From Sulfurimonas paralvinellae (GTDB taxonomy: Bacteria > Campylobacterota > Campylobacteria > Campylobacterales > Sulfurimonadaceae), in contig NZ_CP041406.1 in NCBI RefSeq assembly GCF_014905135.1, forward strand, positions 1,178,001 through 1,242,000: DNA of 64,000 nt, written 5' to 3'. Under the pieces are notes generated by a model, which was not told the DNA's origin, searched no databases, and saw only the letters and a program-made list of their open reading frames with translations. The position numbers and the translations under genes were made by a program. Positions within the stretch are counted from its first letter, which is position 1, and the number at the start of each line of letters is the position of its first letter. Positions 1-64,000 of the stretch are shown here, piece after piece.

Positions 1-2
1 AG

Positions 3-1085
3 GCTATAAATCTAAATCGTGCCTATGTAGTCCATATTAACAATAAGTATGTAAGAAATGGTGAACTAAATATAAAAGAGTTATTTGGCATTGATGATAT
101 TACAGATATAGTTTTAGAAAAACAAGATGATATAAAGCCACAACTTTTAGAGATAGAAGAGATGTTAAAAGGTGACATACCTGATATAGACATTGGTAAA
201 CATTGTAGTGACCCTCATGGATGTGATTTTATCTCTCATTGTTGGCAACATATACCTAAGAAAAATTCAGTATTTGATATATCGTATGCTACGGGTAAGC
301 AATGGAAACTTTACTATCAAGGTATCCTTAGTATAGATGATATTCCAAGTAATTTTCATCTTGGTAAAAATGCCACTTTACAAATAAAACATCATAAATC
401 TCAAGAGATAAAAATAGACAAACCAAAGATTAAAGAGTTCTTAGACACGATCGAATACCCGATAAACTTCTTCGACTTTGAAACTTTTCAAAATGCTATT
501 CCACGATTTGACAACCAAAGACCTTATGCACAAATGCCTTTTCAGTATTCGTTACATATCTTACATGAAGATGGAACACTAGAGCATAAGGAGTTTTTGG
601 GAGATGAAAATAGCGACCCAAGGAGACCATTATCTGAGCAGATGTTAAGAGACATTACACCAACTGGTTCAATTATAGCTTTTAATCAATCGTTTGAGAT
701 AACACAGATTAAAAACTTGGCACAAGTGTGTTCAGATATTAGTGATGAACTGTTGGCTTTAAATGAGAGGTTTATAGACCTTGCACACCCATTCCAATAC
801 AAACACTACTACCATCCAAAATTTAACGGTAAATACTCTATAAAGATTGTTTTACCAACACTTTTCCCAAATGATGATGAACTAGATTATAAAAAGCTTG
901 GCTCTATTCAAAATGGTGGCGATGCTATGGATACTTTTGCTAACCTTTATTTGCTAAAAGATAAAAGCCAATTAGCTGAGATAAAGAAAGATTTATTGGC
1001 TTATTGTAGGCTTGATACTTTGGCTATGGTTCGGATTTGGGAGCAGTTGCAGCAGTTAATTAAGGAAGGAAGTAATGACAAGTAG
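3..1085 (+). CDS. DUF2779 domain nuclease-like protein (5' end outside window)
   Basis: The reading frame is open from base 3, so the gene starts upstream of the window and the first ATG at 162 is internal. A cysteine cluster, CSDPHGCDFISHC, lies about 60 residues into the visible part and resembles the Fe-S cysteines that close Cas4/AddB-type PD-(D/E)XK nuclease domains. The rest carries the DUF2779 signature: YPINFFDFETF, then RPYAQMPFQYSLHI, and near the end YCRLDTLAMV. This suggests an RNase H/DEDD-like exonuclease fold. Its substrate is unknown. It overlaps the next gene by 11 nt, so the two are probably co-transcribed. The family call is firm. A nuclease role is inferred from the motifs. 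Confidence 0.8.
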   Translation, partial: AINLNRAYVVHINNKYVRNGELNIKELFGIDDITDIVLEKQDDIKPQLLEIEEMLKGDIPDIDIGKHCSDPHGCDFISHCWQHIPKKNSVFDISYATGKQWKLYYQGILSIDDIPSNFHLGKNATLQIKHHKSQEIKIDKPKIKEFLDTIEYPINFFDFETFQNAIPRFDNQRPYAQMPFQYSLHILHEDGTLEHKEFLGDENSDPRRPLSEQMLRDITPTGSIIAFNQSFEITQIKNLAQVCSDISDELLALNERFIDLAHPFQYKHYYHPKFNGKYSIKIVLPTLFPNDDELDYKKLGSIQNGGDAMDTFANLYLLKDKSQLAEIKKDLLAYCRLDTLAMVRIWEQLQQLIKEGSNDK

Positions 1086-1578
1086 TAAGTTTATAATCAA
1101 ACCTTTGACTGTTGAAACTATAAATCAGACAGTTATACTTAGAGATAAAATTTTTTCTGATTTAAAAAGTTACGAAAAAGAAACACTACAAGCAAGTTTA
1201 GATAAAAATAACTATGAAGAATGCTGGAAGAAAAATGAATTAACAAGTATGCAGTATTTTATAATGCTAGATACGACTAAAGACAAGGTAATGGGTTTAA
1301 CTGGTATTTATAACGAAGCGGAAGACACTAGCGATATGTGTTGGCTTGGTTGGTTTTGTATTGATAAAGAGTATAGAGGACAAGGATTAAGTAAAAAATT
1401 GTTAAATTTTTCTATTGATAGGGCGAAAGAGTTAAATAAAAAATACTTACATCTTTATACATATGATTCAAGAGAATATATTCCTGCGATGAAACTGTAT
1501 GAAAAGTATCATTTTACTATCTATGATAGAGATGAAAGAGATATTTATTACAAATTAGATTTGAAAAAAAAAGCTTAA
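1075..1578 (+). CDS. GNAT family N-acetyltransferase
   Basis: This 167-residue protein has the GNAT acetyl-CoA binding motif in WFCIDKEYRGQGLSKKLL (motif A, R/Q-x-x-G-x-G/A type), preceded by the strand that usually leads into it. A later segment, AMKLYEKYHFTIYDRDERD, matches motif B (LYEKxGF). The substrate cannot be told from sequence. The start ATG lies inside the end of the DUF2779 gene, and the stop lies one base before the next ATG. The gene therefore sits in a compact AT-rich operon with DNA- and ADP-ribose-related neighbours. An antibiotic or protein N-terminal acetylation role would be a guess. Confidence 0.85.
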   Translation: MTSSKFIIKPLTVETINQTVILRDKIFSDLKSYEKETLQASLDKNNYEECWKKNELTSMQYFIMLDTTKDKVMGLTGIYNEAEDTSDMCWLGWFCIDKEYRGQGLSKKLLNFSIDRAKELNKKYLHLYTYDSREYIPAMKLYEKYHFTIYDRDERDIYYKLDLKKKA

Positions 1579-1579
1579 A

Positions 1580-2296
1580 ATGAGTAATTTAAATAAAATG
1601 ATCAAAATAAAAGATAATGAATATGATTTTAGTAGCATTGCAGAATTGTTATTAAATAATTCAATATTAAAAATTGCAGAAGAATCGTTTTATATAACAG
1701 AAATAGAATTTTATTTTTACAGCAATAATCATAGTAACTGTTCCATACACAAAAGTGAGTATCAGCTTTTTTCAAATACATGGTATGTTCATACCAAAGG
1801 CAGAGGTGGTCTCGATATTACATTTGGGAATAAAGATAAAAAAGAATTTGGTGGTATTTTAATAAGAGGTATTAAATCTGTTACTACAAATCAATACATT
1901 GATGGACCAACTAATGTTTTAAAGCATATATTGAAAATTTTAGATTTAGAAAGAAAAGAGTTACAACCTTTATTATTAGGTATAAATACTTCAATTATAA
2001 AGATAATTAAAAATGACAATAAAGATAATTTTTTATTTCAAGGACCAAGAATTGGACTTGTTCAAGAGCATAATGAATATTTAGTTTCTCCGTATAGGTA
2101 TATAATTGATGCAACGACTAATCATAAATTTAAAGAAAAAAGTAATGTCTATTGTTATAGTATGAAACTAAATGAAAATCAAAAATCTTGTATTGAAGAT
2201 GAATTTTCATATAAATTAGATACAGCTAAATATATAGCATCCTTGGATAAGAAGAATAGTAGAAATAAAATGATTATAAATTTTTTAGAAAGTTAA
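1580..2296 (+). CDS. Protein resembling alkyladenine DNA glycosylases (AAG/MPG fold)
   Basis: No standard family name came to mind for this 238-residue protein. The order of short motifs follows the alkyladenine DNA glycosylase family: ITEIEFYFY (AAG has a catalytic Glu in VETEAYL), a buried TWYVHTKGRGGLDITFG strand pair (AAG: LYVYxxYGMxxCxNI), GGILIRGI (AAG: VLLRALEP), GPTNVLKHIL (AAG: GPxKLxxAL), GPRIGL (AAG: xARVGV) and SPYRYIID (AAG: PLRFYV). If right, the protein would excise or recognise modified DNA bases. It begins one base after the GNAT stop and is followed by a macro-domain gene. The assignment rests on motif order by eye and needs structure comparison. Confidence 0.5.
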   Translation: MSNLNKMIKIKDNEYDFSSIAELLLNNSILKIAEESFYITEIEFYFYSNNHSNCSIHKSEYQLFSNTWYVHTKGRGGLDITFGNKDKKEFGGILIRGIKSVTTNQYIDGPTNVLKHILKILDLERKELQPLLLGINTSIIKIIKNDNKDNFLFQGPRIGLVQEHNEYLVSPYRYIIDATTNHKFKEKSNVYCYSMKLNENQKSCIEDEFSYKLDTAKYIASLDKKNSRNKMIINFLES

Positions 2297-2318
2297 TTTA
2301 AAAAGAGGTACAGTTAAT

Positions 2319-2870
2319 ATGCCATATTCAATAGTTGTAAAACAAGGGAACCTACTAAATGAAGAAACAGATTTTATTGTCAATGCTTCAAATACTAAGC
2401 TGATACTTGGTAGTGGTGTTTCTATGGCTTTTAAAAGACACTGTGGCATTGAATTACAAAACGAGATGAACAGTGTCCTGAAATATATTAAAGGCGGTTT
2501 GATACAAGGAGATGTTGTTGCTACATCATCTGGCGGAGCTAATAATTTTAAATACTCGTTGCATGTTGCAGTAATGAATTACAACAAAGGGGTGAAACAT
2601 AATGAGAAAAAGCCAACAATAGATATTATTAAAAAAGCTTTACAAAATATAGAAAATTATCTCTTTTGGTATGCAAAAAATAAATCAGACACTATGAAAC
2701 TTGTTTTACCACTAATGGGTTGTGGTGTTGGTGAACTGGATAAAACTGATGTTATACACCTTTATAAAAACTTCTTTCAGAGGCATATAGATATGGATTG
2801 TGAAGTTGTGATTTATGGATATAGCTTTGAAGATTATAATCAAATAAGAAAAATATTAGAGGAAAAATAA
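2319..2870 (+). CDS. Macro domain protein (ADP-ribose binding or hydrolysing)
   Basis: The 183 residues form a single macro domain. Residues about 8 to 40 read GNLLNEETDFIVNASN and GSGVSMAFKRHCG, the ADP-ribose-binding loop and glycine-rich segment. The later GDVVATSSGG and LPLMGCGVGELD supply the second phosphate-binding region. Such domains bind or remove ADP-ribose from proteins or nucleic acids. In DarTG systems a macro domain reverses DNA ADP-ribosylation, but no DarT-like toxin is visible here. A GAGG ribosome-binding site precedes the ATG, and the WYL regulator begins two bases after the stop. The context beside a glycosylase-like protein hints at handling of modified nucleic acid. Confidence 0.85.
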   Translation: MPYSIVVKQGNLLNEETDFIVNASNTKLILGSGVSMAFKRHCGIELQNEMNSVLKYIKGGLIQGDVVATSSGGANNFKYSLHVAVMNYNKGVKHNEKKPTIDIIKKALQNIENYLFWYAKNKSDTMKLVLPLMGCGVGELDKTDVIHLYKNFFQRHIDMDCEVVIYGYSFEDYNQIRKILEEK

Positions 2871-2872
2871 AA

Positions 2873-3808
2873 ATGGCATATAAACACGACTATGATAAGA
2901 TATTAACCAGATTAACAGTAATTTTATCAAAGCTAAATGATGGTGAAGCACTCTCTGTCAAAGAGCTTGCAAAAGAGTTTAATACAAGTGAAAGAACAAT
3001 ACAGCGTGATTTCAACGAACGTCTTGCTTCTTTTCCCATCTATCAAGAGAAGAAAAAATGGAAGATGCAAGAGGGCTATAAAATAGAGAAGACTCAATCT
3101 CTGGAAGATGAGATAGTCCTTGATATAATGGAAAAGATTACTGAGGGGATAGGTGGAAAGTTCTCAACAAAAGCCCATAAGCTCCTCTCAAAAATTAAAA
3201 ACGAAGATTTTAATCCTATTTATACTAAACTCAACATAGAAGATATTAGTGATAAGTTTGGTGATATACAAGTTTTAGAGACTGCAATTCGAGAAAAAAA
3301 GGAATTGCAATGCTTTTATAGCAATGAAAAACATGAACTATACACTACTACTATTCAACCTTTAAAAATAGTCAATTTTGAAGGATTCTGGTATCTTATA
3401 GCACTTCAAGATGATATTTTAAAAAAATACTACCTCAAAAATATATCTCAGCCTAAATTGTTAGAAGTAACTTTTGAACCAGAAGATGAACTTGAGAAAC
3501 TACTAGATAATTCTCTCTCAATCTGGTTTCAAAGAGATAATGAACCATTTGAAGTAAAACTCTATGCAGATAAGTTGGCGACAAAGTATTTTAAGCGACG
3601 ACCTCTACCAACTCAAAAGATAGATTCACTCAACAGTGATGATACTATGGAATTTAGCGTTACTATAACACATGAAATGGAAATACTTCCTATTGTAAAG
3701 TATTGGATACCTCGACTTTATATTCTTGCTCCTCAATGGATAAAAGAGATGGTTGAAGATGATTTGCAAGAGTATTTAGAGGCAAGCCGTTTTATAATAG
3801 AAGATTAA
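2873..3808 (+). CDS. WYL domain transcriptional regulator with N-terminal helix-turn-helix
   Basis: This 311-residue regulator has an N-terminal winged helix-turn-helix (about 10 to 65, with LSVKELAKEFNTSERTIQRDF) and a WYL domain (about 135 to 215). The WYL signature is visible as FEGFWYLIALQDD. WYL domains sense ligands, often nucleic-acid fragments or nucleotides, and commonly regulate phage-defence and DNA-damage operons. The C-terminal part (EVKLYADKLATKYF and onward) is the usual WCX extension. It is the last gene of the packed run beginning with the DUF2779 gene, two bases after the macro gene. It therefore most likely regulates that operon, though no operator was identified. Confidence 0.87.
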   Translation: MAYKHDYDKILTRLTVILSKLNDGEALSVKELAKEFNTSERTIQRDFNERLASFPIYQEKKKWKMQEGYKIEKTQSLEDEIVLDIMEKITEGIGGKFSTKAHKLLSKIKNEDFNPIYTKLNIEDISDKFGDIQVLETAIREKKELQCFYSNEKHELYTTTIQPLKIVNFEGFWYLIALQDDILKKYYLKNISQPKLLEVTFEPEDELEKLLDNSLSIWFQRDNEPFEVKLYADKLATKYFKRRPLPTQKIDSLNSDDTMEFSVTITHEMEILPIVKYWIPRLYILAPQWIKEMVEDDLQEYLEASRFIIED

Positions 3809-3863
3809 AATGAGAAGATGTTGATTATGATTGTAAGACTGTTGTCAAACCAAACATAAAACA

Positions 3864-3879
3864 AATCAAAGTCCCACAT
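3864..3879 (+). repeat. 16-bp direct repeat, left copy
   Basis: AATCAAAGTCCCACAT here recurs exactly at 4690 to 4705. The two copies bracket the Fic toxin-antitoxin operon and its promoter. They may be scars of insertion or a small recombination unit. Confidence 0.7.
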
Positions 3880-3881
3880 TA

Positions 3882-3909
3882 TTTACAACAACACTATTTT
3901 TGGTATAAT
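3882..3909 (+). promoter_or_regulatory. Sigma-70 promoter of the Fic toxin-antitoxin operon
   Basis: A TTTACA -35 element (3882 to 3887) is separated by 16 bp from a perfect TATAAT -10 (3904 to 3909). An upstream TGG gives an extended -10. The antitoxin ATG is 27 bp downstream with GGAG at 3923 to 3926 as ribosome-binding site. It starts immediately after the left direct repeat, so that repeat could lie within a regulatory site. Confidence 0.65.
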
Positions 3910-3935
3910 ATGCACAAATATATGGAGTATATATA

Positions 3936-4088
3936 ATGAGTAAAAATCCTGTTAATAAAAAAATTATCTCTAGAATTGTAACAATCTCTCAAGCAATTGA
4001 AGGTTATTCAACTCCAAACAATTCAGTGATTAAAAAAGCTCAATCACTTAGAGAAAAATATGACATCAAAGTATCAGTTAGTAGATAA
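3936..4088 (+). CDS. Small Fic antitoxin (VbhA/FicA/Fti-type)
   Basis: This 50-residue ORF reads MSKNPVNKKIISRI at its start and contains SQAIEG at residues 18 to 23. That is an exact match to the inhibitory motif (S/T)-x-x-x-E-(G/N) of class I Fic antitoxins such as VbhA (SQRLEG). In that family the motif's Glu pairs with the second arginine of the Fic motif and blocks productive ATP binding. It has a good ribosome-binding site and a strong promoter. Its 3' end overlaps the start of the Fic toxin by 29 nt in another frame, implying translational coupling. The identification combines the motif, the size and the position. Confidence 0.8.
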   Translation: MSKNPVNKKIISRIVTISQAIEGYSTPNNSVIKKAQSLREKYDIKVSVSR

Positions 4089-4671
4089 TAAATTCTATTA
4101 TGAGGACAGCGATGTTCCAATCAATAAATTTGACATTAAAGATACTCAAACTATCCACGAAATAGAAAAAGAGCTCTTAGAAGAAGCATATACTGTCTTT
4201 TTCAATGAACTTGACGAAAAGACTCGTTTTGATGAAGCGTATTTGATTTCACTCCATAAAAGAACATTTGAATCACTCTATGAATGGGCTGGATTATATA
4301 GAGATTTTAATATGATAAAAGGTGAATCCAGATTTTGTCAAGGAGAGTTTGTTAAAAGTTCTTCTCAAAAAATATTTGAAGAACTTAAATCCGATAACTA
4401 TCTTAAAAATTATGAGTCTCATCCAAAATCAGAATTTGCTAAAAAGCTGGCTTATTATAAATGTGAGCTTAATGCTCTACACCCATTTTATGAATTAAAT
4501 GGTAGAATAACACGAATGTTTATAGATATGATAGCCGCCTACAATGGATATAAATTCATAGATTATTCACAAATCTCTCCAAAAGAGTATATAGATTCAG
4601 CTATTGAATGTGTGCAGTTTGCAGATACAGTAAAGTTAGAAAAAATAATTTTTAATGGTTTATCTAAATAA
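4060..4671 (+). CDS. fic: Fic domain AMP-transferase toxin (class I)
   Basis: This 203-residue protein is a compact Fic domain. The active-site loop is HPFYELNGRITR (residues 141 to 152). The catalytic His141, acidic Glu145, Asn147, Arg149 and Arg152 are all present, but the usual Gly before Asn is Leu146. Fic enzymes transfer AMP (or another phosphate group) from a nucleotide to a target hydroxyl. Stand-alone bacterial toxins of this class typically modify gyrase and topoisomerase IV or similar targets. The beta-flap segment is RDFNMIKGESRFC near residue 81. Translation is coupled to the small antitoxin that overlaps its start. The target is not predictable from sequence. Confidence 0.88.
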   Translation: MTSKYQLVDNKFYYEDSDVPINKFDIKDTQTIHEIEKELLEEAYTVFFNELDEKTRFDEAYLISLHKRTFESLYEWAGLYRDFNMIKGESRFCQGEFVKSSSQKIFEELKSDNYLKNYESHPKSEFAKKLAYYKCELNALHPFYELNGRITRMFIDMIAAYNGYKFIDYSQISPKEYIDSAIECVQFADTVKLEKIIFNGLSK

Positions 4672-4689
4672 ATCTTAGGTAGCTAGGTT

Positions 4690-4705
4690 AATCAAAGTCC
4701 CACAT
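4690..4705 (+). repeat. 16-bp direct repeat, right copy
   Basis: This is an exact copy of the 16-mer at 3864 to 3879. It lies 18 bp after the Fic stop codon and about 70 bp before the next antitoxin gene. Confidence 0.7.
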
Positions 4706-4776
4706 CCTGCTAATAGCAATTTATGAGTATCTCTAAATATGTTATACGTATGATAAAGAAGAGGAGATAGTTACAG

Positions 4777-5028
4777 ATGCAAGTATCTTTAAATATTCAA
4801 GATGATGTTTATCAAAAGCTTAAAAGTGCTGGTATTGATATGCAATCAAAGATTAATGAATACCTTCTAAATTTGATCGATAAAAAAGATGATTATTTGA
4901 ACTCTGAGCAATATCAAGAAGAAAAGGCTTACTTTCAAGAGGCTTTAGAAGATATTGAAAGTGGAAAAACCAAGCCACTCTCACATACAGAAGTATGGAG
5001 TGAAATAGAACAGCATACTCGTAAGTAA
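4777..5028 (+). CDS. RelB/ParD-like ribbon-helix-helix antitoxin
   Basis: The 83-residue protein starts with a beta strand and two helices typical of a ribbon-helix-helix DNA-binding dimer (MQVSLNIQDDVYQKLKSAG, then helix SKINEYLLNLI). A charged tail follows (QYQEEKAYFQEALEDIESGK, then a Ser-His-Thr segment) of the kind that wraps the toxin. Such proteins repress their own operon and neutralise a RelE/ParE toxin. The ATG has AGGAG at 4761 to 4765. The toxin reading frame follows at once but is damaged, so this antitoxin may be an orphan that could still neutralise a related toxin encoded elsewhere. Confidence 0.75.
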   Translation: MQVSLNIQDDVYQKLKSAGIDMQSKINEYLLNLIDKKDDYLNSEQYQEEKAYFQEALEDIESGKTKPLSHTEVWSEIEQHTRK

Positions 5029-5030
5029 AC

Positions 5031-5312
5031 ATACAAATTATCTATCAGCCAAAATTTATAAACTCTTTTAACAACATTTGGGACTACATTGCTCAAGATA
5101 GCAAGAATAGAGCAAATAAATTTAAAAGAGAGATAAAAAAATTAATTGAAGATATACAAGATATGCCTTATAAATGTAGAAAATCCATTTATTTTGATGA
5201 TGACAACATCAGAGGTTTAATTTTTAAAGGATATACTATAGTTTATAAAGTGAATGAAAGTAAAGAATAAATAACTATAATAGGTATTAAGAAATATAAG
5301 GCTGAGTTGTAT
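5031..5312 (+). pseudogene. Decayed RelE/ParE-type toxin
   Basis: Reading from 5031 gives a protein with ParE/RelE features: IQIIYQPKFINSFNNIWDYI, then IKKLIEDIQDMPYKCRKS and DNIRGLIFKGYTIVYKVNE, and after a stop ITIIGIKKYKAEL. Two lesions are visible. The frame has no ATG, GTG or TTG start: an upstream TAA at 5022 is followed only by GTA, AAC and ATA, where ATG would be expected at 5031. A TAA at 5268 to 5270 then interrupts the last beta strand. It sits just after its antitoxin, as in intact modules. Use of ATA as a start cannot be excluded, but the internal stop also removes conserved C-terminal residues. Confidence 0.75.
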
Positions 5313-5388
5313 GTAGTTGATTTTTTAGGGGTATATATAGGGGTATATTTTCAATATACACTTATTAAAATACCTAAAATAGGGGAAC

Positions 5389-5411
5389 TTTTAATCCCTC
5401 TACCCCATCCA
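5389..5411 (+). other. tRNA 3'-end-like sequence, possible attachment-site remnant
   Basis: The segment TTTTAATCCCTCTACCCCA followed by TCCA looks like a T-loop, the 3' half of a T-stem and acceptor, and a CCA end. The TACCCCA acceptor strand resembles tRNA-Gln. No matching 5' tRNA body lies upstream and the T-stem does not pair, so it is not a functional tRNA. It falls where AT-rich accessory genes give way to core genes. Bases 5313 to 5517 otherwise contain no gene that I can support. Confidence 0.3.
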
Positions 5412-5517
5412 TAACTTATAAATTTCCATAATCAACAATATTATTTAAACTTAGAACTCATTATCTCCATGTAAGATGCTATTTGCTACAATTTATAAAT
5501 AACTATCTGGACATCAC

Positions 5518-6249
5518 TTGCAAGAGCAAATATACAAACTCTCTTTAGATCAACTCGACGATGCTACACTTTTTAAAGAAATCGTAAAAAACATAAAAGT
5601 GAACTATTACTGGAGTGATGAGTGGAATGATGCTCTTTATATCAAGTTAGCTCAATTAGGCTTTATAAGCACCTCCTATGATACTTTAGAAGGTCTTGTT
5701 CTGCTGCCTGAGATACAGTTTGAGTACGGAGTCCTGGATTTTGACAAATTACACATTTCATCCAAAGTGCGAAAGCTCATTGCAAAAGATGAATTCACAC
5801 TTTCTTTCAATAACAACTTCGATGCAGTACTCCATAACATCCAAAAGCAGCATCAGCGATACAACTGGTTAAAAGGTGACTATCTCACCTTGATGAAAAA
5901 TATGCACCGCAATCACAACTCATATGACAATTTTCGCCTGCATTCTATAGAACTTGTCTCACGCGTGACAAAAGAACTCATAGCAGGAGAGATAGGTTAT
6001 GTAATTGGAACTACATACACCAGCCTTAGCGGTTTCAGTTCAAGAGAAAAAAGATATAATAACTGCGGAAAACTCCAACTTGTTTTATTAGCACAACAGC
6101 TACAGAAAGAAGGCTTTGCTTTTTGGAATATGGGTCATCCGCATATGGAGTATAAAAAGCGGCTCGGGACGACTGTTCTCTCAAGAGAAACATTTCTCAA
6201 ACGCTGGGGAGATGCTGCAAACAAAAACTTAAAGGATTTATATGAATGA
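5518..6249 (+). CDS. Leucyl/phenylalanyl-tRNA--protein transferase-like protein (Aat family)
   Basis: The 243-residue protein has the Aat acyltransferase C-terminal fold: ELIAGEIGYVIGTTYTSLSG (Aat: GELVGGLYGVxxGxxFxGES), KLQLVLLAQQLQKEGFAFWN (Aat: KxALxxLxxxLxxxGFxxID) and PHMEYKKRLGTTVLSRETFL (Aat: HLxSLGAxxIPRxxFL). Aat adds Leu or Phe to N-terminal Lys or Arg and marks proteins for ClpSAP. The N-terminal third differs from classic Aat, so substrate preference is uncertain. The start is TTG with GGA about six bases upstream, and no in-frame ATG fits better. It begins the core chromosome to the right of the putative island. Confidence 0.7.
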   Translation: MQEQIYKLSLDQLDDATLFKEIVKNIKVNYYWSDEWNDALYIKLAQLGFISTSYDTLEGLVLLPEIQFEYGVLDFDKLHISSKVRKLIAKDEFTLSFNNNFDAVLHNIQKQHQRYNWLKGDYLTLMKNMHRNHNSYDNFRLHSIELVSRVTKELIAGEIGYVIGTTYTSLSGFSSREKRYNNCGKLQLVLLAQQLQKEGFAFWNMGHPHMEYKKRLGTTVLSRETFLKRWGDAANKNLKDLYE

Positions 6250-6349
6250 TGCAACAGATATGACAACACTTACTATCAGAATAGGAGTTTTTGTTGTAAT
6301 TGCAGGGATTTTTTATTTTGTTTTAAAATCTGACAAGAAAAAGGACTAA
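6242..6349 (+). CDS. Small single-pass membrane protein
   Basis: This 35-residue ORF overlaps the end of the Aat-like gene by 8 nt. It encodes a short polar N-terminus (MNDATDMTT), one hydrophobic helix ([13 protein letters not shown]) and a basic tail (KSDKKKD), the typical layout of a small inner-membrane protein. There is no family assignment. The stop overlaps the stop of the convergent chemoreceptor gene. The position suggests co-translation with the Aat-like gene. Confidence 0.45.
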
Positions 6350-8472
6350 ACGCCTTCTTTCACCATCTTATCTAAATAATCAAATAGTTCAGATGAAGCT
6401 TTTTCCGCATCTTTGAACAACTTGATGATCTCATCAATATCTTTACTGTCTATTTTGCTCATCGCTTTTGCGATATCTTCATGAACTTTTTTATGTGGCT
6501 CTAATATAGCTTTAAACGCACTACTTTTGCCATAGTGTGTTTTTCCTTCGTCTGCATACCATTTACCAAATCTGCATTCTGTATAGTCTGTAGGTGTAAA
6601 ATTGAGCTTTCCTTCAATCATAGAAGAATAAGCATAGTTTTTGTAAACCATATGATCGAGTTTTGCCATATTTGCAAACAGTTCCTGCCCAATAATTTCA
6701 TTGTCTTTAGTAATAACTTTACTATTTTCAATGAGCTGCGTAAGTGTCGTAATAAATGCATCAAGTGTATTTTGGGATTCTACAGAGTGTTCTTCTATTT
6801 TTTCACTGTTCTCACTCATATTCATAGAATTTTGCTTCAAGACACTGATATTTGCTTCAACTTCACTTGTCGCTTTTTGTGTACGCTCTGCGAGTTTACG
6901 AACTTCATCGGCAACAACAGCGAAACCTCGTCCATGTTCACCTGCACGTGCCGCTTCTATGGCTGCATTAAGAGCCAAGAGATTTGTCTGATCAGAGATA
7001 TCTTTTATCAAAGAAATCACATTATAAATCTCTTCTACATTCGTGTTAAGCTCTTCAGACGAATTTCTTGATTCTGTAATCATTTCAGTGATATTATAAA
7101 TGGCATTTTTAATGTTATTCGTAGATTCACTGACTTCCTGCACAACTTTAGCTGTTTCGGCATTGAGTTCGTTTGCCTGTGTTACACTCTCTACACTCTC
7201 AGCCATACCTCTTCGAAGGTTCTCAGCATTGTTAACAGCACCGCTTATCATCTCGGATGATAACGCAAGTGTAAGCTTGTTTTTCTCTCCAACTGCTTCA
7301 GCTACTTTGGCAGCTTCTTCCGCTTTTTTTGCATCTGTTTGAGCATCAAGTGCTATTTTTTCCACTTTATCTAAAAATGCATTGAAACTTTCGCTTGCAT
7401 GACCGAGTTCATCATGACTTTTAATCGGTAAGCGTTTGCTAAGATCCGCATCACCCTGTGCCAGTTCATTGGCAACATTATCAAGATTGATAATTGGTTC
7501 TGTCACTGATTTTTTGATCACAATAAGCAAAAAGATCAAAATTAACAGGTCAATGAAAGACATAATATATACCTGCATCAGCAGTGAGTCTTCAGATTGC
7601 GCTATAACGCTGTTCACTTTTTCCAACTCTTCTGCAGCAACGGCATAGCCTACAATTTTTCCGGAAAAGTCTTTAATAGGTTCAGATACTGCAAAATATT
7701 TATCTGTAATCTGAAATTTACCTGTTTTATCAAGCTGCATATTTTGAAGATCATTCATTAAAACAGGGTTAACAACATTTTTTTTCACGGCAAGCGTATA
7801 TTTGCCAATTTTCGGAGCATCTTGCAACTTTGTAGCAACAGAAAGAAAATCATTTTTCATAACAATGATAATATCGTAGCCATTATTCTTTTTAGCAGAC
7901 TTTATAATAGAGTTCAAACCCTGCATAAATTCTACAGAACCTAAATATTGACCATTTTCAATGACAGGGGCAAGTCCTCTTAAAACCAAACCTGCACGAC
8001 CAAGTTCAACAGCGACAATCGGTTTCTTTTGCTGTTTTACAGCTACTATCGTATGTCGAAAACCACTGAGATCATCACCAAATTTATTCGGCTTCCATGC
8101 TCTTAAAAAACTGTGAATATTTGCATCGTGGATATGTACTTTGATATTTTTAAATTTAGTATAGTTTTTAAATTCGGTGGAGAGGTCTTTTAGACCCGTT
8201 ATGGCTATTGTTCTGTTATTTTCAAGTAATGCGCGGATGACACTGTAGTTTTTAGAGATATTGATGGCATTGGTTATACCTATGTCTTTTTTTGCATTCA
8301 TAAGTTCTATGTATGTTAAAGAAAGTGTTTTTTCCTCTTTGGCATACACATCGCTTGTCAACTCTTTGATTGAATAAAAGTAGTTGATAAGAACTATGAT
8401 GAAACCTAGAACTATAGAAGCTATAAGCGGGATATGTATCTTTTTACTAATTGACATAGATTTAAAATTCAT
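6346..8472 (-). CDS. Methyl-accepting chemotaxis protein with Cache sensor and C-terminal CZB domain
   Basis: This transmembrane chemoreceptor has about 708 residues. Helix 1 ([20 protein letters not shown]) precedes a periplasmic Cache-type sensor of about 270 residues. Helix 2 ([19 protein letters not shown]) is followed by HAMP and the cytoplasmic hairpin, with the conserved tip [16 protein letters not shown]. The last 100 residues form a chemoreceptor zinc-binding domain, with its His/Cys ligands in [21 protein letters not shown] and HKKVH. CZB domains bind zinc and respond to oxidants such as HOCl in other bacteria. The start at 8472 has AAAAAGGGG upstream; an ATG seven codons earlier lacks such a site. 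It lies downstream of sorAB on the same strand, so sulfite or oxidant taxis is possible but unproven. Confidence 0.9.
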
Positions 8473-8491
8473 TGTTGTCCCCTTTTTGTAC

Positions 8492-8536
8492 ATTTAACAC
8501 TGATTTTATCACCCTATAGTAAAATCAATGTTAAAT
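8492..8536 (-). repeat. Long inverted repeat upstream of the chemoreceptor gene
   Basis: Arms 8492 to 8508 and 8520 to 8536 pair over 17 bp with a single G-T mismatch and an 11-nt loop. The left arm overlaps the first, unlikely ATG of the chemoreceptor and ends 20 bp upstream of its true start. It could be a second terminator for sorAB, an operator, or an mRNA leader structure. Confidence 0.6.
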
Positions 8537-8551
8537 ATAAAATACATACTT

Positions 8552-8577
8552 AAAATAGCTCCCAAAGGAACTATTTT
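8552..8577 (-). terminator. Rho-independent terminator of sorAB
   Basis: The 11-bp arms 8552 to 8562 and 8567 to 8577 pair, with one G-U, around a 4-nt loop. On the minus strand the stem is followed by a T-rich stretch. The stem includes the sorB stop codon. Confidence 0.55.
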
Positions 8578-8879
8578 AATTTTCCGTTACCGTAATGCTT
8601 GAAAAGATAATCTGCAATTATTTTGTGATCTTCTTTTGTAATAGGTGCTTTGAATTCATCAATCATTTTATCGATCTTTTTATTCCAAAATTCCTTTGAC
8701 TGCGGCCCTTGATTTAAAATATAACCAAATGAGTGACACATAAGACAGTTTGCCTGAACAGTATCAAAACCATGACCCATTTTAATCTCATACGAGATAT
8801 AAGGAACTTCCATATCACCTTTGAGCTGTGCAAAAAGTGAACCTACCGATAATACAAGTAATAATAATATTTTTTTCAT
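8571..8879 (-). CDS. sorB: Sulfite dehydrogenase cytochrome c subunit (SorB-like)
   Basis: The 102-residue protein has a signal peptide (MKKILLLLVLSVGSLFA) and one haem c site, CLMCH at residues 45 to 49. A C-terminal helix region (EDHKIIADYLFKHYG) is typical of small class I cytochromes c. SorB takes electrons from the molybdenum subunit and passes them to the respiratory chain. It follows the SorA-like gene by 9 nt in the same direction and ends in a terminator-like hairpin. The usual Met axial ligand is not obvious in the motif-poor C-terminus. The assignment depends on the adjacent SorA gene. Confidence 0.82.
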   Translation of the reverse strand: MKKILLLLVLSVGSLFAQLKGDMEVPYISYEIKMGHGFDTVQANCLMCHSFGYILNQGPQSKEFWNKKIDKMIDEFKAPITKEDHKIIADYLFKHYGNGKLK

Positions 8880-8888
8880 TTTTTTTCC

Positions 8889-10085
8889 TTAGATAACTTC
8901 TACTGTAACTTCATCTATGCCGTTATATTTATAACCACCGCGATTCCATTTGATATCTTTTGCAAATGGCTGTTCATCACCAAGATAGTTAACAGCTTTA
9001 GCCATAAATGTCACTTTACCATACTCAGTAGGCTTATATGCATATCTAAATTCAGTATATGCATAACGGCCATGTCGCTTCAATTCTGCTTTTTCCCAAG
9101 TTTTACCGCCGTCAGCCGAGATAAGAACTTTTTCAATACCATGACCACCGTCAAAAGCAACACCACGTACAACTACATGAGAGTTATGATATAACTTCAT
9201 ACCGTTTTCAGGATATCCTATGACAGATTTAACATTCATATGCGTAATAGGTTTCGTCTTTTTAACAAGATGTTGTGGATCTTCACTTTCAGTTGCATTA
9301 TCCGGAACACGGTATGCCTTATCCATAAAGAAAAGAGATTTGTACTTGTCTGTTACCGTAATGTTGTTAAGCATCTTAACCCAGCTGTCTGAATAATATC
9401 CGGGAATGATAAGACGAAGAGGGAAACCATTCAAGTATGGCAGATCTTCGCCATTCATCTCATAAGCTACGATAACATGGTCATCAAGCTCTGTAAGTTC
9501 CAACTCTCTTACAAAGTTCGGTGTTTTATAGTATGCCGCTTTTTCTGCACCGTTAAATCCTATCCATTGTGCCCCTTTTTGCAGTCCGGCACGTTCTAAA
9601 AGGTCAGAGAGTCTTACACCTTTCCATTTTGCACAGCCCATAGCACCGCTTCCCCATTGAATACCGCCAGGGATTGGAGTAAATGCTGAACGAGAGTTAC
9701 CACCGCATTGAACGACTGCAGTCACTTCCACCTGTTCAAAGTCATTCTTCAACTCTTTTACACTGATCTCAAGTTCTCTTTTGACCATACCGTTTATCTT
9801 GATCTTAAAACTGTCCAAGTCAATATGCGTCGGAATATCCGGCATATGCCAACGAACAAAGAACTCGTCATTTTCAGTAATACCTCGTGTAAAAGTACTT
9901 CTAGGTGATTCCAAAAGTGGTGGTCTGTCTGAATATGTAATCATTGGACGTTTTTCGGGAAACGCCATTTTTGCAACTTTTCTATTGTCTATCGGCTGAT
10001 GAGTTTCACCTGCTGATAGAGTCGTAGAACCCAAAACCGCAGCAGATGCTGCGATCGAAGTTTTTAAAAACTCTCTTCTCTTCAT
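8889..10085 (-). CDS. sorA: Sulfite:cytochrome c oxidoreductase molybdopterin subunit (SorA-like)
   Basis: The 398-residue protein starts with a twin-arginine signal (MKRREFLKTS, then an alanine-rich helix ending SAGE), so it is exported folded. The oxidoreductase molybdopterin domain carries the Mo-ligating cysteine in VVQCGGNSRSAF (Cys127). It also shows the family segments GAMGCAKWKGVRLSDLLERA and LPYLNGFPLRLIIPGYY. A C-terminal immunoglobulin-like dimerisation domain follows (VRGVAFDGGHGIEKV). It oxidises sulfite to sulfate in the periplasm and gives electrons to SorB, which fits a sulfur-oxidising lifestyle. A -10 element lies 35 bp upstream, and AAGGA precedes the ATG. Confidence 0.88.
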   Translation of the reverse strand: MKRREFLKTSIAASAAVLGSTTLSAGETHQPIDNRKVAKMAFPEKRPMITYSDRPPLLESPRSTFTRGITENDEFFVRWHMPDIPTHIDLDSFKIKINGMVKRELEISVKELKNDFEQVEVTAVVQCGGNSRSAFTPIPGGIQWGSGAMGCAKWKGVRLSDLLERAGLQKGAQWIGFNGAEKAAYYKTPNFVRELELTELDDHVIVAYEMNGEDLPYLNGFPLRLIIPGYYSDSWVKMLNNITVTDKYKSLFFMDKAYRVPDNATESEDPQHLVKKTKPITHMNVKSVIGYPENGMKLYHNSHVVVRGVAFDGGHGIEKVLISADGGKTWEKAELKRHGRYAYTEFRYAYKPTEYGKVTFMAKAVNYLGDEQPFAKDIKWNRGGYKYNGIDEVTVEVI

Positions 10086-10119
10086 TAAGTTTTCCTTATA
10101 TTTTATAAATATGAGATTT

Positions 10120-10125
10120 ATTATA
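10120..10125 (-). promoter_or_regulatory. -10 element of the sorAB promoter
   Basis: A perfect TATAAT on the minus strand, 35 bp before the SorA ATG, is the clearest promoter element in this gap. No good -35 is visible, which is common in Campylobacterota. Confidence 0.5.
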
Positions 10126-10156
10126 TCTACCTATTTTTAAAGCTACGTAAATAATA

Positions 10157-11470
10157 TTATTTCGCTCGATAATATGTGCCTACTTTAGGATTCGTTACAA
10201 TACCTTGAGTAGAAATAAACCGTATCGGCAAACTTCTTGTTTTTAATTTATCTGTTGCTTTAAATACAGCGAAGTGTAGATGTGGACCACTTGTATAACC
10301 TGTATTTCCAGAGTATCCAAGTGGATATCCCCGCTCTACTTTTTCTCCTGTATGAACTAAAACTCCCCTCTTCTTAAGATGATAATAGGTACCAAAAGTT
10401 CCATCACTGTGCAGAATAGTTACATAGTTACCATATTTTGCAAATGCTTTGGCAAAGCCATGCTTGTCTGAATTATCTTTTGTCTTGACAACTACTCCTC
10501 CACGTGCGGCATATATCTTCGTCCCGACATCCATCATAAAATCTACTGCATACTGAGAATGCCCCTTATGCGTACTTTTACCATTAAATCCTTGTGAGAC
10601 CATATGTGATTGACCGATAGCGTAAGGTAATCTGTAAAGATAATTATTATCATGCCTTGCATCCTTTGAACCCAATATCCACCGATAACTTACAGCATAT
10701 TGTGCAAACGGAGCCTTGAAATAATATCGTGCATATCGCACGGTACTGTCTGCCCCAAGTACAAAAAGATCTTCTTTATACTTTACTGCCTTAATATTTT
10801 TATTTTTTGATTTTACTTGCAAAGTCACGTCATAGAGATTTTTGTTCGTAAAAAAAATATCTGTATATTTCTTCGTTTTTTTAACACTTGCAAAAACATT
10901 TTTACTACTTTTTTTGTTGATTGTATGAGAGCTTAGTTGTGATGATTCTGTCTGATTAAAGAACTCTTCTGAAGACCTCTCAAGCAAATTCTCTTCTTTG
11001 ATAATTTTTTCTAAATAGTGATTTTGTTTTTTATACTTATGTTTTTGATAGTACTTTATAGACTGCTCACGCAAAGCTCTTGGTGAAAGAAGACCATCAA
11101 CTTCATGAGAAGTTAATGAAATAAATTTTTCAATATCATTATCCCGAATACTCTTTGTTATTTCAACACGAATCAAATGAACAATATAGTCATACTCTTT
11201 TTGCAGATTTCGTAACTTTTTCAGATATTCCAGCTTTTTCTGTCGAACATCACTTTTATCTACATTCATACCCTCACGCAGAAGATTTTGTGAATCTTGT
11301 ATATATTTTTTTACTTTTCCACTCAATACTTTACTGTCTGAAAAATATTGCAGCTCTTTAGAAGCCTTATAGAGTGGCGTTCCCATCGTATCAAAAGTCT
11401 TAGGGTATTGGGCTGCCTGTACTGCTGCAAATAGCAGAAAAATCAGCAGAAAATTTCTAAACAATATCAC
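10157..11470 (-). CDS. M23 family metallopeptidase (LytM-type)
   Basis: The 437-residue exported protein has a signal peptide (FLLIFLLFAAVQAAQ), a helical middle region (about 35 to 180) and a C-terminal LytM/M23 domain (about 320 to 425). Zinc ligands are visible in GHSQYAVDF (HxxxD) and HLHF, with the usual GNTGYTSGPHLHF context. It should cleave peptide cross-links in peptidoglycan, affecting growth, separation or cell shape. The likely start is GTG at 11470, overlapping the HIT gene stop, so the two are co-transcribed. One copy of the CTGCGTGAG motif lies in it at 11273. Confidence 0.85.
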   Translation of the reverse strand: MILFRNFLLIFLLFAAVQAAQYPKTFDTMGTPLYKASKELQYFSDSKVLSGKVKKYIQDSQNLLREGMNVDKSDVRQKKLEYLKKLRNLQKEYDYIVHLIRVEITKSIRDNDIEKFISLTSHEVDGLLSPRALREQSIKYYQKHKYKKQNHYLEKIIKEENLLERSSEEFFNQTESSQLSSHTINKKSSKNVFASVKKTKKYTDIFFTNKNLYDVTLQVKSKNKNIKAVKYKEDLFVLGADSTVRYARYYFKAPFAQYAVSYRWILGSKDARHDNNYLYRLPYAIGQSHMVSQGFNGKSTHKGHSQYAVDFMMDVGTKIYAARGGVVVKTKDNSDKHGFAKAFAKYGNYVTILHSDGTFGTYYHLKKRGVLVHTGEKVERGYPLGYSGNTGYTSGPHLHFAVFKATDKLKTRSLPIRFISTQGIVTNPKVGTYYRAK

Positions 11471-11960
11471 TTACATACTCAGGTATCATACTTTTTATCT
11501 TGTCATATATCTTCTCAAAATCAGTCGAGTATACCCGTGTTTCTCCAATGGATGTTATGAAGTTTGTATCTCTCTCCCAACGTGGAACCAGATGCATATG
11601 AATATGCTCGGCTATCCCCGCTCCGGCTGCAGCGCCAAGGTTCATGCCGATATTGACACCTTTTGCACCAAAACCTTCTTTTAAAAGCCGTACACCTTTT
11701 TGTGCCAGTGCAGACATATGCAGCCATGTCTCGCTTGACAGCTCTTCGAGTTTGTCCGTGTGTATATTTGGAATGATCATAAAATGTCCGGGAGTATACG
11801 GGTACTTGTTCATTACTATAAAACAGTGTTCATCTCGGTAAAGCACATGCAGCTTATCATCTTCTTCTGCGTGAGCGGCAATATAGCAAAACACACACCC
11901 TTCTATTTTTTCGTTTGTCACATACTCATCACGCCACGGTGCATATAAAATTTTATTCAT
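11457..11960 (-). CDS. HIT family nucleotide hydrolase or phosphorylase
   Basis: This histidine-triad protein has about 167 residues. The triad HIHMHLVPRW lies near residue 130. The N-terminal CVFC with a downstream His may form the zinc site found in the Ap4A-phosphorylase-like branch. FIVMNKYPYTPGHFMIIP is the usual substrate-pocket strand. HIT enzymes split nucleoside phosphates such as diadenosine polyphosphates or AMP-lysine. The ATG at 11960 is preferred because AGAGAAG precedes it; an ATG eight codons upstream lacks a site. The M23 peptidase gene overlaps its 3' end. Confidence 0.85.
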   Translation of the reverse strand: MNKILYAPWRDEYVTNEKIEGCVFCYIAAHAEEDDKLHVLYRDEHCFIVMNKYPYTPGHFMIIPNIHTDKLEELSSETWLHMSALAQKGVRLLKEGFGAKGVNIGMNLGAAAGAGIAEHIHMHLVPRWERDTNFITSIGETRVYSTDFEKIYDKIKSMIPEYVSDIV

Positions 11961-12004
11961 TTTCTTCTCTTTTATATTATTCATAAAAATTGTACAATAA
12001 AGTT

Positions 12005-13048
12005 ATGGATTTAACAACTTTTCTCATTATTGCCACTGTTATAAGTGTTTTTATCTTTGACTTTACAAACGGTTTTCATGACTCGGCAGATATGGTGGCA
12101 ACAGCCATAGCCTCACGTGCCATGCGCACAAGTACGGCCATAGCACTTGTCTCTATCTTTACATTCTTGGGACCACTTATTGCCGGACTTGCCGTGGCAG
12201 ATACTGTCGGAACATTTGTCAATATCTCCAATGCCCCTCTGCGTGATGCACAGGCACTTGTGATTGCCGCCCTTTTGGCAGCAGTCACTTACAATCTCAT
12301 AACATGGCGTTTTGGACTACCCTCCTCTTCATCCAACTCGCTTGCAGGCGGACTTGTCGGTGCAGGACTTTTCATTGTTGGAAATACTCAGATAAACTGG
12401 GGCATAGAAGCGATGCAGCATGGAGAACTGACAGGTGTTATGAAAGTGGTCGCAGGTCTCTTTGCCTCTCCTTTTTTGGGTTTTATCATCGGTTTTCTTA
12501 TTATGAAACTCATCTTTTTTGTCTTTAAGCGTTTTACCATGCAGATACGCCCTCTTTTTGTCATTTCGCAATACTTCAGTGTCTCCTGGCTCGGCTTCTC
12601 TCATGGAGCAAACGATGCGCAGAAAGGAATGGCTATCATTGGAATGATGCTCTTAGCCTCCCATGAGACACAAACATTTACCATCCCTCTATGGGTCATT
12701 CTCATGTGTACAACAGCTATAACACTCGGAACGATGTTTGGCGGCTGGAGCATTATAAAAACACTCGGTTTTGAGCTTTATCATGTCAAGCTTATACACT
12801 CTGTCGCCAATCAGCTCGGAGCCGCTTTGGTAAACACACTTGCAACTGCCATTGGTGCACCGACATCAACGACACAGGTTGTGACTGCCACACTTTTAGG
12901 TAACGGAGCAGCCGAAAAACCCTCACATGTCGGATGGAAGCGTGCCGGAGAGATCATCCTCGGATGGCTTATCAATGTTCCTGTATCTATGGGGTTTGGT
13001 GCACTTTATTCCTACCTGTTAATAAAAATCTTAGGAGTTTTTTCATGA
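12005..13048 (+). CDS. PiT family inorganic phosphate transporter
   Basis: This integral membrane protein of about 347 residues has the two PiT signatures: FDFTNGFHDSADMVATAIAS near the N-terminus and FSHGANDAQKGMAIIGMM in the second half. These are the inverted repeats that form the phosphate path. It should import phosphate as a metal-phosphate complex with protons or sodium. An in-frame TTG at 11990 is possible, but the ATG at 12005 starts directly before the first helix. It overlaps the DUF47 gene by 4 nt, the usual partner arrangement for low-affinity phosphate uptake. Confidence 0.88.
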   Translation: MDLTTFLIIATVISVFIFDFTNGFHDSADMVATAIASRAMRTSTAIALVSIFTFLGPLIAGLAVADTVGTFVNISNAPLRDAQALVIAALLAAVTYNLITWRFGLPSSSSNSLAGGLVGAGLFIVGNTQINWGIEAMQHGELTGVMKVVAGLFASPFLGFIIGFLIMKLIFFVFKRFTMQIRPLFVISQYFSVSWLGFSHGANDAQKGMAIIGMMLLASHETQTFTIPLWVILMCTTAITLGTMFGGWSIIKTLGFELYHVKLIHSVANQLGAALVNTLATAIGAPTSTTQVVTATLLGNGAAEKPSHVGWKRAGEIILGWLINVPVSMGFGALYSYLLIKILGVFS

Positions 13049-13671
13049 TAACATCATTTATTAAAAAATACATCTTGCCAAAAGAGGTTGATTTTCTCTC
13101 AGCGCTCAATGAACACGCTATGACCATTAAAAAGATCACCGATGATCTGTACCGGTGCTTTTTAGAAAACGATGAAAAGAGCTGTGAAGCCATTTTACAA
13201 GATCAGCATAAAGCAAAAGAGATTCGTGACACCAATATGAAAGATCTTCTCGATACCTTCATCACGCCTTTTGACAGAGAGTCCATCTACCGTGTCATTA
13301 CGGAACTTGACTGGATCGCCATTAGTGTCCGGCACTTTGTCATTGAAGCAAGAGCCTACAATATTGTGCAACTCGATGATGATTATGCAGCTCTGATTAA
13401 AAAGATACAACTGCAAGCAGAACTGCTCACAGCCGGTTTTAAAACAGTAAAAAGTTCAGCAAAGAAGACAGCTGAAAATGCACAGAGAGTGCGTGATACC
13501 TATGATGAACTGATGGATACATATGTCTCTCGTATGGCAGCATTAGCACAATGTGAAGATACGCATAAAGTCTTTATTCACAGAGAACTTTTAGCACAGC
13601 TCAAAGAAATAAGTAAACGTATGCGTATGTGTGCCAACTCACTCGAAGATATCGTTATGAAAATGTCTTAA
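13045..13671 (+). CDS. DUF47/PhoU-like phosphate transport accessory protein
   Basis: This all-helical cytoplasmic protein of about 208 residues belongs to the DUF47/PhoU-like family, which modulates PiT transporters. The true start is the ATG at 13045, overlapping the PiT stop in an ATGA and preceded by TAGGAG; the longer frame upstream is only a read-in. Repeated four-helix elements are visible (ALNEHAMTIKKITDDLYRC and RELLAQLKEISKRMRMCANS). It ends 8 nt from the stop of the convergent TRAP gene, with no clear terminator between them. Confidence 0.85.
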   Translation: MITSFIKKYILPKEVDFLSALNEHAMTIKKITDDLYRCFLENDEKSCEAILQDQHKAKEIRDTNMKDLLDTFITPFDRESIYRVITELDWIAISVRHFVIEARAYNIVQLDDDYAALIKKIQLQAELLTAGFKTVKSSAKKTAENAQRVRDTYDELMDTYVSRMAALAQCEDTHKVFIHRELLAQLKEISKRMRMCANSLEDIVMKMS

Positions 13672-13679
13672 AAGTACTC

Positions 13680-14975
13680 TTAAATAAAGGCAAAGACAAG
13701 ATCAGGGAAAAGAATGACAAGGCCAAGACCTAAAAGCTGCAACAAAATAAATGGAATAATTCCTTTGTAGATATCCATGGTCGTGATGCTCTTACCGGCT
13801 GCACCTTTTAAGAAAAACAAAGAAAGTCCAAATGGAGGCGTCAAAAACGATGCCTGTAAGTTCATGGCTATAAGTACCGCAAACCAGATAGGATCGATTC
13901 CAAAAGCTTCCATGACAGGCACTAAGATAGGTACGATAATGAAACTTATCTCGATAAAGTCGATAAAAAATCCAAGTATGAAGATACTAAGCATCGCTAC
14001 ACCTATGAACACCCATACATTACCGATATCGTGAGAGAAAAACTCCAGTATAAGGTCAGTCCCTCCAAGCTCGTTAAAGACCAGACTAAATGCCGTAGCA
14101 CCGATAAGAATCATAAATATCATCCCAGAGAGCTTCATTGTCTCAAAGAGAGCATATTTTATCATTTCAAAATTGAGTGTTCTGTTTACTCCGGAGAGAA
14201 TGAGACCGCCGACAACACCAAAAGCCGCCGATTCAGTCGGAGATGCTATACCGGCAAAAATACTCCCAAGAACCGCCACCATTAAAAGCAATGGCGGGAT
14301 TATAGCTAGCAGCAGACCAATAATATTAACCTGCTCATCTGTTATGATTGCCGGGGCATCTTCTTTGTTTATGTACGCACGGATCATTATGTACGTTATG
14401 TAGAGTCCGACAAGTGTCAAACCCGGCAGAACGGCTCCCATAAAAAGCTCACCTACACTCACGCTCATAACATCACCAAGAACAATGAGAATGATAGAAG
14501 GCGGAATGATCTGCCCAAGTGTACCGCTTGCTGCGATAGTTCCCGATGCAAGCCCTTTGTTATAGCCGGCTTGGAGCATCAAAGGAAGTGCTATAACACT
14601 CATCATAACAACACTCGCTGAAACAATTCCTGTCGAAGCCGCAAGAATAGCACCAACTAAAACAACACTCACGCCAAGCCCGCCACGGACACCTTTAAAA
14701 AGTGAGCTCATAGACATCAGAAGTTTCTCTGCCATACCTGATTTTTCCAAGATGAGTCCCATCATGATGAAAAGCGGTACAGCCATCAGCGTGGTATTAC
14801 TCATAATGCCATAGATACGAAACGGCAGAATGTTAAAGACTTCAAATCCGACATCTGGAGTGAAGAATGCAAACATCATCGCTACACCGCCAAAAGCAAA
14901 GGCGACAGGCACTCCAAAAAGAAGCAGTAAAAGAGCGACTGCGAACATAACCAGAGCTATCACAGTTCTCTCCAT
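13680..14975 (-). CDS. dctM: TRAP transporter large membrane subunit (DctM)
   Basis: This 431-residue polytopic protein has the DctM arrangement of 11 to 12 helices. Family segments include GASGTLGQIIPPSIILIVLGD-like motifs (here AASGTLGQIIPPSIILI) and the C-terminal NLQASFLTPPFGLSLFFLKG. It uses a sodium or proton gradient to import a solute delivered by a periplasmic DctP protein. DctP is not encoded in the window, so the substrate is open; carboxylates are the commonest cargo. Its start overlaps the end of the DctQ gene by 16 nt. Confidence 0.9.
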   Translation of the reverse strand: MERTVIALVMFAVALLLLLFGVPVAFAFGGVAMMFAFFTPDVGFEVFNILPFRIYGIMSNTTLMAVPLFIMMGLILEKSGMAEKLLMSMSSLFKGVRGGLGVSVVLVGAILAASTGIVSASVVMMSVIALPLMLQAGYNKGLASGTIAASGTLGQIIPPSIILIVLGDVMSVSVGELFMGAVLPGLTLVGLYITYIMIRAYINKEDAPAIITDEQVNIIGLLLAIIPPLLLMVAVLGSIFAGIASPTESAAFGVVGGLILSGVNRTLNFEMIKYALFETMKLSGMIFMILIGATAFSLVFNELGGTDLILEFFSHDIGNVWVFIGVAMLSIFILGFFIDFIEISFIIVPILVPVMEAFGIDPIWFAVLIAMNLQASFLTPPFGLSLFFLKGAAGKSITTMDIYKGIIPFILLQLLGLGLVILFPDLVFAFI

Positions 14976-15445
14976 CTTTTTATGTCACTTAAGAGCTCTT
15001 TAAAAGCCTGCAATGCTAAAAGCATAAAAGCAAGAGGCATCAAAGACTTGACTATCCAACGGTATTTCAACCCTCCCGGATCACTTGAAGCCTCATGCTG
15101 CACATAACTGAGTTCCACAAAACCGATACCGATATAGATTATTAAAAAAGAGAGCGGCAGTACAAAAAGAACAAATGAAAGTATATTGATAAGTGCTTTT
15201 GTTTTCTCTGAGAATCTGTCATAAAAGATATCGACACGGACATGGGCATTGTTTCGTAATGTATAGGCAATACTCAAGAGTATCACAACATCAAAGAAAT
15301 GCCATTCCAACTCCTGCAGAGCCGTTGAACCTTCAGAGAAAAGATAACGGCTTGTTGCATCAAAAACAACCAGAATTACTAAAAGTGCTAATATCACTGC
15401 TGTTAAATATGCCACATATTTTGTAATACCGTCTATAAATTTCAC
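14960..15445 (-). CDS. dctQ: TRAP transporter small membrane subunit (DctQ)
   Basis: The 161-residue protein has four membrane helices in the DctQ pattern. The conserved DATSRYLF follows helix 1 (LTAVILALLVILVVF), then ELEWHFFDVVILLSIAYTLR and HVRVDIFYDRFS. It partners the DctM channel. It lies 14 nt downstream of the DUF4105 gene in the same direction, so both TRAP genes may be read from that promoter, or from one within it. Confidence 0.88.
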   Translation of the reverse strand: MKFIDGITKYVAYLTAVILALLVILVVFDATSRYLFSEGSTALQELEWHFFDVVILLSIAYTLRNNAHVRVDIFYDRFSEKTKALINILSFVLFVLPLSFLIIYIGIGFVELSYVQHEASSDPGGLKYRWIVKSLMPLAFMLLALQAFKELLSDIKRWREL

Positions 15446-15459
15446 TCAAAGTCCTCTTT

Positions 15460-17259
15460 TTAAAAATAATACTTCAACATCAACCTAAAGATCTGCTCAT
15501 CTCTTGTAATGTTTTTGGATATTTTATCTTTATAATCGTATTTTAGCACTATTTGCTTATTTTGAGATATTCTATAACCCTGTGCAGCTTTTATAAGCAG
15601 TTGTTTATCACCGCTGTCATATACTCTTTGAGTAAATTCTACATTGGTGTTAAAATCTTTATATTTATCTATTTTTGCACCTATACTTCCACCGACACCT
15701 GCATGAAAACTACTGTTTTGGTAGAGTATGGGATCAACCATTCCATAGAAAAAACCGATATCATTTCCCCAGGAAAAACCGGCACCGACACTCAGCCCAA
15801 ATGTAGGATCTTGCGTGAGGTAGTCATTATCCCAGCCAATCTTAGTTCGCCACGAAAAATTCTTAAAAAAAAGACTTCTTTGAGCAATCGAAACAATGGA
15901 AATAATAGTTGCTTCTTCGATTTTTGTCTCTTTTTTTGAAGTTGATGCCAACAGGTTCATAAACTCTATCTGTGTACCCCGTAAAAATCCGTAACTACTA
16001 TCTTGGAGATCATGATATGCCGGACGAATACCCAGATAACCAATAAAGTCACCATCTTTAACACCCAGACCAAACTGTGCACGAACAGCTCTATGCCCGT
16101 CAATTGGATTTGGCGGAGTTTTAATATCCAAAGGTTTGGTTATACCAAGTTTTGCACGCTCTGACGTCATTTTATGAAAAAGTTCAAGATAAGTATCTTT
16201 TTTAATCTTCCCACGGCTGTATTGATATTCCAAATACTCCACGCCGCTCTCTAAAATATAGCGCTTTTGATCGATACTGATTGTTTCATCACTCTGAATA
16301 TCTTCTGCTTTTTTATCTCCCTCAACAAGTTCTATGGGCAGTTCCTTATATTTCTCATCCAACAGTATCTCATACTTAAGAAGTTTTGTTCGTTTTGACG
16401 GTCTGTAGTTCTCCTGTGTAACAATTCCTGCTTGTTTTACGACATGAACCGTCTCCAATGGAATAACCTGATAGACAAAATGATCTCTTAAATGGAGTGT
16501 CGGTCGGGCAGCTTCAAGCAGCCAGAGCATATTGTAAGAGCAATTTTCCGTAAAGAAGTAGTAATAAGAATTTGTACCATTTAATTCCCAGATATGACGA
16601 AACATACGCACTGTCTCTTCTTGCGTAAGATTAAGATCATACTCCCATATATCACGCTGCTCGCTGTCACGGTACTCTTTGAGCTTTTCATAATATGGAA
16701 GAAGCGAATATCTGCCGTAATAACCGCCTACAAGACCTTTAATGGCAAAGACAACACCATTTTCAGTCTCGGTATTTGCATTGGCAGCATAATTGACAGC
16801 ATAAGATAGTAGTTTAGAATTGTAAGAGGAGTTGATTCTTAAAAAAGTATGCCCGAACATAGAAGCCGGAGAGTTGATGTGAGCGGCCGGAAAGACCATC
16901 GTTGTCGATTTAGGATCTACTCTTGCAAAGATTTTATCATACTCTTTACATATGGCTGTTGGAAAATCATCTGCCTGCAGCTGCTCTTTCAGCCAAGCAT
17001 ATCGTGCCGGAAATTTACAGATACTGGAGTTGTCATCTTTGACTTCATCAGAAAAAAATGCATCAAGCGTTGCTGCAAGTTCATGTTCAGGATTATTCTT
17101 TCCATCTTTTGCAAAGAAAAAATTTGGATCGTCTATCTCACTCTCATCATCGTTTGTATGAAGTAAAATATGCCAGTAGTGTTTTTTTGAGAGTTCAAGT
17201 TTTTGAGCTTTATTTTTATAATTTTGAACACTGTTTGCACAGAGAAGTGTTGTACTCAA
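15460..17259 (-). CDS. DUF4105 periplasmic/outer-membrane protein
   Basis: This protein of about 600 residues has the DUF4105 (Lnb-like) core: STTMVFPAAHINSPASMFGH, then TFLRINSSYNSKLLSYAVNY and ENCSYNMLWLLEAARP. A C-terminal half rich in alternating strands (RAQFGLGVKDGDFIGYLGIR and on to a final LMLKYYF) suggests a small outer-membrane barrel. DUF4105 is thought to be a cysteine/histidine papain-like domain of unknown substrate. The first standard start, TTG at 17259, truncates the signal peptide. In-frame codons back to an ATT at 17292 restore a good one (NSFLRIVFILLSTTLLCANS) and AAGG stands upstream of it. The start is therefore uncertain. Confidence 0.82.
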   Translation of the reverse strand: MSTTLLCANSVQNYKNKAQKLELSKKHYWHILLHTNDDESEIDDPNFFFAKDGKNNPEHELAATLDAFFSDEVKDDNSSICKFPARYAWLKEQLQADDFPTAICKEYDKIFARVDPKSTTMVFPAAHINSPASMFGHTFLRINSSYNSKLLSYAVNYAANANTETENGVVFAIKGLVGGYYGRYSLLPYYEKLKEYRDSEQRDIWEYDLNLTQEETVRMFRHIWELNGTNSYYYFFTENCSYNMLWLLEAARPTLHLRDHFVYQVIPLETVHVVKQAGIVTQENYRPSKRTKLLKYEILLDEKYKELPIELVEGDKKAEDIQSDETISIDQKRYILESGVEYLEYQYSRGKIKKDTYLELFHKMTSERAKLGITKPLDIKTPPNPIDGHRAVRAQFGLGVKDGDFIGYLGIRPAYHDLQDSSYGFLRGTQIEFMNLLASTSKKETKIEEATIISIVSIAQRSLFFKNFSWRTKIGWDNDYLTQDPTFGLSVGAGFSWGNDIGFFYGMVDPILYQNSSFHAGVGGSIGAKIDKYKDFNTNVEFTQRVYDSGDKQLLIKAAQGYRISQNKQIVLKYDYKDKISKNITRDEQIFRLMLKYYF

Positions 17260-17317
17260 AAGTATAAAAACTATACGTAGAAAAGAGTTAATGATAAAAC
17301 CTTATTCAGAAGAAGTT

Positions 17318-17341
17318 CTCACGCAGAATATCCTGCGTGAA
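17318..17341 (-). terminator. Terminator-like hairpin built from inverted CTGCGTGAG copies
   Basis: CTCACGCAG at 17318 to 17326 faces CTGCGTGAA at 17333 to 17341, forming an 8-bp stem with a 6-nt loop just after the DUF3015 stop. On the minus strand it is followed by AACTTCTTCT rather than a clean T-run. An inverted pair of a genome-wide repeated motif placed after a gene end recalls uptake-sequence terminators in Neisseria. Confidence 0.6.
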
Positions 17342-17349
17342 GAGTGGAA

Positions 17350-17796
17350 TTATAGCGCTGTAGTAGAAATATTATCTAGAACGTCAGCCATTTTAACTGA
17401 TTTGCTGCTATAGATTTTGTTATAGTTTGCTTGAAGTGCCGCATTGAAAGCTACTTTATCTTGAACTTTTAAAAGCTCATCTAAAGTATCTAATGATTCA
17501 CCGTGACCAACTGCAATCTCTTTTGCTAAGATGTCCATGTTAGAAGCAACGAACTCTTGTGCTCTTTCATTCATTACAAGTTTTGTTTTTTTACATCCAG
17601 AAGTTCCTGAAGTAATACCGAAAGTCTGGTTTCCAGATGTACCGTTTGTTGTAGCTTGAAGTGCAAGCATAACTGCTGATGAATTATCTTTGATAATTAC
17701 TGAACCTAAACCACAACCTGTTTGGCTGTTTACTGTAGCGAATGCCGCTGAACTTAATGCAGCTACTGCTGCTAGACTTACTAACAATTTTTTCAT
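17350..17796 (-). CDS. DUF3015 exported protein
   Basis: The 148-residue protein has a clear signal peptide (MKKLLVSLAAVAALSSAAFA) and the DUF3015 pattern: TGCGLGSVI early, then GNQTFGITSGTSGCKK, and a helical C-terminus (NMDILAKEIAVGHGESLDTL). Two cysteines in the mature part (TGCG and SGCKK) may form a disulfide. The function of the family is unknown and it is periplasmic. An AAAGGTG ribosome-binding site precedes the ATG. It stands alone as a single gene with its own downstream hairpin. Confidence 0.82.
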   Translation of the reverse strand: MKKLLVSLAAVAALSSAAFATVNSQTGCGLGSVIIKDNSSAVMLALQATTNGTSGNQTFGITSGTSGCKKTKLVMNERAQEFVASNMDILAKEIAVGHGESLDTLDELLKVQDKVAFNAALQANYNKIYSSKSVKMADVLDNISTTAL

Positions 17797-17857
17797 TTTA
17801 ACACCTTTTATGTAAGATAGGTTATTGTAAACAAACTAAGCTTAATAGTTTCTGTGA

Positions 17858-19303
17858 TTAAATGAAATTGGGAGCATCGTTGGCAAAAAGAATAATATCA
17901 CCCACTTTTGTCTGGTTTGCTAGCACGTCCGTCAATGCAGTTTTATCTGCAAGCATAATTTTAGTAGCAACTTTGAGATTTTTTTCAAAGAGTTCCGCAT
18001 TAAGCGCACCTGTAACAATGACAATATCAAAGACTTCGTTGATAGCATCGATAAGCTTCAAGTTAAGCTCTTCACTACTCTCCACTAAGCCTGGTGTCAC
18101 AATGACCTTTCTACCCTCATGAGTAGAGCAGAGGCGTATGCCTTCAAGCATTCCGTCAATATTACCGTTATAACCGTCATCAATAATTATTTTACCTCCG
18201 GCTTTTATAAGCTGCAGTCTGTGTTCGACCGGTTCAAGCCTCTCGACCGCTTTTACGCTCTCTTCATCACTCATGCCAAAGAGTTTGGCTATACGCACCG
18301 CGACAGCGATGTTCATTGTCTGAAATGCACCCAAGATATTAGTATGCAGTGCTAATTTTTTACCGTCAAGTTCCATCGTAAAGTCAATACCATCGAGTGT
18401 CGCTTTTACATCTGCTATCTCATCGCCGAAAAAGGTCACTTTTTCATGCGGCTCATCCGTTACAGAGGAGTGAATAAAAGCATGCTCAAGTCTTGGAGAT
18501 TGCATTATCTCGAGTTTTGTCCGTATGATATTCTCAAGTGTTTTAAAGTACTCTATGTGTGCTTCTCCCACACGTCCGACAACAACCGTCTGCGGTTCTA
18601 AAAAAGTCGTAATCTCTAAAATATCTCCAGCTTCACGTGCACCCGCTTCACAAACATAGACTTCTACATCCTCACGCAGATTATTGTTCACATCGGCAAC
18701 AATACCACCGATGGTATTGACACTTCTTGGCGTTGCATAGACATTGTACTTGCGTGAGAGTATCTGCGCAACAAAGTTTTTAATACTTGTCTTGCCGTAA
18801 CTCCCCGTAATACAGATGATTTGAAGATCTTTCATATTTTGAAGTTTTTTCTTCGCTTCTTTTTTATACATTGTAAACAGAAACTTCTCAATAAGAGTTG
18901 AGCCGATATAAGCAAAGGCAAGCGGCATTAAAACACCATATATTTCACATCCGTATTTCAATGTGCAGATAATGTCCTGAAAAAGCGTAAGAGAAATAAG
19001 CAGAATCAAAAATCGTTTGACACGCCAGGTGAGTACGAGTTTCTTATCAAGTCCTTTGTACCATATAATGATGGCTGGCAGGACGGCAAAGACAAAAAAG
19101 ATAGTAAAGAATTTACCTGTCGTATAGTAAGCCACAAGAGGAATGATGAAGTATAAAATGTGCCAATGTGGTTTATGGTGTTTGAGAATGACTCTCTCTA
19201 ATTTGTAATCATACCACTGTAGATTCGTTATGAGATACCAGCCAAGCAGCGTGACAAAAAGCACATTAACGACAAAAGCTACGAATGTTTCATAATGCTC
19301 CAT
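17858..19303 (-). CDS. murF: UDP-N-acetylmuramoyl-tripeptide--D-alanyl-D-alanine ligase (MurF) with N-terminal membrane segments
   Basis: The 481-residue protein has a Mur ligase core with P-loop CITGSYGKTSIKNFVAQIL at about 166 to 184, the NTIGG and YVCEAGAREAGDI segments, and DDGYNGN in the C-terminal domain (MurF-type). About 150 N-terminal residues contain four or so hydrophobic helices, an arrangement seen in Campylobacterota MurF. It adds D-Ala-D-Ala to the peptidoglycan precursor. It is translated after the alpha/beta hydrolase and ddl genes, so substrate synthesis and ligation are encoded together. A motif copy (CTGCGTGAG, reading Leu-Arg-Glu) is at 18671. Confidence 0.87.
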   Translation of the reverse strand: MEHYETFVAFVVNVLFVTLLGWYLITNLQWYDYKLERVILKHHKPHWHILYFIIPLVAYYTTGKFFTIFFVFAVLPAIIIWYKGLDKKLVLTWRVKRFLILLISLTLFQDIICTLKYGCEIYGVLMPLAFAYIGSTLIEKFLFTMYKKEAKKKLQNMKDLQIICITGSYGKTSIKNFVAQILSRKYNVYATPRSVNTIGGIVADVNNNLREDVEVYVCEAGAREAGDILEITTFLEPQTVVVGRVGEAHIEYFKTLENIIRTKLEIMQSPRLEHAFIHSSVTDEPHEKVTFFGDEIADVKATLDGIDFTMELDGKKLALHTNILGAFQTMNIAVAVRIAKLFGMSDEESVKAVERLEPVEHRLQLIKAGGKIIIDDGYNGNIDGMLEGIRLCSTHEGRKVIVTPGLVESSEELNLKLIDAINEVFDIVIVTGALNAELFEKNLKVATKIMLADKTALTDVLANQTKVGDIILFANDAPNFI

Positions 19304-19306
19304 CGC

Positions 19307-20041
19307 TTAATGCCCTATGCTTTTTAAGAACTCTTCTTCAATGATCTTTGAAATTTCTCCTGCATGATTCATGAAAAAGTAATGATCCCCATCATAGACT
19401 TCAAGTCGTGAATCTTTTGTGAGTTCATGGATCTTTTTCGCAGCACTAAGCGGTGTAGCAGTATCGTCTTTTCCCCAAAAGAGAAGTGCTCTTCCCTCAT
19501 ATTTTGCAAACTCGTCAGAAAAATCTTCATTGACAACGTTTTTAAAGGTCTGGTACATGTATTCGCTGAGCTGTTTCGCGTCATCGGCAACAAAAAGAGA
19601 GCGTAGTTTTGAAAACCCGAACACTTTAAGCAGTTTAAAGAGTGCTATTTTCGTTTTGACCTTGAATGATTTTTCTTGATATATTCCCGCACTTGCCACA
19701 AGTACCAAAATCTTAGGCTCCAAAAGCAATGCGACCTTACCGCCAAAAGAGTGTCCTAAAATAATGTCTTTTTGTGCATTGATATGAATCATCAAAAGCT
19801 CAACTATTCTTGCGACATCAACCGTTGTAAGCTCCATAGAACATGTTGAATTGCCAAATCCGGGAAGGTCTATGTAGATATGACGGAATCCGTTCATATA
19901 GTTGCCAAAACTCTGTTTCATCAGGTTTTTATTACTGCCCCAGCCATGCAGAACAATCAAGTCTACTTTTGCTTCAGGGTTGAGTATTTCATAACTTATG
20001 TCAAACGTATGCTGTTTAAACTGGATGGACTTTACGGCCAT
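19307..20041 (-). CDS. Alpha/beta hydrolase
   Basis: The 244-residue enzyme has the alpha/beta hydrolase fold. The oxyanion segment is LHGWGSNKN, the nucleophile elbow is GHSFGG (Ser), the acid is in FWGKDD and the catalytic His is in DGDHYF. There is no signal peptide, so it is cytoplasmic. It lies between ddl (overlap of one base) and murF (3-nt gap). This conserved position in the peptidoglycan cluster suggests, but does not prove, a cell-envelope role. The substrate is unknown. Confidence 0.85.
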   Translation of the reverse strand: MAVKSIQFKQHTFDISYEILNPEAKVDLIVLHGWGSNKNLMKQSFGNYMNGFRHIYIDLPGFGNSTCSMELTTVDVARIVELLMIHINAQKDIILGHSFGGKVALLLEPKILVLVASAGIYQEKSFKVKTKIALFKLLKVFGFSKLRSLFVADDAKQLSEYMYQTFKNVVNEDFSDEFAKYEGRALLFWGKDDTATPLSAAKKIHELTKDSRLEVYDGDHYFFMNHAGEISKIIEEEFLKSIGH

Positions 20042-21084
20042 TATTTACCTTTTGCCTTTGAAATCGAGTGAATGTACTCATAAGAAACTTTCGGCCGCTT
20101 TGCGTGAGGCAGAGAGCTGCTGAGAGATTCGATCACTTTTTCAAAATCTTCAAAAAGATAGTTCGCCATCGAACCTGGAATTGGATTGATCTCATTGAGC
20201 ATCACTTCATCATTATGGACAAAAAAGTCACAACGGATGAGTGCCCCTTCAAACATTCCTCTATAAACTTTATCAAAATTCGCTTTGAGACGTGCTTCAA
20301 GCTCTGTAGAAATATCGGCTTTCAATACTTGCTCAGAGCGTGAAAAGTCCATATATTTTTTTTCAAAATCCAAGAACTCCTCTTTATACGGCTCTTCTAC
20401 TATGGAGTAATGCATAGCACCATCAGCGAAATATCCCGCCAGATTATACTCTTTGACACCTTCTAAAAAAGGCTCGACAATGACAACAGAATCAAACTCA
20501 AAGGCAACATCAAGCGCATAATCAAGTTCACTCTCATCTTTAACGATGCTTACACCTATTGAGCTTCCAAGACGGGTTGGTTTTACAATCAAAGGGTATG
20601 AAATGGAGATATTACCCAGCTCATCTTTATGTGCCACTTCATAACGGACACTTTTTACATTAATCGCTTCACAAAGATACTTTGTATAGCGTTTGTCATA
20701 AGAAAATATACAGGCATCAACACGAGGACCGATGTACTTGATAGAGTAAAAGTCAAGCAGTGCCGCTATCGTTCCATCTTCACCGTCTGCTCCGTGAATG
20801 AGATTGAGCACAACATTGTTATGCTCAACTGCACCGCCGAATACACCTTTTTTCTGTGCAAATGCACCATGCGTGAGTGTAAGCTGCGGCATTTTTTTAT
20901 GTTCACCTTTGGAGAAAGTCACAGCTTTCATCTTTGAAGGATCGATCAAGTAAAATGTATGATCACTGTCACAAAAAACAAAACTCAGATCAAACCCTGC
21001 TAGTTTCTCCTTGATAGTAATCGCACTTACAATGCTGATCTCATGTTCAAAACTCGCCCCGCCAAATAAAATTGTTAATTTCAA
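20041..21084 (-). CDS. ddl: D-alanine--D-alanine ligase
   Basis: The 347-residue ATP-grasp enzyme shows all D-Ala-D-Ala ligase signatures: LFGGASFEHEISIVSA at the N-terminus, HGADGEDGTIAALLD (substrate loop), KPTRLGSSIGVS (ATP grasp) and LNEINPIPGSMA (metal and substrate binding). It makes the dipeptide that MurF attaches. It is part of a minus-strand run with FapA-like, ruvA, ddl, hydrolase and murF. The length is normal. Confidence 0.93.
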   Translation of the reverse strand: MKLTILFGGASFEHEISIVSAITIKEKLAGFDLSFVFCDSDHTFYLIDPSKMKAVTFSKGEHKKMPQLTLTHGAFAQKKGVFGGAVEHNNVVLNLIHGADGEDGTIAALLDFYSIKYIGPRVDACIFSYDKRYTKYLCEAINVKSVRYEVAHKDELGNISISYPLIVKPTRLGSSIGVSIVKDESELDYALDVAFEFDSVVIVEPFLEGVKEYNLAGYFADGAMHYSIVEEPYKEEFLDFEKKYMDFSRSEQVLKADISTELEARLKANFDKVYRGMFEGALIRCDFFVHNDEVMLNEINPIPGSMANYLFEDFEKVIESLSSSLPHAKRPKVSYEYIHSISKAKGK

Positions 21085-21108
21085 TATATGATTCCTTCTT
21101 TAATATCT

Positions 21109-21678
21109 TTAAATTGTTTGTAGTAATTTCAAAGCACCTTTGACAAGCGAAGCAGTATCTTCACCCTCACAGGCACTCAGTGCTTTTGAAATCTTATCTT
21201 TTTTAAATCCAAGTGCTTCAAGCGCTTCACTTGCTTCATTGTAAGCGGCAGAAGCAGACGGCTGCGCACCGCTGCTGAGCATCTCCGCATCAAAACCATT
21301 TAGCTCAACCAAGATGCGCCCTGCACTTTTTGGCCCTATTCCCGGAACTTTCTGCACTGCTTTGACATCTTTGTTGCTGAGTATCGTTGCGAACTGTGCC
21401 GGTGTGTAGGTCGAGCATATAGCCATTGCGACCTTTGGTCCGACACCGTTTATCTTGATAAGCCGGGTAAAAAGCTTTTTCTCCTGTATATCCATAAATC
21501 CATACAGCAAATTTGCATCTTCACGAATTATCTGGGAAGTGACAAGGGAGACCTCATCACTCGGCAATGCAGAAAAAGTATGTAATGATATAAAAACTTC
21601 ATAAACGACACCGTTTACATTCACATGCACAAAAGAGGGTTCTTTGTAAATAACCTTCCCGTTCAATCCTACTATCAT
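21109..21678 (-). CDS. ruvA: Holliday junction DNA helicase subunit RuvA
   Basis: The 189-residue protein has the RuvA order: OB-fold N-terminus (MIVGLNGKVIYKEPSFVHVN), two helix-hairpin-helix motifs (RLIKINGVGPKVAMAI and VQKVPGIGPKSAGRILVEL), an acidic linker, and the RuvB-binding C-terminal domain (EASEALEALGFKKDKI). RuvA tetramers bind four-way junctions and load RuvB during recombination repair. It sits between the FapA-like gene and ddl. Length is slightly shorter than the usual 200 or so residues, within the family range. Confidence 0.94.
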   Translation of the reverse strand: MIVGLNGKVIYKEPSFVHVNVNGVVYEVFISLHTFSALPSDEVSLVTSQIIREDANLLYGFMDIQEKKLFTRLIKINGVGPKVAMAICSTYTPAQFATILSNKDVKAVQKVPGIGPKSAGRILVELNGFDAEMLSSGAQPSASAAYNEASEALEALGFKKDKISKALSACEGEDTASLVKGALKLLQTI

Positions 21679-21690
21679 TCTTTCTCTTCC

Positions 21691-23598
21691 TTACTCGTCT
21701 AACGGACGAATGGCATAATCTCCGTCACTTAACTCTACTAAACCGAAAATTTTATCATCAGAACCTTCAAGCGGTTTATAAACCAACTCCATAGGCGGAT
21801 CGACAAGTTTGAATTTGATCTCATTGTATCCTATCCACTTATCATGATTGATGATTCTTGCATCGAGGATATTGTCTTGAAAAGATGCTGTTCGTGTCGT
21901 TAAAAGATTTAACTTTTCCTGCTTTAGAGTAAACTCTTCTTTCAACTCTTTAAGCCGTTCCTGCATTCTTTGGAACTGCTTGTACTTTTTCACAAAACTC
22001 TCCGGCATTTTCACTTTATTCTTTTGGTAATGCAGTAAGCGTTTTTTGATCTCTAAAAATGCAGGTGTACCGTTTTTAACCAAAGTCGTATATTTTTCAA
22101 TTTCTTTTTTCAACTCACGCAAACGCAGCTTTATCTCTTTGATCTTCTCTTCATTATCTTCAACAGAATTTTGTACATCTCGGCTTAAAAGCGGATCAAT
22201 TGTAAAAATGTTTTCACTGCCGAGCATTTTTTTAATCTCAATCTTACGTGTTGCAGTTGCTTTTACATGGGACGCACAGATGCCTATCACAACTTCCTGC
22301 CCACGAATAACACCCCCGAGTGCCTGTGCCACATCAACATTCTCACCTTCTACAACACCATGTTCAAGACGGGTAATGTGTACATTTTTACCGTACGCTT
22401 CTCCTTTGTGAACATTGATCTCAAGTTCATCTGCCGTTATCCTCGCCGTTTTATGTGTCTGACCACCAATATTGGCTTTTTTTGCGACAACAGAAGCGTT
22501 TGAGCCGACATTACCGTCTATTTCTATCTCTGTCACTTCCACTTTCATACCACTGCCGATGGCATCTTTAATGGCGTCTGCTTCTTTCACGGTTATATTG
22601 ACATCCGAATCCACACCGCTGTCGATAGAGCCCGTTGTCTTAAAACTAATGGCATCAACATCGACATCTTTTTTGATGACATAGGTGTTGTCTTCAAAGG
22701 CGATATAACCATTTTCATCAGCATAATATTTTATAGAGTCTTCATCTTCAACGACTTTAATATTGTCACTAACCTTGAAGTTTGGTTCATTTGCAATAAC
22801 AGGCTCTTTTGGTTCCATATACTCACCACGACAGTTACGTCCCGGCTTACCCATTTTCGCCTTGACGTACTCAATAAGTAAATCACCCTTTTGAACACTT
22901 TGAATAAAACCGCGTGAAGCGTAATCCACACGTTCATTGTCATTGAGTTCTTTCGTGTTTTCATAATGCAGTATCAAAGCATCGTTGATCGTAGCTGTCG
23001 GCTCGTACCCCTCAGCTATAAGATGTGTCTCACTCTGCTCAAATTCCAATTTCTCGGCAATGCGAACGCGTGCGGATATCTGCGATGCAACACCTTCAAC
23101 CATCGAATCAAACATATAGACAAGGATTCCGGCACGGACTTTCTTTGTATTTATCATCCCTAAAAGATCTTCTTCAAAATGCGGTATGTACTCCACTTTT
23201 GAACCTTGAGCGATGCTCAAATAGACTTTACACTTCGTAGCATTGGCACCAACAGCGAGTTTGAGGTCACGATAGTGGTCGTCTTTGGCAGGTTTTTTGG
23301 AAAAGACCTCTATCTCATAGGTCTGTTTTATCTGAAAATGTGGATTTAGAAGGAGTGCTTCATCATTGAAGTTTCGGGATTCTTCTGTGGATATCTCTTC
23401 CCACTCCGTCTCTTTACTTCCATCATAGATGCGGGTGTATGTTTGAACATCAAGCAGATTAAAATCAAGGAGTTCCGCTTCCATTTCATAAGACTTCGCA
23501 ATTTTAAAGAGCTCTTTTGCCACATTCTGTGTACGAACGACGGTTGGTCGAACTTTTTTAAGTGCAGGAGTCTTTTTGCTTGAGCCAAACAGTGCCAT
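21691..23598 (-). CDS. FapA/DUF342 family protein
   Basis: The 635-residue protein matches the DUF342 (flagellar assembly protein A) family. A central right-handed beta-helix is suggested by repeated short strands (KDVDVDAISFKTTGSIDSGV, VTEIEIDGNVGSNASVVAK, LEINVHKGEAYGKNVHITRL). It is followed by a coiled coil (about 480 to 565, EEKIKEIKLRLRELKKEIEK) and a C-terminal beta domain. These cytoplasmic proteins are linked to polar organisation, flagella and cyclic-di-GMP signalling in some bacteria, but biochemical function is not settled. It is the first gene of the run into ruvA, 12 nt away. Confidence 0.8.
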   Translation of the reverse strand: MALFGSSKKTPALKKVRPTVVRTQNVAKELFKIAKSYEMEAELLDFNLLDVQTYTRIYDGSKETEWEEISTEESRNFNDEALLLNPHFQIKQTYEIEVFSKKPAKDDHYRDLKLAVGANATKCKVYLSIAQGSKVEYIPHFEEDLLGMINTKKVRAGILVYMFDSMVEGVASQISARVRIAEKLEFEQSETHLIAEGYEPTATINDALILHYENTKELNDNERVDYASRGFIQSVQKGDLLIEYVKAKMGKPGRNCRGEYMEPKEPVIANEPNFKVSDNIKVVEDEDSIKYYADENGYIAFEDNTYVIKKDVDVDAISFKTTGSIDSGVDSDVNITVKEADAIKDAIGSGMKVEVTEIEIDGNVGSNASVVAKKANIGGQTHKTARITADELEINVHKGEAYGKNVHITRLEHGVVEGENVDVAQALGGVIRGQEVVIGICASHVKATATRKIEIKKMLGSENIFTIDPLLSRDVQNSVEDNEEKIKEIKLRLRELKKEIEKYTTLVKNGTPAFLEIKKRLLHYQKNKVKMPESFVKKYKQFQRMQERLKELKEEFTLKQEKLNLLTTRTASFQDNILDARIINHDKWIGYNEIKFKLVDPPMELVYKPLEGSDDKIFGLVELSDGDYAIRPLDE

Positions 23599-23675
23599 TA
23601 TCTATCCATTTATTTTGTTAGAGGAGATTTTAACCAAATATTTGTTAAAATATCGTAAAACTTACAAAGAAGCCT

Positions 23676-25082
23676 ATGTTTAAAGCAATATTCACCAATA
23701 GTTTTGGTATTTTATTTTCTCGAATTCTCGGATTTATCAGGGATCTTTTAACAGCGTCTGTACTTGGAGCCTCTCTCTACAGCGACATCTTTTTTATTGC
23801 TTTTAAACTACCAAATCTCTTTCGCAGAATCTTCGCCGAAGGCGCTTTCACGCAGGTCTTCATTCCGGCATTTGCACGCAGTCGGCATAAAGCGGTCTTT
23901 TCTATCCATATCTTTATCGTTTTTCTCTCTATTATCCTGATTATAACGCTTCTGGTAAACCTGCTTCCAGAGCTCTTTACAAAAGCCATAGCGACAGGTT
24001 TCAGTGCTGAGACTATCGAGACCGCAGCACCTTATGTCGCCATAAATTTCTGGTATCTGCCACTCATCTTTTGTGTCACATTTTTAGCTTCCATACTGCA
24101 GTACAGACACCACTTTGCGACGACGGCTTTTGCAACAGCACTCCTAAACCTCTCTCTCATCGCCGCTTTGCTTCTCTCACGCAACAAAGAGAGTGCCGAG
24201 ATCGTTTACTATCTTAGTTTTGGTGTTGTTATCGGCGGTATTTTACAGCTAGTTGCTCACATCACAGCTATCTATAAAATGGGACTTTGCAGGCTGCTTA
24301 TTGGCGGTTTTAAGCATCTGCGTGAGAAATCGCGTCTTATCACAGAAGATACAAAAAAATTCCGCGGCAATTTCTTCCCTGCCATCTGGGGAAATTCAAC
24401 AGCGCAGATATCCGCCTTTTTAGATACTTTCTTAGCCTCGTTTTTGGCAACGGGCTCCATCTCTTACCTTTATTATGCAAATAGAATATTTCAGCTTCCA
24501 TTAGCGCTTTTTGCCATTGCAACCTCTGTCGCACTTTTTCCAAGAGTTGCCAAATATCTCAAAAATGCCGATGAAGAAAAAGCCCTGCAAAACCTGCAAA
24601 AAGCTTTCTGGTTCTTGATATTTTTGCTCACAGCAAGCGCCATCGGCGGCATCGTCCTTTCTCATGAGATCATTACGCTGTTGTTCCAACGAGGTGCTTT
24701 TGACGCACAAGACACAGAGCACACAGCCGTCGTTTTGACGATGTATCTCATAGGACTGCTTCCGTTTGGTCTGCAAAAGCTCTTTGTACTCTGGCTCTAT
24801 GCAAAAGAGCAGCAAATGCGTGCGGCCAAGATAGCGACGATCTCATTGGCCGTTTACATCGTCTTTGCACTCGCTTTTATCTCTCCTTTGGGTGTGGCCG
24901 GTCTTGCCCTTGCCAGTACGCTCGGCGGGTTTGCCAGCCTGTTTTTCACCATTAAAGTTTTCGGAGTGAAAAACTTTTTTGTTATACTTCGCTCAAAGAA
25001 CCTGCTCTATCTTGTTGTGAGCGCTATTTTATTTACTGCTTTGTTGGTAGTTTTTAAGGATTTTATCAGTGTATATATATGA
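23676..25082 (+). CDS. murJ: Lipid II flippase MurJ (MviN)
   Basis: The 468-residue protein is a MATE-like membrane protein with about 13 to 14 helices. It starts with the MurJ hallmark FSRILGFIRDLLTASVLGAS and has the arginine-rich FRRIFAEGAFTQVFIPAF loop and later ALFPRVAK and TLLFQRGAFDAQDT. It flips lipid II across the inner membrane. It begins a plus-strand run, divergent from the FapA-like gene, and overlaps cysS by 14 nt. A motif copy is at 24318 (Leu-Arg-Glu in HLREKSR). Confidence 0.93.
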   Translation: MFKAIFTNSFGILFSRILGFIRDLLTASVLGASLYSDIFFIAFKLPNLFRRIFAEGAFTQVFIPAFARSRHKAVFSIHIFIVFLSIILIITLLVNLLPELFTKAIATGFSAETIETAAPYVAINFWYLPLIFCVTFLASILQYRHHFATTAFATALLNLSLIAALLLSRNKESAEIVYYLSFGVVIGGILQLVAHITAIYKMGLCRLLIGGFKHLREKSRLITEDTKKFRGNFFPAIWGNSTAQISAFLDTFLASFLATGSISYLYYANRIFQLPLALFAIATSVALFPRVAKYLKNADEEKALQNLQKAFWFLIFLLTASAIGGIVLSHEIITLLFQRGAFDAQDTEHTAVVLTMYLIGLLPFGLQKLFVLWLYAKEQQMRAAKIATISLAVYIVFALAFISPLGVAGLALASTLGGFASLFFTIKVFGVKNFFVILRSKNLLYLVVSAILFTALLVVFKDFISVYI

Positions 25083-26469
25083 TTCCGTACAAAAGAAAAA
25101 ACGTAAGTTCGAGCCGCTTGTAGAAGGCAAAGCCACGCTTTATGTCTGTGGTCCGACAGTCTATGACGATGCCCATCTCGGTCACGCGAAATCCGCCCTT
25201 GTTTTTGACCTGCTCACGCGAGTACTGCGTGCAAACGGCTACGATGTCATCTATGCACGCAACATTACGGACATTGACGACAAGATCATCAAAAAAGCCA
25301 TAGAGCAGAAAAAAGACATCAAAAGCATCACTGATTTCTACACGGAAGCTTTTCACAATGAAATGGCGGCCATCGGTGTCAAACGTCCCGATATTGAGCC
25401 AAAGGCAACAGAATCACTTGAAGCGATGTATATGATGATAGAAGAGCTCATAGAACATGGTCATGCTTATAAAACAAGTGACGGTGATGTCTATTTTGAC
25501 ACCAAAAGCGATCATGAATACCTCAGCCTTTCACACAGAATTCAAGAAGATGAGCAGAGACAGGAGAGGGTTGAGAGTTCTGAACAAAAGAGAAATTCTG
25601 CCGATTTCGCACTCTGGAAATCCGTCAAAGATGATACGATCACTTTCGATTCTCCTTTTGGTCCGGGACGTCCCGGATGGCACCTTGAATGTTCTGCCAT
25701 GATAGAAAAGCATCTCGCTTACAAAGAGAAGCCTTTTGCCATCGACATTCACGGCGGCGGAGCAGATCTGCTCTTTCCGCATCATGAAAATGAAGCCGCA
25801 CAAACACGATGTGCAACAAATCATGAACTCGCGAACTACTGGATGCACAACGGTTTTGTCAACATCGAAGGCGAGAAGATGAGCAAATCGCTCGGCAACA
25901 GTTTCTTCCTAAAGGATGCCCTGCGTGAGTATGACGGCGAAGTTCTTAGATTTTATCTCTTAAGTACCCATTACCGTGCAAACTTCAACTTCAATACACA
26001 GGACCTCGAAGCTTCCAAAAAACGGCTTGACAGACTCTACCGACTCAAAAAACGTCTTTTTGGATTGACTGGCAGTGAAGATGAGACCGCTTTTACAAAA
26101 GAGCTTTTAAACGCACTCAATGATGATATGAACATATCTTCTGCCTTAGCACTTATCGATGAGATGATAGGTCAAGCAAATGAAACACTTGACACTCCAG
26201 GAAAACATAAAATTCTTAAACGTGAAACGATTGCAAATCTCGCTTTTATAGAGAAAGTTCTAGGCTTTGGTGTAAAAAACCCTTATGAATACTTCCAATT
26301 TGGCGTGGATGAAGCAACGAAAGAGAGATTAAACACTCTCATAGAAGAGAGAAATGCGGCAAAAAAAGAGAAAGACTTTGAACGCTCAGACAAACTGCGC
26401 GACGAGATCTTAACTTATGGTGTCAACCTGATGGATACGCCACAGGGAACTTTTTGGGAGAAGGTGTAG
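25069..26469 (+). CDS. cysS: Cysteinyl-tRNA synthetase
   Basis: The 466-residue class I synthetase carries HLGH (the HIGH motif) at 36 to 39 and KMSKS near 265. The zinc ligands are in CGPTVYDDAHLG, PGWHLECSAM and FPHHENE. It starts with GTG inside the end of murJ, with no suitable in-frame ATG nearby. Length is typical for the family. The catalytic and anticodon-binding regions appear complete. A motif copy lies at 25921 (DALREYDG). Confidence 0.95.
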   Translation: MYIYDSVQKKKRKFEPLVEGKATLYVCGPTVYDDAHLGHAKSALVFDLLTRVLRANGYDVIYARNITDIDDKIIKKAIEQKKDIKSITDFYTEAFHNEMAAIGVKRPDIEPKATESLEAMYMMIEELIEHGHAYKTSDGDVYFDTKSDHEYLSLSHRIQEDEQRQERVESSEQKRNSADFALWKSVKDDTITFDSPFGPGRPGWHLECSAMIEKHLAYKEKPFAIDIHGGGADLLFPHHENEAAQTRCATNHELANYWMHNGFVNIEGEKMSKSLGNSFFLKDALREYDGEVLRFYLLSTHYRANFNFNTQDLEASKKRLDRLYRLKKRLFGLTGSEDETAFTKELLNALNDDMNISSALALIDEMIGQANETLDTPGKHKILKRETIANLAFIEKVLGFGVKNPYEYFQFGVDEATKERLNTLIEERNAAKKEKDFERSDKLRDEILTYGVNLMDTPQGTFWEKV

Positions 26470-26472
26470 CTT

Positions 26473-27417
26473 TTGCTCAAACTTCTTTCACTTTTGCTTC
26501 TTTTTACGTTTTTACAGGCAAAAGAGATCTCACCCCTGCACAAATTCAAAGCTGTCGGTTATGTCAGTGATTTTGTCGTTACACCGACTAGACTTTATGC
26601 TGCAGGAGATGAAGGCATTGTCACAGTATTTGATCTTAAAACGAAAAAAATCACAGAACTCATTGAGGTGGAACCTATCGTTACAGATACAGGAGAGCTA
26701 CAGGCACCGAGAATTTTAAGTATTGATTATAACAACGGCAAACTGCTTCTTGTATCAATCGGTAAAGATTTTTACAGAGATGTTTGGATCTATAAAGATC
26801 ATAAACTTACAAAAATAATCGGGCAAAAAGCAAAACTGACCATTAAAGAAGCACGTTTCATTGATGATGAGAAGATACTGCTTGCCACATTCGCTTCTGA
26901 GATTATCCTGCATGACAGGAGTGAACACTATAACATTTACAAAAGACATATCACACAAAGCACACTCGGAGACATTACCCTCACGCAAGACAAAAAGCAT
27001 GTTGTTATGGCTGATGAGAGTGGAGAAGTACGCATTTTAGATGTTACGAGTTCTCAAACTCTGCAGGTTCTTAAAAGTGAAAATGTAGATAATGTTTTTC
27101 ATGTTGCTCACGCAAACGGTATAACAATAACGGCTGGACAGGACAGACGCGTGGCAGTGTATAACAAAAAAAGAGCTCCCTACCATCTTAAAAGCGATTT
27201 TCTCGTCTACTGTGTAGGCATAACACCAAGCGGGAAAACCGGCATCTATTCAAGCGGAGTTAAAAACAAACTGCAGCTTTTTTCTACACACACGAAACAA
27301 AAACTCGACATACTGACAGGGCATTCAGCTCTTGTGAACCAGATAAAGTTCATTAACGAAAAAGAGCTCTACAGCAGTGAGAATAGCCCCTTTATATATT
27401 ATTGGAAACTACAGTAA
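26473..27417 (+). CDS. Exported WD40-type beta-propeller protein (NapL-like)
   Basis: The 314-residue protein has a signal peptide (MLKLLSLLLLFTFLQAKE) and repeated blade-like segments ending in short strands (DEGIVTVFDLKTKK, ESGEVRILDVTSSQTLQVL, QDRRVAVYNKK, VKNKLQLFSTHTKQKLDILT and GHSALVNQIKF). This indicates a seven-bladed WD40-like propeller in the periplasm. Proteins of this kind are encoded with periplasmic nitrate reductase in relatives (NapL), but no nap genes are here. The start is TTG, preceded by GGAGAAGG. It follows cysS by 3 nt, so is probably co-transcribed. Confidence 0.7.
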   Translation: MLKLLSLLLLFTFLQAKEISPLHKFKAVGYVSDFVVTPTRLYAAGDEGIVTVFDLKTKKITELIEVEPIVTDTGELQAPRILSIDYNNGKLLLVSIGKDFYRDVWIYKDHKLTKIIGQKAKLTIKEARFIDDEKILLATFASEIILHDRSEHYNIYKRHITQSTLGDITLTQDKKHVVMADESGEVRILDVTSSQTLQVLKSENVDNVFHVAHANGITITAGQDRRVAVYNKKRAPYHLKSDFLVYCVGITPSGKTGIYSSGVKNKLQLFSTHTKQKLDILTGHSALVNQIKFINEKELYSSENSPFIYYWKLQ

Positions 27418-27426
27418 GGAACTTAT

Positions 27427-28338
27427 ATGACTACCCAAGAGATCATCACACTCATTGAAAAAAATGCAGCAGGTACGACTGAAGAATTTCAACGTCTTTT
27501 TCATGGACGCGGAGGTTTGTATGAAGACTGGAGACATCTTACCGTTGATTCTATAGACAATATCATAAGTGTTTCATTGTACTTTGAAGAGCCGAGTGAA
27601 GCAGAGTTTATAGAGAAAATAAGTGCGTTTACAAACAAGAGTGAAAAATATGACACATTAGTCGTGCAAAGACGATACATCAAAGGCGCACCAAGTGAAG
27701 TCCTGATCGGAAAAGTACCCGACGATTTGACAATCACTGAAAACGGTATGCGATTCAAACTCAATCTGCTCTCAAACAAAAACAGCTACTACTTTCCAGA
27801 TATGAAAAACGGCCGTGCTTTCATTCGTGAGAATGCAGAGGGTAAGCATATCCTCAATCTCTTCTCTTATACCTGCGCCTTTTCAGTGGCGGCAAAACTC
27901 GGAGGAGCAAAGAGTGTTGTCAACATCGATATGAGCAAAGGCGCACTCAAAGTCGGCATGGCAAACCATTCACTCAATAATTTAGACCCAAAAGGAACAA
28001 GTTTCCTGCCGTATAACATTTTGAAATCATTTTCAAACATTAAAAGAAAAGGGCCGTATGATATCATCATCATCGATCCGCCGACATTTCAAAGAGGCAG
28101 CTTTGAAGCAAGTAAAGATTATGAGAAGATCATCAAAAAACTACCGCAGATTGCCAGTGACAACTGTCTTCTTTTAGCCTGTTTGAACTCTCCCGAACTA
28201 GACAGCGATTTCATCATCAATATGATGCAGAAATTCGCCCCTAGTTTCCAGTTTGTAAAACGTCTTGAAAATGTAGAAGAGTTCAAAAGTGCAGATGAGG
28301 CGAGAAGCCTCAAAAATCTAGTTTTTATTCGTCAGTAA
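27427..28338 (+). CDS. Class I SAM-dependent methyltransferase, RlmI/RlmK-like
   Basis: The 303-residue enzyme has SAM-binding motif I in KHILNLFSYTCAFSVAAKLGGA, motif II in VVNIDMSKGAL and the catalytic-loop IIIDPPTFQRG, as in RlmI/RlmK-type rRNA cytosine-5 or guanine-7 methyltransferases. The N-terminal PUA domain of RlmI is absent. It lies 9 nt after the propeller gene with AAGGA before the ATG. The substrate is probably rRNA, but this is inferred only from the family. Confidence 0.85.
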   Translation: MTTQEIITLIEKNAAGTTEEFQRLFHGRGGLYEDWRHLTVDSIDNIISVSLYFEEPSEAEFIEKISAFTNKSEKYDTLVVQRRYIKGAPSEVLIGKVPDDLTITENGMRFKLNLLSNKNSYYFPDMKNGRAFIRENAEGKHILNLFSYTCAFSVAAKLGGAKSVVNIDMSKGALKVGMANHSLNNLDPKGTSFLPYNILKSFSNIKRKGPYDIIIIDPPTFQRGSFEASKDYEKIIKKLPQIASDNCLLLACLNSPELDSDFIINMMQKFAPSFQFVKRLENVEEFKSADEARSLKNLVFIRQ

Positions 28339-28340
28339 TA

Positions 28341-28862
28341 TTATTTCTCAGGTGGAAATTTCTGCATCAATTCTTGAATGATTTTGTTGGTATATTTTCG
28401 TTTTTCTTGTGGAGTTTTCTGCTCTTGTAACTCCAGAGTACCTACAGTTCTGTAAACGATCTTTTTTGTTTTTGGATCAAGACCATCTACAACAATCGTT
28501 CCCTCAGTATAGTTGTAAGTTCGCGGTGTGGCGATCATCGCACCACCATAACCAAAACCACGATAACCAATCATTTGATAATCAGTCGTTATATTCACCT
28601 TGTCTTTTGCGCCGTAATGGTAAACAAAAACCATATCTGCACCCTTTTGTACATACTTGTATCCTCGAAATTCCAGCGTTTTACGGAGTGCATCTGTTAT
28701 TCGTTTATTGACCAGCTCACTCTCACCTTCTTTAGCATAATGTTTGATGCTAAAACTTTTCACTCTGGAAAAATCATACCCTTCATCATAATCTACATTA
28801 ACGCTAAGCGTTGAACAACTAACTAAAAAAACCACTACTAACGTTAAGAAAAAATATCGCAC
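28341..28862 (-). CDS. DUF4136 lipoprotein
   Basis: This predicted lipoprotein has about 173 residues. The GTG at 28862 gives a short signal peptide VRYFFLTLVVVFLVSC with a good lipobox. An upstream ATG would run 26 residues into the previous gene and place polar residues before the signal. The DUF4136 fold is shown by DYDEGYDFSRVKSFSI and ITDALRKTLEFRGYKYVQKG, then ADMVFVYHYGAKDK. These proteins sit in the cell envelope with unknown function. It follows the DJ-1-like gene by 4 nt. Confidence 0.8.
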   Translation of the reverse strand: MRYFFLTLVVVFLVSCSTLSVNVDYDEGYDFSRVKSFSIKHYAKEGESELVNKRITDALRKTLEFRGYKYVQKGADMVFVYHYGAKDKVNITTDYQMIGYRGFGYGGAMIATPRTYNYTEGTIVVDGLDPKTKKIVYRTVGTLELQEQKTPQEKRKYTNKIIQELMQKFPPEK

Positions 28863-28866
28863 AGCA

Positions 28867-29427
28867 TTATTCACAGTATGTTGCCAACAAACCGTTTCGG
28901 AGTGTTTCATAGGTTTCTTGACCTTGAAGCTTTTTAACAATACTCAATCCAAAACAGAGTGCCGTAGCAGGTCCGCGTGAGGTCATGACATTTTTATCTT
29001 CGACGACCATTGCTTTATCACCTTGATATCCCTTTGTCTGTATCTCATTTTCCACAGACGGGTAGCAGGTATACTTCTCTTTTAAAACACCTGCCTTGTC
29101 AAGAGCATATGGTGCAGCGCAGATAGCACCGATGTTCTTTCCTTTTACATCCATCTCACGCAGAAGATTTTGCACGTTTGCATCGTCTGCCAAAGCATGC
29201 GTACCGTCCCAGCCGCCTGGAAGGACAACCATATCAAGTTCATCTGCTGTAATATCTTTTACTTCTACATCGGCCTGAATCGTGATGCCGTTTGCACCTT
29301 GCACGAGCATATTGTCACTCAGTGCAGCGATGATGACATCCACACCTCCACGACGCAGCACGTCAATAATGCTCACAGCTTCTATCTCTTCAAATCCTCT
29401 TGCCAATGGCACTAAAACTTTACTCAT
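28867..29427 (-). CDS. DJ-1/PfpI family protein (YajL/ThiJ-like)
   Basis: The 186-residue protein has the DJ-1 nucleophile elbow in GAICAAPYAL (Cys), the conserved early Glu in ARGFEEIEAVSIIDVLRRGG, and the SRGPATALCFGLSIV segment that closes the active site. DJ-1/YajL proteins act as glyoxalase-like or protein-repair enzymes against carbonyl and oxidative damage. Length matches the family. A -10 element precedes it on the minus strand, and AAGGAG is a strong ribosome-binding site. Motif copy at 29155 encodes LLREMD. Confidence 0.9.
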   Translation of the reverse strand: MSKVLVPLARGFEEIEAVSIIDVLRRGGVDVIIAALSDNMLVQGANGITIQADVEVKDITADELDMVVLPGGWDGTHALADDANVQNLLREMDVKGKNIGAICAAPYALDKAGVLKEKYTCYPSVENEIQTKGYQGDKAMVVEDKNVMTSRGPATALCFGLSIVKKLQGQETYETLRNGLLATYCE

Positions 29428-29446
29428 TGTTGCTCCTTTATGACAA

Positions 29447-29452
29447 ATTATA
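29447..29452 (-). promoter_or_regulatory. -10 element upstream of the DJ-1 family gene
   Basis: TATAAT on the minus strand, 20 bp before the ATG, leaves a very short leader that contains AAGGAG. The same bases also contain TATAAT on the plus strand (29449 to 29454), so the gap may carry overlapping divergent promoters. Confidence 0.4.
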
Positions 29453-29517
29453 ATAGATATTGTAACACTTCATTTTTAACCTTTATTTAAAGCCTATTTA
29501 AAGGAGAATGAGCTATC

Positions 29518-29529
29518 ATTGTTAACAAT
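29518..29529. promoter_or_regulatory. Perfect 12-bp palindrome before the binding-protein/GGDEF-EAL operon
   Basis: ATTGTTAACAAT is a perfect palindrome 15 bp before the ATG of the substrate-binding lipoprotein. Its position fits an operator or a leader element, but no regulator is identified. Confidence 0.35.
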
Positions 29530-29543
29530 TTCAGGGATATTTT

Positions 29544-30422
29544 ATGAAAAAGAGACTCTTAGCCTTATTCAGCTTGTTTATTTTATTTTTCACGGCATGT
29601 AATCAACAGCAGGAAAAGCCGCTTCATATTGCGACAAATTCATGGATAGGCTATGCACCGCTTTTTTACGCAAAAGAAAAAGGGTATCTGGGTGAACTTA
29701 ACATTAAACTTATAACAAATGTTTCCCTTGCAGAAGCAGCAGATGTCTACGATATTGGCAAAGCTGAGATGGTGACAACGACACAGCATGAGTACTACTC
29801 TTTAAAAAATTCCGGACATAAGATTGTACCTGTCATTTTATTTGACCGCTCGAACGGAGGTGATCTCATTCTATCAAATAAATCTCTTGAGGAACTAAAA
29901 AGCGCCAAAAAAATATTTGCCTATCTGGAAATTGACTCTATCAACGCTGAAATTCTCAAAGATTTTATAAAACACTACAATATCGATGAAAAAAAGATCA
30001 CCTTTATCAATAAAGATCAGGCACAGATCGAAGAGATAGAACCTCTTAAAAGCGAAAACATGCTGATAGTCACCTATGTGCCTTACAATTTAAAACTACA
30101 GAAAAAAGGTTTTAAAGAGGTCGCTTCTACAAAAAATATGAACACTATTATGGTGATTGATGCACTGTGTGCCAATAAAAATATAATAACGCAGGAAGCA
30201 AAACGACTTCAAAAACTCAAACATATTATCGACAGATCCATCGATGAACTCACAGCAGATAAAAAAAGCTCTTACAAGCTTATAAAATCTTATCTCGGTA
30301 ATATGAGCTACAACGATTACGTTGAGTCATTTCAACTCATTAAATGGATAAACAAGCCTTCTCCACAACTCTTAAAACGGATAGAACCAATGGGATATAA
30401 AAAAGAAGACCTGATACAATGA
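29544..30422 (+). CDS. Periplasmic substrate-binding lipoprotein (NMT1/THI5/SsuA-like)
   Basis: The 292-residue protein has a lipoprotein signal (MKKRLLALFSLFILFFTAC). The NMT1/SsuA-like binding fold follows: PLHIATNSWIGYAPLFYAKE at the N-terminal lobe, AEMVTTTQHEYYSL and LILSNKSLEELKSAKKI. Such proteins usually feed an ABC permease for aromatic or sulfur compounds or pyrimidines. No permease or ATPase is nearby. Its stop overlaps the start of a GGDEF-EAL membrane protein by 4 nt, so it probably presents a ligand to that protein. The ligand is not predictable. Confidence 0.85.
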   Translation: MKKRLLALFSLFILFFTACNQQQEKPLHIATNSWIGYAPLFYAKEKGYLGELNIKLITNVSLAEAADVYDIGKAEMVTTTQHEYYSLKNSGHKIVPVILFDRSNGGDLILSNKSLEELKSAKKIFAYLEIDSINAEILKDFIKHYNIDEKKITFINKDQAQIEEIEPLKSENMLIVTYVPYNLKLQKKGFKEVASTKNMNTIMVIDALCANKNIITQEAKRLQKLKHIIDRSIDELTADKKSSYKLIKSYLGNMSYNDYVESFQLIKWINKPSPQLLKRIEPMGYKKEDLIQ

Positions 30423-32410
30423 AAAACATATCTATAAAGTTTTTTACAATTATTGCCCTGCTTCTTCTTCTTGCAAACGGCAGCTATATTTTTTATAATT
30501 TTTTTCAGGATTCAAAAAATACCACAGCGACTCTGCTCGAAGAAAATATTCAGGTAAATCTCCTCAACCTCAAACACTTTTTAGATAAGAATCTTAAAAC
30601 AAACAACATCAATCAACTGACAGCATACCTTGACAATATCGTCCACAGTAACACACTTATTTCTGACATTCATATCATAAATGATGAAAAAAAACTGCTC
30701 TATGCAACAGACAGAGATGAAACTCTTTTTCACAAAGGCATAGAGTGTACACCTTTGACAGATATCATCCACACTGATATCTTCAATGAAGAGTGTTACA
30801 GTTTCTCAGTAAAACTCTATAATGGTCTCACACCTTACTATTACACAACAGATGTCTATCTCAATAAAGAGTACCTCGATTCTCTTATGAAAGATAAAAT
30901 ACTCAAGTATACGACTCTTTTTGTTCTCAGTTTTGTCTTCTTTATGTTTCTTTTATGGGCAATAATCAACATGCTTGTTGTAAAACCGCTTGAACTCCTG
31001 CGACAGTTTGCCTATTACTCCACAAAAGTTCCTCAGCAGTTTTTCATTCAGGAGCTTGAAAGTATCCGATACTCTCTTGACCTTACTTTTAAACGACTTA
31101 AGGATGAACAGCGTGAACTTTTCAACATTTCGACAAAAGACCCCTTAAGCGGTCTTTACAACCGCCTGAGTCTTATGGAAAAAATAAACTGGCTTATTTC
31201 AAAAGGCAAACGCTCCAACGCTCAGTTTGCCCTTCTCTTTTTAGATCTGGACAATTTTAAGAACATCAACGACTCCAGAGGTCATGAGTTTGGAGACGAG
31301 GTTCTTCAGCATGTTGCAAAAGTTCTGCTTTCTTCGGTAAGGGACAATGACATAGTCTCGAGAATCGGCGGTGATGAGTTTGTCATCGTTTTACCTGATC
31401 TACAAGACAATGAAGCCATTTTGGAAGTCATTCACAGAATTCAGGAACTGCTAAACAAACCTATTGTTATTGACAACTATAAATACAACGTAACCTGCAG
31501 TATAGGTATCACTATCTATCCAAAAGACGGTCAAGACGTTACAGCTCTTTTGAAAAATGCAGATATCGCCATGTACAAATCAAAAGATCTTGGCAAAAAC
31601 AACTTTCACTTTTTCACAGAAAAACTCAATGATGAGATACAGGAAAAAATACATCTGCAACGCTTGATGTCCTCTGCTTTGGAAGAAGGTCATTTCCACC
31701 TCTATTATCAGCCAAAAGTTGATATCAAATCAAATAAGATAGTCGGCTGTGAAGCACTCATTCGCCTTATTGATCCTATTCACGGTCTTATTCCGCCAGA
31801 CAAGTTCATTTATCTTGCAGAAGAGAACAACTTCATCATTCCTCTTGGAGAGTGGATCATTGAAGAGGCGACAAGACAGTTGAAGTCGTGGGAAAATACG
31901 CCACTTCAAGATCTACGTCTTGCTATCAATATCTCAGGTGTACAGTTCAAAGATAAGCAACTTATCCCTACGCTGCAAGATGCTATTGGAAAAATTGATA
32001 AAAATAAACTTGAGATAGAATTGACTGAATCCGTTTTAATGACGGATTTTGATGATAAACTCGATATAATCAAAAAGTTCAAAGATCTTGGCCTGCGGCT
32101 CTCTCTTGATGATTTTGGTACGGGTTACTCATCACTCTCATATCTGAAAAAGATCCCTTTTGACACACTGAAGATCGACAAAAGTTTCATCGATGACCTT
32201 CAAAACAAAAAAGATCAATCCTTTGTCAATATGATCGTAACCATAGCTGATGAGCTTGAACTCGATGTCGTGGCAGAAGGTGTCGAGAACAAAGAGCAGT
32301 TGGAATATCTCAAACGTATGAAGTGTGAGCAGTACCAGGGATACTACTGTTCAAAACCATTGCCTGCCAAAGAGTTTGAAGCTCTTTTTCTCGATCATAC
32401 CTGTCACTAA
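30419..32410 (+). CDS. Membrane GGDEF-EAL protein paired with a binding protein
   Basis: The 663-residue protein has two membrane helices (about 7 to 28 and 163 to 186) flanking a periplasmic domain of about 130 residues. GGDEF is intact at 317 to 321 and EAL begins with CEALIRL at 445. The EAL metal and catalytic segments (ELTESVLM, DDFGTGYSSLSYLKK, LKIDKSFI and VAEGVEN) are complete, so both cyclic-di-GMP synthesis and hydrolysis are possible. It overlaps the lipoprotein gene by 4 nt. The pair recalls the Vibrio NspS-MbaA polyamine system in architecture. Confidence 0.9.
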   Translation: MKNISIKFFTIIALLLLLANGSYIFYNFFQDSKNTTATLLEENIQVNLLNLKHFLDKNLKTNNINQLTAYLDNIVHSNTLISDIHIINDEKKLLYATDRDETLFHKGIECTPLTDIIHTDIFNEECYSFSVKLYNGLTPYYYTTDVYLNKEYLDSLMKDKILKYTTLFVLSFVFFMFLLWAIINMLVVKPLELLRQFAYYSTKVPQQFFIQELESIRYSLDLTFKRLKDEQRELFNISTKDPLSGLYNRLSLMEKINWLISKGKRSNAQFALLFLDLDNFKNINDSRGHEFGDEVLQHVAKVLLSSVRDNDIVSRIGGDEFVIVLPDLQDNEAILEVIHRIQELLNKPIVIDNYKYNVTCSIGITIYPKDGQDVTALLKNADIAMYKSKDLGKNNFHFFTEKLNDEIQEKIHLQRLMSSALEEGHFHLYYQPKVDIKSNKIVGCEALIRLIDPIHGLIPPDKFIYLAEENNFIIPLGEWIIEEATRQLKSWENTPLQDLRLAINISGVQFKDKQLIPTLQDAIGKIDKNKLEIELTESVLMTDFDDKLDIIKKFKDLGLRLSLDDFGTGYSSLSYLKKIPFDTLKIDKSFIDDLQNKKDQSFVNMIVTIADELELDVVAEGVENKEQLEYLKRMKCEQYQGYYCSKPLPAKEFEALFLDHTCH

Positions 32411-32433
32411 CCTTTGCTTTACTAAAATTTGAG

Positions 32434-32439
32434 TATAAT
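32434..32439 (+). promoter_or_regulatory. -10 element upstream of pyrD
   Basis: TATAAT, in GAGTATAATCAC, lies 29 bp before the pyrD ATG, at a suitable distance for a short leader. A -35 is not evident. Confidence 0.45.
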
Positions 32440-32468
32440 CACTTTAATTTTTTAAAAGTGAAACCGTA

Positions 32469-33527
32469 ATGATAAACTATGAATCTATAAAACCTTTGCT
32501 CTTTAAGCTGCAGCCAGAAAATGCACACCATATCGCTGAATGCGTGCTCAGACTGCCAAATATCTGCCAAATTCCTTTCAACCCCTTTTTAGAGTCACAC
32601 TTTATCACTGATGATATCCTCACGCAGGATATCTTCGGACGTAAGTTTTACAACCCTGTCGGTCTTGGAGCAGGATTTGATAAAAATGCCACAATGATTC
32701 GAGGCATGCAAATCCTCGGGTTTGGTTTTACCGAGATCGGTACCGTCACACCAAAACCACAGCCCGGCAATCCAAAACCGAGAATGTGGCGCCACATAGA
32801 AGAAAAAAGCATCCAAAATGCCATGGGCTTTAACAATGACGGTGCTTATAAGGTCGTCAAAAGACTTAAACAACGCTATCCTTTCTCTACACCGATCGGT
32901 ATCAATATCGGAAAGAACAAGATAACTCCGGAAAAAGAAGCGATAAACGACTACACGCATCTCATCAAAGCCTTTGACGGTTTGGGAGATTACTTCGTCA
33001 TCAATATCTCTTCGCCAAATACTCCGGGACTGCGTGACCTTCAAAATGAAGCGTTCATCACAAGACTCTTTGCAGAAGCAAAAGCACTGACAAAGATGCC
33101 GATACTTCTGAAAATCGCTCCGGACATGACACCTGAAGATGCTGTAGCACTCACAACGTTAGCAGTACAAAAAGGTGCAGACGGCATCATCGCAACCAAC
33201 ACGACCATAGATTACTCACTTGTGCCACACCCTCACGCAGTAGGCGGGCTTAGCGGAGCAGTACTCAAAGAGAAAAGCTTTGCCATTTTTGAAGCCATTG
33301 CAAAAGAGCTTTATGCAAAGACGACACTTATCTCTGTCGGAGGAATTGATTCTGCAGAGGAAGCATATAAGCGCATCAAAGCCGGCGCTTCTCTTGTTCA
33401 GATACTCAGCGGCATCGTATTTGGCGGACCGGACATGATAATGAACATCAACAAAGAGCTCATAGAGCTGCTGCGTGCTGATGGCTACACAAATATCAGC
33501 CAGGCTGTCGGAGCGGATAGAAAATAA
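32469..33527 (+). CDS. pyrD: Dihydroorotate dehydrogenase, class 2
   Basis: The 352-residue enzyme belongs to membrane-associated class 2 DHODHs: an N-terminal helical extension (LKLQPENAHHIAECVL-like) and NPVGLGAGFDKNA. ISSPNTPGLRDLQ supplies the catalytic Ser of class 2 enzymes, and LSGAVLKEKS and IKAGASLVQILSG bind FMN. It oxidises dihydroorotate with quinone as acceptor in pyrimidine synthesis. The gene contains two motif copies (32619, with palindromic flanks, and 33232). The stop overlaps the start of the M16 peptidase gene. Confidence 0.94.
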   Translation: MINYESIKPLLFKLQPENAHHIAECVLRLPNICQIPFNPFLESHFITDDILTQDIFGRKFYNPVGLGAGFDKNATMIRGMQILGFGFTEIGTVTPKPQPGNPKPRMWRHIEEKSIQNAMGFNNDGAYKVVKRLKQRYPFSTPIGINIGKNKITPEKEAINDYTHLIKAFDGLGDYFVINISSPNTPGLRDLQNEAFITRLFAEAKALTKMPILLKIAPDMTPEDAVALTTLAVQKGADGIIATNTTIDYSLVPHPHAVGGLSGAVLKEKSFAIFEAIAKELYAKTTLISVGGIDSAEEAYKRIKAGASLVQILSGIVFGGPDMIMNINKELIELLRADGYTNISQAVGADRK

Positions 33528-34888
33528 TGAAAATATTTGCAACGCTACTGCTTGGCAGTTCGATGCTCTTTGCATCATCATTTATCACTTACAAAATAGA
33601 CAACATAAAAAAAACAACTAAGAGCGAGATACACACTATGCCTTCACCACTACCGAAGTATGAAACGAAAACACTCAAGAACGGACTCCAGATCGTAGTC
33701 ATTCCACTCCATAATGAAACAGATGTTGTCAGTACCGACATCTTTTACAAGGTCGGCAGCCGCAATGAAATGATGGGAAAAACAGGAATAGCCCATATGC
33801 TCGAGCATATGAACTTCAAAAGCACCAAACATCTTCAAGCCGGAGAGTTTGACAAAGAAGTCAAAAGCATCGGCGGCGTCAATAACGCTTCAACAAGCTT
33901 TGACTATACACACTACTTCATTAAATCATCATCAGAGAACTTTAAAAAATCGGTTGATCTTTTTGCGGAACTGATGGAAAATCTTAATCTTAAAGATGAG
34001 GAGTTCCAGCCTGAACGCAATGTCGTTATGGAAGAGAGACGCTGGAGAACAGACAACAATCCTATGGGATATCTCTACTTCAGACTCTTTAACAACGCCT
34101 ATGTATATCATCCATACCACTGGACACCTATTGGTTTCATTAACGATATAAAAACATGGACCATAGATGACATTCGCAGCTTTCACTGTACCTATTATCA
34201 GCCGCAAAATGCAATCTTGATGGTAACGGGCGATATTGAACCGCAAAAGGTTTTTGATGAGGCAGAGTCTGCTTTTGGCAAAATTAAAAACAGCGGTGAC
34301 ATTCCTGTAGTAAAATTCGTAGAACCAAAACAGGACGGTCCAAAACGCGTTGTCATTCATAAAGAGAGTGAAGTTGAGATGATCGCCATTACATTTCACA
34401 TCCCAAATTTTCAGCACAAAGACCAAGTGACGCTTAGTGTTATTTCAGAGATTCTTTACTCGGGAAAAAGTTCCCGTCTCTATAAAGAACTCATTGATAA
34501 ACAACGTCTTGTAAACTCTGTCTATGCCTACAATATGGAAAACAAAGATCCGGGACTATTCATCTTCTTAGCAACCTGCAACCCAGGTGTAAAAGCGGAA
34601 ACAGTGGAAAAAGAGCTTATCAAACAGATAGAGCGCATCAAAAATGAACCTGTTACAAAAGAAGAGCTAGAGAAAGTCAAAATCAATACAAAATCTGATT
34701 TTGTTTACTCGTTGGAGAGTTCAAGTTCCGTGGCAAACCTCTACGGAAGCTATCTTGTACGCGGTGATATAACTCCGCTTGAGAAGTACGAAGAGAACGT
34801 CAATAAAATAACAGCAAAAAAAGTCCAAAAAGCGGCACAGAAATATTTTGATTTCAACACGGCAACGACTGTTATTCTAAAAAAATAA
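33527..34888 (+). CDS. M16 family metallopeptidase, exported
   Basis: The 453-residue protein has a signal peptide (MKIFATLLLGSSMLFASS) and the inverted zinc motif HMLEH (HxxEH) in GIAHMLEHMNFKST. The distal Glu is in NVVMEERRWRTDN. The second, non-catalytic half (ELEKVKINTKSDFVYSLESS) is complete. M16 peptidases degrade peptides in the periplasm. It shares a base with pyrD and ends beside a convergent GGDEF-EAL gene with no room for a terminator. Confidence 0.9.
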   Translation: MKIFATLLLGSSMLFASSFITYKIDNIKKTTKSEIHTMPSPLPKYETKTLKNGLQIVVIPLHNETDVVSTDIFYKVGSRNEMMGKTGIAHMLEHMNFKSTKHLQAGEFDKEVKSIGGVNNASTSFDYTHYFIKSSSENFKKSVDLFAELMENLNLKDEEFQPERNVVMEERRWRTDNNPMGYLYFRLFNNAYVYHPYHWTPIGFINDIKTWTIDDIRSFHCTYYQPQNAILMVTGDIEPQKVFDEAESAFGKIKNSGDIPVVKFVEPKQDGPKRVVIHKESEVEMIAITFHIPNFQHKDQVTLSVISEILYSGKSSRLYKELIDKQRLVNSVYAYNMENKDPGLFIFLATCNPGVKAETVEKELIKQIERIKNEPVTKEELEKVKINTKSDFVYSLESSSSVANLYGSYLVRGDITPLEKYEENVNKITAKKVQKAAQKYFDFNTATTVILKK

Positions 34889-34889
34889 T

Positions 34890-36788
34890 TTAAATGCTAA
34901 ACTCAGGGCGGCCTAAATAATAGCCCTGCAAGCAATCTACTCCAAGCTCGATGAGCACATCATGTTCCTCTTTTGTCTCAACCATTTCGGCAATCGTCTG
35001 CATAGACATATTACGGGCAAATTCTACGATTGCTTTTACAATGTTATATGCCGCTTTATCTTTATCGACATTTTTAATGATGCTCCCGTCAATTTTAAGG
35101 ATGTCGATGTCAAGATTTATCATGTATCTGAAATTCGCATAGCCGCTTCCAAAGTCATCCAAGGCTATTAAAAATCCCATTGCTCTCAATTTGACAAGGC
35201 TCTGTTGGATCAACTCAAAGTTTTTAATCTCTTCATGTTCAAGTATTTCAATGGTAAGCCGCTCGGCCAATGCTCTTTTTCCTCCAAATGTAATCTGTAA
35301 AAGTTTCATTATGTCTTCATTTAAAATATCTTGAATATCCAAATTGATTGAAAGATGAATCTCTTTATTTGAGTTGAGCATTCCGATGGCCTTATCAAGA
35401 ACAATTGCCGTAAGACTGACATAAACCTGCGTGTGGCGTATGGATGGTATAAAACTATTTGGTGGAATGATCTTGCCTTCTTTGTTCATCATACGAAGCA
35501 GCATCTCATATTTGACTATTTCACCTGTACGTGTATCATAGATAGGCTGAAAAGCACAGCGAATCCCTCCCTCATCGATTGCAAGACGGATATCACTGAT
35601 GCGGTTCGATGCCTCACTCTCATACTTTTTCTTATCATCAAAGATCTCAACTCTGTTACGCCCCAAAGATTTGGCAATGTAGAGCTGTTCATCCGCTATT
35701 TTAATAGCTTCTTCAATGTTTTTGGCGCTGTAAGGAAAAGGATTGACTCCTATGGAGAGTGTCATCTTTATTTTGTTGTTATGACTGAAGATTTCATGTT
35801 TCATCACCGCTTCTCGAATTCTCTCTGCAACTTTAATTGATTCCTTGCTCTCTTGTTTATCCACAAGTAAAATAAACTCTTCGCCTCCAAAACGGATAAG
35901 CATATCCTCTTGACGTATATTCGACTTTATCTCATTGACGACAGCTATAAGGACGTCATCGCCGACATCATGACCAAAGTTGTCATTTACAAGCTTAAAA
36001 TTATCCAGATCTATCATCATCAGATAGTAGTTTTGCAGTGATGTCGTTTCCAGAAATTCTGAGAGATATTGACGATTGTAAATTTTTGTAAGTGGGTCGA
36101 TAAATGCCTTTTTCTTTGTTTTGTAGTAGAGATAAACCAAAATATACGCAAGCAAGAGCATAAAAAGCATAAAAGCCGTTATATAGAGAAAAATGCTCTC
36201 TATCGGATTTAAAATTTTTACAATTTCAGCATAAACATCGTATGTAAAGTCAGCACCCAGTACAGCAATGACTTTATTGTCTTTTACAATTGGATAGGCA
36301 ACGGTAACCCATAATGAATCCAAATCATGCTGATCCGCTATCTGATACTTCTTTGTTTTATAAGCTTTATCCCAGATATCCGACTCTGTGTCGAATTTTT
36401 GGTTTAAAAAAGCTCGTTCTTCTTTATCTTCCGTTGCATCAAGCAAGTATCGGTATCTGTCGTTTTCATCTTTATAAAGCATATAAAGATACTTTACATC
36501 TTCACCCTGCAGTAAAGCGAGCTCATGTTCCAGCTCACTCGCCACCGAAGCATTATCTAAAATCATTTCGGCAAGATTCACTGTATAGTTTTTTTCTATG
36601 TTAAGAGCATACTTCTGCAGCAGATGCACCTTTTGATCGATAAGATGCTCTTTTATGACACTAAACACCCGCTCTTTAGCTTGAATAAATTCAAAATAAA
36701 TAATCATCGATGCAATAGTGACAATGGGAATGATAACCGCTAGGATAACAAAGCTTTTATTGACTCTCAATCTACGGTTTATCATCAT
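34890..36788 (-). CDS. Membrane GGDEF-EAL protein with Cache-like sensor
   Basis: The 632-residue protein has helix 1 (about 12 to 34), a periplasmic Cache-like domain (40 to 195), helix 2 (198 to 222), a GGDEF domain (active site GGEEF at 301 to 305) and an EAL domain. The EAL signature reads YEMLLRM: the metal-binding Glu428 is kept, but Ala is Met. Other EAL residues are present (IEILEHEEI, DDFGSGYANF, LKIDGSII, ETKEEH). It is the last of three overlapping genes with a small periplasmic protein and a TonB-type receptor, and probably carries their signal to cyclic-di-GMP levels. Confidence 0.88.
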   Translation of the reverse strand: MMINRRLRVNKSFVILAVIIPIVTIASMIIYFEFIQAKERVFSVIKEHLIDQKVHLLQKYALNIEKNYTVNLAEMILDNASVASELEHELALLQGEDVKYLYMLYKDENDRYRYLLDATEDKEERAFLNQKFDTESDIWDKAYKTKKYQIADQHDLDSLWVTVAYPIVKDNKVIAVLGADFTYDVYAEIVKILNPIESIFLYITAFMLFMLLLAYILVYLYYKTKKKAFIDPLTKIYNRQYLSEFLETTSLQNYYLMMIDLDNFKLVNDNFGHDVGDDVLIAVVNEIKSNIRQEDMLIRFGGEEFILLVDKQESKESIKVAERIREAVMKHEIFSHNNKIKMTLSIGVNPFPYSAKNIEEAIKIADEQLYIAKSLGRNRVEIFDDKKKYESEASNRISDIRLAIDEGGIRCAFQPIYDTRTGEIVKYEMLLRMMNKEGKIIPPNSFIPSIRHTQVYVSLTAIVLDKAIGMLNSNKEIHLSINLDIQDILNEDIMKLLQITFGGKRALAERLTIEILEHEEIKNFELIQQSLVKLRAMGFLIALDDFGSGYANFRYMINLDIDILKIDGSIIKNVDKDKAAYNIVKAIVEFARNMSMQTIAEMVETKEEHDVLIELGVDCLQGYYLGRPEFSI

Positions 36789-37198
36789 TTCTCTATGTAC
36801 TTATCAAAACTTTTATCAAGTTTTATATGGTGTTTTTTGAGTCTGTAGTCATAAAAAAGAATATTCGGCCGTCCTTTTTGCCAAAAAAATGCACCGACAA
36901 CATCAGGATTTTTAAGTTGTGAGTAACGGGTTCCAAATAACACCTTGTCCTTGCATGTCACAGGAAGATTTTTAAGTGTAGAAAGCAATACAACATCCGC
37001 TTCACTACACTGCGTGACAATCTCTATAGCTCCCGGATATGTTTCTAAAGCTTTGTTACTCTTGTATATACAGACTTTGGGATGCTCTTTTGCCGTCACA
37101 GCTCTGAGAACTTTATTAAAAATTGCCGACTCAAGCTCGATATCGCTTGCATGAAGAATATTTCCGATAATTACTAGTATTATAAGGAAAATTTTCAA
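36785..37198 (-). CDS. Small periplasmic protein, possibly YfiR-like
   Basis: The 137-residue protein has a signal peptide (MKIFLIILVIIGNILHAS). The order of elements (a domain with ADVVLLSTL, then LFGTRYSQL, then KGRPNILFYDYRLKKHHIKL and a terminal helix) resembles YfiR/DUF4154 periplasmic regulators. I cannot confirm membership by eye. Two cysteines (KVCIYKS and VTQCSE or VTCKD) could form a disulfide, as in YfiR. It overlaps both neighbours by 4 nt, so it is strictly co-expressed with the receptor and the GGDEF-EAL protein. Confidence 0.55.
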   Translation of the reverse strand: MKIFLIILVIIGNILHASDIELESAIFNKVLRAVTAKEHPKVCIYKSNKALETYPGAIEIVTQCSEADVVLLSTLKNLPVTCKDKVLFGTRYSQLKNPDVVGAFFWQKGRPNILFYDYRLKKHHIKLDKSFDKYIEK

Positions 37199-39075
37199 AA
37201 CAGATATTCCACACTTAGCATAAATTTTTGCTCAATGACAGGTACTTCAAGCAGTTTTGTAGTTGGCATAAGATTGTAGTAATATTTTCTAGTCAATCCT
37301 GCATTGAGTATATTTTCACCCTTGAGATTGATGTGAAGATCCGGTGTTACCCCATACTTTACCCCTGCAGAGTAGTCATAACCCGTATCAAGATTTTCAA
37401 ATCCGTGATTGATAACAAGTTCATTGAAGATATCAAACTTCGAAACACTGTTTACCATTCGAATAAGATAGTTATAGTGTTCAACGCTTGTCGCTTCATT
37501 AGGCAGATTGAGCTGTGCATAATCAAATGCCAACTGTAGCTCATCTTTTTTTCTGAAAAAATAATGAAATTCCAAAGCAGCGTAATATGCCGTAAAATCA
37601 TCTTTTGAATTTTGCATCACACCTAAATTGTCAGGAATAAGAAATTTTTTTGTTCGGTTATATCCAAAAACTATTTTTGACATCGTCTGCTCACCAGTAC
37701 GACTTATCTCCTGTGTCAGAGACAAATACTCTTCGGGGTCTAAGTTTGGATTACCCACATGTGATTCTGCCGTCATAAAGGGTTCTGGAACAAACTCCTG
37801 ATTTGATAGAAATGTCTTTGATACCCATTGTTTATTTGTATAGATATATGAAAGTCGTACTTGCGAAACATCTTCATCTTTCATAGCTTTATTTCTGTCA
37901 TAGTGCTGCAGCATAGCAGAAAGACTTACGAGATTATTTTCTGAAAATGAAATGGCATCTTCTAAGAACAGCGAGTAGATATTTTCAGTGTCATATTTTT
38001 GCTGTGCTGGACTTGGAACTGAGTCATATTTAACATCATCTAGAGAAAAATTCTTATATCGAAACTGAACACCTGCACTGATAGCATGATTCTCAATTTT
38101 AAATTTTTTCTTTACAATGGCTGTCATCACTTCAGAATCAAATTGCTGATTCATCAAAGAGAAGCCTCCAGGTACAGGAGAACTATAGCTTGCATCATAA
38201 CTGCCAGAACTATTAATATAAGAGAGATTAAAGGTCAAACTGTCATTTTGAAACTTAGAACCAAAAGAGGCATTTATAAATTTCTTTTCCAGATTAGTCT
38301 CTTTTGGAGCAGCATATGGCAACAATCCCAAAAAACCATCATGGTCTGTTGTAAACGCGTTTAGCTCTACTTTATAGTTCTCTTTTTCCAAAGAACCGTA
38401 AAAATGGTTTGTCGTTGTATCTCTTTTGACTGTTTGATTATCGACATCATAACTGTCTTGATTGTTTTGGGAATGATTTGCATAGACAAAATAAGCCATA
38501 TCATCAACAAATCCTGCATTGTAGATATTTTCTTTGTGAGTTCCATGTAAAGCACCGAGAACTTTTACACGTGTCCCGGCATCTCTTTTTGCTTCTTTGG
38601 AGTACAGCCGTATAACAACAGTGGCCGGTTCAATTCCAAAATCAAAAGAAGGAAACCCTTCATAGATCTCTACATGATCAACAAAGTCCATCTCAATATT
38701 TCCAAAGAGATTAAAACCGCTTCCTGTAATCGGGAGGACAAGCTCATTGTCATTGAGATAAATTCTGACAGATTTTGAACTAAAGGCAACAGGATCAAGG
38801 TTAATCATATCAGGTTCGTTCACTCTGTTTTCAAGATATCTGAAAAATCGAATGGACTTAAGCACATCTTTGAGTGTTTCAACCTGCATACGCTCAAGGT
38901 CATCACGGGTATAGACGATGAGATGTCCTGCATTTTCATCTTTTGTCTTTTTGGAAAGTTCTGATTCTGTTTTATACTGATCCAACAAAGTATCAATATC
39001 AGATGCTTGCAAGATTACAGAAAAACCTAACAATACCAAAACAGACTTCACAAATAAATTTTTCAAAAAAGACAT
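37195..39075 (-). CDS. TonB-dependent receptor-like outer-membrane protein
   Basis: The 626-residue protein has a signal peptide (KSVLVLLGFSVILQAS). A plug domain (about 50 to 165) shows VYTRDDLERMQVETLKDVLK, FGNIEMDFVDHVEIYEG and EPATVVIRLYSK. A long beta-barrel region ends in aromatic SVEYLF, typical of outer-membrane insertion. An N-terminal TonB box is not clear. It is the first gene of a three-gene overlapping operon ending in GGDEF-EAL, which suggests a sensory rather than, or as well as, transport role. The ligand is unknown. Confidence 0.8.
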   Translation of the reverse strand: MSFLKNLFVKSVLVLLGFSVILQASDIDTLLDQYKTESELSKKTKDENAGHLIVYTRDDLERMQVETLKDVLKSIRFFRYLENRVNEPDMINLDPVAFSSKSVRIYLNDNELVLPITGSGFNLFGNIEMDFVDHVEIYEGFPSFDFGIEPATVVIRLYSKEAKRDAGTRVKVLGALHGTHKENIYNAGFVDDMAYFVYANHSQNNQDSYDVDNQTVKRDTTTNHFYGSLEKENYKVELNAFTTDHDGFLGLLPYAAPKETNLEKKFINASFGSKFQNDSLTFNLSYINSSGSYDASYSSPVPGGFSLMNQQFDSEVMTAIVKKKFKIENHAISAGVQFRYKNFSLDDVKYDSVPSPAQQKYDTENIYSLFLEDAISFSENNLVSLSAMLQHYDRNKAMKDEDVSQVRLSYIYTNKQWVSKTFLSNQEFVPEPFMTAESHVGNPNLDPEEYLSLTQEISRTGEQTMSKIVFGYNRTKKFLIPDNLGVMQNSKDDFTAYYAALEFHYFFRKKDELQLAFDYAQLNLPNEATSVEHYNYLIRMVNSVSKFDIFNELVINHGFENLDTGYDYSAGVKYGVTPDLHINLKGENILNAGLTRKYYYNLMPTTKLLEVPVIEQKFMLSVEYLF

Positions 39076-39207
39076 TTTAAACTTTCCTTATTATTTATTA
39101 TCTTCATATTCCACTTAAAGCACTATTAATTAACCATAACATATTCCAATATTTTTTATTTATAATATTGCTCACACAAATAAATAATACTTTTAAAACT
39201 TTTTAGC

Positions 39208-39213
39208 TATAAT
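39208..39213 (+). promoter_or_regulatory. -10 element of the dapA promoter
   Basis: A TATAAT, in AGCTATAATTCG, lies 29 bp before the dapA ATG, with a weak GGGTAAA ribosome-binding site between them. The inverted repeat CAATATT/AATATTG (39147 to 39170) also lies in this divergent gap, between dapA and the TonB-type receptor gene. Confidence 0.45.
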
Positions 39214-39242
39214 TCGGCTATCAATTTAAAGGGTAAAGTTAA

Positions 39243-40136
39243 ATGAATTTAGTTACAGGTTCTTCAACCGCACTCATCACTCCGTTTAAAAACGGAAAAC
39301 TCGATGAGCAAAGATATGCAGATCTTATTAAACGTCAGATAAAACACGGCATGAATGCAGTTTGTCCGGTAGGTACAACCGGTGAGAGCGCAACGCTCAC
39401 GCATGATGAGCATAAACGCTGTATTGAAATAGCCGTAGAGGTTTGTAAAGGCACATCTACAAAAGTACTTGCAGGTGCAGGCAGCAATGCAACACACGAA
39501 GCCATAGAGATAGCTAAACATGCACAAAGCTGTGGTGTCGATGCTATCTTCTCAGTTTCACCATACTACAACAAACCTTCACAAGAGGGACTCTACCAAC
39601 ACTATAAAGCAATCGCCGAAGCTGTAAGCGAATTGCCGTTTATGCTCTACAATGTTCCGGGGCGTACAGGTGTTGATATCTCTGCGGACACGACGATCAG
39701 ACTTTTTGATGATGTCAAAAACATTTATGGTGTCAAAGAGGCAACAGGCAGTCTGGAGCGTACGGTAGAGTTGCTCTCACGCAGACCTGATCTGAAAGTA
39801 TTTTCAGGTGATGATGCCATTGACTACCCAATATTGGCAAATGGCGGTGCCGGTATCACTTCCGTAACATCGAACTTGATGCCTGACCTGAAAAGCCAAC
39901 TTGTAGACAAAGCACTCTCAGGTGACTTTCAAGGTGCAAAAGCGATCAATGACAAACTTTACCCTCTTAACAAAGTTATGTTCTGTGAAGCCAACCCTAT
40001 CCCTGTAAAAGCAGCTATGTACATTGCAGGACTACTCGATACACTGGAGTACAGACTTCCTCTCGTTGCACCAAGCAGCGAAAATATGAAAAAAATAGAA
40101 GAAGTAATGAAAAATTACGACATTAAAGGATTATAA
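39243..40136 (+). CDS. dapA: 4-hydroxy-tetrahydrodipicolinate synthase
   Basis: The 297-residue (beta/alpha)8 enzyme has the DapA residues: GTTGESATLTHDEH, the tyrosine YNVPGRTGVD and the Schiff-base lysine in YGVKEATGS. It condenses pyruvate with aspartate semialdehyde, the first committed step to lysine and meso-diaminopimelate. One base separates it from the enoyl reductase gene, an order also known in Campylobacter. Length is typical and all active-site residues appear intact. Confidence 0.95.
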   Translation: MNLVTGSSTALITPFKNGKLDEQRYADLIKRQIKHGMNAVCPVGTTGESATLTHDEHKRCIEIAVEVCKGTSTKVLAGAGSNATHEAIEIAKHAQSCGVDAIFSVSPYYNKPSQEGLYQHYKAIAEAVSELPFMLYNVPGRTGVDISADTTIRLFDDVKNIYGVKEATGSLERTVELLSRRPDLKVFSGDDAIDYPILANGGAGITSVTSNLMPDLKSQLVDKALSGDFQGAKAINDKLYPLNKVMFCEANPIPVKAAMYIAGLLDTLEYRLPLVAPSSENMKKIEEVMKNYDIKGL

Positions 40137-40137
40137 T

Positions 40138-40914
40138 ATGGCAGAATTCAAAGGAAAAACTCTTTTTATCAGCGGTGGAACACGCGGTATCGGAAAAGCT
40201 ATCGTTTACGCTTTTGCCGAAGCTGGTGCAGATGTAGCTTTTACGTACGCTTCAAGTGCAGATACAGCTAATGATATCATCGCAGATGTTGAGAGCAAAT
40301 ATGGCGTAAAATCCTGTGCTTACAAGCTCAATATCTTAGAGCCAAACACTTACAAAGATGTTTTTAAAGAGTTCGATGCTGATTTTGAGAGACTTGATTT
40401 CTTCATATCCAACGCTATTATCTCCGGTCGTGCCGTAGTTGGCGGTTTTGGTCCATTTATGCGTTTAAAACCTCGTGGACTTGACAACATCTGGACTGCG
40501 ACGGTCGACGCTTTTGTCGTCGGTGCTCAAGAAGCGGCAAAAAGAATGGAAAAAGTCGGCGGCGGAAATATCATCAGCATGAGTTCAACAGGAAATCTTG
40601 TCTATACACCGAACTATGCAGGTCACGGTGCAAACAAAGCGGCAGTTGAGACGATGGTAAAATATGCAGCGGCGGAACTCGGTGAGAAGAACATCAGAGT
40701 AAACGCAGTAAGCGGCGGGCCGATCGATACAGATGCACTCAAAGCATTTCCAAACTATGAAGAGGTAAAAGCGGAAGTCGTTGCGCGTTCACCACTTTCA
40801 CGTATGGGTGAAGCACAAGATCTAACCGGTGCATGTAAATTTTTATGTTCAAATGACTCCTCATGGCTAACAGGTCAAACTATCGTCGTCGACGGTGGAA
40901 CTACTTTTCAGTAA
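40138..40914 (+). CDS. SDR-family enoyl-ACP reductase candidate (FabI/FabL type)
   Basis: The 258-residue SDR starts with a nucleotide-binding ISGGTRGIGKAI (TGxxxGIG type). The catalytic Tyr160 and Lys167 are separated by six residues (YAGHGANK), the enoyl-ACP reductase spacing rather than the Tyr-x3-Lys of ordinary SDRs. The end reads LTGQTIVVDGG, the usual SDR close. This points to a FabI/FabL-like enoyl-ACP reductase in fatty acid synthesis. It is co-transcribed with dapA. Another FabI may exist elsewhere, so redundancy is possible. Confidence 0.7.
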   Translation: MAEFKGKTLFISGGTRGIGKAIVYAFAEAGADVAFTYASSADTANDIIADVESKYGVKSCAYKLNILEPNTYKDVFKEFDADFERLDFFISNAIISGRAVVGGFGPFMRLKPRGLDNIWTATVDAFVVGAQEAAKRMEKVGGGNIISMSSTGNLVYTPNYAGHGANKAAVETMVKYAAAELGEKNIRVNAVSGGPIDTDALKAFPNYEEVKAEVVARSPLSRMGEAQDLTGACKFLCSNDSSWLTGQTIVVDGGTTFQ

Positions 40915-40933
40915 ACAACCTAAAAAATACTCG

Positions 40934-40948
40934 CAGGCATCATGCCTG
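40934..40948. terminator. Weak hairpin after the dapA/enoyl-reductase genes
   Basis: CAGGCA (40934 to 40939) pairs with TGCCTG (40943 to 40948) around a 3-nt loop, 19 bp after the stop. A T-rich stretch follows on the plus strand. The stem is short, so the call is tentative. Confidence 0.35.
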
Positions 40949-40983
40949 TAAGTCTTCTTATCACTTTATAAGCAATTTTTCTA

Positions 40984-40989
40984 TATAAT
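40984..40989 (+). promoter_or_regulatory. -10 element of the hydrogenase-4-like operon
   Basis: TATAAT within CTATATAATTCG gives a leader of about 70 nt before the first operon ATG. No -35 is visible and no other coding signal explains the gap. Confidence 0.4.
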
Positions 40990-41068
40990 TCGTTCAAATA
41001 ATTCAGGACTGCCTTTCTACTCATTAACAGCCCTCCATTAGAATCTTTTTCTGGAGTTGTTACGAAAA

Positions 41069-42955
41069 ATGTTTCTCTTTGATACACTCTCTGTAGTTTT
41101 TGTTGCACTCATCATACTTGGTGCAGTTCCAAATCTTTTTTACTCTAGCGGATATCTGCCGCATATTGAGAGAAAAGCATACTACCAACTCCACTATTTT
41201 GCTTTTATACTCTCAATGATAGGTGTTGTCATCAGTGCCAATTCGCTCGTATTTCTCTTCTTTTGGGAGATTATGAGTCTTAGCTCATGGCAGCTTATTT
41301 TAACAGAACCAAAAGAGAAAAGTACCATAGAAGCTGCCCGTTTTTACTTTTTAATGACACACTTCGGTTTTGTTTTTTTACTCCTTTTCTTTTTAATTGT
41401 GACAAACGGTGACCTTGAGATTAGTTTTGCCCAGATGAAAAGCATTGCTGCAACATTTGCCTACCCGACCATGCTCTTTTTCTTCTTGATCTTAGGCTTT
41501 TTAAGCAAGGCCGGTGCCGTGCCTGTACATGTCTGGCTTCCTTATGCCCATCCTGCAGCACCCAGCCCGGTTTCAGCTCTTATGAGCGGCGTAATGCTCA
41601 AAGTCGCCATCTATGGAATGTTTCGCTTTTTATTTGATGTACTCTACCCTTGGCCGCTGCAATGGGGAACATTCATTCTCATTATTGGCTCTGTTACTGC
41701 TCTAGTAGGCATTCTTTATGCCATGGCAGAGCGTGACATCAAAGCGCTTTTGGCAAACTCTTCTATAGAAAATATCGGCATCATTTTAATTGCTTTTGGA
41801 ATGGGAATGATTTTTGATACTTTGGGGCTTACCATTTTAAGCACCTTCTCTTTTATAGCGGCAATTTTTCATATCTTTAACCATATGGGCTTTAAATCAC
41901 TACTCTTTATGGGCGCAGGTTCCATTTTACACCAAACACATACAAAAGATTTGGAAAAATTTGGCGGACTTATTAAAGCTATGCCTGTGACCGCCTTCAC
42001 CTTTTTGTTTGCTGCTATGAGCATCACCGCCCTGCCGCCGACCAATGGTTTTTTAAGCGAATGGATGATTTTTCAGTCCATCCTCAGCTCTAGCAGCATC
42101 GCAGATGCCATGACATTGAAACTTGCGCTTCCTTTTGCACTCTTCGCTCTTGCTATGACAGGGGGATTGGCAATTGCAACTTTTGTCAAAGCCTACGGTA
42201 TCACCTTTTTAGGTCTGCATAGAAGCACCAATGCCAAACATGCAAAAGAGGTAAATTTTTTAATGAAAAGCGGCATGGTGCTTATGGCACTTTTTATCGC
42301 ATCTCTTATGCTTTTTGCTCCACAGTATCTGCACTTTTTTGATAAACTCATGGTTAGTTTAGGAAAAAACTCTGTCTATGCACAGATCTTTCCAAATGGA
42401 TCTTTACAGATGCACTCACTTGGTGTCAATGGCGGTGTTGTCTCTCCACTCATTCTTTTTGCGGTACTTGTAGCGGTAACATCACTGTTGCTCTTTGCCT
42501 ATAAAGTATCTGGCGTTCGAACACAAGTGCATAGAACGTGGGCGTGCGGTTATAAAACTTCAGCGAAAATACAGTATACCGCCACAGGCTTTTCAGGCGT
42601 TATGAGAAGATTTTTCAACTGGTTATACAAGCCGCAGGAGCATGTAAGCAAACAAAACCTTGCAGGACATGAGACGAAATTTTCTGATGCAAGCTATGAA
42701 GTGCGTATTAAGCCGCTTTTTGAAGTTTTTATCTATGGAAATATAAAAAAATGGACTAACATTACAAGCTACTGGGTCTATCGTCTGGCACATTTTGAGC
42801 AGACACGCTACCCTGCCATGATATTTAACCTGATGCTCTTTATTCTCTACAGTTACAGAATCTTTACTCATGAGCTGGACTGGCAGAGTATTCTCATAGA
42901 GATGGCTTTGATGCTGATGTCACTCAAAATCTTAGTAATAGGAGAAAAAAAGTAA
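41069..42955 (+). CDS. HyfB/NuoL-like antiporter subunit, copy 1
   Basis: This membrane protein of about 628 residues belongs to the Mrp/NuoL family. It keeps the pumping residues: Glu in FFWEIMSL, Lys in SALMSGVMLKVAIYGMFRF and Lys in FNHMGFKSLLFMGAGS. The C-terminal third (TWACGYKTSAKIQYTATGFS) is the HyfB/HycC-type extension, unlike classic NuoL. The ATG at 41069 is chosen because the second copy starts at the same place (MFVFDT). An in-frame TTG at 41057 is an alternative. It is first of seven genes for a hydrogenase-4-related complex and should move protons or sodium. Confidence 0.85.
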   Translation: MFLFDTLSVVFVALIILGAVPNLFYSSGYLPHIERKAYYQLHYFAFILSMIGVVISANSLVFLFFWEIMSLSSWQLILTEPKEKSTIEAARFYFLMTHFGFVFLLLFFLIVTNGDLEISFAQMKSIAATFAYPTMLFFFLILGFLSKAGAVPVHVWLPYAHPAAPSPVSALMSGVMLKVAIYGMFRFLFDVLYPWPLQWGTFILIIGSVTALVGILYAMAERDIKALLANSSIENIGIILIAFGMGMIFDTLGLTILSTFSFIAAIFHIFNHMGFKSLLFMGAGSILHQTHTKDLEKFGGLIKAMPVTAFTFLFAAMSITALPPTNGFLSEWMIFQSILSSSSIADAMTLKLALPFALFALAMTGGLAIATFVKAYGITFLGLHRSTNAKHAKEVNFLMKSGMVLMALFIASLMLFAPQYLHFFDKLMVSLGKNSVYAQIFPNGSLQMHSLGVNGGVVSPLILFAVLVAVTSLLLFAYKVSGVRTQVHRTWACGYKTSAKIQYTATGFSGVMRRFFNWLYKPQEHVSKQNLAGHETKFSDASYEVRIKPLFEVFIYGNIKKWTNITSYWVYRLAHFEQTRYPAMIFNLMLFILYSYRIFTHELDWQSILIEMALMLMSLKILVIGEKK

Positions 42956-44839
42956 ATGTTTGTTTTTGATACACTCTCTTTGGTTTTTGTCGCACTCATT
43001 TTACTAGGCGCAGTTCCAAATATTTTTTATTCAAGCGGATATCTGCCCCATATTGAGAGAAAAGCACACTACCAGTTGCACTATTTTGCATTTATCATCT
43101 CTATGCTCGGTGTTGTTGTCAGTGCGAATGCCCTTGTGTTCCTCTTTTTTTGGGAGCTGATGAGTCTCACTTCCTGGCAGCTTATTTTAACCGAGACAAA
43201 AGAGAAAGCCACCATCAAAGCAGCACGTTTTTATTTTATTATGACGCATTTCGGATTTCTCTTTTTACTGCTCTTCTTTCTCATTGTCACCGATGGAGAT
43301 TTGGAAATGAGTTTTGCGAGTATGAAGCTTATCGCCTCACATTTTGCCTATCCAACCCTGCTCTTTTTCTTTTTGGTTCTTGGATTTTTAAGCAAAGCAG
43401 GAGCTGTCCCTCTACATGTGTGGCTGCCATATGCCCATCCGCAGGCACCAAGTCCGGTCTCCGCACTTATGAGCGGTGTCATGCTCAAAGTTGCCATCTA
43501 TGGAATGTTTCGCTTTTTATTTGATGTGCTCTACCCTTGGCCGCTTGAATGGGGCATTGTAATCTTAACAATTGGAGCGCTCTCTTCACTTGTAGGTGTT
43601 TTATATGCCTTGAGTGAGCATGATATCAAAGCACTTTTGGCAAACCACTCTATTGAAAATATCGGCATCATTCTCATTGGTTTTGGCATGGGTATGATAT
43701 TTGACACATTGGGTCTGCATACACTCAGTACCTTTGCTTTCATCGCAGCACTCTTTCATACTTTCAACCACATGAGTTTTAAATCACTGCTCTTTATGGG
43801 TGCAGGTTCGGTGCTGCATCAAACCCATACAAAAAATATGGAAAAATATGGCGGACTTATAAAGACAATGCCCATTACCGCACTGACCTTTCTTATAGCA
43901 GCCGTCTCTATCTCCGCTCTTCCGCCAAGTAACGGTTTTTTAAGTGAATGGATGATATTTCAATCAATGCTCAGCTCATCACATATTGACAATATCTCTT
44001 TAAAACTGGCCATCCCTTTTGCCATCTTCGCTCTGGCTATGACCGGTGGCCTGGCGATTGCCTGTTTTGTAAAAGCCTATGGCATCACCTTTTTAGGTCT
44101 GCACAGAAGCACCAATGCAAAGCATGCCCACGAAGTCAATTTCCTTATGAAAAGCGGTATGATACTGATGACCTTTGTCGTACTCTCTTTGATGCTTTTT
44201 ACACCCTACTATATGGAGTACTTTGACAAAGTCTTTGTCGGGCTTGGCCGTGCCTCCATCTATGCAGATATTTTTCCTGAAGGTATATGGCATATGCACT
44301 CAGTCGGCATGAACGGCGGTATTGTTTCACCGCTTATTTTACTCTTTTCACTTGTAGGTGTTACCGCTTTTATGATGTTTGCATACAAAGTTTTCGGTGT
44401 AAAAACACGTCTGCACAACTCCTGGGCCTGCGGCTACAAAACATCACAAAAAACACAGTACTCGGCAACCGGATTTGCAGGACCGATACGCAGATTTTTT
44501 ACTTGGCTCTATAAACCTGATGAGCACTTTGAAAAACAGACAATTGCAGGTCACGAGACAAAATTTGACGCTTCACATTATGAAGTGCATGTAAAACCGC
44601 TCTTTGAAAAAATCTTTTATATCAATGTTGCAAAAGCGGTCAACTATATAAGCTACTGGGTCTATCGTCTCTCACACTTTGAACAAACACGCTATGCTGC
44701 GATGATATTCAACATTATGCTTGTTGTACTTTTTAGTTACAGAATCTTTTCACATGAATTTTCATGGGCAACTTTTGTCTTGGAGTTTTTCGTCATGATG
44801 ATTTCTGTCAAAATTTTAATTATTGGAGATAAAAAATGA
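42956..44839 (+). CDS. HyfB/NuoL-like antiporter subunit, copy 2
   Basis: The 627-residue protein is closely similar to the preceding gene product over its full length, roughly four residues in five by eye. This indicates a tandem duplication. The same Glu (FFWELMSL) and Lys residues (GVMLKVAIYG and MSFKSLLFMG) are kept, so both copies look able to pump ions. The ATG abuts the upstream stop. Two antiporter-type subunits of this class in one complex would raise the ions moved per electron pair. Its stop overlaps the HyfC-like start by 4 nt. Confidence 0.85.
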   Translation: MFVFDTLSLVFVALILLGAVPNIFYSSGYLPHIERKAHYQLHYFAFIISMLGVVVSANALVFLFFWELMSLTSWQLILTETKEKATIKAARFYFIMTHFGFLFLLLFFLIVTDGDLEMSFASMKLIASHFAYPTLLFFFLVLGFLSKAGAVPLHVWLPYAHPQAPSPVSALMSGVMLKVAIYGMFRFLFDVLYPWPLEWGIVILTIGALSSLVGVLYALSEHDIKALLANHSIENIGIILIGFGMGMIFDTLGLHTLSTFAFIAALFHTFNHMSFKSLLFMGAGSVLHQTHTKNMEKYGGLIKTMPITALTFLIAAVSISALPPSNGFLSEWMIFQSMLSSSHIDNISLKLAIPFAIFALAMTGGLAIACFVKAYGITFLGLHRSTNAKHAHEVNFLMKSGMILMTFVVLSLMLFTPYYMEYFDKVFVGLGRASIYADIFPEGIWHMHSVGMNGGIVSPLILLFSLVGVTAFMMFAYKVFGVKTRLHNSWACGYKTSQKTQYSATGFAGPIRRFFTWLYKPDEHFEKQTIAGHETKFDASHYEVHVKPLFEKIFYINVAKAVNYISYWVYRLSHFEQTRYAAMIFNIMLVVLFSYRIFSHEFSWATFVLEFFVMMISVKILIIGDKK

Positions 44840-45756
44840 TTATATATATTGTAAGTATTATTTTATTGGTGCTCATCTCACCTCTCTTACTCTCATACAT
44901 CAAAGCAACAAAGATGGTACTGCTTTTTAAACGCCCTATTTCCATTTTTCAAGGCTACAGAAACTTTTCAAAGCTCATGCATAAAGAGACAATCATCTCA
45001 GAAGAGACAAGTGCCATTACAAAATATGCACCTTTTTTGGTTCTCGCGCCTCTCATTGTTGTCATGTTTTTTCTTCCGCCTTTAGTTCATGGTAGCTACT
45101 ATGTAAGCTTTGTAGATGCTTTTACCATTACAGGGCTCATTTCGCTCTCAACATTTTTTTTAATGCTTCTAGGACTTGACAGTGCAAGTGCTTTTGGCGG
45201 CATGGGAAGCTCACGTGAGGCTTTTATCTCTGCTCTCGTTGAACCGGCTATGGTGCTTACGATCTTTTCTGTTTCACTCATGGCGGGTAATTTAGGAGTC
45301 GGACAGGCAGGTGTCAATCTCGCAGAGCACTTTCCAAAAGAGCATATGGCGAGTTTTCTTTTTGCTGCTATTAGTTTCTTTATCCTGCTCATCGCTGAAA
45401 ATGGGCGTATTCCCGTTGATAATCCGGAGACTCACCTGGAGCTTACAATGGTGCATGAGGCGATGATACTTGACCTGACCGGTGTCTATCTAGCCATTAT
45501 TGAAACAGCAGCTTCTATCAAATTTGTTATCTTTGCTTCACTTTTTGCTTCACTTTTTATGCCTTTTGGTTTAGAATTTGCAGCGCCGATTGCATTTTTG
45601 ATATTTATTGCCAAACTCTTTTTAATAGCAACAGTTGTTGCCTTACTCGAAGTAAATACCGCAAAACTGCGTCTCTTTAAGATACCAAATCTTTTAGGAC
45701 TCTCTATAGTATTTGCCTTTTTATCTTTAATTACATTTTATGTTTTAGGAGCGTAA
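44836..45756 (+). CDS. HyfC/NuoH-like membrane subunit
   Basis: The 306-residue, eight-helix protein corresponds to NuoH/HyfC, the membrane anchor that couples electron transfer to ion movement. Conserved sites are EPAMVLTIFSVSLMAG and ENGRIPVDNPETHLELTM, the loop facing the soluble arm. It overlaps the upstream HyfB-like gene and is 2 nt before HyfE. The length and motifs are normal for group 4 complexes. Confidence 0.85.
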   Translation: MIIYIVSIILLVLISPLLLSYIKATKMVLLFKRPISIFQGYRNFSKLMHKETIISEETSAITKYAPFLVLAPLIVVMFFLPPLVHGSYYVSFVDAFTITGLISLSTFFLMLLGLDSASAFGGMGSSREAFISALVEPAMVLTIFSVSLMAGNLGVGQAGVNLAEHFPKEHMASFLFAAISFFILLIAENGRIPVDNPETHLELTMVHEAMILDLTGVYLAIIETAASIKFVIFASLFASLFMPFGLEFAAPIAFLIFIAKLFLIATVVALLEVNTAKLRLFKIPNLLGLSIVFAFLSLITFYVLGA

Positions 45757-45758
45757 GT

Positions 45759-46352
45759 ATGGTTGATTTTCTTATTGGACTTTTTTTAGCCTCCCTTATT
45801 GTCGCCCTCTTTACCACACGGCTCTATCGACTGCTGCTGTGGTACTCAATGAACTCTTTAATGTTGGGTCTGCTGGCACTCATTATAGGGAAAAATCTGG
45901 ATGATGATGCCATGATTATAACAGGTATCATAACCATTGTTGTCAAAGCGATTGCTATTCCTTATATTCTTAAAAATTTAAGTCAAAAATTTCATTTTAT
46001 ACGCCAAATAACACCGGAGATAAAAGTGCAGTATGCCATTATGCTCGTTCCGGCCATCCTGGTTTTCACCTTTTACCTCTCAGAGCCTATCACCCATATG
46101 ATAAATACCAATGCCAACTATGTTGCAGTAAGCATCTCTTCCTTATTTTTATCCCTTTTATTAATGATGGAGCATAAAAATGTTGCACCAAAAATCGTAG
46201 GATTTCTAAGTATGGAAAATGCTCTCTTTTTACTGGGAATTACAGCAACGAACGGTATGCCGATGCTCGTAGAACTTGGTATCTTTTTCGATCTGCTCAT
46301 GGCTATTGTCGTCATCAACCTTCTATTTCATAAAGAGGAGCTCAAAGTATGA
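45759..46352 (+). CDS. HyfE/NuoK-like membrane subunit
   Basis: The 197-residue protein has about six hydrophobic helices and the HyfE layout: NuoK-like helices in the middle, with lysines and histidines (IVVKAIAIPYILKNLSQKFHF) characteristic of hydrogenase-4 subunits. It is presumed to be part of the ion path between HyfC and the antiporter subunits. It overlaps the HyfF-like gene by 4 nt. Sequence conservation in this family is modest, so the call leans on position. Confidence 0.8.
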   Translation: MVDFLIGLFLASLIVALFTTRLYRLLLWYSMNSLMLGLLALIIGKNLDDDAMIITGIITIVVKAIAIPYILKNLSQKFHFIRQITPEIKVQYAIMLVPAILVFTFYLSEPITHMINTNANYVAVSISSLFLSLLLMMEHKNVAPKIVGFLSMENALFLLGITATNGMPMLVELGIFFDLLMAIVVINLLFHKEELKV

Positions 46353-47764
46353 ATCTTACCCTTTTACTGCTGCCTGCCATCATCATGTTTGGTGTCAGCT
46401 TTTTTAAAAATGACAAAGCAAAATATCTACTTGCCTTTACATCCTTTGTCATTTTAGGACCAATTATTGAGCTTTTCTTACTTCCAAAACCTTATAATAT
46501 TTTAGGGAGTTATCTTGTTGCAGACAAGCTTGACACCTATGTTCTTCTCGTCTCTTCCATTGTCGGTATCGGTGTAACACTGGCACTTTTAACACTTGAA
46601 AAACATGTCAAGGTCTCCCCCAAAGCCTACAGAAAATTTTACAGATTTTTCGCTATTTTTTGGATTGGGCTTATCTTCTCCATTCTCTCAAATCATATGG
46701 GAATCTACTGGATAGGGCTTGAACTCGCAACACTCTCAACCGTCTATATGATCAAGACCAACTATACACCGGCTGCACATAAAGAAGCATGGAACTATAT
46801 GATAGTCGGTGCTATCGCCGTTTCACTCATACTCTTTGGTATCATCCTCATGTATGCTAGTGCCAAGCCGATCTTGGGTGAAGATGCAATGCAGTTCGAT
46901 TTGCTTCTGGCTCACGCAAAAGAGATACCATCGCCTTTTCTTTTTGAGATGGGCTTTGCCATTGCAACGATAGGTATGTTTGTTAAGATGGGATTTTTTC
47001 CAATGAACCTGTGGCTTGCAAATATTGAGCGGGCCTCTTTTTATCCTGTTGCAGCACTTTTTAGCGGTATTTTAGAATCAGCTGTCATTGTCGGTTTTTT
47101 TAGATTTTCAAAGATTGCAATGGAAGTCAATTATAATCATCTTTTTATCTTTGTATTTATCTATACACTGCTTACCATTTTCATAGTTGCTTTTTTAATT
47201 TTTCGTGCCAAAGATTTTATGCGGCTTTTTTCTCTCTCAGGCGTAGAGCACATGGCGCTTATTGTCATCTTCTGGGTAAGCGGTGCCCCATTTGCAGCCC
47301 TGCTTCACTTTGGAGCGCATGCCTTTTTAAAACCGGCTCTCTTTCTCTCAACCGGTGTGTTAGAGTCCAATGGAAAGTATAAAATAGCAGGAGCACTCAG
47401 AGGCTACAAAGGCATAAAGGGAACACTCTTTTGGTTCTTGGTATCACTCTTTTTACTTGCGATCATCTCTCTGCCGCCAAGTCCGATGTTCTTTAGTGAA
47501 CTCTATGGTTTTGGAGCGATGATAAGCACGGCAAAAGAGAGTAATCATATGCTTGCCATGATAGGTGCGATTCTCTTTTTACTTGCACTGCTCTCCATCA
47601 TCTTCTACCGTTTTGTAGCCATTTACCAGTCGATGAAGTATGAGGGTAAAGAAGAAGAAAAAACGGTATATTCAAGTGAGCTTTTTGCTCTTGTCATCTT
47701 TGCAATATCTTTGATGGCACTGCTACTTCCATCATCACTTGCATACCTAAAATCGATTGCGTGA
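46349..47764 (+). CDS. HyfF/NuoN-M-like antiporter subunit
   Basis: The 471-residue protein with about 14 helices belongs to the NuoM/N group. The key Glu is in GIYWIGLELATLSTVYMI and the key Lys in IGMFVKMGFFPMNLWLAN and HFGAHAFLKPALFLSTG. With the two HyfB copies it makes three antiporter-type subunits in the complex. It overlaps the HyfE gene by 4 nt, and an in-frame TTGCGTGAG (the 8-mer core) spans its end at 47758 to 47765. Confidence 0.85.
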   Translation: MNLTLLLLPAIIMFGVSFFKNDKAKYLLAFTSFVILGPIIELFLLPKPYNILGSYLVADKLDTYVLLVSSIVGIGVTLALLTLEKHVKVSPKAYRKFYRFFAIFWIGLIFSILSNHMGIYWIGLELATLSTVYMIKTNYTPAAHKEAWNYMIVGAIAVSLILFGIILMYASAKPILGEDAMQFDLLLAHAKEIPSPFLFEMGFAIATIGMFVKMGFFPMNLWLANIERASFYPVAALFSGILESAVIVGFFRFSKIAMEVNYNHLFIFVFIYTLLTIFIVAFLIFRAKDFMRLFSLSGVEHMALIVIFWVSGAPFAALLHFGAHAFLKPALFLSTGVLESNGKYKIAGALRGYKGIKGTLFWFLVSLFLLAIISLPPSPMFFSELYGFGAMISTAKESNHMLAMIGAILFLLALLSIIFYRFVAIYQSMKYEGKEEEKTVYSSELFALVIFAISLMALLLPSSLAYLKSIA

Positions 47765-47774
47765 GGAGGGAAAA

Positions 47775-49142
47775 ATGAGACTTATAGCACGTTACGCAAA
47801 AGAGTTACAAAATGATTTTGAAATTATCACAGTTTATGAAGAGACGATAGAAAAAGAGCTTGTTTCAAAAGAGCAGCCAAAGATTAAAACTTTAGCAAAA
47901 AAATACCCTGCAGCCATCTGGTTCGAGCGAAAAATGCATGATGATTTCGGCATTATCGTAGAAGATGCTTTTGACAAACGACCTTTGGTACAACAGGAAC
48001 GATTTCCTAAAGATATTCATCCTTTACGAAAAGATTTTACAAATACGCAACTTGAAGAAACGGAATATATTCCTTACAAATATGAAGCTATCAGCGGTGA
48101 TGGTGTCTTTCAAGTCGCCGTAGGTCCGATTCACGCAGGTATCATAGAACCGGGACACTTTCAGTTCTCTCAGGCAGGCGAAGATATGCTGCATCTTGAA
48201 GTACGCCATTTTTACAAAAATAGAGGCATCGAAAAGATGCTCGAAGGCAAAACCCTGCGTGAGGCAAAACCTGTCATAGAACGTACCAGCGGTAATGAGA
48301 GCATTGCTTATCAAATTTGCTGGCGTGATATCTATCTTCAGGCCTCACAACAGGAACTACCGCTTGCACTTAAAAAGCGACATGCACTTTTGCTTGAACT
48401 TGAACGTGTCATCCATCATCTTACAGATTTGGGATTTATTCCAAATGATGCAGGTTTTGGTGCAGCACTTGCCTATGGGTCAAAACTTGCAGAAGATGCC
48501 AGACGCAAGATGAAAGAGCTTACAGGGCACCGTTTTGGTTTTGGAGCCATTGACTTTGAAAACCACTTTATAGATACGGCTACATTTTCTGAGTGGCTGC
48601 ATGAGCTTGAGGAGAGCATAGAATTTTTCGAAGATTGGATTATGGACATACCTTCTCTTTGGGACAGATTTGATACAACAGGTATTTTAAGTCTCAAAAA
48701 AGCGCTCAAATACAACACTGTAGGCGTAGTAGCAAGAGCTTCGGGCCTCTCACTAGACAGAAGAATAAACAGCTTTTATCTTGAGCATGGTTTCATCATG
48801 GCAAGTGAGGTCAGCGGGGATGTTGGAGCACGATTTAAAGTACGCCTTCAAGAGGTAAAGAATTCTATCACGATGATGCAGCATTTTTTAGAAGAGGACA
48901 CTTCTACTTTAGAACTCTCTAGTATACATGATGGTTCTTATCACACGTTTACAGAGAGTTCCATTGGTGAACTTTTTATGGCAATTGACATCAAAGATGG
49001 CGTTATTGAGCGCTTTTTTGTAAGAGACCCAAGCTTTATGAATTGGCAGGCACTTCACCTTATGATGAGAAGTGACATCATCGCCGATTTTCCACTCATC
49101 AACAAAAGTTGTGATTTAAGTTATGCGGGGAATGATTTATGA
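47775..49142 (+). CDS. HyfG-like NuoCD fusion subunit lacking NiFe-binding cysteines
   Basis: This protein of about 455 residues joins a NuoC domain (FERKMHDDFGIIVEDAF and HPLRKDF) to a NuoD/hydrogenase large-subunit domain (GPIHAGIIEPGHFQFSQAGE). The two cysteine pairs that bind Ni-Fe are missing. Where hydrogenases have RxCGxC it reads ERTSGNESIAY near residue 170. The C-terminal DPCxxCxxR site reads NKSCDLSYAGNDL. It cannot be a hydrogenase and fits Ehr-like complexes. The ATG at 47775 has GAGGAGGG upstream; TTG at 47757 is less likely. The electron source is unknown. Confidence 0.85.
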   Translation: MRLIARYAKELQNDFEIITVYEETIEKELVSKEQPKIKTLAKKYPAAIWFERKMHDDFGIIVEDAFDKRPLVQQERFPKDIHPLRKDFTNTQLEETEYIPYKYEAISGDGVFQVAVGPIHAGIIEPGHFQFSQAGEDMLHLEVRHFYKNRGIEKMLEGKTLREAKPVIERTSGNESIAYQICWRDIYLQASQQELPLALKKRHALLLELERVIHHLTDLGFIPNDAGFGAALAYGSKLAEDARRKMKELTGHRFGFGAIDFENHFIDTATFSEWLHELEESIEFFEDWIMDIPSLWDRFDTTGILSLKKALKYNTVGVVARASGLSLDRRINSFYLEHGFIMASEVSGDVGARFKVRLQEVKNSITMMQHFLEEDTSTLELSSIHDGSYHTFTESSIGELFMAIDIKDGVIERFFVRDPSFMNWQALHLMMRSDIIADFPLINKSCDLSYAGNDL

Positions 49143-49645
49143 TTAAATTTTGGAACAAACGGGTAAAACATGGTGTTTTAACAGAAAATATTGAACTTGA
49201 CAGAGAACTTGAGAAAATCAAAAAAGAGATACAAGATAGTGTCAAGAAAAAATTTGCAGGCTCTTTGGCAATTCGGATGGTAGACAGCGGCAGCTGTAAT
49301 GCCTGTGAAGCGGAATGCAATGCGCTTGCTAATCCTTACTATGATCTTGAGCGTCTTGGTATCTACTTCGTAGCAAGTCCGCGTCACGCAGACGTCATGC
49401 TCTTAAGCGGCATCATGACCTTCAACATGACACCGCACGCAAAAGAAGCATATGAACAGATACCTGCACCAAAATGGGTAATAAGCTTAGGTGACTGCCC
49501 TGCTATGCAGGCCCCGTTTGAGAAAACCTACGCCATCAACGCACCGGCAGAAAACCACCTGCCAATCACCCACCACATAGCAGGCTGCCCGCCAAGTCCA
49601 CTTGAAATTATGCAAGGCTTACTGGAGTTTTTGCGAAAGATTTGA
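49139..49645 (+). CDS. HyfI/NuoB-like iron-sulfur small subunit
   Basis: The 168-residue protein carries the N2-type [4Fe-4S] cysteines in order: GSCNACE (Cys53 and Cys56), GDCP (Cys120) and GCPP (Cys150). The cluster should be intact although the partner has lost Ni-Fe ligands. It is the electron exit or entry point beside the quinone-like cavity formed with HyfG and HyfC. It overlaps HyfG by 4 nt and overlaps the convergent metal permease gene by 27 bp. No ferredoxin-like HyfA/HyfH gene is present. Confidence 0.88.
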   Translation: MIKFWNKRVKHGVLTENIELDRELEKIKKEIQDSVKKKFAGSLAIRMVDSGSCNACEAECNALANPYYDLERLGIYFVASPRHADVMLLSGIMTFNMTPHAKEAYEQIPAPKWVISLGDCPAMQAPFEKTYAINAPAENHLPITHHIAGCPPSPLEIMQGLLEFLRKI

Positions 49646-50386
49646 TCGAACGTTTTTATAAACAACGAAAAGCAGTGAGAAAAGTACTGTCACAAAGATG
49701 ATGCTATATCCAGTCGGCAGATCAAGATTATAAGAGCCGTAAAGAGCAATGACGATGCTCAGTGAACCAAACATCCATGCAAAATAGAGAGGATTGAACT
49801 TTTTTTGTACTATTCCTGCGTATGCCGGAGCTATAAGCAGTGCAAAGACGACAAGCACACCTGCAGACTGCACGGATGATGTTACGGTAAAAGCAAGCAT
49901 TATGAAAAATATCAGCTCTTTGGCAATTCCCTTGGTTCTTGGATAAAGAAAAAACATCACCAAAGAGATAGGAATGTAGATAGCTGCATCTTTGTAGAGT
50001 TCATCACTTGAGGTAAAAAGGATGTCAGCTGCACTCAGTTTTGAAAAAAGCTCCATTCCCTCTGCACTTTTAGCAAGTACGAGCATAATTGAAGATATGC
50101 CAAGGGCATACAAAAGCCCAATAAACGCCTCGACATTTTTTACATTTTTTGTCGCCCATGCAATGATAATAGCCGCACTTACCGCAAAGGCAAGTGTCAA
50201 CGCTGTCTGATAGGCTCCGTCCAAAAATGCAACACTCAGTGCCATACCGATGGCTGCTACCTGCCCTATTGCCAAATCGGTAAAGATCACACCGCGGCGA
50301 ATGATCTCCACACCGAAAATTGTATGAATATAGACCAGTAAAATTGCCAGCACAAATGCCGGCCATAAAAGTTCGATTATTTGCAT
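49619..50386 (-). CDS. Metal ABC transporter permease (ZnuB-like)
   Basis: The 255-residue protein has about eight helices and belongs to the ABC-3 permease family for Zn/Mn/Fe: RGVIFTDLAIGQVAAIGMAL and then VLVVFALLIAPAYAGI. It should work with the binding protein encoded just upstream, which overlaps it by 10 nt. No ATPase gene is in the window, so the nucleotide-binding subunit must be encoded elsewhere. It ends by overlapping the HyfI-like gene in the opposite direction. Confidence 0.87.
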   Translation of the reverse strand: MQIIELLWPAFVLAILLVYIHTIFGVEIIRRGVIFTDLAIGQVAAIGMALSVAFLDGAYQTALTLAFAVSAAIIIAWATKNVKNVEAFIGLLYALGISSIMLVLAKSAEGMELFSKLSAADILFTSSDELYKDAAIYIPISLVMFFLYPRTKGIAKELIFFIMLAFTVTSSVQSAGVLVVFALLIAPAYAGIVQKKFNPLYFAWMFGSLSIVIALYGSYNLDLPTGYSIIFVTVLFSLLFVVYKNVRSNLSQKLQ

Positions 50387-51258
50387 ATTCTCTGTGCTAT
50401 CGTATTGTAGAAATTCTCTAAAGTGTCACTGCCTTTTACCGCACCGACTTCATGTGGGATCACAGATACAGTAGCTCCTGTTTTTGCAGCTATGAATTTC
50501 GCTGTTCTTTTTTCATGGTAAACATCTTGAAGTATCTTTTTAACACCGTTTGCTTTCATCGCATTGATGAGTTCGAGTGTATGTTTTGAACTTGGTGCAA
50601 TGCCTGGAAGCGGCTCGATATTGCCGATATTGGTGATATCGTATCTTCTTAAAAAGTAGTTATAGAGTTCATGATACTGTACAATTTTTTTGACTTTACA
50701 CGCTGCCATCTTATTGTCATAGTTTGTAAGATATGCATTCCATTTTGCTAAGAACTGCTCTAAATTCTGCTGATACTCATTTGCGTGAGCAGGATCTATT
50801 TGAGAAAGTTTTTTTGCAATTGCCTTTGCCATAATGCTTACTTGATGCGGATCGGTTGAATAGTGTGGATTTCCCTGTGCATGAATGTCACCAAAAGCAC
50901 GAGAAACCGAAGCCGGCTTATCTATCATTTTGATGAAATGACTCATATCCAAAAATCCTTGTGCACCCACTTGGATCTTACCGTTATTCGCACTTTTAAT
51001 AAGCGGCGGCAGCCAGCCGAGTTCAAGTCCGCCACCATTGATGATGAGCAGATCAGCACGACGAAGTTTCGCAAGCAGTGAAGGCTTTGGAACGATAAAG
51101 TGCGGGTCATATTTGGAACTGCCAAGTACAACAACATGAACATTATCTCCACCTATACGTTTTGCTATAGCACCCATTGTTGCGTATGTTGCATCGACAT
51201 TGATTTCGGCAAAAAGTGAACCTGCCGTTAGTAAAATTGTTAAAAATATCTTCTTCAT
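50377..51258 (-). CDS. Metal-binding periplasmic protein of the ZnuA family
   Basis: This protein of about 293 residues has a signal peptide (MKKIFLTILLTAGSLFAE) and the cluster A-I metal-binding residues in DPHFIVPKPS, GNPHYSTDPH, QYHELYNY and DVYHEKRTAK. It captures Zn(II) or Mn(II) for the permease. There is no long His-rich loop as in some ZnuA, so Mn or another metal is possible. The start ATG at 51258 is chosen because GGAGGAGGAG precedes it; the longer frame upstream is read-in from the porin gene end. It lies 16 nt after the outer-membrane protein gene. Confidence 0.87.
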   Translation of the reverse strand: MKKIFLTILLTAGSLFAEINVDATYATMGAIAKRIGGDNVHVVVLGSSKYDPHFIVPKPSLLAKLRRADLLIINGGGLELGWLPPLIKSANNGKIQVGAQGFLDMSHFIKMIDKPASVSRAFGDIHAQGNPHYSTDPHQVSIMAKAIAKKLSQIDPAHANEYQQNLEQFLAKWNAYLTNYDNKMAACKVKKIVQYHELYNYFLRRYDITNIGNIEPLPGIAPSSKHTLELINAMKANGVKKILQDVYHEKRTAKFIAAKTGATVSVIPHEVGAVKGSDTLENFYNTIAQRICK

Positions 51259-51274
51259 CTTCTTCTCCTCCTCC

Positions 51275-52549
51275 TTAGTATGCGTGAGCGCCATGCGCAC
51301 CTGCAGCAATGTTAAGTGTCATCATGACAGAATCCACATCTTTTCTTTGATCATTTATCACTTTTGTTCTGTCATGAGAGTATTCAAGTCTCAAGCGAGA
51401 AAAAGGAAACGGCTTATACTGAAGCATCGCTGTATATTTGTCAAGATTATCAGTATTAATACCATTATATGCACTTAGATCTGTATCATTTTTAATAATC
51501 TTCTCATAACGAATACCGGCAGAGTAATTATTATTGTACTGATAGATAAGTTCAGAGTAGAATCCACCCTGTTTTTGTGTCGGATTGACTGTAGCGTTTG
51601 TATCTTTGTTTCGTTGCAGATACTCACTTTGCCATGTCAGTGCACTGTAACTGTTAAACTGTTCTCTAAAAGTAAGATCAACACCATAGACATCGCTGTC
51701 TTTTTCTAGATCTGTCTTACCATGAGCAAAACTGACACCACCTAAAACAGAAAGATCATCAGTAAGATCCAGACTTGATTTGATGTAACCTACATAAAGA
51801 TTATTTTTTTCAACATCACCGAAACTTCTGTCATTGCTTCCCTGCATTGCATCAACACCTGCCATGATGTACGTGTCTGTCGGTGCCACCCACTGAACCT
51901 GTAAACCCGGATCACTGATCATATCGGGACCAAAAAGAGCCTTATAGATAATAGGCTGTTCATCAAAATTCCAAGAGTGCTGATGTTTTTCATTGATGCG
52001 TCCAAAGGCACTTCTAAATTTACCTGCTTTTACACGCAGACCTGCCGACAGACTCGTTGTTGTCACATAAGCCTCTTCTATCTCAAACTCATCAGGATGA
52101 AGATGAAAAATTGCAAAGGCTTCAAAATAAGGATCGACCATAGAGTGCATCGCCACTTCGGCATAATTGAGATTAAACCCTCTCTCTTTATTAAACGGCA
52201 GTTCAGCATCGCCGGCATCCACAAAACCAGGAATCGCAAAGTTTTCATAATCACTGTTTTTGACATTACGTCCGACGGCAGACATATTCATGATAAGTGC
52301 AATGTCAGGCAGATAGGCATTTTGAGAGAAGCTGGATGATGTATCTTGAGCGTAAGCATTTGCTAATGCTGTGTTTTCACTTTCTGCCTCTTCTTGTGCC
52401 TCTTTTGTTTCCAGTTTATTCACTTTTTCAAGCAGCTTCTGCGTCATTTCCTGTTGTTGTTTGAGTTGTGCCTTCAAGGCATCGAGTTCACTATCACCAA
52501 ACAGCGAAGCTGCAGCAAATAGTGATAAAAATGTTACTTTTTTGTACAT
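51275..52549 (-). CDS. Outer-membrane porin-like protein linked to metal uptake
   Basis: The 424-residue protein has a signal peptide (MYKKVTFLSLFAAASLFG), a coiled-coil start (LDALKAQLKQQQEMTQKLL) and a beta-barrel body with alternating strands (AGLRVKAGKFRSAFGRI and YVGYIKSSLDLTDDLSVLGG). It ends with a His-containing HGAHAY. It looks like a trimeric porin or a zinc-regulated outer-membrane channel. As it sits directly before the ZnuA-like and ZnuB-like genes, it probably passes metal into the periplasm. The identity of the ion is open. Confidence 0.72.
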   Translation of the reverse strand: MYKKVTFLSLFAAASLFGDSELDALKAQLKQQQEMTQKLLEKVNKLETKEAQEEAESENTALANAYAQDTSSSFSQNAYLPDIALIMNMSAVGRNVKNSDYENFAIPGFVDAGDAELPFNKERGFNLNYAEVAMHSMVDPYFEAFAIFHLHPDEFEIEEAYVTTTSLSAGLRVKAGKFRSAFGRINEKHQHSWNFDEQPIIYKALFGPDMISDPGLQVQWVAPTDTYIMAGVDAMQGSNDRSFGDVEKNNLYVGYIKSSLDLTDDLSVLGGVSFAHGKTDLEKDSDVYGVDLTFREQFNSYSALTWQSEYLQRNKDTNATVNPTQKQGGFYSELIYQYNNNYSAGIRYEKIIKNDTDLSAYNGINTDNLDKYTAMLQYKPFPFSRLRLEYSHDRTKVINDQRKDVDSVMMTLNIAAGAHGAHAY

Positions 52550-52567
52550 AGATATCCTCTTAATATA

Positions 52568-52576
52568 GTAATGATT
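52568..52576 (-). promoter_or_regulatory. GTAATGATT site upstream of the porin gene
   Basis: GTAATGATT lies 19 bp upstream of the porin ATG and recurs at 52898 to 52906, upstream of the 91-residue gene. It resembles half of a Fur/Zur-type operator. The proposal rests on the repeat and on the metal-uptake context. Confidence 0.35.
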
Positions 52577-52600
52577 TGTTTTATGATTTTATTTATGAAA

Positions 52601-52876
52601 TTAAGAGATTTTAGGAGGCGCTCTTGCGTGAAGATTGATATGTGCAGTATTGGTTATGGCATGTGCCAATTCACCGACAGTTGCTTCTGAGTAGAGAGTA
52701 ATATCACTGAGAGAAAAACTCTCACTCGGTGTATCTGCGTGAGAGAGACTTGACTGGATCGTACATATCTGACAATCATTATGCTGTTTTAAGTCATTGT
52801 GATGATGCAGACCGCCAAGCAGCGTCGCAAGCAAAAAGACAATAGCAAAATATTTTCTCAGCAAAATTTTTATCAT
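52601..52876 (-). CDS. Small exported His/Cys-rich protein, metal related
   Basis: The 91-residue protein has an N-terminal membrane or signal segment (YFAIVFLLATLLGG). A GLHHHNDLKQHNDCQICTIQ stretch follows, with five histidines and a CxxC that could bind metal. No family name is confident; it resembles small DUF2946-like proteins. It lies directly upstream of the porin and ABC genes. A Fur/Zur-like site lies before its start, so it may be a zinc-starvation protein. A copy of the 9-mer is at 52735. Confidence 0.6.
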   Translation of the reverse strand: MIKILLRKYFAIVFLLATLLGGLHHHNDLKQHNDCQICTIQSSLSHADTPSESFSLSDITLYSEATVGELAHAITNTAHINLHARAPPKIS

Positions 52877-52890
52877 ATGAAATCATACCA

Positions 52891-53520
52891 TTACTTTGTA
52901 ATGATTATCAATCTTTTTTCAATAGTAAGTTCACGAAAACCATAGAACTCTTTGATATATTCAAATGTTTTCTTCGTATAGAGAAAGACATGCGTCGGAT
53001 CATTTTTATAATACCATGAAGCAAAATCAATGCTTTCATCATAGACATCCGTCATTAGATAGAGTTTGCCTCCCTCACGCAGCATCTCACACAACAGTTC
53101 AAACTCTTTTTTGGGATTATAAAAATGCTCTATCACTTCACAGGAAGATATATAGTCATACTTTCTGTCAAGAAGTTCCGGATGATTATGAAAATATGGG
53201 TCATAATCTGCAATGTCATACGCATGCTCACGCAGTACCGTGGAGATAATGGCAGACCTCCCCGCTCCAAAATCAAGACCTTTGTCATTTTGTGTGAAAT
53301 CTTTTAAGATATTGGAGGTAATGGGCGAGACAAATTTTCTGTAACCTGCATTGGCTGTATCATCATCATGCAGTTCATAACGCTCTTTTTCGGCATCTTC
53401 TTTTGGCAAATCCTCACGCACAACAAAAACAGCGTCGCAGGTTGGACATTTGCAGTATCTTTGCGTGTCTGTAAAAAAAAGTGGTGCCGGTGTTTGACAG
53501 AGTGGACAGTCTTGTTTCAT
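52891..53520 (-). CDS. Class I SAM methyltransferase with N-terminal zinc ribbon
   Basis: The 209-residue protein starts with a zinc ribbon (CPLCQTP, then CKCPTCDAVF). A class I methyltransferase fold follows: KGLDFGAGRSAIISTVL (SAM motif I), DIADYDPYFHN, YISSCEVIEHFYNPKKEF and LREGGKLYLMTD. It has no signal peptide. The substrate is unknown; similar proteins act in small-molecule or tRNA metabolism. Two 9-mer copies (53074 and 53227), both encoding Leu-Arg-Glu, lie within it. Confidence 0.8.
   Translation of the reverse strand: MKQDCPLCQTPAPLFFTDTQRYCKCPTCDAVFVVREDLPKEDAEKERYELHDDDTANAGYRKFVSPITSNILKDFTQNDKGLDFGAGRSAIISTVLREHAYDIADYDPYFHNHPELLDRKYDYISSCEVIEHFYNPKKEFELLCEMLREGGKLYLMTDVYDESIDFASWYYKNDPTHVFLYTKKTFEYIKEFYGFRELTIEKRLIIITK
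52897..52909 (-). promoter_or_regulatory. Fur/Zur-like operator TGTAAT-G-ATTATC
   Basis: The 6-1-6 arrangement resembles a Fur family operator; 4 of 6 positions are dyad symmetric. It lies 21 to 33 bp upstream of the 91-residue gene, within the end of the methyltransferase gene, and shares GTAATGATT with the site at 52568. Confidence 0.35.
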
Positions 53521-53609
53521 GGGGCTAATTTTATCGTATCAACCGTTGATAAGCAATAAAAAGCTAAAATCTCCTTCAGAAAACAATTTACATACAATGA
53601 GGAACTTTT

Positions 53610-54161
53610 TTGTTAAATCTACCAAATTTTTTGGCATCCCTGCGCATTGTGCTTGCACCGCTTATGTTCTGGGTCATTTTAAACCCGCAAGTTTTTACAA
53701 ATAACGGCTATGACATCACGTGGAATTACTACTTTGCATCACTACTCTTTGTTCTGGCTTCAGTTACGGACTTTTTTGACGGCTACATCGCACGCCAGTG
53801 GAATCAGATGACACTTCTTGGAGCTATTTTGGATCCGCTGGCCGATAAAATGCTCACACTAGCAGCTTTTTTGGGACTTATGGTCGTAGGTGAAGCTTCG
53901 GCATGGGCTATCTACATCATCATCGTACGTGAGCTTTTCATTACCGGCATACGTACGGTCGCCGTTGGTGAAGGTGTGAGTGTCAAAGCTTCCTGGTCAG
54001 GCAAGGTCAAAACGGTTGCACAGATGATAGCTATCGGCTTCTTACTGATGCGATGGCCATATGGTGAAGCCTTGCTCTGGTTTGCCGTATTTCTAACGGT
54101 TTACTCAGGGCTTGAATACCTCTGGGGTTTTCGAAAAGCACTTTTAAAGGATGAAATCTAA
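53610..54161 (+). CDS. pgsA: CDP-diacylglycerol--glycerol-3-phosphate phosphatidyltransferase
   Basis: The 183-residue membrane protein contains the CDP-alcohol phosphotransferase motif DG-x2-AR-x8-G-x3-D-x3-D as DGYIARQWNQMTLLGAILDP followed by LADK. It starts with NLPNFLASLRIVLAP, typical of PgsA. It makes phosphatidylglycerol phosphate. The start is TTG at 53610 with GAGGA upstream; an ATG at 53597 is out of frame. The stop abuts the rseP start, and the two form an operon. Confidence 0.93.
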   Translation: MLNLPNFLASLRIVLAPLMFWVILNPQVFTNNGYDITWNYYFASLLFVLASVTDFFDGYIARQWNQMTLLGAILDPLADKMLTLAAFLGLMVVGEASAWAIYIIIVRELFITGIRTVAVGEGVSVKASWSGKVKTVAQMIAIGFLLMRWPYGEALLWFAVFLTVYSGLEYLWGFRKALLKDEI

Positions 54162-55219
54162 TGGGTTACTTGGTTTCACTGCTAGTCCTCTCCGGACTTA
54201 TATTTTTTCATGAACTTGGACACTTTACGGCTGCACGCCTTATGGGTGTCTATGTAGAGGTCTTCAGCATCGGTTTTGGAAAACGACTTTTTACTTTCAA
54301 GGCTTTTAGCACAGAGTGGAGCATCTCGGCCATTCCATTGGGCGGTTATGTCCGCATGAAAGGTCAGGATGACACGGATCCGAGTAAAAAGATCTATGCA
54401 CCCGACAGCTACAACTCTAAAACACCCCTGCAGCGTATTTTCATCCTTGCAGCAGGACCGCTTGCGAACTTCGTTCTGGCATTTATTCTCTACTTTGCCA
54501 TCGCTCTTGGCAATCCTTCTGCCTTGGCACCGGTTGTCGGTGATGTCGTCAAAGATTCTCCGGCATTTGTTGCGGGATTGAAGTCTAACGATACAATCCT
54601 TTCCATCAACGGCAAGAAGGTTGCAACATGGAAAGAGATGGCAGAGCTCATCAAAGAATCAAAAGGTGCTATTGCCCTTGAAGTAGATAGAAAAGGCTAC
54701 CTCAAACTCATCACGCTCACGCCAAAACTCCAAGATGCAAAAAACATGTATGGAGAGGACATCAAACGCAAAATGATAGGTGTCTCCGCTGCCGGTGTCA
54801 TGAAAAAGCGAAACATGGACTTTTTTCAAAAGCTTGAGTATGCCACAGACCAGACGGTCTTTGCTTCAACGCTTATCTTTACAGGTGTCAAAAAACTCAT
54901 CTTCGGAGAAGTTCCGGCTTCTGAGATGGGCGGCGTTATAAGTATCGTCAAACTCACATCCGATGCGACGGATGCCGGCTGGATGAGCGTACTTTTCTTC
55001 GCAGCACTCATCAGTGTTAATCTTGGCGTGCTTAATTTACTTCCAATTCCGGCACTTGACGGCGGACACATCATGTTCAATCTGTATGAACTCCTCTTTC
55101 GTCGTGAGCCGAGTGAGAAGATACTCGTCAATCTCACCATTGCCGGCTGGGTCATTCTCTTTGGTTTAATGGGACTTGGGCTCTTTAACGACATTAACAG
55201 AATTTTTGGACAAGGATAG
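54161..55219 (+). CDS. rseP: Site-2 zinc metalloprotease RseP
   Basis: The 352-residue protein has HELGH at about residues 17 to 21 in the first membrane helix, a PDZ domain (about 115 to 185, VVKDSPAFVAGLKSNDTILS) and LPIPALDGGHIMF in the third helix, supplying the aspartate ligand. It cleaves membrane-embedded substrates such as anti-sigma factors or leftover signal peptides. It follows pgsA without a gap and is 4 nt before the YggS-family gene. Confidence 0.93.
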   Translation: MGYLVSLLVLSGLIFFHELGHFTAARLMGVYVEVFSIGFGKRLFTFKAFSTEWSISAIPLGGYVRMKGQDDTDPSKKIYAPDSYNSKTPLQRIFILAAGPLANFVLAFILYFAIALGNPSALAPVVGDVVKDSPAFVAGLKSNDTILSINGKKVATWKEMAELIKESKGAIALEVDRKGYLKLITLTPKLQDAKNMYGEDIKRKMIGVSAAGVMKKRNMDFFQKLEYATDQTVFASTLIFTGVKKLIFGEVPASEMGGVISIVKLTSDATDAGWMSVLFFAALISVNLGVLNLLPIPALDGGHIMFNLYELLFRREPSEKILVNLTIAGWVILFGLMGLGLFNDINRIFGQG

Positions 55220-55223
55220 ACAA

Positions 55224-55898
55224 ATGACACAAACAGAATATAAATTATACATAGACGATGTTATCAGACGTGTAGAGAGTGCGCGTCTAAAAGTCAGTGA
55301 GCATCACATTGTAAAGATCGTAGCTGTAAGCAAATACTCCACTGCCGATGATATTGAGAGACTCTACCACATCGGGCAGCGTGCCTTTGGTGAAAACAAG
55401 GTTCAAGACCTGCGTGAGAAGGCCAAAACACTTGAGGATCTTCCACTGGAGTGGCACTTTATAGGTAATTTGCAAAAAAACAAGATCAACAATCTTCTTG
55501 ACATCAATCCTGCTCTCTTTCAGGCGCTCGACTCTCTAGAACTTGCTCATGAATTACAAAAAAAACTTGTTGCAAAAGAGATGACGCTTGATTGTTTACT
55601 GCAGATAAACTCGGCAAAAGAAGAGTCCAAGCACGGCCTTATGCCCGAAGTCGCTCTTGAGGTTTACAAGCAGATTCAAAACGAATGTCCAAATATACAC
55701 TTAAAAGGAGTTATGAGCATTGGAGCGCATAGTGACGATGAAGCTGTTGTACGAAAAAGCTTTGAGACGACTTATGATATTTTCACACAGCTAGAAGATG
55801 CTTCTATCTGTTCAATGGGCATGAGCGGAGACTTTGAACTCGCAATTGAGTGCGGCTCAAATATGGTTCGTCTCGGCTCTATCATGTTCAACAGATAA
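55224..55898 (+). CDS. YggS family pyridoxal-phosphate homeostasis protein
   Basis: This PLP-binding protein has about 224 residues. The lysine lies in IVAVSKYSTADDIERLY, followed by FGENKVQDLREKAKTL and EWHFIGNLQKNKINNLL, which are family signatures. It ends with CSMGMSGDFELAIECGSNMVRLGS. YggS-like proteins buffer PLP and affect amino-acid metabolism. The ATG at 55224 is supported by AAGGA; a longer frame from 55176 overlaps rseP. A 9-mer copy (LRE in QDLREK) is at 55410. Confidence 0.93.
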   Translation: MTQTEYKLYIDDVIRRVESARLKVSEHHIVKIVAVSKYSTADDIERLYHIGQRAFGENKVQDLREKAKTLEDLPLEWHFIGNLQKNKINNLLDINPALFQALDSLELAHELQKKLVAKEMTLDCLLQINSAKEESKHGLMPEVALEVYKQIQNECPNIHLKGVMSIGAHSDDEAVVRKSFETTYDIFTQLEDASICSMGMSGDFELAIECGSNMVRLGSIMFNR

Positions 55899-55910
55899 AC
55901 TTCTCTTTTC

Positions 55911-55949
55911 TGACGATTTAATTTTTAATAATTTAAACTTAAATCGTCA
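55911..55949. repeat. 11-bp inverted repeat in the YggS downstream gap
   Basis: TGACGATTTAA (55911 to 55921) pairs perfectly with TTAAATCGTCA (55939 to 55949) around a 17-nt AT-rich loop. It starts 13 bp after the YggS-family stop and ends about 40 bp before a -10. No T-run follows closely, so terminator and operator are both possible. Confidence 0.5.
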
Positions 55950-55990
55950 ATTTACCTCATAAATCTATTGAACTTATGATTATTATAAGA

Positions 55991-55996
55991 TATAAT
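55991..55996 (+). promoter_or_regulatory. -10 element before the 130-residue gene
   Basis: TATAAT, in AGATATAATTCT, lies 27 bp before the ATG, with AAGGA at 56014 to 56018 as ribosome-binding site. Confidence 0.5.
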
Positions 55997-56023
55997 TCTA
56001 AAAAATTTAATCAAGGATTATAA

Positions 56024-56416
56024 ATGACACAATCACTATTAATGGACAAATATTCAGTATATTCAGTTGATATTCAAAAAACTGAAACTACTTTTTCAAA
56101 TATAGATGAAATTATTGCCTACTTACAAAGTAAAATCGCCGCACATCCATTTGCAACGGAAATAGCGATTTTTGACCACTATACACATACAAAATCAATC
56201 GAAGAACATGTTTTAGATGAGAAGATTAAAGCAGCGAAAAACTTAGTATTTTGTTTTGGAAAAATGCTTCCGGATGCTAAAATGCTTGCCGTACGTCCAA
56301 GAAGTATCGGTGTGACAGATTTAGGAGATATTTTCGAGATCAGTTTCTTGGAAGTTCCAAACGAAGCACTCCAAAAAGTGACAGAAGAGTGGGTCAAATC
56401 AATTAAAAACAAGTAA
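56024..56416 (+). CDS. Conserved protein of unknown function (possibly DUF6858)
   Basis: The 130-residue soluble protein has no signal peptide. It is predicted alpha/beta with strands around EIAIFDHYTH, AKNLVFCFGKMLP and DIFEISFLEVP. It may be the family catalogued as DUF6858, but I cannot verify this. It has its own promoter and ends in a hairpin, so it is a single-gene unit of likely importance in this group. No catalytic motif was recognised. Confidence 0.65.
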   Translation: MTQSLLMDKYSVYSVDIQKTETTFSNIDEIIAYLQSKIAAHPFATEIAIFDHYTHTKSIEEHVLDEKIKAAKNLVFCFGKMLPDAKMLAVRPRSIGVTDLGDIFEISFLEVPNEALQKVTEEWVKSIKNK

Positions 56417-56430
56417 GAGCAAGCTCTTAC
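56413..56430. terminator. Bidirectional terminator hairpin between convergent genes
   Basis: GTAAGAGC (56413 to 56420) and GCTCTTAC (56423 to 56430) are fully complementary. The hairpin overlaps the stop of the 130-residue gene and lies 12 bp from the carbonic anhydrase stop. On the minus strand it is followed by TTGTTTTT, a fair T-run. Confidence 0.65.
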
Positions 56431-56441
56431 CTGTTTAAAAA

Positions 56442-57191
56442 CTACTGTAAAACTTTTCTAGCGTTTACAGGCTGTACCGGACGGTTGTTCGGATGGTGCA
56501 GTGTATGTAAGAATTCATTTACTTCATCTTTTGAAACTTCTGAATAATCTTTTAAAACAAACCAGCGAACACCTTCTGAACATGGCGGTGTAGTCAAGGA
56601 ACCGTCAAAACGATAATATGCTTTTTCTTTTGGTAAAAGTTCATTTATCATTTCAGCTGAAAGACCACAGGCTACTTTTTTTCCTGCTTCATGAGGCATT
56701 TTTTTCCATATTTTGTTAATAATCTCATTCTCTTTGCCATTTTCAAACATTACAGCCACAACTGCCAAAGAGCCATCTTTTGCCTGATGAACGAAGTGTG
56801 CTTCAAGTGGAAAATTCTTTCCGTCTATCTGATTTTCACTCGGTGTATGAAAGTGAAATTGTTTCAGTTCAAACTCTTTGCCATCTACTTTAATGAAACT
56901 GCCGGGTTTAATGTTTACCTGAACACTGTGCCCGTTGTTTATGACTTCTGCAGCACCGCTAGTATAATGAAAATCAATTGGTGCAAGACCTTTTGTCTCA
57001 ACGATGATATCTTTGTTAATATTAATCGGTGATTGAGAACCGCCAAGTTTACACTCTGCATATTTTGGGTTTAAATCTCCCCAGTGAGTTGGATCTTCAT
57101 GACCTGTATATCCCCAGTGGGCATGGTGAACACCCGCTAAAAGTGAAGTTGCCAACATTGTAGATGAAATCATAAGAGATGCTAATTTCAT
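56442..57191 (-). CDS. Periplasmic alpha-carbonic anhydrase
   Basis: The 249-residue protein has a signal peptide (MKLASLMISSTMLATSLLAG) and an alpha-type carbonic anhydrase domain: GSQSPININKD, the zinc histidines in QFHFHTPSEN and EAHFVHQ, and LTTPPCSEGVRWFVL. It interconverts CO2 and bicarbonate in the periplasm. This fits an autotroph using the reductive TCA cycle. A -10 (57226 to 57231, minus strand) precedes it. The length is typical for the bacterial family. Confidence 0.93.
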   Translation of the reverse strand: MKLASLMISSTMLATSLLAGVHHAHWGYTGHEDPTHWGDLNPKYAECKLGGSQSPININKDIIVETKGLAPIDFHYTSGAAEVINNGHSVQVNIKPGSFIKVDGKEFELKQFHFHTPSENQIDGKNFPLEAHFVHQAKDGSLAVVAVMFENGKENEIINKIWKKMPHEAGKKVACGLSAEMINELLPKEKAYYRFDGSLTTPPCSEGVRWFVLKDYSEVSKDEVNEFLHTLHHPNNRPVQPVNARKVLQ

Positions 57192-57225
57192 TTATTTCCT
57201 TTTGTTATATTTAGTTATGAGAAAG

Positions 57226-57231
57226 ATTATA
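57226..57231 (-). promoter_or_regulatory. -10 element of the carbonic anhydrase gene
   Basis: TATAAT on the minus strand, 35 bp before the ATG, with AAAGGAAAT as ribosome-binding site downstream. Confidence 0.45.
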
Positions 57232-57261
57232 CGCTCTTCTTTATTTAAAAAAGTTTAAAAA

Positions 57262-57906
57262 TTATCTTTTCTTAAATCTAACCGCATTGCTTTTCGGATT
57301 CTTTATGAGTTTCTTCTGATAATTAATCATCTTGTAAAAAGGGTCTAAAAAGCTTGTCAATGCATCATTTGTTATATCTTCTATCTTATGCATGTTCAAT
57401 GCTTCAAGAACAACGAGTGTCGATTCTATTGTTGAGAGATACCGTTCATCAGGCTGTTCTTTTATCTCATAAGCCGATGTTTTTGTCGTCGTAAAACTCA
57501 TATGTCTCAGGTTTTGCAGGTTTTTACTATGGTAAAAAATCGATTTCGTACATGCCCAGGTTGAATCTATCAAAAAGACGGCCAATGGCTTTTCACTGCT
57601 TTTTGGATTTGTCTGCGTGAGGTTCAGTGCATTTTGCGACGGAAATAGGATGTAGCTTTCATGCGAAGCAATGATCTCATTAACACGTTTATGATCCGTA
57701 AAATCTATACCTACAAAAAGTTCTGAATTTACAAGAGACTGATGCGTAAAATGTCCCGTATTATTCTTGACCTTTTTAAACTCTTTTGGATGCATCAAAA
57801 TAACGAACTTTGTCTGCGTCTCTATATGTGCAAAATATTCACACATACAGGAGCTTTTTGGTCTATAACACCGGTAACACTTTTCTCTATCACCATATAA
57901 CGTCAT
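57262..57906 (-). CDS. DTW domain protein, probable tRNA-uridine aminocarboxypropyltransferase
   Basis: The 214-residue protein has a zinc-like cysteine cluster CYRCYRPKSSCMC near the N-terminus. The DTW domain motif appears as FLIDSTWACTKSI, preceded by ILFPSQNALNLT. DTW enzymes add the acp group from S-adenosylmethionine to uridine of tRNA (acp3U). It overlaps the start codon region of the GGDEF-EAL gene by 4 nt on the same strand, suggesting co-transcription. Substrate position is not predictable. Confidence 0.82.
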   Translation of the reverse strand: MTLYGDREKCYRCYRPKSSCMCEYFAHIETQTKFVILMHPKEFKKVKNNTGHFTHQSLVNSELFVGIDFTDHKRVNEIIASHESYILFPSQNALNLTQTNPKSSEKPLAVFLIDSTWACTKSIFYHSKNLQNLRHMSFTTTKTSAYEIKEQPDERYLSTIESTLVVLEALNMHKIEDITNDALTSFLDPFYKMINYQKKLIKNPKSNAVRFKKR

Positions 57907-60206
57907 TGTAGAGTTTTACAACCGTTTTGTATAAAAGCGATCAAATCATCTTTTGTCAAAGGTTTAGAAAAATAGTAACCTTGGAAAATCTTACATCCGA
58001 AACTTTTAAGTCTCTCTACCTGCATATGATTTTCTGTACCCTCAGCAAGTGTATCCATGGAGAGTTCATTTCCCATGTGGATAATATTTTTAACGAGGAC
58101 AAGGCTTTCGTTATCATCTAAAATATTATCTACAAAACTTTTATCGATCTTCAATTCATCGATCGGCAGACGCTTGAGTATATTCAAAGAGGAAAAACCG
58201 GTTCCGAAATCATCAAGCGAAAGACCAATATTATGACTGCGTATCTCATGTAAAATAGGCAGCACCGAATCCACATCTTCAATGAATGTCGTCTCTGTTA
58301 TCTCAAGTGTCACTTCATTTTTCTTACATTGTGCACATTCAATAAAATTGATGACTTTTTCTACGAAACCTTCTTCTTTCAACTGTTCAACTGAAATGTT
58401 GATAGAGAGATGAAAAGAAGTATCGAGTTTTTCTTTGACACTTCTAATCTCTTCAAGAGATCGTTGAAGCACAAAGTCACCTATCTTATGAATAATCCCT
58501 ATCTCTTCGGCTATTTTAATAAACAGCTCAGGAGAGACCATGCCAAGTTTCTCATTTTTCCATCGTATCAGAGCTTCCACACCATGCAGTGTTCCATCAG
58601 CACTGATCTGCGGCTGATAGAGCATCCAAAATTCGTCTCGCTCGAGAGCATTGCGCAGTTCATTCTCTATGGCTATCTTGTCAAACATTCTCTCACGCAG
58701 CTTATTGGAAAAGCTGGTAAAACTGTTTTTATTTTTCTTGGCTTCATACATAGCGATATCTGCAAGTGAAAGCAATTCTTCAATGTTCGTAGAGTCATTT
58801 GGATAGTTTGCCGTTCCTCCACTCGCACCAATACTAAACTCAAGACCGTCTACATAAAATGGTAATGAGAGCTGCTCCATCATCTCTGTTATATACTCTC
58901 TTCGTTTATCTTCATTTACTAACGGCATAAGAATGATAAACTCATCCCCTCCCTGCCTTACTATCAAATATTCATGACTAAAATATGCAGTAAAACGACC
59001 TGCTACCTGTTTAAGAATTTTATCTCCAATATGGTGGCCGAACTTATCATTAATATTTTTAAAATTATCCAGATCAACGAACAAAACAGTAAATTTGCCA
59101 TCAAAATCCCGAATCAATTGTAAAATGTTTTTTTGCAGATAGACTCTGTTTGGCAGCTGCGTGAGAGCATCATGTGTCGCTTGATAATAGAGTTCTTCTT
59201 TCGTTTTCTTCTCTGCTTTTTCTATATATGAAAACAAAAAATACAATAGGTAGCTTAAAAGAAAAAAGATGATGTAATAGACACTTATTGTTCCAATAAC
59301 AGATTTCTTCCAGTTCATGCTTGGTGATGTTACAGCAATCCAAAGTTTATACTTTCCATTGAAAACCATGCTGACATATACCTGTCTACCGGAAATATCT
59401 TTAAAACTATTTTCAATTGTTACTACATGCTGCTGTTTATCAAAATCTTCTAAAGAGAGATGCTTATTTTTTTGCATATCATGTTTAAACATTATTATTG
59501 TTGCTTCTGGAATATTACGTAAATATAGTAATTTTTTATCCTTGACATCAGAACCACTATAATAAATCCTGTAGGTTTTCTTATCGAGTATATCTCTTTT
59601 GGCAACAATTATTTTAGAATGTTCCTTGAGTTGCAAATTACTAAAAAAACCTTTTGCATTATCCAGATCGATACCCGTTGCCATTACGGCTACTACCTTG
59701 CCATTATTATCACGGATCGCTTTTCGTAAAGGGATGACCCATTTTCCTATTCCTTTGGCAAAATAGACTCTTCCTACCGTAAGTTCTTTAGATGAAAGCG
59801 CTTCATCAAAAGAACTTCTTGAGACATTGTCTTTTCGAAAATTTGGCATTTTGCTTATATCTACATTTGAAGAAGCGGCTAAAAAATTTCCTGTAGTATC
59901 AATAAGTCCAAAACCAAGCAGTGTAGAATTATTTTGTAGAAGTTTATCGAGTAAAATTTCTGTTTTATGAGTATTTTTATAAGTATCGTTTTCTAGAAGT
60001 TGTTGACCAAGCAGTTCCAAAGTAATGGAATACTGATTTAAAATACTCTCTATATTATTGTTAACAAGCTGTACGAGATACTCATTTTGTGTGTAGTTAT
60101 CTTCTTTGATAGAATTATATTGCAGGGTTGACAATACTGTAACTGCCACCAACCCTATGAAGATGACAACATAAAAAATGGACATAATATTTTTTTGCAA
60201 CTTCAT
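57903..60206 (-). CDS. Membrane GGDEF-EAL protein with Cache sensor
   Basis: The 767-residue protein has helix 1 (VVIFIGLVAVTVLSTLQY), a large periplasmic dCache-like sensor (about 35 to 305), helix 2 (TISVYYIIFFLLSYLLYFLF), then GGDEF (IVRQGGDEFIILM, intact) and EAL (GVEALIRWKN). The DDFGTGFSSLNILKRLP, LKIDKSFV and EGTEN segments are complete. It can probably both make and break cyclic-di-GMP in response to an external ligand. It is the first gene of a two-gene unit with the DTW gene. Two 9-mers are at 58692 and 59157. Confidence 0.9.
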   Translation of the reverse strand: MKLQKNIMSIFYVVIFIGLVAVTVLSTLQYNSIKEDNYTQNEYLVQLVNNNIESILNQYSITLELLGQQLLENDTYKNTHKTEILLDKLLQNNSTLLGFGLIDTTGNFLAASSNVDISKMPNFRKDNVSRSSFDEALSSKELTVGRVYFAKGIGKWVIPLRKAIRDNNGKVVAVMATGIDLDNAKGFFSNLQLKEHSKIIVAKRDILDKKTYRIYYSGSDVKDKKLLYLRNIPEATIIMFKHDMQKNKHLSLEDFDKQQHVVTIENSFKDISGRQVYVSMVFNGKYKLWIAVTSPSMNWKKSVIGTISVYYIIFFLLSYLLYFLFSYIEKAEKKTKEELYYQATHDALTQLPNRVYLQKNILQLIRDFDGKFTVLFVDLDNFKNINDKFGHHIGDKILKQVAGRFTAYFSHEYLIVRQGGDEFIILMPLVNEDKRREYITEMMEQLSLPFYVDGLEFSIGASGGTANYPNDSTNIEELLSLADIAMYEAKKNKNSFTSFSNKLRERMFDKIAIENELRNALERDEFWMLYQPQISADGTLHGVEALIRWKNEKLGMVSPELFIKIAEEIGIIHKIGDFVLQRSLEEIRSVKEKLDTSFHLSINISVEQLKEEGFVEKVINFIECAQCKKNEVTLEITETTFIEDVDSVLPILHEIRSHNIGLSLDDFGTGFSSLNILKRLPIDELKIDKSFVDNILDDNESLVLVKNIIHMGNELSMDTLAEGTENHMQVERLKSFGCKIFQGYYFSKPLTKDDLIAFIQNGCKTLQ

Positions 60207-60275
60207 AGCTCTATTTTATCATATTTTGTCATCAGTTAAACTTTTTATTTACAAAGATATCCTATCATATCAATT

Positions 60276-61511
60276 ATGCAAGCAGATAAACAGTATGATC
60301 TCATTGTCATAGGAAGCGGAGCGGCAGGTATCATTGCGTCTATTGTCGCCTCACGCAAAGGACAAAAAGTTCTATTGCTTGAAAAGCTATCAAATATTGC
60401 TGCCAAACTCAAAGCAACGGGCGGCGGCAGATGCAATTTGACAAATACTCTCTCCAACGAAGATTTTATGGCTCGTTTTGGCAAGAACGGCCGCTTTATG
60501 CAAGATGCCCTGCATGAGTTTGACCACAAAAAACTCACTGCTTTTTTTGAAGAGATCGGCATCGAGACACATGCACCTGACGGTTTTCGGATTTTCCCGA
60601 CATCACACTCATCAGCTACCATCATCGAGGGTTTCAAAGCAGAGATGCTTCGACTCGGTGTAGAGATTAAGTGCAATCAAAAAGTCACACGCCTGCTCTC
60701 TACAGGCAGACATATTGACGGGATCAAGACAGAGAACAACACTTTTTACGCTCCCAATGTCATTGTAGCGACAGGAGGCATGGGTTATCCTGTTCTTGGT
60801 GCTGAGGGAGACGGTTACAATCTTGCCAGTGAGCTTGGACATAAAGTCACGGAACTCTCTCCTGCAATGATGCCCTTAAAGACAAAAGAGGAGTGGGTAA
60901 AGAACTGCCGAGCCGACACTATACCAAAGGTAGAACTTCGCGTCAACATTAAAAAGCATAAAAATTTACGTGCCAAAGGTGATCTCATCTTTACAAACAG
61001 CGGCATACGAGGTCCTGTCGTGCTTGATTTTGCAAGAGAGGTGACACCGCTTCTGAAAAAATACGGTGAAGTGCCGCTTCTTCTCAATCTTACAAAAGGA
61101 AAAAATGAAGAACAGATCCGAGAGCACCTCAAAAAACATCAAACAGATGCTAAAAACACACTTAAACTTCTGCAGACCCTACTGCCTGAAGCACTCTCAA
61201 AAGAGCTCTGCAATCTAGCAGGAATTGAGTGCAATGAAACCTATAAAAAACTTGACGGAAAAAAAAGAGACAGACTCATCTCACTGCTGGCTTGGACACC
61301 GCTGACAATAACCGGACATGATGGTTTTCGACTTGCCATGATAACGCGTGGGGGCATCAGCCTCAAAGAGATCAACCCCAAAACAATGCAGAGCAAACTC
61401 ATCGACGGACTCTACTTCTGCGGTGAGATCATGAACCTCGACGGTCCCTGCGGCGGGTACAATCTACAGTGGAGCTTTGCAAGCGGTTACCTTGCAGGTC
61501 AATTAAAGTAG
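60276..61511 (+). CDS. BaiN/YhiN family FAD-dependent oxidoreductase
   Basis: The 411-residue flavoprotein has the Rossmann start IVIGSGAAGIIASIVASRKG, the family mark ATGGGRCNLTN near residue 50 and the C-terminal ATP/FAD-binding LDGPCGGYNLQWSFASG. These HI0933-like flavoproteins act on unknown substrates; some members reduce bile-acid-type enoyl compounds. It is divergent from the GGDEF-EAL gene and its 3' end overlaps the convergent TenI/ThiE-like gene by 13 bp. Confidence 0.9.
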   Translation: MQADKQYDLIVIGSGAAGIIASIVASRKGQKVLLLEKLSNIAAKLKATGGGRCNLTNTLSNEDFMARFGKNGRFMQDALHEFDHKKLTAFFEEIGIETHAPDGFRIFPTSHSSATIIEGFKAEMLRLGVEIKCNQKVTRLLSTGRHIDGIKTENNTFYAPNVIVATGGMGYPVLGAEGDGYNLASELGHKVTELSPAMMPLKTKEEWVKNCRADTIPKVELRVNIKKHKNLRAKGDLIFTNSGIRGPVVLDFAREVTPLLKKYGEVPLLLNLTKGKNEEQIREHLKKHQTDAKNTLKLLQTLLPEALSKELCNLAGIECNETYKKLDGKKRDRLISLLAWTPLTITGHDGFRLAMITRGGISLKEINPKTMQSKLIDGLYFCGEIMNLDGPCGGYNLQWSFASGYLAGQLK

Positions 61512-62014
61512 CGAATAGAAGCAAACCCGTAAGCACCTGCTTCTTCAACCGCATCAACCTGCTCCTGCGTAAGGATACCACCAAGTGCAAAAACCTTGAT
61601 ATCTGTCATACCAATGATCTCACGCAGATCATCCACACCTTTTGGCTCATCTTTGTTCGGTGTTTCAAAGATGGGACTGTAAGCAACATAATCAGCACCC
61701 ATCGCTTCGGCAATATGTACTTCATCATGTGTATGCGTCGAAATGATGACTTCTAAACCAAGCTCTTTTGCTTTGGGAATTGCATCGAACTGTTCTGAAG
61801 TCAAATGAACGCCATTGGCATCTAACTCTGCTACCAGTTTATAATCTTGATGTAAGAAACATTTCATATCTTTGAAATTTTTACACATCTCGACAAACTC
61901 TGCTGCATAGAGCGCATAGTTCTTCTCTTCTTTATTGCGATAGAGTGCGAAATCCGGCATATGCTTTCTAAGCTGCATATAGGATGGTTTAGGAGTTATG
62001 AGATACTTTTTCAA
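61499..62014 (-). CDS. Thiamine phosphate synthase family protein (ThiE/TenI-like)
   Basis: The 171-residue protein has the TMP synthase barrel features: NGVHLTSEQFDAIPKAK (GVHLgq-type), VIISTHTHDEVHIAEAMGAD, DYVAYSPIFETPNKDEPKGV and VFALGGILTQEQVD. It is shorter than ThiE (about 210) and so closer to TenI-like proteins, which may not make thiamine phosphate. It follows the 143-residue gene by one base. A 9-mer (LRE in DDLREIIG) is at 61619, flanked by a 6-bp inverted repeat. Confidence 0.83.
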   Translation of the reverse strand: MKKYLITPKPSYMQLRKHMPDFALYRNKEEKNYALYAAEFVEMCKNFKDMKCFLHQDYKLVAELDANGVHLTSEQFDAIPKAKELGLEVIISTHTHDEVHIAEAMGADYVAYSPIFETPNKDEPKGVDDLREIIGMTDIKVFALGGILTQEQVDAVEEAGAYGFASIRYFN

Positions 62015-62015
62015 A

Positions 62016-62447
62016 CTATTTTCTCATGAGTGGATTGGTAAAATCGATATGCTTGACATCCACACCCTTTTCATAACGTTCCGCCATTGCACTGACATGA
62101 TAGTCAAGTCTATCCAAAAGATAGAGTTCAGGTTTTGTATATTTTTCTTTTGCTTCTTGTATGAAACTCTGTAAGAATGCCAACGCTTCTTCTTCATTCT
62201 CAAATATAATACTCTCTATGACTTTTTGAGCCGCAGCATACTCATCATCTCCGCAAGAAGATAAAAAGTCATAACTCAGATCCATCGTTTGAAGATTATG
62301 ATGTGCTTTTGAAAAAGCAAAACGGTTATAAAGCATACAACCGACAAAGTATTCAATATCAGAAGGTTCAAACTCTGAATATTGATTCTCTTCGTCACTA
62401 AAATGTTTATGCCAGATAGTAAGCACTTCTTCGAGCTTTTCTTTCAT
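62016..62447 (-). CDS. Conserved helical protein of unknown function
   Basis: This acidic, mostly helical protein has about 143 residues and no recognised motif. The ATG at 62447 is preferred, with GGAGGCG upstream; a longer frame adds 12 residues with no ribosome-binding site. A TATAAT on the minus strand at 62473 to 62478 gives a short leader. It is co-transcribed with the TenI/ThiE-like gene, which implies some shared role but gives no function. Confidence 0.65.
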   Translation of the reverse strand: MKEKLEEVLTIWHKHFSDEENQYSEFEPSDIEYFVGCMLYNRFAFSKAHHNLQTMDLSYDFLSSCGDDEYAAAQKVIESIIFENEEEALAFLQSFIQEAKEKYTKPELYLLDRLDYHVSAMAERYEKGVDVKHIDFTNPLMRK

Positions 62448-62472
62448 CACAGCGCCTCCAATTTTTGATGCA

Positions 62473-62478
62473 ATTATA
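62473..62478 (-). promoter_or_regulatory. -10 element before the 143-residue gene
   Basis: Minus-strand TATAAT in GAGTATAATTGC, 26 bp before the ATG at 62447. Confidence 0.4.
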
Positions 62479-62490
62479 CTCAAATAATGC

Positions 62491-62496
62491 TATACT
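62491..62496 (+). promoter_or_regulatory. Extended -10 element before the FliK-like gene
   Basis: TGCTATACT gives a TATACT with an upstream TGN extension. It lies only 10 bp before the ATG at 62506, implying a near-leaderless transcript. Usual flagellar sigma-54 or sigma-28 promoters were not seen here. Confidence 0.35.
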
Positions 62497-62505
62497 TTGC
62501 TTATT

Positions 62506-63450
62506 ATGATACAGCTAAACACTTCGGCAGATAAAACTTTAAACATTTTCTTATCAAACACAAACAAAGCTCTGCGTGAGGTACTCAAAGATATAGCTCC
62601 AAAAGAAATGCAACAACTTTCGCAGGCAAAAGATCTCGGTTCTATTTTGGAATCACTGCTTAAAAACAGACCGCAGGATCAACTGCAAAACCAAACGCTC
62701 CTCACGCTCTTAAAGAATAACCCTACACTTAAAGAGCTTGGCAATGTATCGACAACGCTCAAAGAACTGCAGCAGTTGTTACAAAAAAATGAAACGCCGA
62801 TGCTTAACAGACTCAAAATAGTCGTTGTAAAATCACTAGAAAATATTACAAACATCGACGAAAATTCACTCAAGAACAAGATTGAAAATTCCGGTCTTTT
62901 TCTAGAGTCCAAACTCAAAAATGCAAGTTCCAAACAAGAGATACAAGAGCTTCTTAGCAATGACACAAAAGCCGTTGTCAAAAAATCACTCGAAGAGCTT
63001 AACACCGCTTCACTTCCAAACAAAGATACAGTGATGAAACAGCTTGATAAACTCAGCATGCAGATCGATTACTATCAACTGCTTTCACACCTCAATGATG
63101 CATCCGCACTCTATCTGCCCTACTCGTTTGATGCGTTGGAAGAGGGAAACATCACCATAAAAAATGCAAAAAATAAGAAGTTTTTCTGTGATATCGATCT
63201 GCAATTAAAAGAGTATGGCAGCTTACGACTTCGACTCGGTCTCTTTGAAAAAAATCAACTCAACATAAATATATCGTGTGAAAGTCCCGAGTTAAAAGAT
63301 TTACTGCATAGCAACATAAAAGATCTTAAAAAAAGTCTCTATGATGTCGGTATCATACCGACAGATATTCGATTCTTAGATGCAGCCGATGTTCAGATGC
63401 CTTATGGATCCGGTGAAGAAATTGAACTTGGTTTTGAGGTAAAAGCATGA
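62506..63450 (+). CDS. FliK-like flagellar hook-length control protein
   Basis: The 314-residue protein has a polar, Lys- and Asn-rich N-terminal two-thirds. Its C-terminal part shows a strand-rich FliK domain (YGSLRLRLGLFEKNQLNINI and ELKDLLHSNIKDLKKSLYDV). The end DIRFLDAADVQMPYGSGEEI is typical. FliK measures hook length and signals FlhB to switch substrates. The ATG at 62506 is favoured over the TTG at 62497. Its stop overlaps the FlhB-tail gene by 4 nt, which supports the flagellar role. A 9-mer (LRE in ALREVL) is at 62572. Confidence 0.7.
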   Translation: MIQLNTSADKTLNIFLSNTNKALREVLKDIAPKEMQQLSQAKDLGSILESLLKNRPQDQLQNQTLLTLLKNNPTLKELGNVSTTLKELQQLLQKNETPMLNRLKIVVVKSLENITNIDENSLKNKIENSGLFLESKLKNASSKQEIQELLSNDTKAVVKKSLEELNTASLPNKDTVMKQLDKLSMQIDYYQLLSHLNDASALYLPYSFDALEEGNITIKNAKNKKFFCDIDLQLKEYGSLRLRLGLFEKNQLNINISCESPELKDLLHSNIKDLKKSLYDVGIIPTDIRFLDAADVQMPYGSGEEIELGFEVKA

Positions 63451-63707
63451 AAAAAGAAGAAGCGGTCGCTCTCAAATATGATGATAAAAAACAGAGTGCA
63501 CCAAAAGTCACGGCAAAAGGGAAAGGAAAAACTGCCCAAAAGATCATTGAACTTGCTCGTGAGCATGAGATACCCATAAAAAAAGACGAAGACCTTGTCG
63601 AACTACTCTCAAAAGTAGAGCTCGATAAAGAAGTACCACAGGAGATGTACAGAGCTGTTGCGGAAGTCTTTAGTTTTATCTACAAAATTACAAATAAAAC
63701 AGATTGA
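63447..63707 (+). CDS. FlhB C-terminal domain-like protein (FlhX-type)
   Basis: The 86-residue protein matches the cytoplasmic C-terminus of FlhB/YscU: AVALKYDDKKQSAPKVTAKG, then AREHEIPIKKDEDLVELLSK. The NPTH autocleavage motif and the membrane part are absent. Such stand-alone FlhX proteins are known in Campylobacterota and can stand in for the cleaved FlhB fragment. It is translated with the FliK-like gene, giving a hook-length and switch unit. Confidence 0.85.
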   Translation: MKKEEAVALKYDDKKQSAPKVTAKGKGKTAQKIIELAREHEIPIKKDEDLVELLSKVELDKEVPQEMYRAVAEVFSFIYKITNKTD

Positions 63708-63710
63708 AAA

Positions 63711-64000
63711 TCACTTCAACTGACTCCATTTATCACCAATGTTAAGAGATGCTTTGAGCGGGATATTGAGCTGCATTATCCCTTCCATAATCTCTCTGAA
63801 TCTTTTTCCGTATGCATCCGCTTTTGCTGCATCAACTTCAAAGATCAGTTCATCATGAATCTGCAGCAGCATGACTGCCTGCATCGATTCTTCTTTGATC
63901 GTCGCATGGATCTTGTTCATACTTAGCTTTATCAAGTCTGCGGCACTTCCTTGAAAGACAGAGTTAACAGATTCACGCTCATATGCTGCTTTATACATTG
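63711..64000 (-). CDS. polA: DNA polymerase I C-terminus (5' end outside window)
   Basis: The last 96 or so residues of a family A DNA polymerase are visible: ERESVNSVFQGSAADLIKLS (motif after the O-helix), LLQIHDELIFEV (motif C, with the catalytic Asp) and a terminal LNIGDKWSQLK. The gene starts beyond the right end of the window. It fills gaps and repairs DNA. Its stop lies 3 bases from the stop of the convergent FlhB-tail gene. Confidence 0.93.
   Translation of the reverse strand, partial: MYKAAYERESVNSVFQGSAADLIKLSMNKIHATIKEESMQAVMLLQIHDELIFEVDAAKADAYGKRFREIMEGIMQLNIPLKASLNIGDKWSQLK

Follow-up and report, generated by a model that had tools for sequence, protein, structure and literature searches.

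Background

Energy-converting hydrogenase-related (Ehr) complexes are a published class known in Geobacter sulfurreducens (GSU0739-45), Nitrospira, CPR and Riflemargulisbacteria, and the passages of the literature that describe them give their function as unknown. Ehr has remained an orphan complex for some two decades. A vent-specific hyf-like operon (hyfBCEFGI) of Epsilonproteobacteria was proposed in 2014 as formate hydrogenlyase-2, and the sections of that article dealing with the operon keep to this reading and make no mention of lost ligands (PMC3958643). The Sulfurimonas paralvinellae operon analysed here is most probably that same operon; the two share hyfBCEFGI, occurrence in vent Campylobacterota and unrelated neighbourhoods. 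The closest solved structure is E. coli HycE (7z0s_E), by sequence (7.3e-58) and by the fold of the predicted model (TMq 0.85); unlike E. coli formate hydrogenlyase and hydrogenase-4, the locus has no NiFe ligands, ferredoxin subunits or C-terminal extension. With respiratory complex I it shares the 49-, 30- and 20-kDa families, the antiporter and NuoH families and an Asp at the Asp139 position, but it lacks Tyr87 and His38 and the operon has neither an NADH module nor a ferredoxin-type subunit. Judged by gene content, motif and tree, the seven-gene operon is an Ehr complex of a distinct Campylobacterota clade.

Gene content of the operon

The window (the whole stretch of 64,000 nucleotides that was analysed) carries the operon at 41069-49645 (+), seven genes on one strand in the order HyfB-HyfB-HyfC-HyfE-HyfF-HyfG-HyfI. 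This order, read by the first-pass annotation from the letters, agrees with the family matches (three Proton_antipo_M, NADHdh, HyfE-like, Complex1_30kDa + Complex1_49kDa and Oxidored_q6):

41069..42955 (+), HyfB-like antiporter subunit copy 1, 628 aa, Proton_antipo_M
42956..44839 (+), HyfB-like antiporter subunit copy 2, 627 aa, Proton_antipo_M
44836..45756 (+), HyfC/NuoH-like membrane subunit, 306 aa, NADHdh, PF00146
45759..46352 (+), HyfE-like membrane subunit, 197 aa, NF008556 below the curated cut-off
46349..47764 (+), HyfF-like antiporter subunit, 471 aa, Proton_antipo_M
47775..49142 (+), EhrL/HyfG-like large subunit, 455 aa, Complex1_30kDa + Complex1_49kDa, without NiFe ligands
49139..49645 (+), EhrS/HyfI-like small subunit, 168 aa, Oxidored_q6, four [4Fe-4S] cysteines, without a ferredoxin domain

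Neighbouring genes overlap or lie 0-10 bases apart, and GGAG stands ahead of the ATG in six of the seven, with GGGGA ahead of the small-subunit gene; for the large subunit the ATG at 47775 (455 aa) is a better start than the TTG at 47757. The HyfE-like protein has no Pfam match and scores 58 bits in NCBIfam against a cut-off of 136, and with this sub-cut-off match the operon unites a small subunit with NuoL-like, HyfC, HyfE and HyfF subunits, the gene content by which Ehr is recognised. HyfA and HyfH had been noted as absent, and indeed the operon has no such gene and the CxxCxxCxxxC ferredoxin motif occurs in none of the six frames across the whole window. Promoter-like sites were not commoner than in shuffles (17 vs 20.2, sd 5.0), and terminator-like sites were somewhat commoner (12 vs 7.0, sd 2.3).

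A single hyfB is found in 19 of 21 evaluable loci (7 further loci, too short at their ends to judge, are left out of the 21), which makes the two copies of the window unusual. They are 75% identical; in copy 1 the start lies some 70 aa downstream of where most other Ehr HyfB have theirs, and the equivalents of copy-2 E67, K147, K225, H272, K276 and K373 are kept, with H231 replaced by Ser. Glu67, Lys147, Lys225, His272, Lys276 and Lys373 are present in 26/26 HyfB rows of the clade, and Glu125, Lys213 and Lys328 of HyfF in every clade HyfF row having a letter at the site, counts that leave out the second-type HyfB and HyfF of genome G330. Arg421 of HyfF corresponds to Gly, Ala, Ser or Thr in other Ehr rows and in E. 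coli HyfF.

Large subunit: lost ligands, relatives and pocket

Alignment with E. coli HycE places S172-G-N-E175 at the first CxxC position and S449-Y-A-G452 at the second, close to the C-terminal end of the protein (NKSCDLSYAGNDL), so that the loss of both NiFe cysteine pairs, claimed from the sequence at the outset, holds with Ser172, Glu175, Ser449 and Gly452 in their places. All four cysteines are missing in 28/28 large subunits of the clade, and the replacement is not a sequencing error, since Ser172, Ser449 and Gly452 are invariant in the 28 aligned Campylobacterota orthologues. Two discoveries would have spoken for a hydrogenase after all, namely NiFe subunits encoded elsewhere that replace HyfG and a close homologue with known activity; both were sought by sequence and neither was found. 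The PF00346 matches of the genome are NuoD and the operon's large subunit, with no others, and the PF00374 matches all lie on the second contig.

Wider loci were found through the patterns HAG[IV]IEPG and DFPL[ICV]NKS. Ehr is widespread, since at least 573 of the 588 matches are related to the query, NiFe-bearing kin counted in; we used the best 80 of the 573, and the conservation of these two stretches is partly by construction because the patterns chose the loci. Counts for other Ehr leave out a duplicate of the window and a fragment from G085, and the 68 other Ehr large-subunit rows include two second copies (L094, L131). A phylogeny had been suggested as a check of the Ehr assignment, and our large-subunit tree (a quick one, with SH-aLRT support only and the ligand columns left out) nests the 28 clade rows, with support 100, inside Ehr, alongside rows from Nitrospira, CPR and other groups. 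Their nearest neighbours are L045_5754, L065 and L066 (81) and next the Nitrospira rows (95). Gene content, the ligand-less large subunit and this nested position thus sustain the Ehr identity.

Like Geobacter Ehr, as the available description of the latter has it, the locus combines a group-4-type large subunit devoid of NiFe cysteines with small, NuoL-like and HyfE-like subunits. It differs from other Ehr in belonging to a long-stemmed clade of its own (stem 1.74), in carrying SGNE at a motif that reads SGD in most of them, in Asp for Asn at 447, in a shorter HyfB, in Lys/Arg in HyfF and in the window's two HyfB. Thirteen rows of NiFe hydrogenases, which we call NKS-type, share HAG[IV]IEPGHF and DFPLxNKS with Ehr but retain the four Cys (e.g. 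RICGAC, ELCYACLDR) and have Gly at 225 in 13/13; nine come from Bacillota and four (L102, L104, L133, L139) from other groups. Twelve of them form with L118 a fork beside Ehr in the tree, and the thirteenth, L102, branches off at the base of the fork that holds Ehr.

Within the former NiFe pocket, Glu125 aligns with MbhL Glu21 and is present in 97/98 Ehr rows (wider loci being the best 80 of 573); the part of PMC11228991 that concerns MbhL Glu21 discusses it as lying on a proton path, where complex I has His38. Asp225, which matches Asp139 of complex I in the alignment, occurs in 28/28 clade rows, 17/17 NuoD rows and 61/68 other Ehr rows (again from the best 80 of 573), as against 0/20 NiFe hydrogenase rows of the set; MbhL does have Asp, so quinone enzymes are not alone in having the residue. 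By alignment, complex I Tyr87 corresponds to an invariant Gly173 and His38 to Ile124. The structure model of the large subunit (pLDDT 82) is poor at residues 94-146, the pocket loop, and 451-455, the C-terminus, and pocket geometry was therefore set aside.

Small subunit and genomic neighbourhood

The four [4Fe-4S] cysteines that the first-pass annotation saw in the small subunit are Cys53, 56, 120 and 150, invariant in 29/29 aligned rows (28 of the Campylobacterota clade and one second-type Ehr). The operon likewise offers no obvious electron donor, as was supposed, and this is common among Ehr, since 29 of 44 other small subunits (in the best 80 of 573 wider loci) are short and without a ferredoxin motif.

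A conserved partner gene beside Ehr was considered and judged unlikely: no shared electron-transfer neighbour was seen in 110 loci (30 of the phylum and the best 80 of 573 wider ones). FdhF, NuoE, NuoF and HycB gave zero blastp matches at 1e-10 in Ehr loci, and HycF matched in 16 loci, in 15 of them within small-subunit genes. The neighbours shared most widely, named by eye and from sequence starts, comprise ABC-type proteins, kinases, sigma-54-like and small regulators, and stretches that overlap Ehr itself. Six loci have a CitE-like neighbour and six a folD-like one, apparently through synteny shared by related genomes.

Functional readings of the complex

The reading that we tentatively place first is that of an enzyme coupled to ion movement and linked to ferredoxin, which probably works in reverse in the service of the reductive TCA (rTCA) cycle. 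The complex, which belongs to the complex I/group-4 hydrogenase superfamily and has lost its NiFe site, would translocate ions across the membrane. Its partner would be a low-potential carrier of single electrons, most likely soluble ferredoxin, in direct electron exchange with the one [4Fe-4S] cluster that the small subunit contains; a small oxidant, most likely menaquinone, would undergo a proton-coupled step in the former NiFe pocket, and HyfC and HyfE would couple this to movement of H+ (or Na+) in the two HyfB and in HyfF. In rTCA autotrophs the machine may work mainly in reverse, the ion-motive force driving ferredoxin reduction for the synthases of 2-oxoglutarate and pyruvate.

The cluster cysteines stay invariant in the clade although its small subunits are 60-82% identical to that of the window, which argues for redox use. 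ATP-citrate lyase is present in 28/29 operon carriers against 91/368 non-carriers (Fisher p 4e-15; 15/15 against 19/53 per genus by hand count, p 8e-6), these being related genomes of one phylum and hence not independent. Its matches were accepted at E < 1e-30, a threshold chosen after inspection of the list that kept 119/125 and dropped G206, G240, G255, G260, G291 and G376; the operon is absent from 91 of the 119 genomes with strong matches. In two genomes of one genus (G223, G006) the operon is flanked by sucCD and oorDABC (OorD and OorB by Pfam, the other genes named by eye), and in a Nitrospirota locus (L076) a gene with 2-oxoacid:ferredoxin oxidoreductase beta-subunit domains lies about 1.7 kb upstream of Ehr; the former are 2 of 27 other clade loci, and elsewhere in the loci searched no Oor-type genes were near Ehr. 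The conserved channel residues of HyfB and HyfF and the large-subunit residues Glu125 and Asp225 also fit this reading. Against a ferredoxin- and menaquinone-linked enzyme count the rarity of Oor neighbours, the many genomes with strong ATP-citrate lyase matches that lack the operon, the lack of the complex I quinone ligands Tyr87 and His38, a pocket equally conserved in relatives that have lost cluster cysteines, and NuoD, which is over its cut-off in 22/29 carriers and could serve in its stead.

Nearly as likely, and still only possible, is a redox-gated or redox-free transporter, an Mrp-like Na+/H+ exchanger with a fossil hydrogenase arm in which the clade's cluster would only sense or gate. 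Ten of 44 other Ehr small subunits (best 80 of 573 wider loci) keep none (5) or one (5) of the cluster cysteines, replaced mostly by Asp and also by Thr, Asn, Ser, Glu, Gly, Pro and Val; such Ehr occur in candidate-phyla, archaeal and other lineages, and at least three changes are needed on the large-subunit tree. These ten relatives show no change in the large-subunit pocket, so its conservation does not need electrons, and in six of their genomes (G403-G406, G409, G410; drafts) the Ehr small subunit is the sole PF01058 match. In L081, L084 and L105 Ehr has ATP synthase genes no more than 1 kb away, and in L086 one lies at 0.9 kb with the remaining ones about 4.8 kb away. The intact HyfB and HyfF channel residues also fit transport, and for hyf genes of Nautiliales and Campylobacterales the portion of a metagenome study that treats them suggests proton movement in acid adaptation (PMC10696704). 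Against redox-free transport stand the cluster cysteines, whose invariance at such divergence is unneeded for a purely structural role, and the fact that nearly all carriers have ATP-citrate lyase.

An MBS/Mbx-type enzyme that reduces sulfur or polysulfide is improbable. It would belong to the same superfamily (6u8y_L matches at 1.2e-12), and many carriers come from sulfur-rich habitats, a point in its favour; all four cysteines are gone, however, and the large-subunit profile scores 199.5 bits with HycE, 108 with MbhL and 50 with the MBS large subunit, the small-subunit profile giving 128/126 for MbhJ/HycG and 82 for the MBS small subunit.

Slightly less probable still is a formate-linked enzyme, whether formate hydrogenlyase-2 (PMC3958643) or a formate dehydrogenase-Ehr complex of the kind hypothesised, in the passages concerned, for Riflemargulisbacteria (PMC6349859). 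The order hyfB-C-E-F-G-I fits, a formate dehydrogenase H homologue is reported in vent species in the relevant part of PMC3958643, and Ehr subunits of Geobacter are described as more abundant with formate in the corresponding part of PMC7894505, an observation that favours formate over rTCA for that host. The clade nevertheless lacks NiFe ligands throughout and the operon has no HyfA/HyfH. With all candidates scored, a formate dehydrogenase exceeds the TIGR01591 cut-off in 2/29 carriers, and 23 more have nothing but matches below it. Those two carriers have a different frame of HyfG type (581-586 aa) at a distance of 3.3-6.5 kb from the dehydrogenase. In the window's genome, with all 11 candidates scored, the two matches reach 585 and 511 bits against a cut-off of 666; the 585-bit match adjoins a ferredoxin-nitrite-reductase-like gene and is thus probably an assimilatory nitrate reductase. 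We accordingly judge formate hydrogenlyase very unlikely, given the lost ligands and the lack of an over-cut-off formate dehydrogenase in 27/29 carriers.

Least probable of all is the CO2-linked transporter that had been entertained at first, a DAB-like CO2/bicarbonate uptake complex, for although HyfB shares the PF00361 antiporter superfamily with DabB, the partner in the DAB complex, DabA (PF10070) has zero matches in the genome and the operon has no further family, which speaks against the DAB type.

Conclusions

Recognition of the Campylobacterota clade removes a misleading formate hydrogenlyase label from vent Campylobacterota and places an Ehr in rTCA autotrophs, some being culturable. 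It also yields predictions that can be examined by point mutation, at Glu125, Glu175, Asp225 and Lys444 of the large subunit and at the cluster cysteines, and the relatives without cluster cysteines provide a natural test of ion movement without redox chemistry in a complex I-like machine. We regard it as possible that Ehr are ion transporters with optional electron turnover, derived from NiFe hydrogenases by ligand loss with the charged pocket and the channels kept, the window's clade representing a stage in which one [4Fe-4S] cluster survives and acts as a port for electrons or as a gate. If that were true, the complex I superfamily would include members without a recognised redox centre, some of them encoded beside ATP synthase.

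Operon architecture and loss of the NiFe ligands

The operon comprises seven genes on one strand, separated by overlaps or gaps of 0-10 bases, whose products were assigned to families with Pfam and NCBIfam:

41069-49645, + strand: genes 1-7, in order antiporter, antiporter, NuoH-like, HyfE-like (weak match), HyfF-like, 30- plus 49-kDa (large) subunit, 20-kDa (small) subunit
47775, + strand: ATG, the best start of the large-subunit gene

GGAG lies upstream of the ATG in six of the seven genes, and GGGGA in the last. In the alignment to HycE, the nearest match among solved proteins (7.3e-58), the CxxC motifs of the large subunit read SGNE (first) and SYAG (second), in line with the ligand loss proposed in the first-pass annotation, and the small subunit retains all four cluster cysteines. 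No CxxCxxCxxxC motif occurs in the six frames of the whole window. The PF00346 matches of this genome are NuoD and the window large subunit only, and those of PF00374 (NiFe hydrogenase large subunit) all lie at 27810-32085 of a second contig of 50 kb (C2). This contig has a single 1.2-kb ATPase-gene match in common with a Sulfurimonas aquatica plasmid.

Phylogeny and signature residues of the large subunit

In a tree built without the ligand columns, the 28 Campylobacterota sequences came together in a single clade (support 100) within the Ehr sequences, its neighbours being a second Ehr type of genome G330 with two uncultured bacteria (81) and the Nitrospira sequences (95); its stem amounted to 1.74 changes per column. 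Twelve of the 13 NKS hydrogenases (NiFe-bearing relatives with DFPLxNKS) that have all four cysteines form a fork beside Ehr (90), half-cysteine L118 included, and the thirteenth, L102, occupies the base of the Ehr fork (83). Early branches also include five Nitrospirota Ehr sequences that lack Asp225. The tree, whose forks are not all well supported, fits a loss of the metal ligands first and a later gain of Asp174 and Asp225. The Desulfosporosinus protein of L118 keeps two of the four NiFe cysteines (SGIC ... SYAC) among four-cysteine sequences, and may represent a second, partial ligand loss.

The clade carries Asn at position 174 (27/28, versus Asp in 63/68 other Ehr sequences) and Asp at position 447 (28/28, versus Asn in 62/68), with Ser172, Ser449 and Gly452 invariant (28/28) and Glu at position 175 in all but one sequence, which has Asp (27/28 and 1/28).

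Former NiFe pocket and ion channels

Unlike complex I, the window large subunit lacks the quinone ligands, Gly173 being aligned with Tyr87 and Ile124 with His38. Glu125, present in 97/98 Ehr sequences, is aligned with Glu21 of the hydrogenase large subunit MbhL, which occupies the place of complex I His38 according to the sections consulted of PMC11228991. Asp225 is aligned with complex I Asp139, described in the available part of PMC8697550 as the ion-pair partner of His38; it is found in none of the 20 NiFe hydrogenases of our set, MbhL, however, having Asp.

HyfB Glu67, Lys147, Lys225, His272, Lys276 and Lys373 are conserved in 26/26 clade sequences (counting both copies of the window and of G128), as are HyfF Glu125 and Lys213 in the 27/27 with a residue aligned there and Lys328 in 28/28. 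Because these channel residues are conserved, the ion-translocating apparatus looks functional. At HyfF position 421, 27/28 clade sequences have Lys or Arg, and all 69 of the others have Gly, Ala, Ser or Thr. Clade HyfB mostly begins about 70 residues later than other Ehr HyfB, with three residues before the reference column in 20/26 sequences, against a median of about 76 in the others; E. coli HyfB has 76.

Distribution and mobility

Orthologues of the large subunit (E < 1e-160) were present in 28 of 397 Campylobacterota genomes, G085 being a further carrier with a contig-end fragment (59% identity). Matches at 1e-20 occurred in 125/397, and the weaker ones examined were other Ehr types, HyfG or NuoD. 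Of 28 loci (the window and 27 others), 21 had enough upstream sequence for counting hyfB and seven were cut too short; the gene was single in 19/21 and double in the window and G128, and window copy 1 groups with one G128 copy (support 92).

Two of 31 sampled genomes of the window's genus carry the operon. In the window it is flanked by an SDR gene upstream and a znuB-like gene downstream; in the congener G325 about 0.1 kb separates the SDR gene (judged fabI-like by eye) from the znuB-like gene after it (by eye), the operon being absent between them. This empty-site arrangement was seen in one of ten congeners examined, the remainder having other genes there, and in G128 the operon lies about 1 Mb from its own fabI-like gene. 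In its behaviour the operon resembles a cassette that is acquired or lost in one piece.

Other arrangements were observed in the phylum. At L045 (G330, 3233-14168) the first Ehr operon is interrupted, between its large- and small-subunit genes, by an entire Ehr operon of the second type, and at L043 (G060, 10604-16010) an insert of about 5.5 kb separates EhrL from EhrS, encoding a dihaem cytochrome c / cytochrome b561 protein and an LTXXQ-type protein (Pfam) and a DHH-type protein and a two-component system (by eye). L061 and L062 (G194, G228) hold a third Campylobacterota Ehr type whose small subunit has a ferredoxin-like N-terminal part (HycF match), and L171 and L172 (G330, G060) another hydrogenase-like large subunit with one cysteine per motif (RICVPE, GICPPE).

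Relatives without cluster cysteines

We scored 85 small subunits (28 of the clade, 44 other Ehr, 13 beside NKS hydrogenases), the wider loci being the best 80 of 573. All four cluster cysteines were kept in 75; the other ten, all among the 44 other Ehr, have none (five) or one (five).

Small subunits lacking three or four cluster cysteines (often replaced by Asp)
L081, L086, L092, L096, L101, L080, L094, L105, L120, L122

Their remaining sequence aligns well (GDDAIDGG for GDCAIDCG of Nitrospira L070; PGDPP for PGCPP), and their large-subunit pocket matches that of cluster-bearing Ehr in conservation. As annotated, they come from four candidate-phyla bacteria, one member each of Methanosarcina, Dehalococcoidales and Micrarchaeota, and three other bacteria, all MAGs or uncultured. 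The loss requires at least three changes on the large-subunit tree, and six of the ten genomes have no PF01058 match other than the Ehr small subunit. ATP synthase genes are found no more than 1 kb from Ehr at L081, L105 and L084, the last with a small subunit of insufficient length for scoring; at L086 the distance is 0.9 kb for one such gene and about 4.8 kb for the others. At L063 (G085, 9637-11999) ATP synthase genes stand about 8.6 kb from the fragment at the contig end, which belongs to the same Ehr type as the window's operon. The CPR paper on Ehr reports lost Ehr cysteines in CPR, leaving small-subunit loss unmentioned in the sections consulted, and its text nowhere contains the term "ATP synthase".

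Genomic context and possible function

ATP-citrate lyase was found in 28/29 carriers versus 91/368 other genomes. In G223 and G006 the operon lies inside a TCA gene cluster, with sucD on one side and oorDABC on the other (OorD and OorB identified by Pfam, the remaining genes by eye), and in the Nitrospirota relative L076 Ehr is near a 2-oxoacid:ferredoxin oxidoreductase gene; the window genome encodes OorB elsewhere (67% identity). NuoD scored above the cut-off in 22/29 carriers, the seven with matches only under the curated cut-off all belonging to family f5 (G006, G027, G038, G039, G085, G223, G381).

In the parts of the literature available to us, Ehr is described in Geobacter, Nitrospira, CPR and others without an assigned function, and a hyf-like operon of vent Campylobacterota, most probably the same as ours, has been interpreted since 2014 as formate hydrogenlyase, a label formerly also put on Nitrospira Ehr; judging from the same sources, the Nautilia 'hyc' operons may be of this kind. 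Our search nowhere found the Campylobacterota operon under the name Ehr. As far as our searches go, the ligand loss and signature residues of this clade, the rTCA link and the weakness of the formate hydrogenlyase reading are new within the literature searched, as are, within a limited search, the Ehr relatives without cluster cysteines.

Our tentative reading, possible rather than probable, is a ferredoxin-linked, ion-coupled enzyme, most likely running in reverse for the rTCA cycle. Close behind, with almost the same likelihood, comes a transporter that is either redox-gated or free of redox chemistry. The anatomy of the predicted complex supports ion translocation, and the invariance of the cluster cysteines makes redox use likely in this clade. 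Formate raises Ehr in Geobacter, in the portion of that work consulted, which counts against the ferredoxin reading. A formate dehydrogenase above the TIGR01591 cut-off was found in only 2/29 carriers, and the best match in the window genome, under that cut-off, adjoins a ferredoxin-nitrite-reductase-like gene. Hydrogenase activity is argued against by N. moscoviensis, whose Ehr is not raised by H2 in the available part of PMC12342949.

That electrons run backwards to ferredoxin to supply OGOR/POR is a published proposal for the Nitrospira 2M complex I (PMC6606698, in the sections consulted), and no such proposal was found in the portions of the Ehr literature consulted. Under the ferredoxin-linked reading, for which we infer partner, direction and ion, the complex would use ion translocation to reduce ferredoxin for the rTCA cycle.
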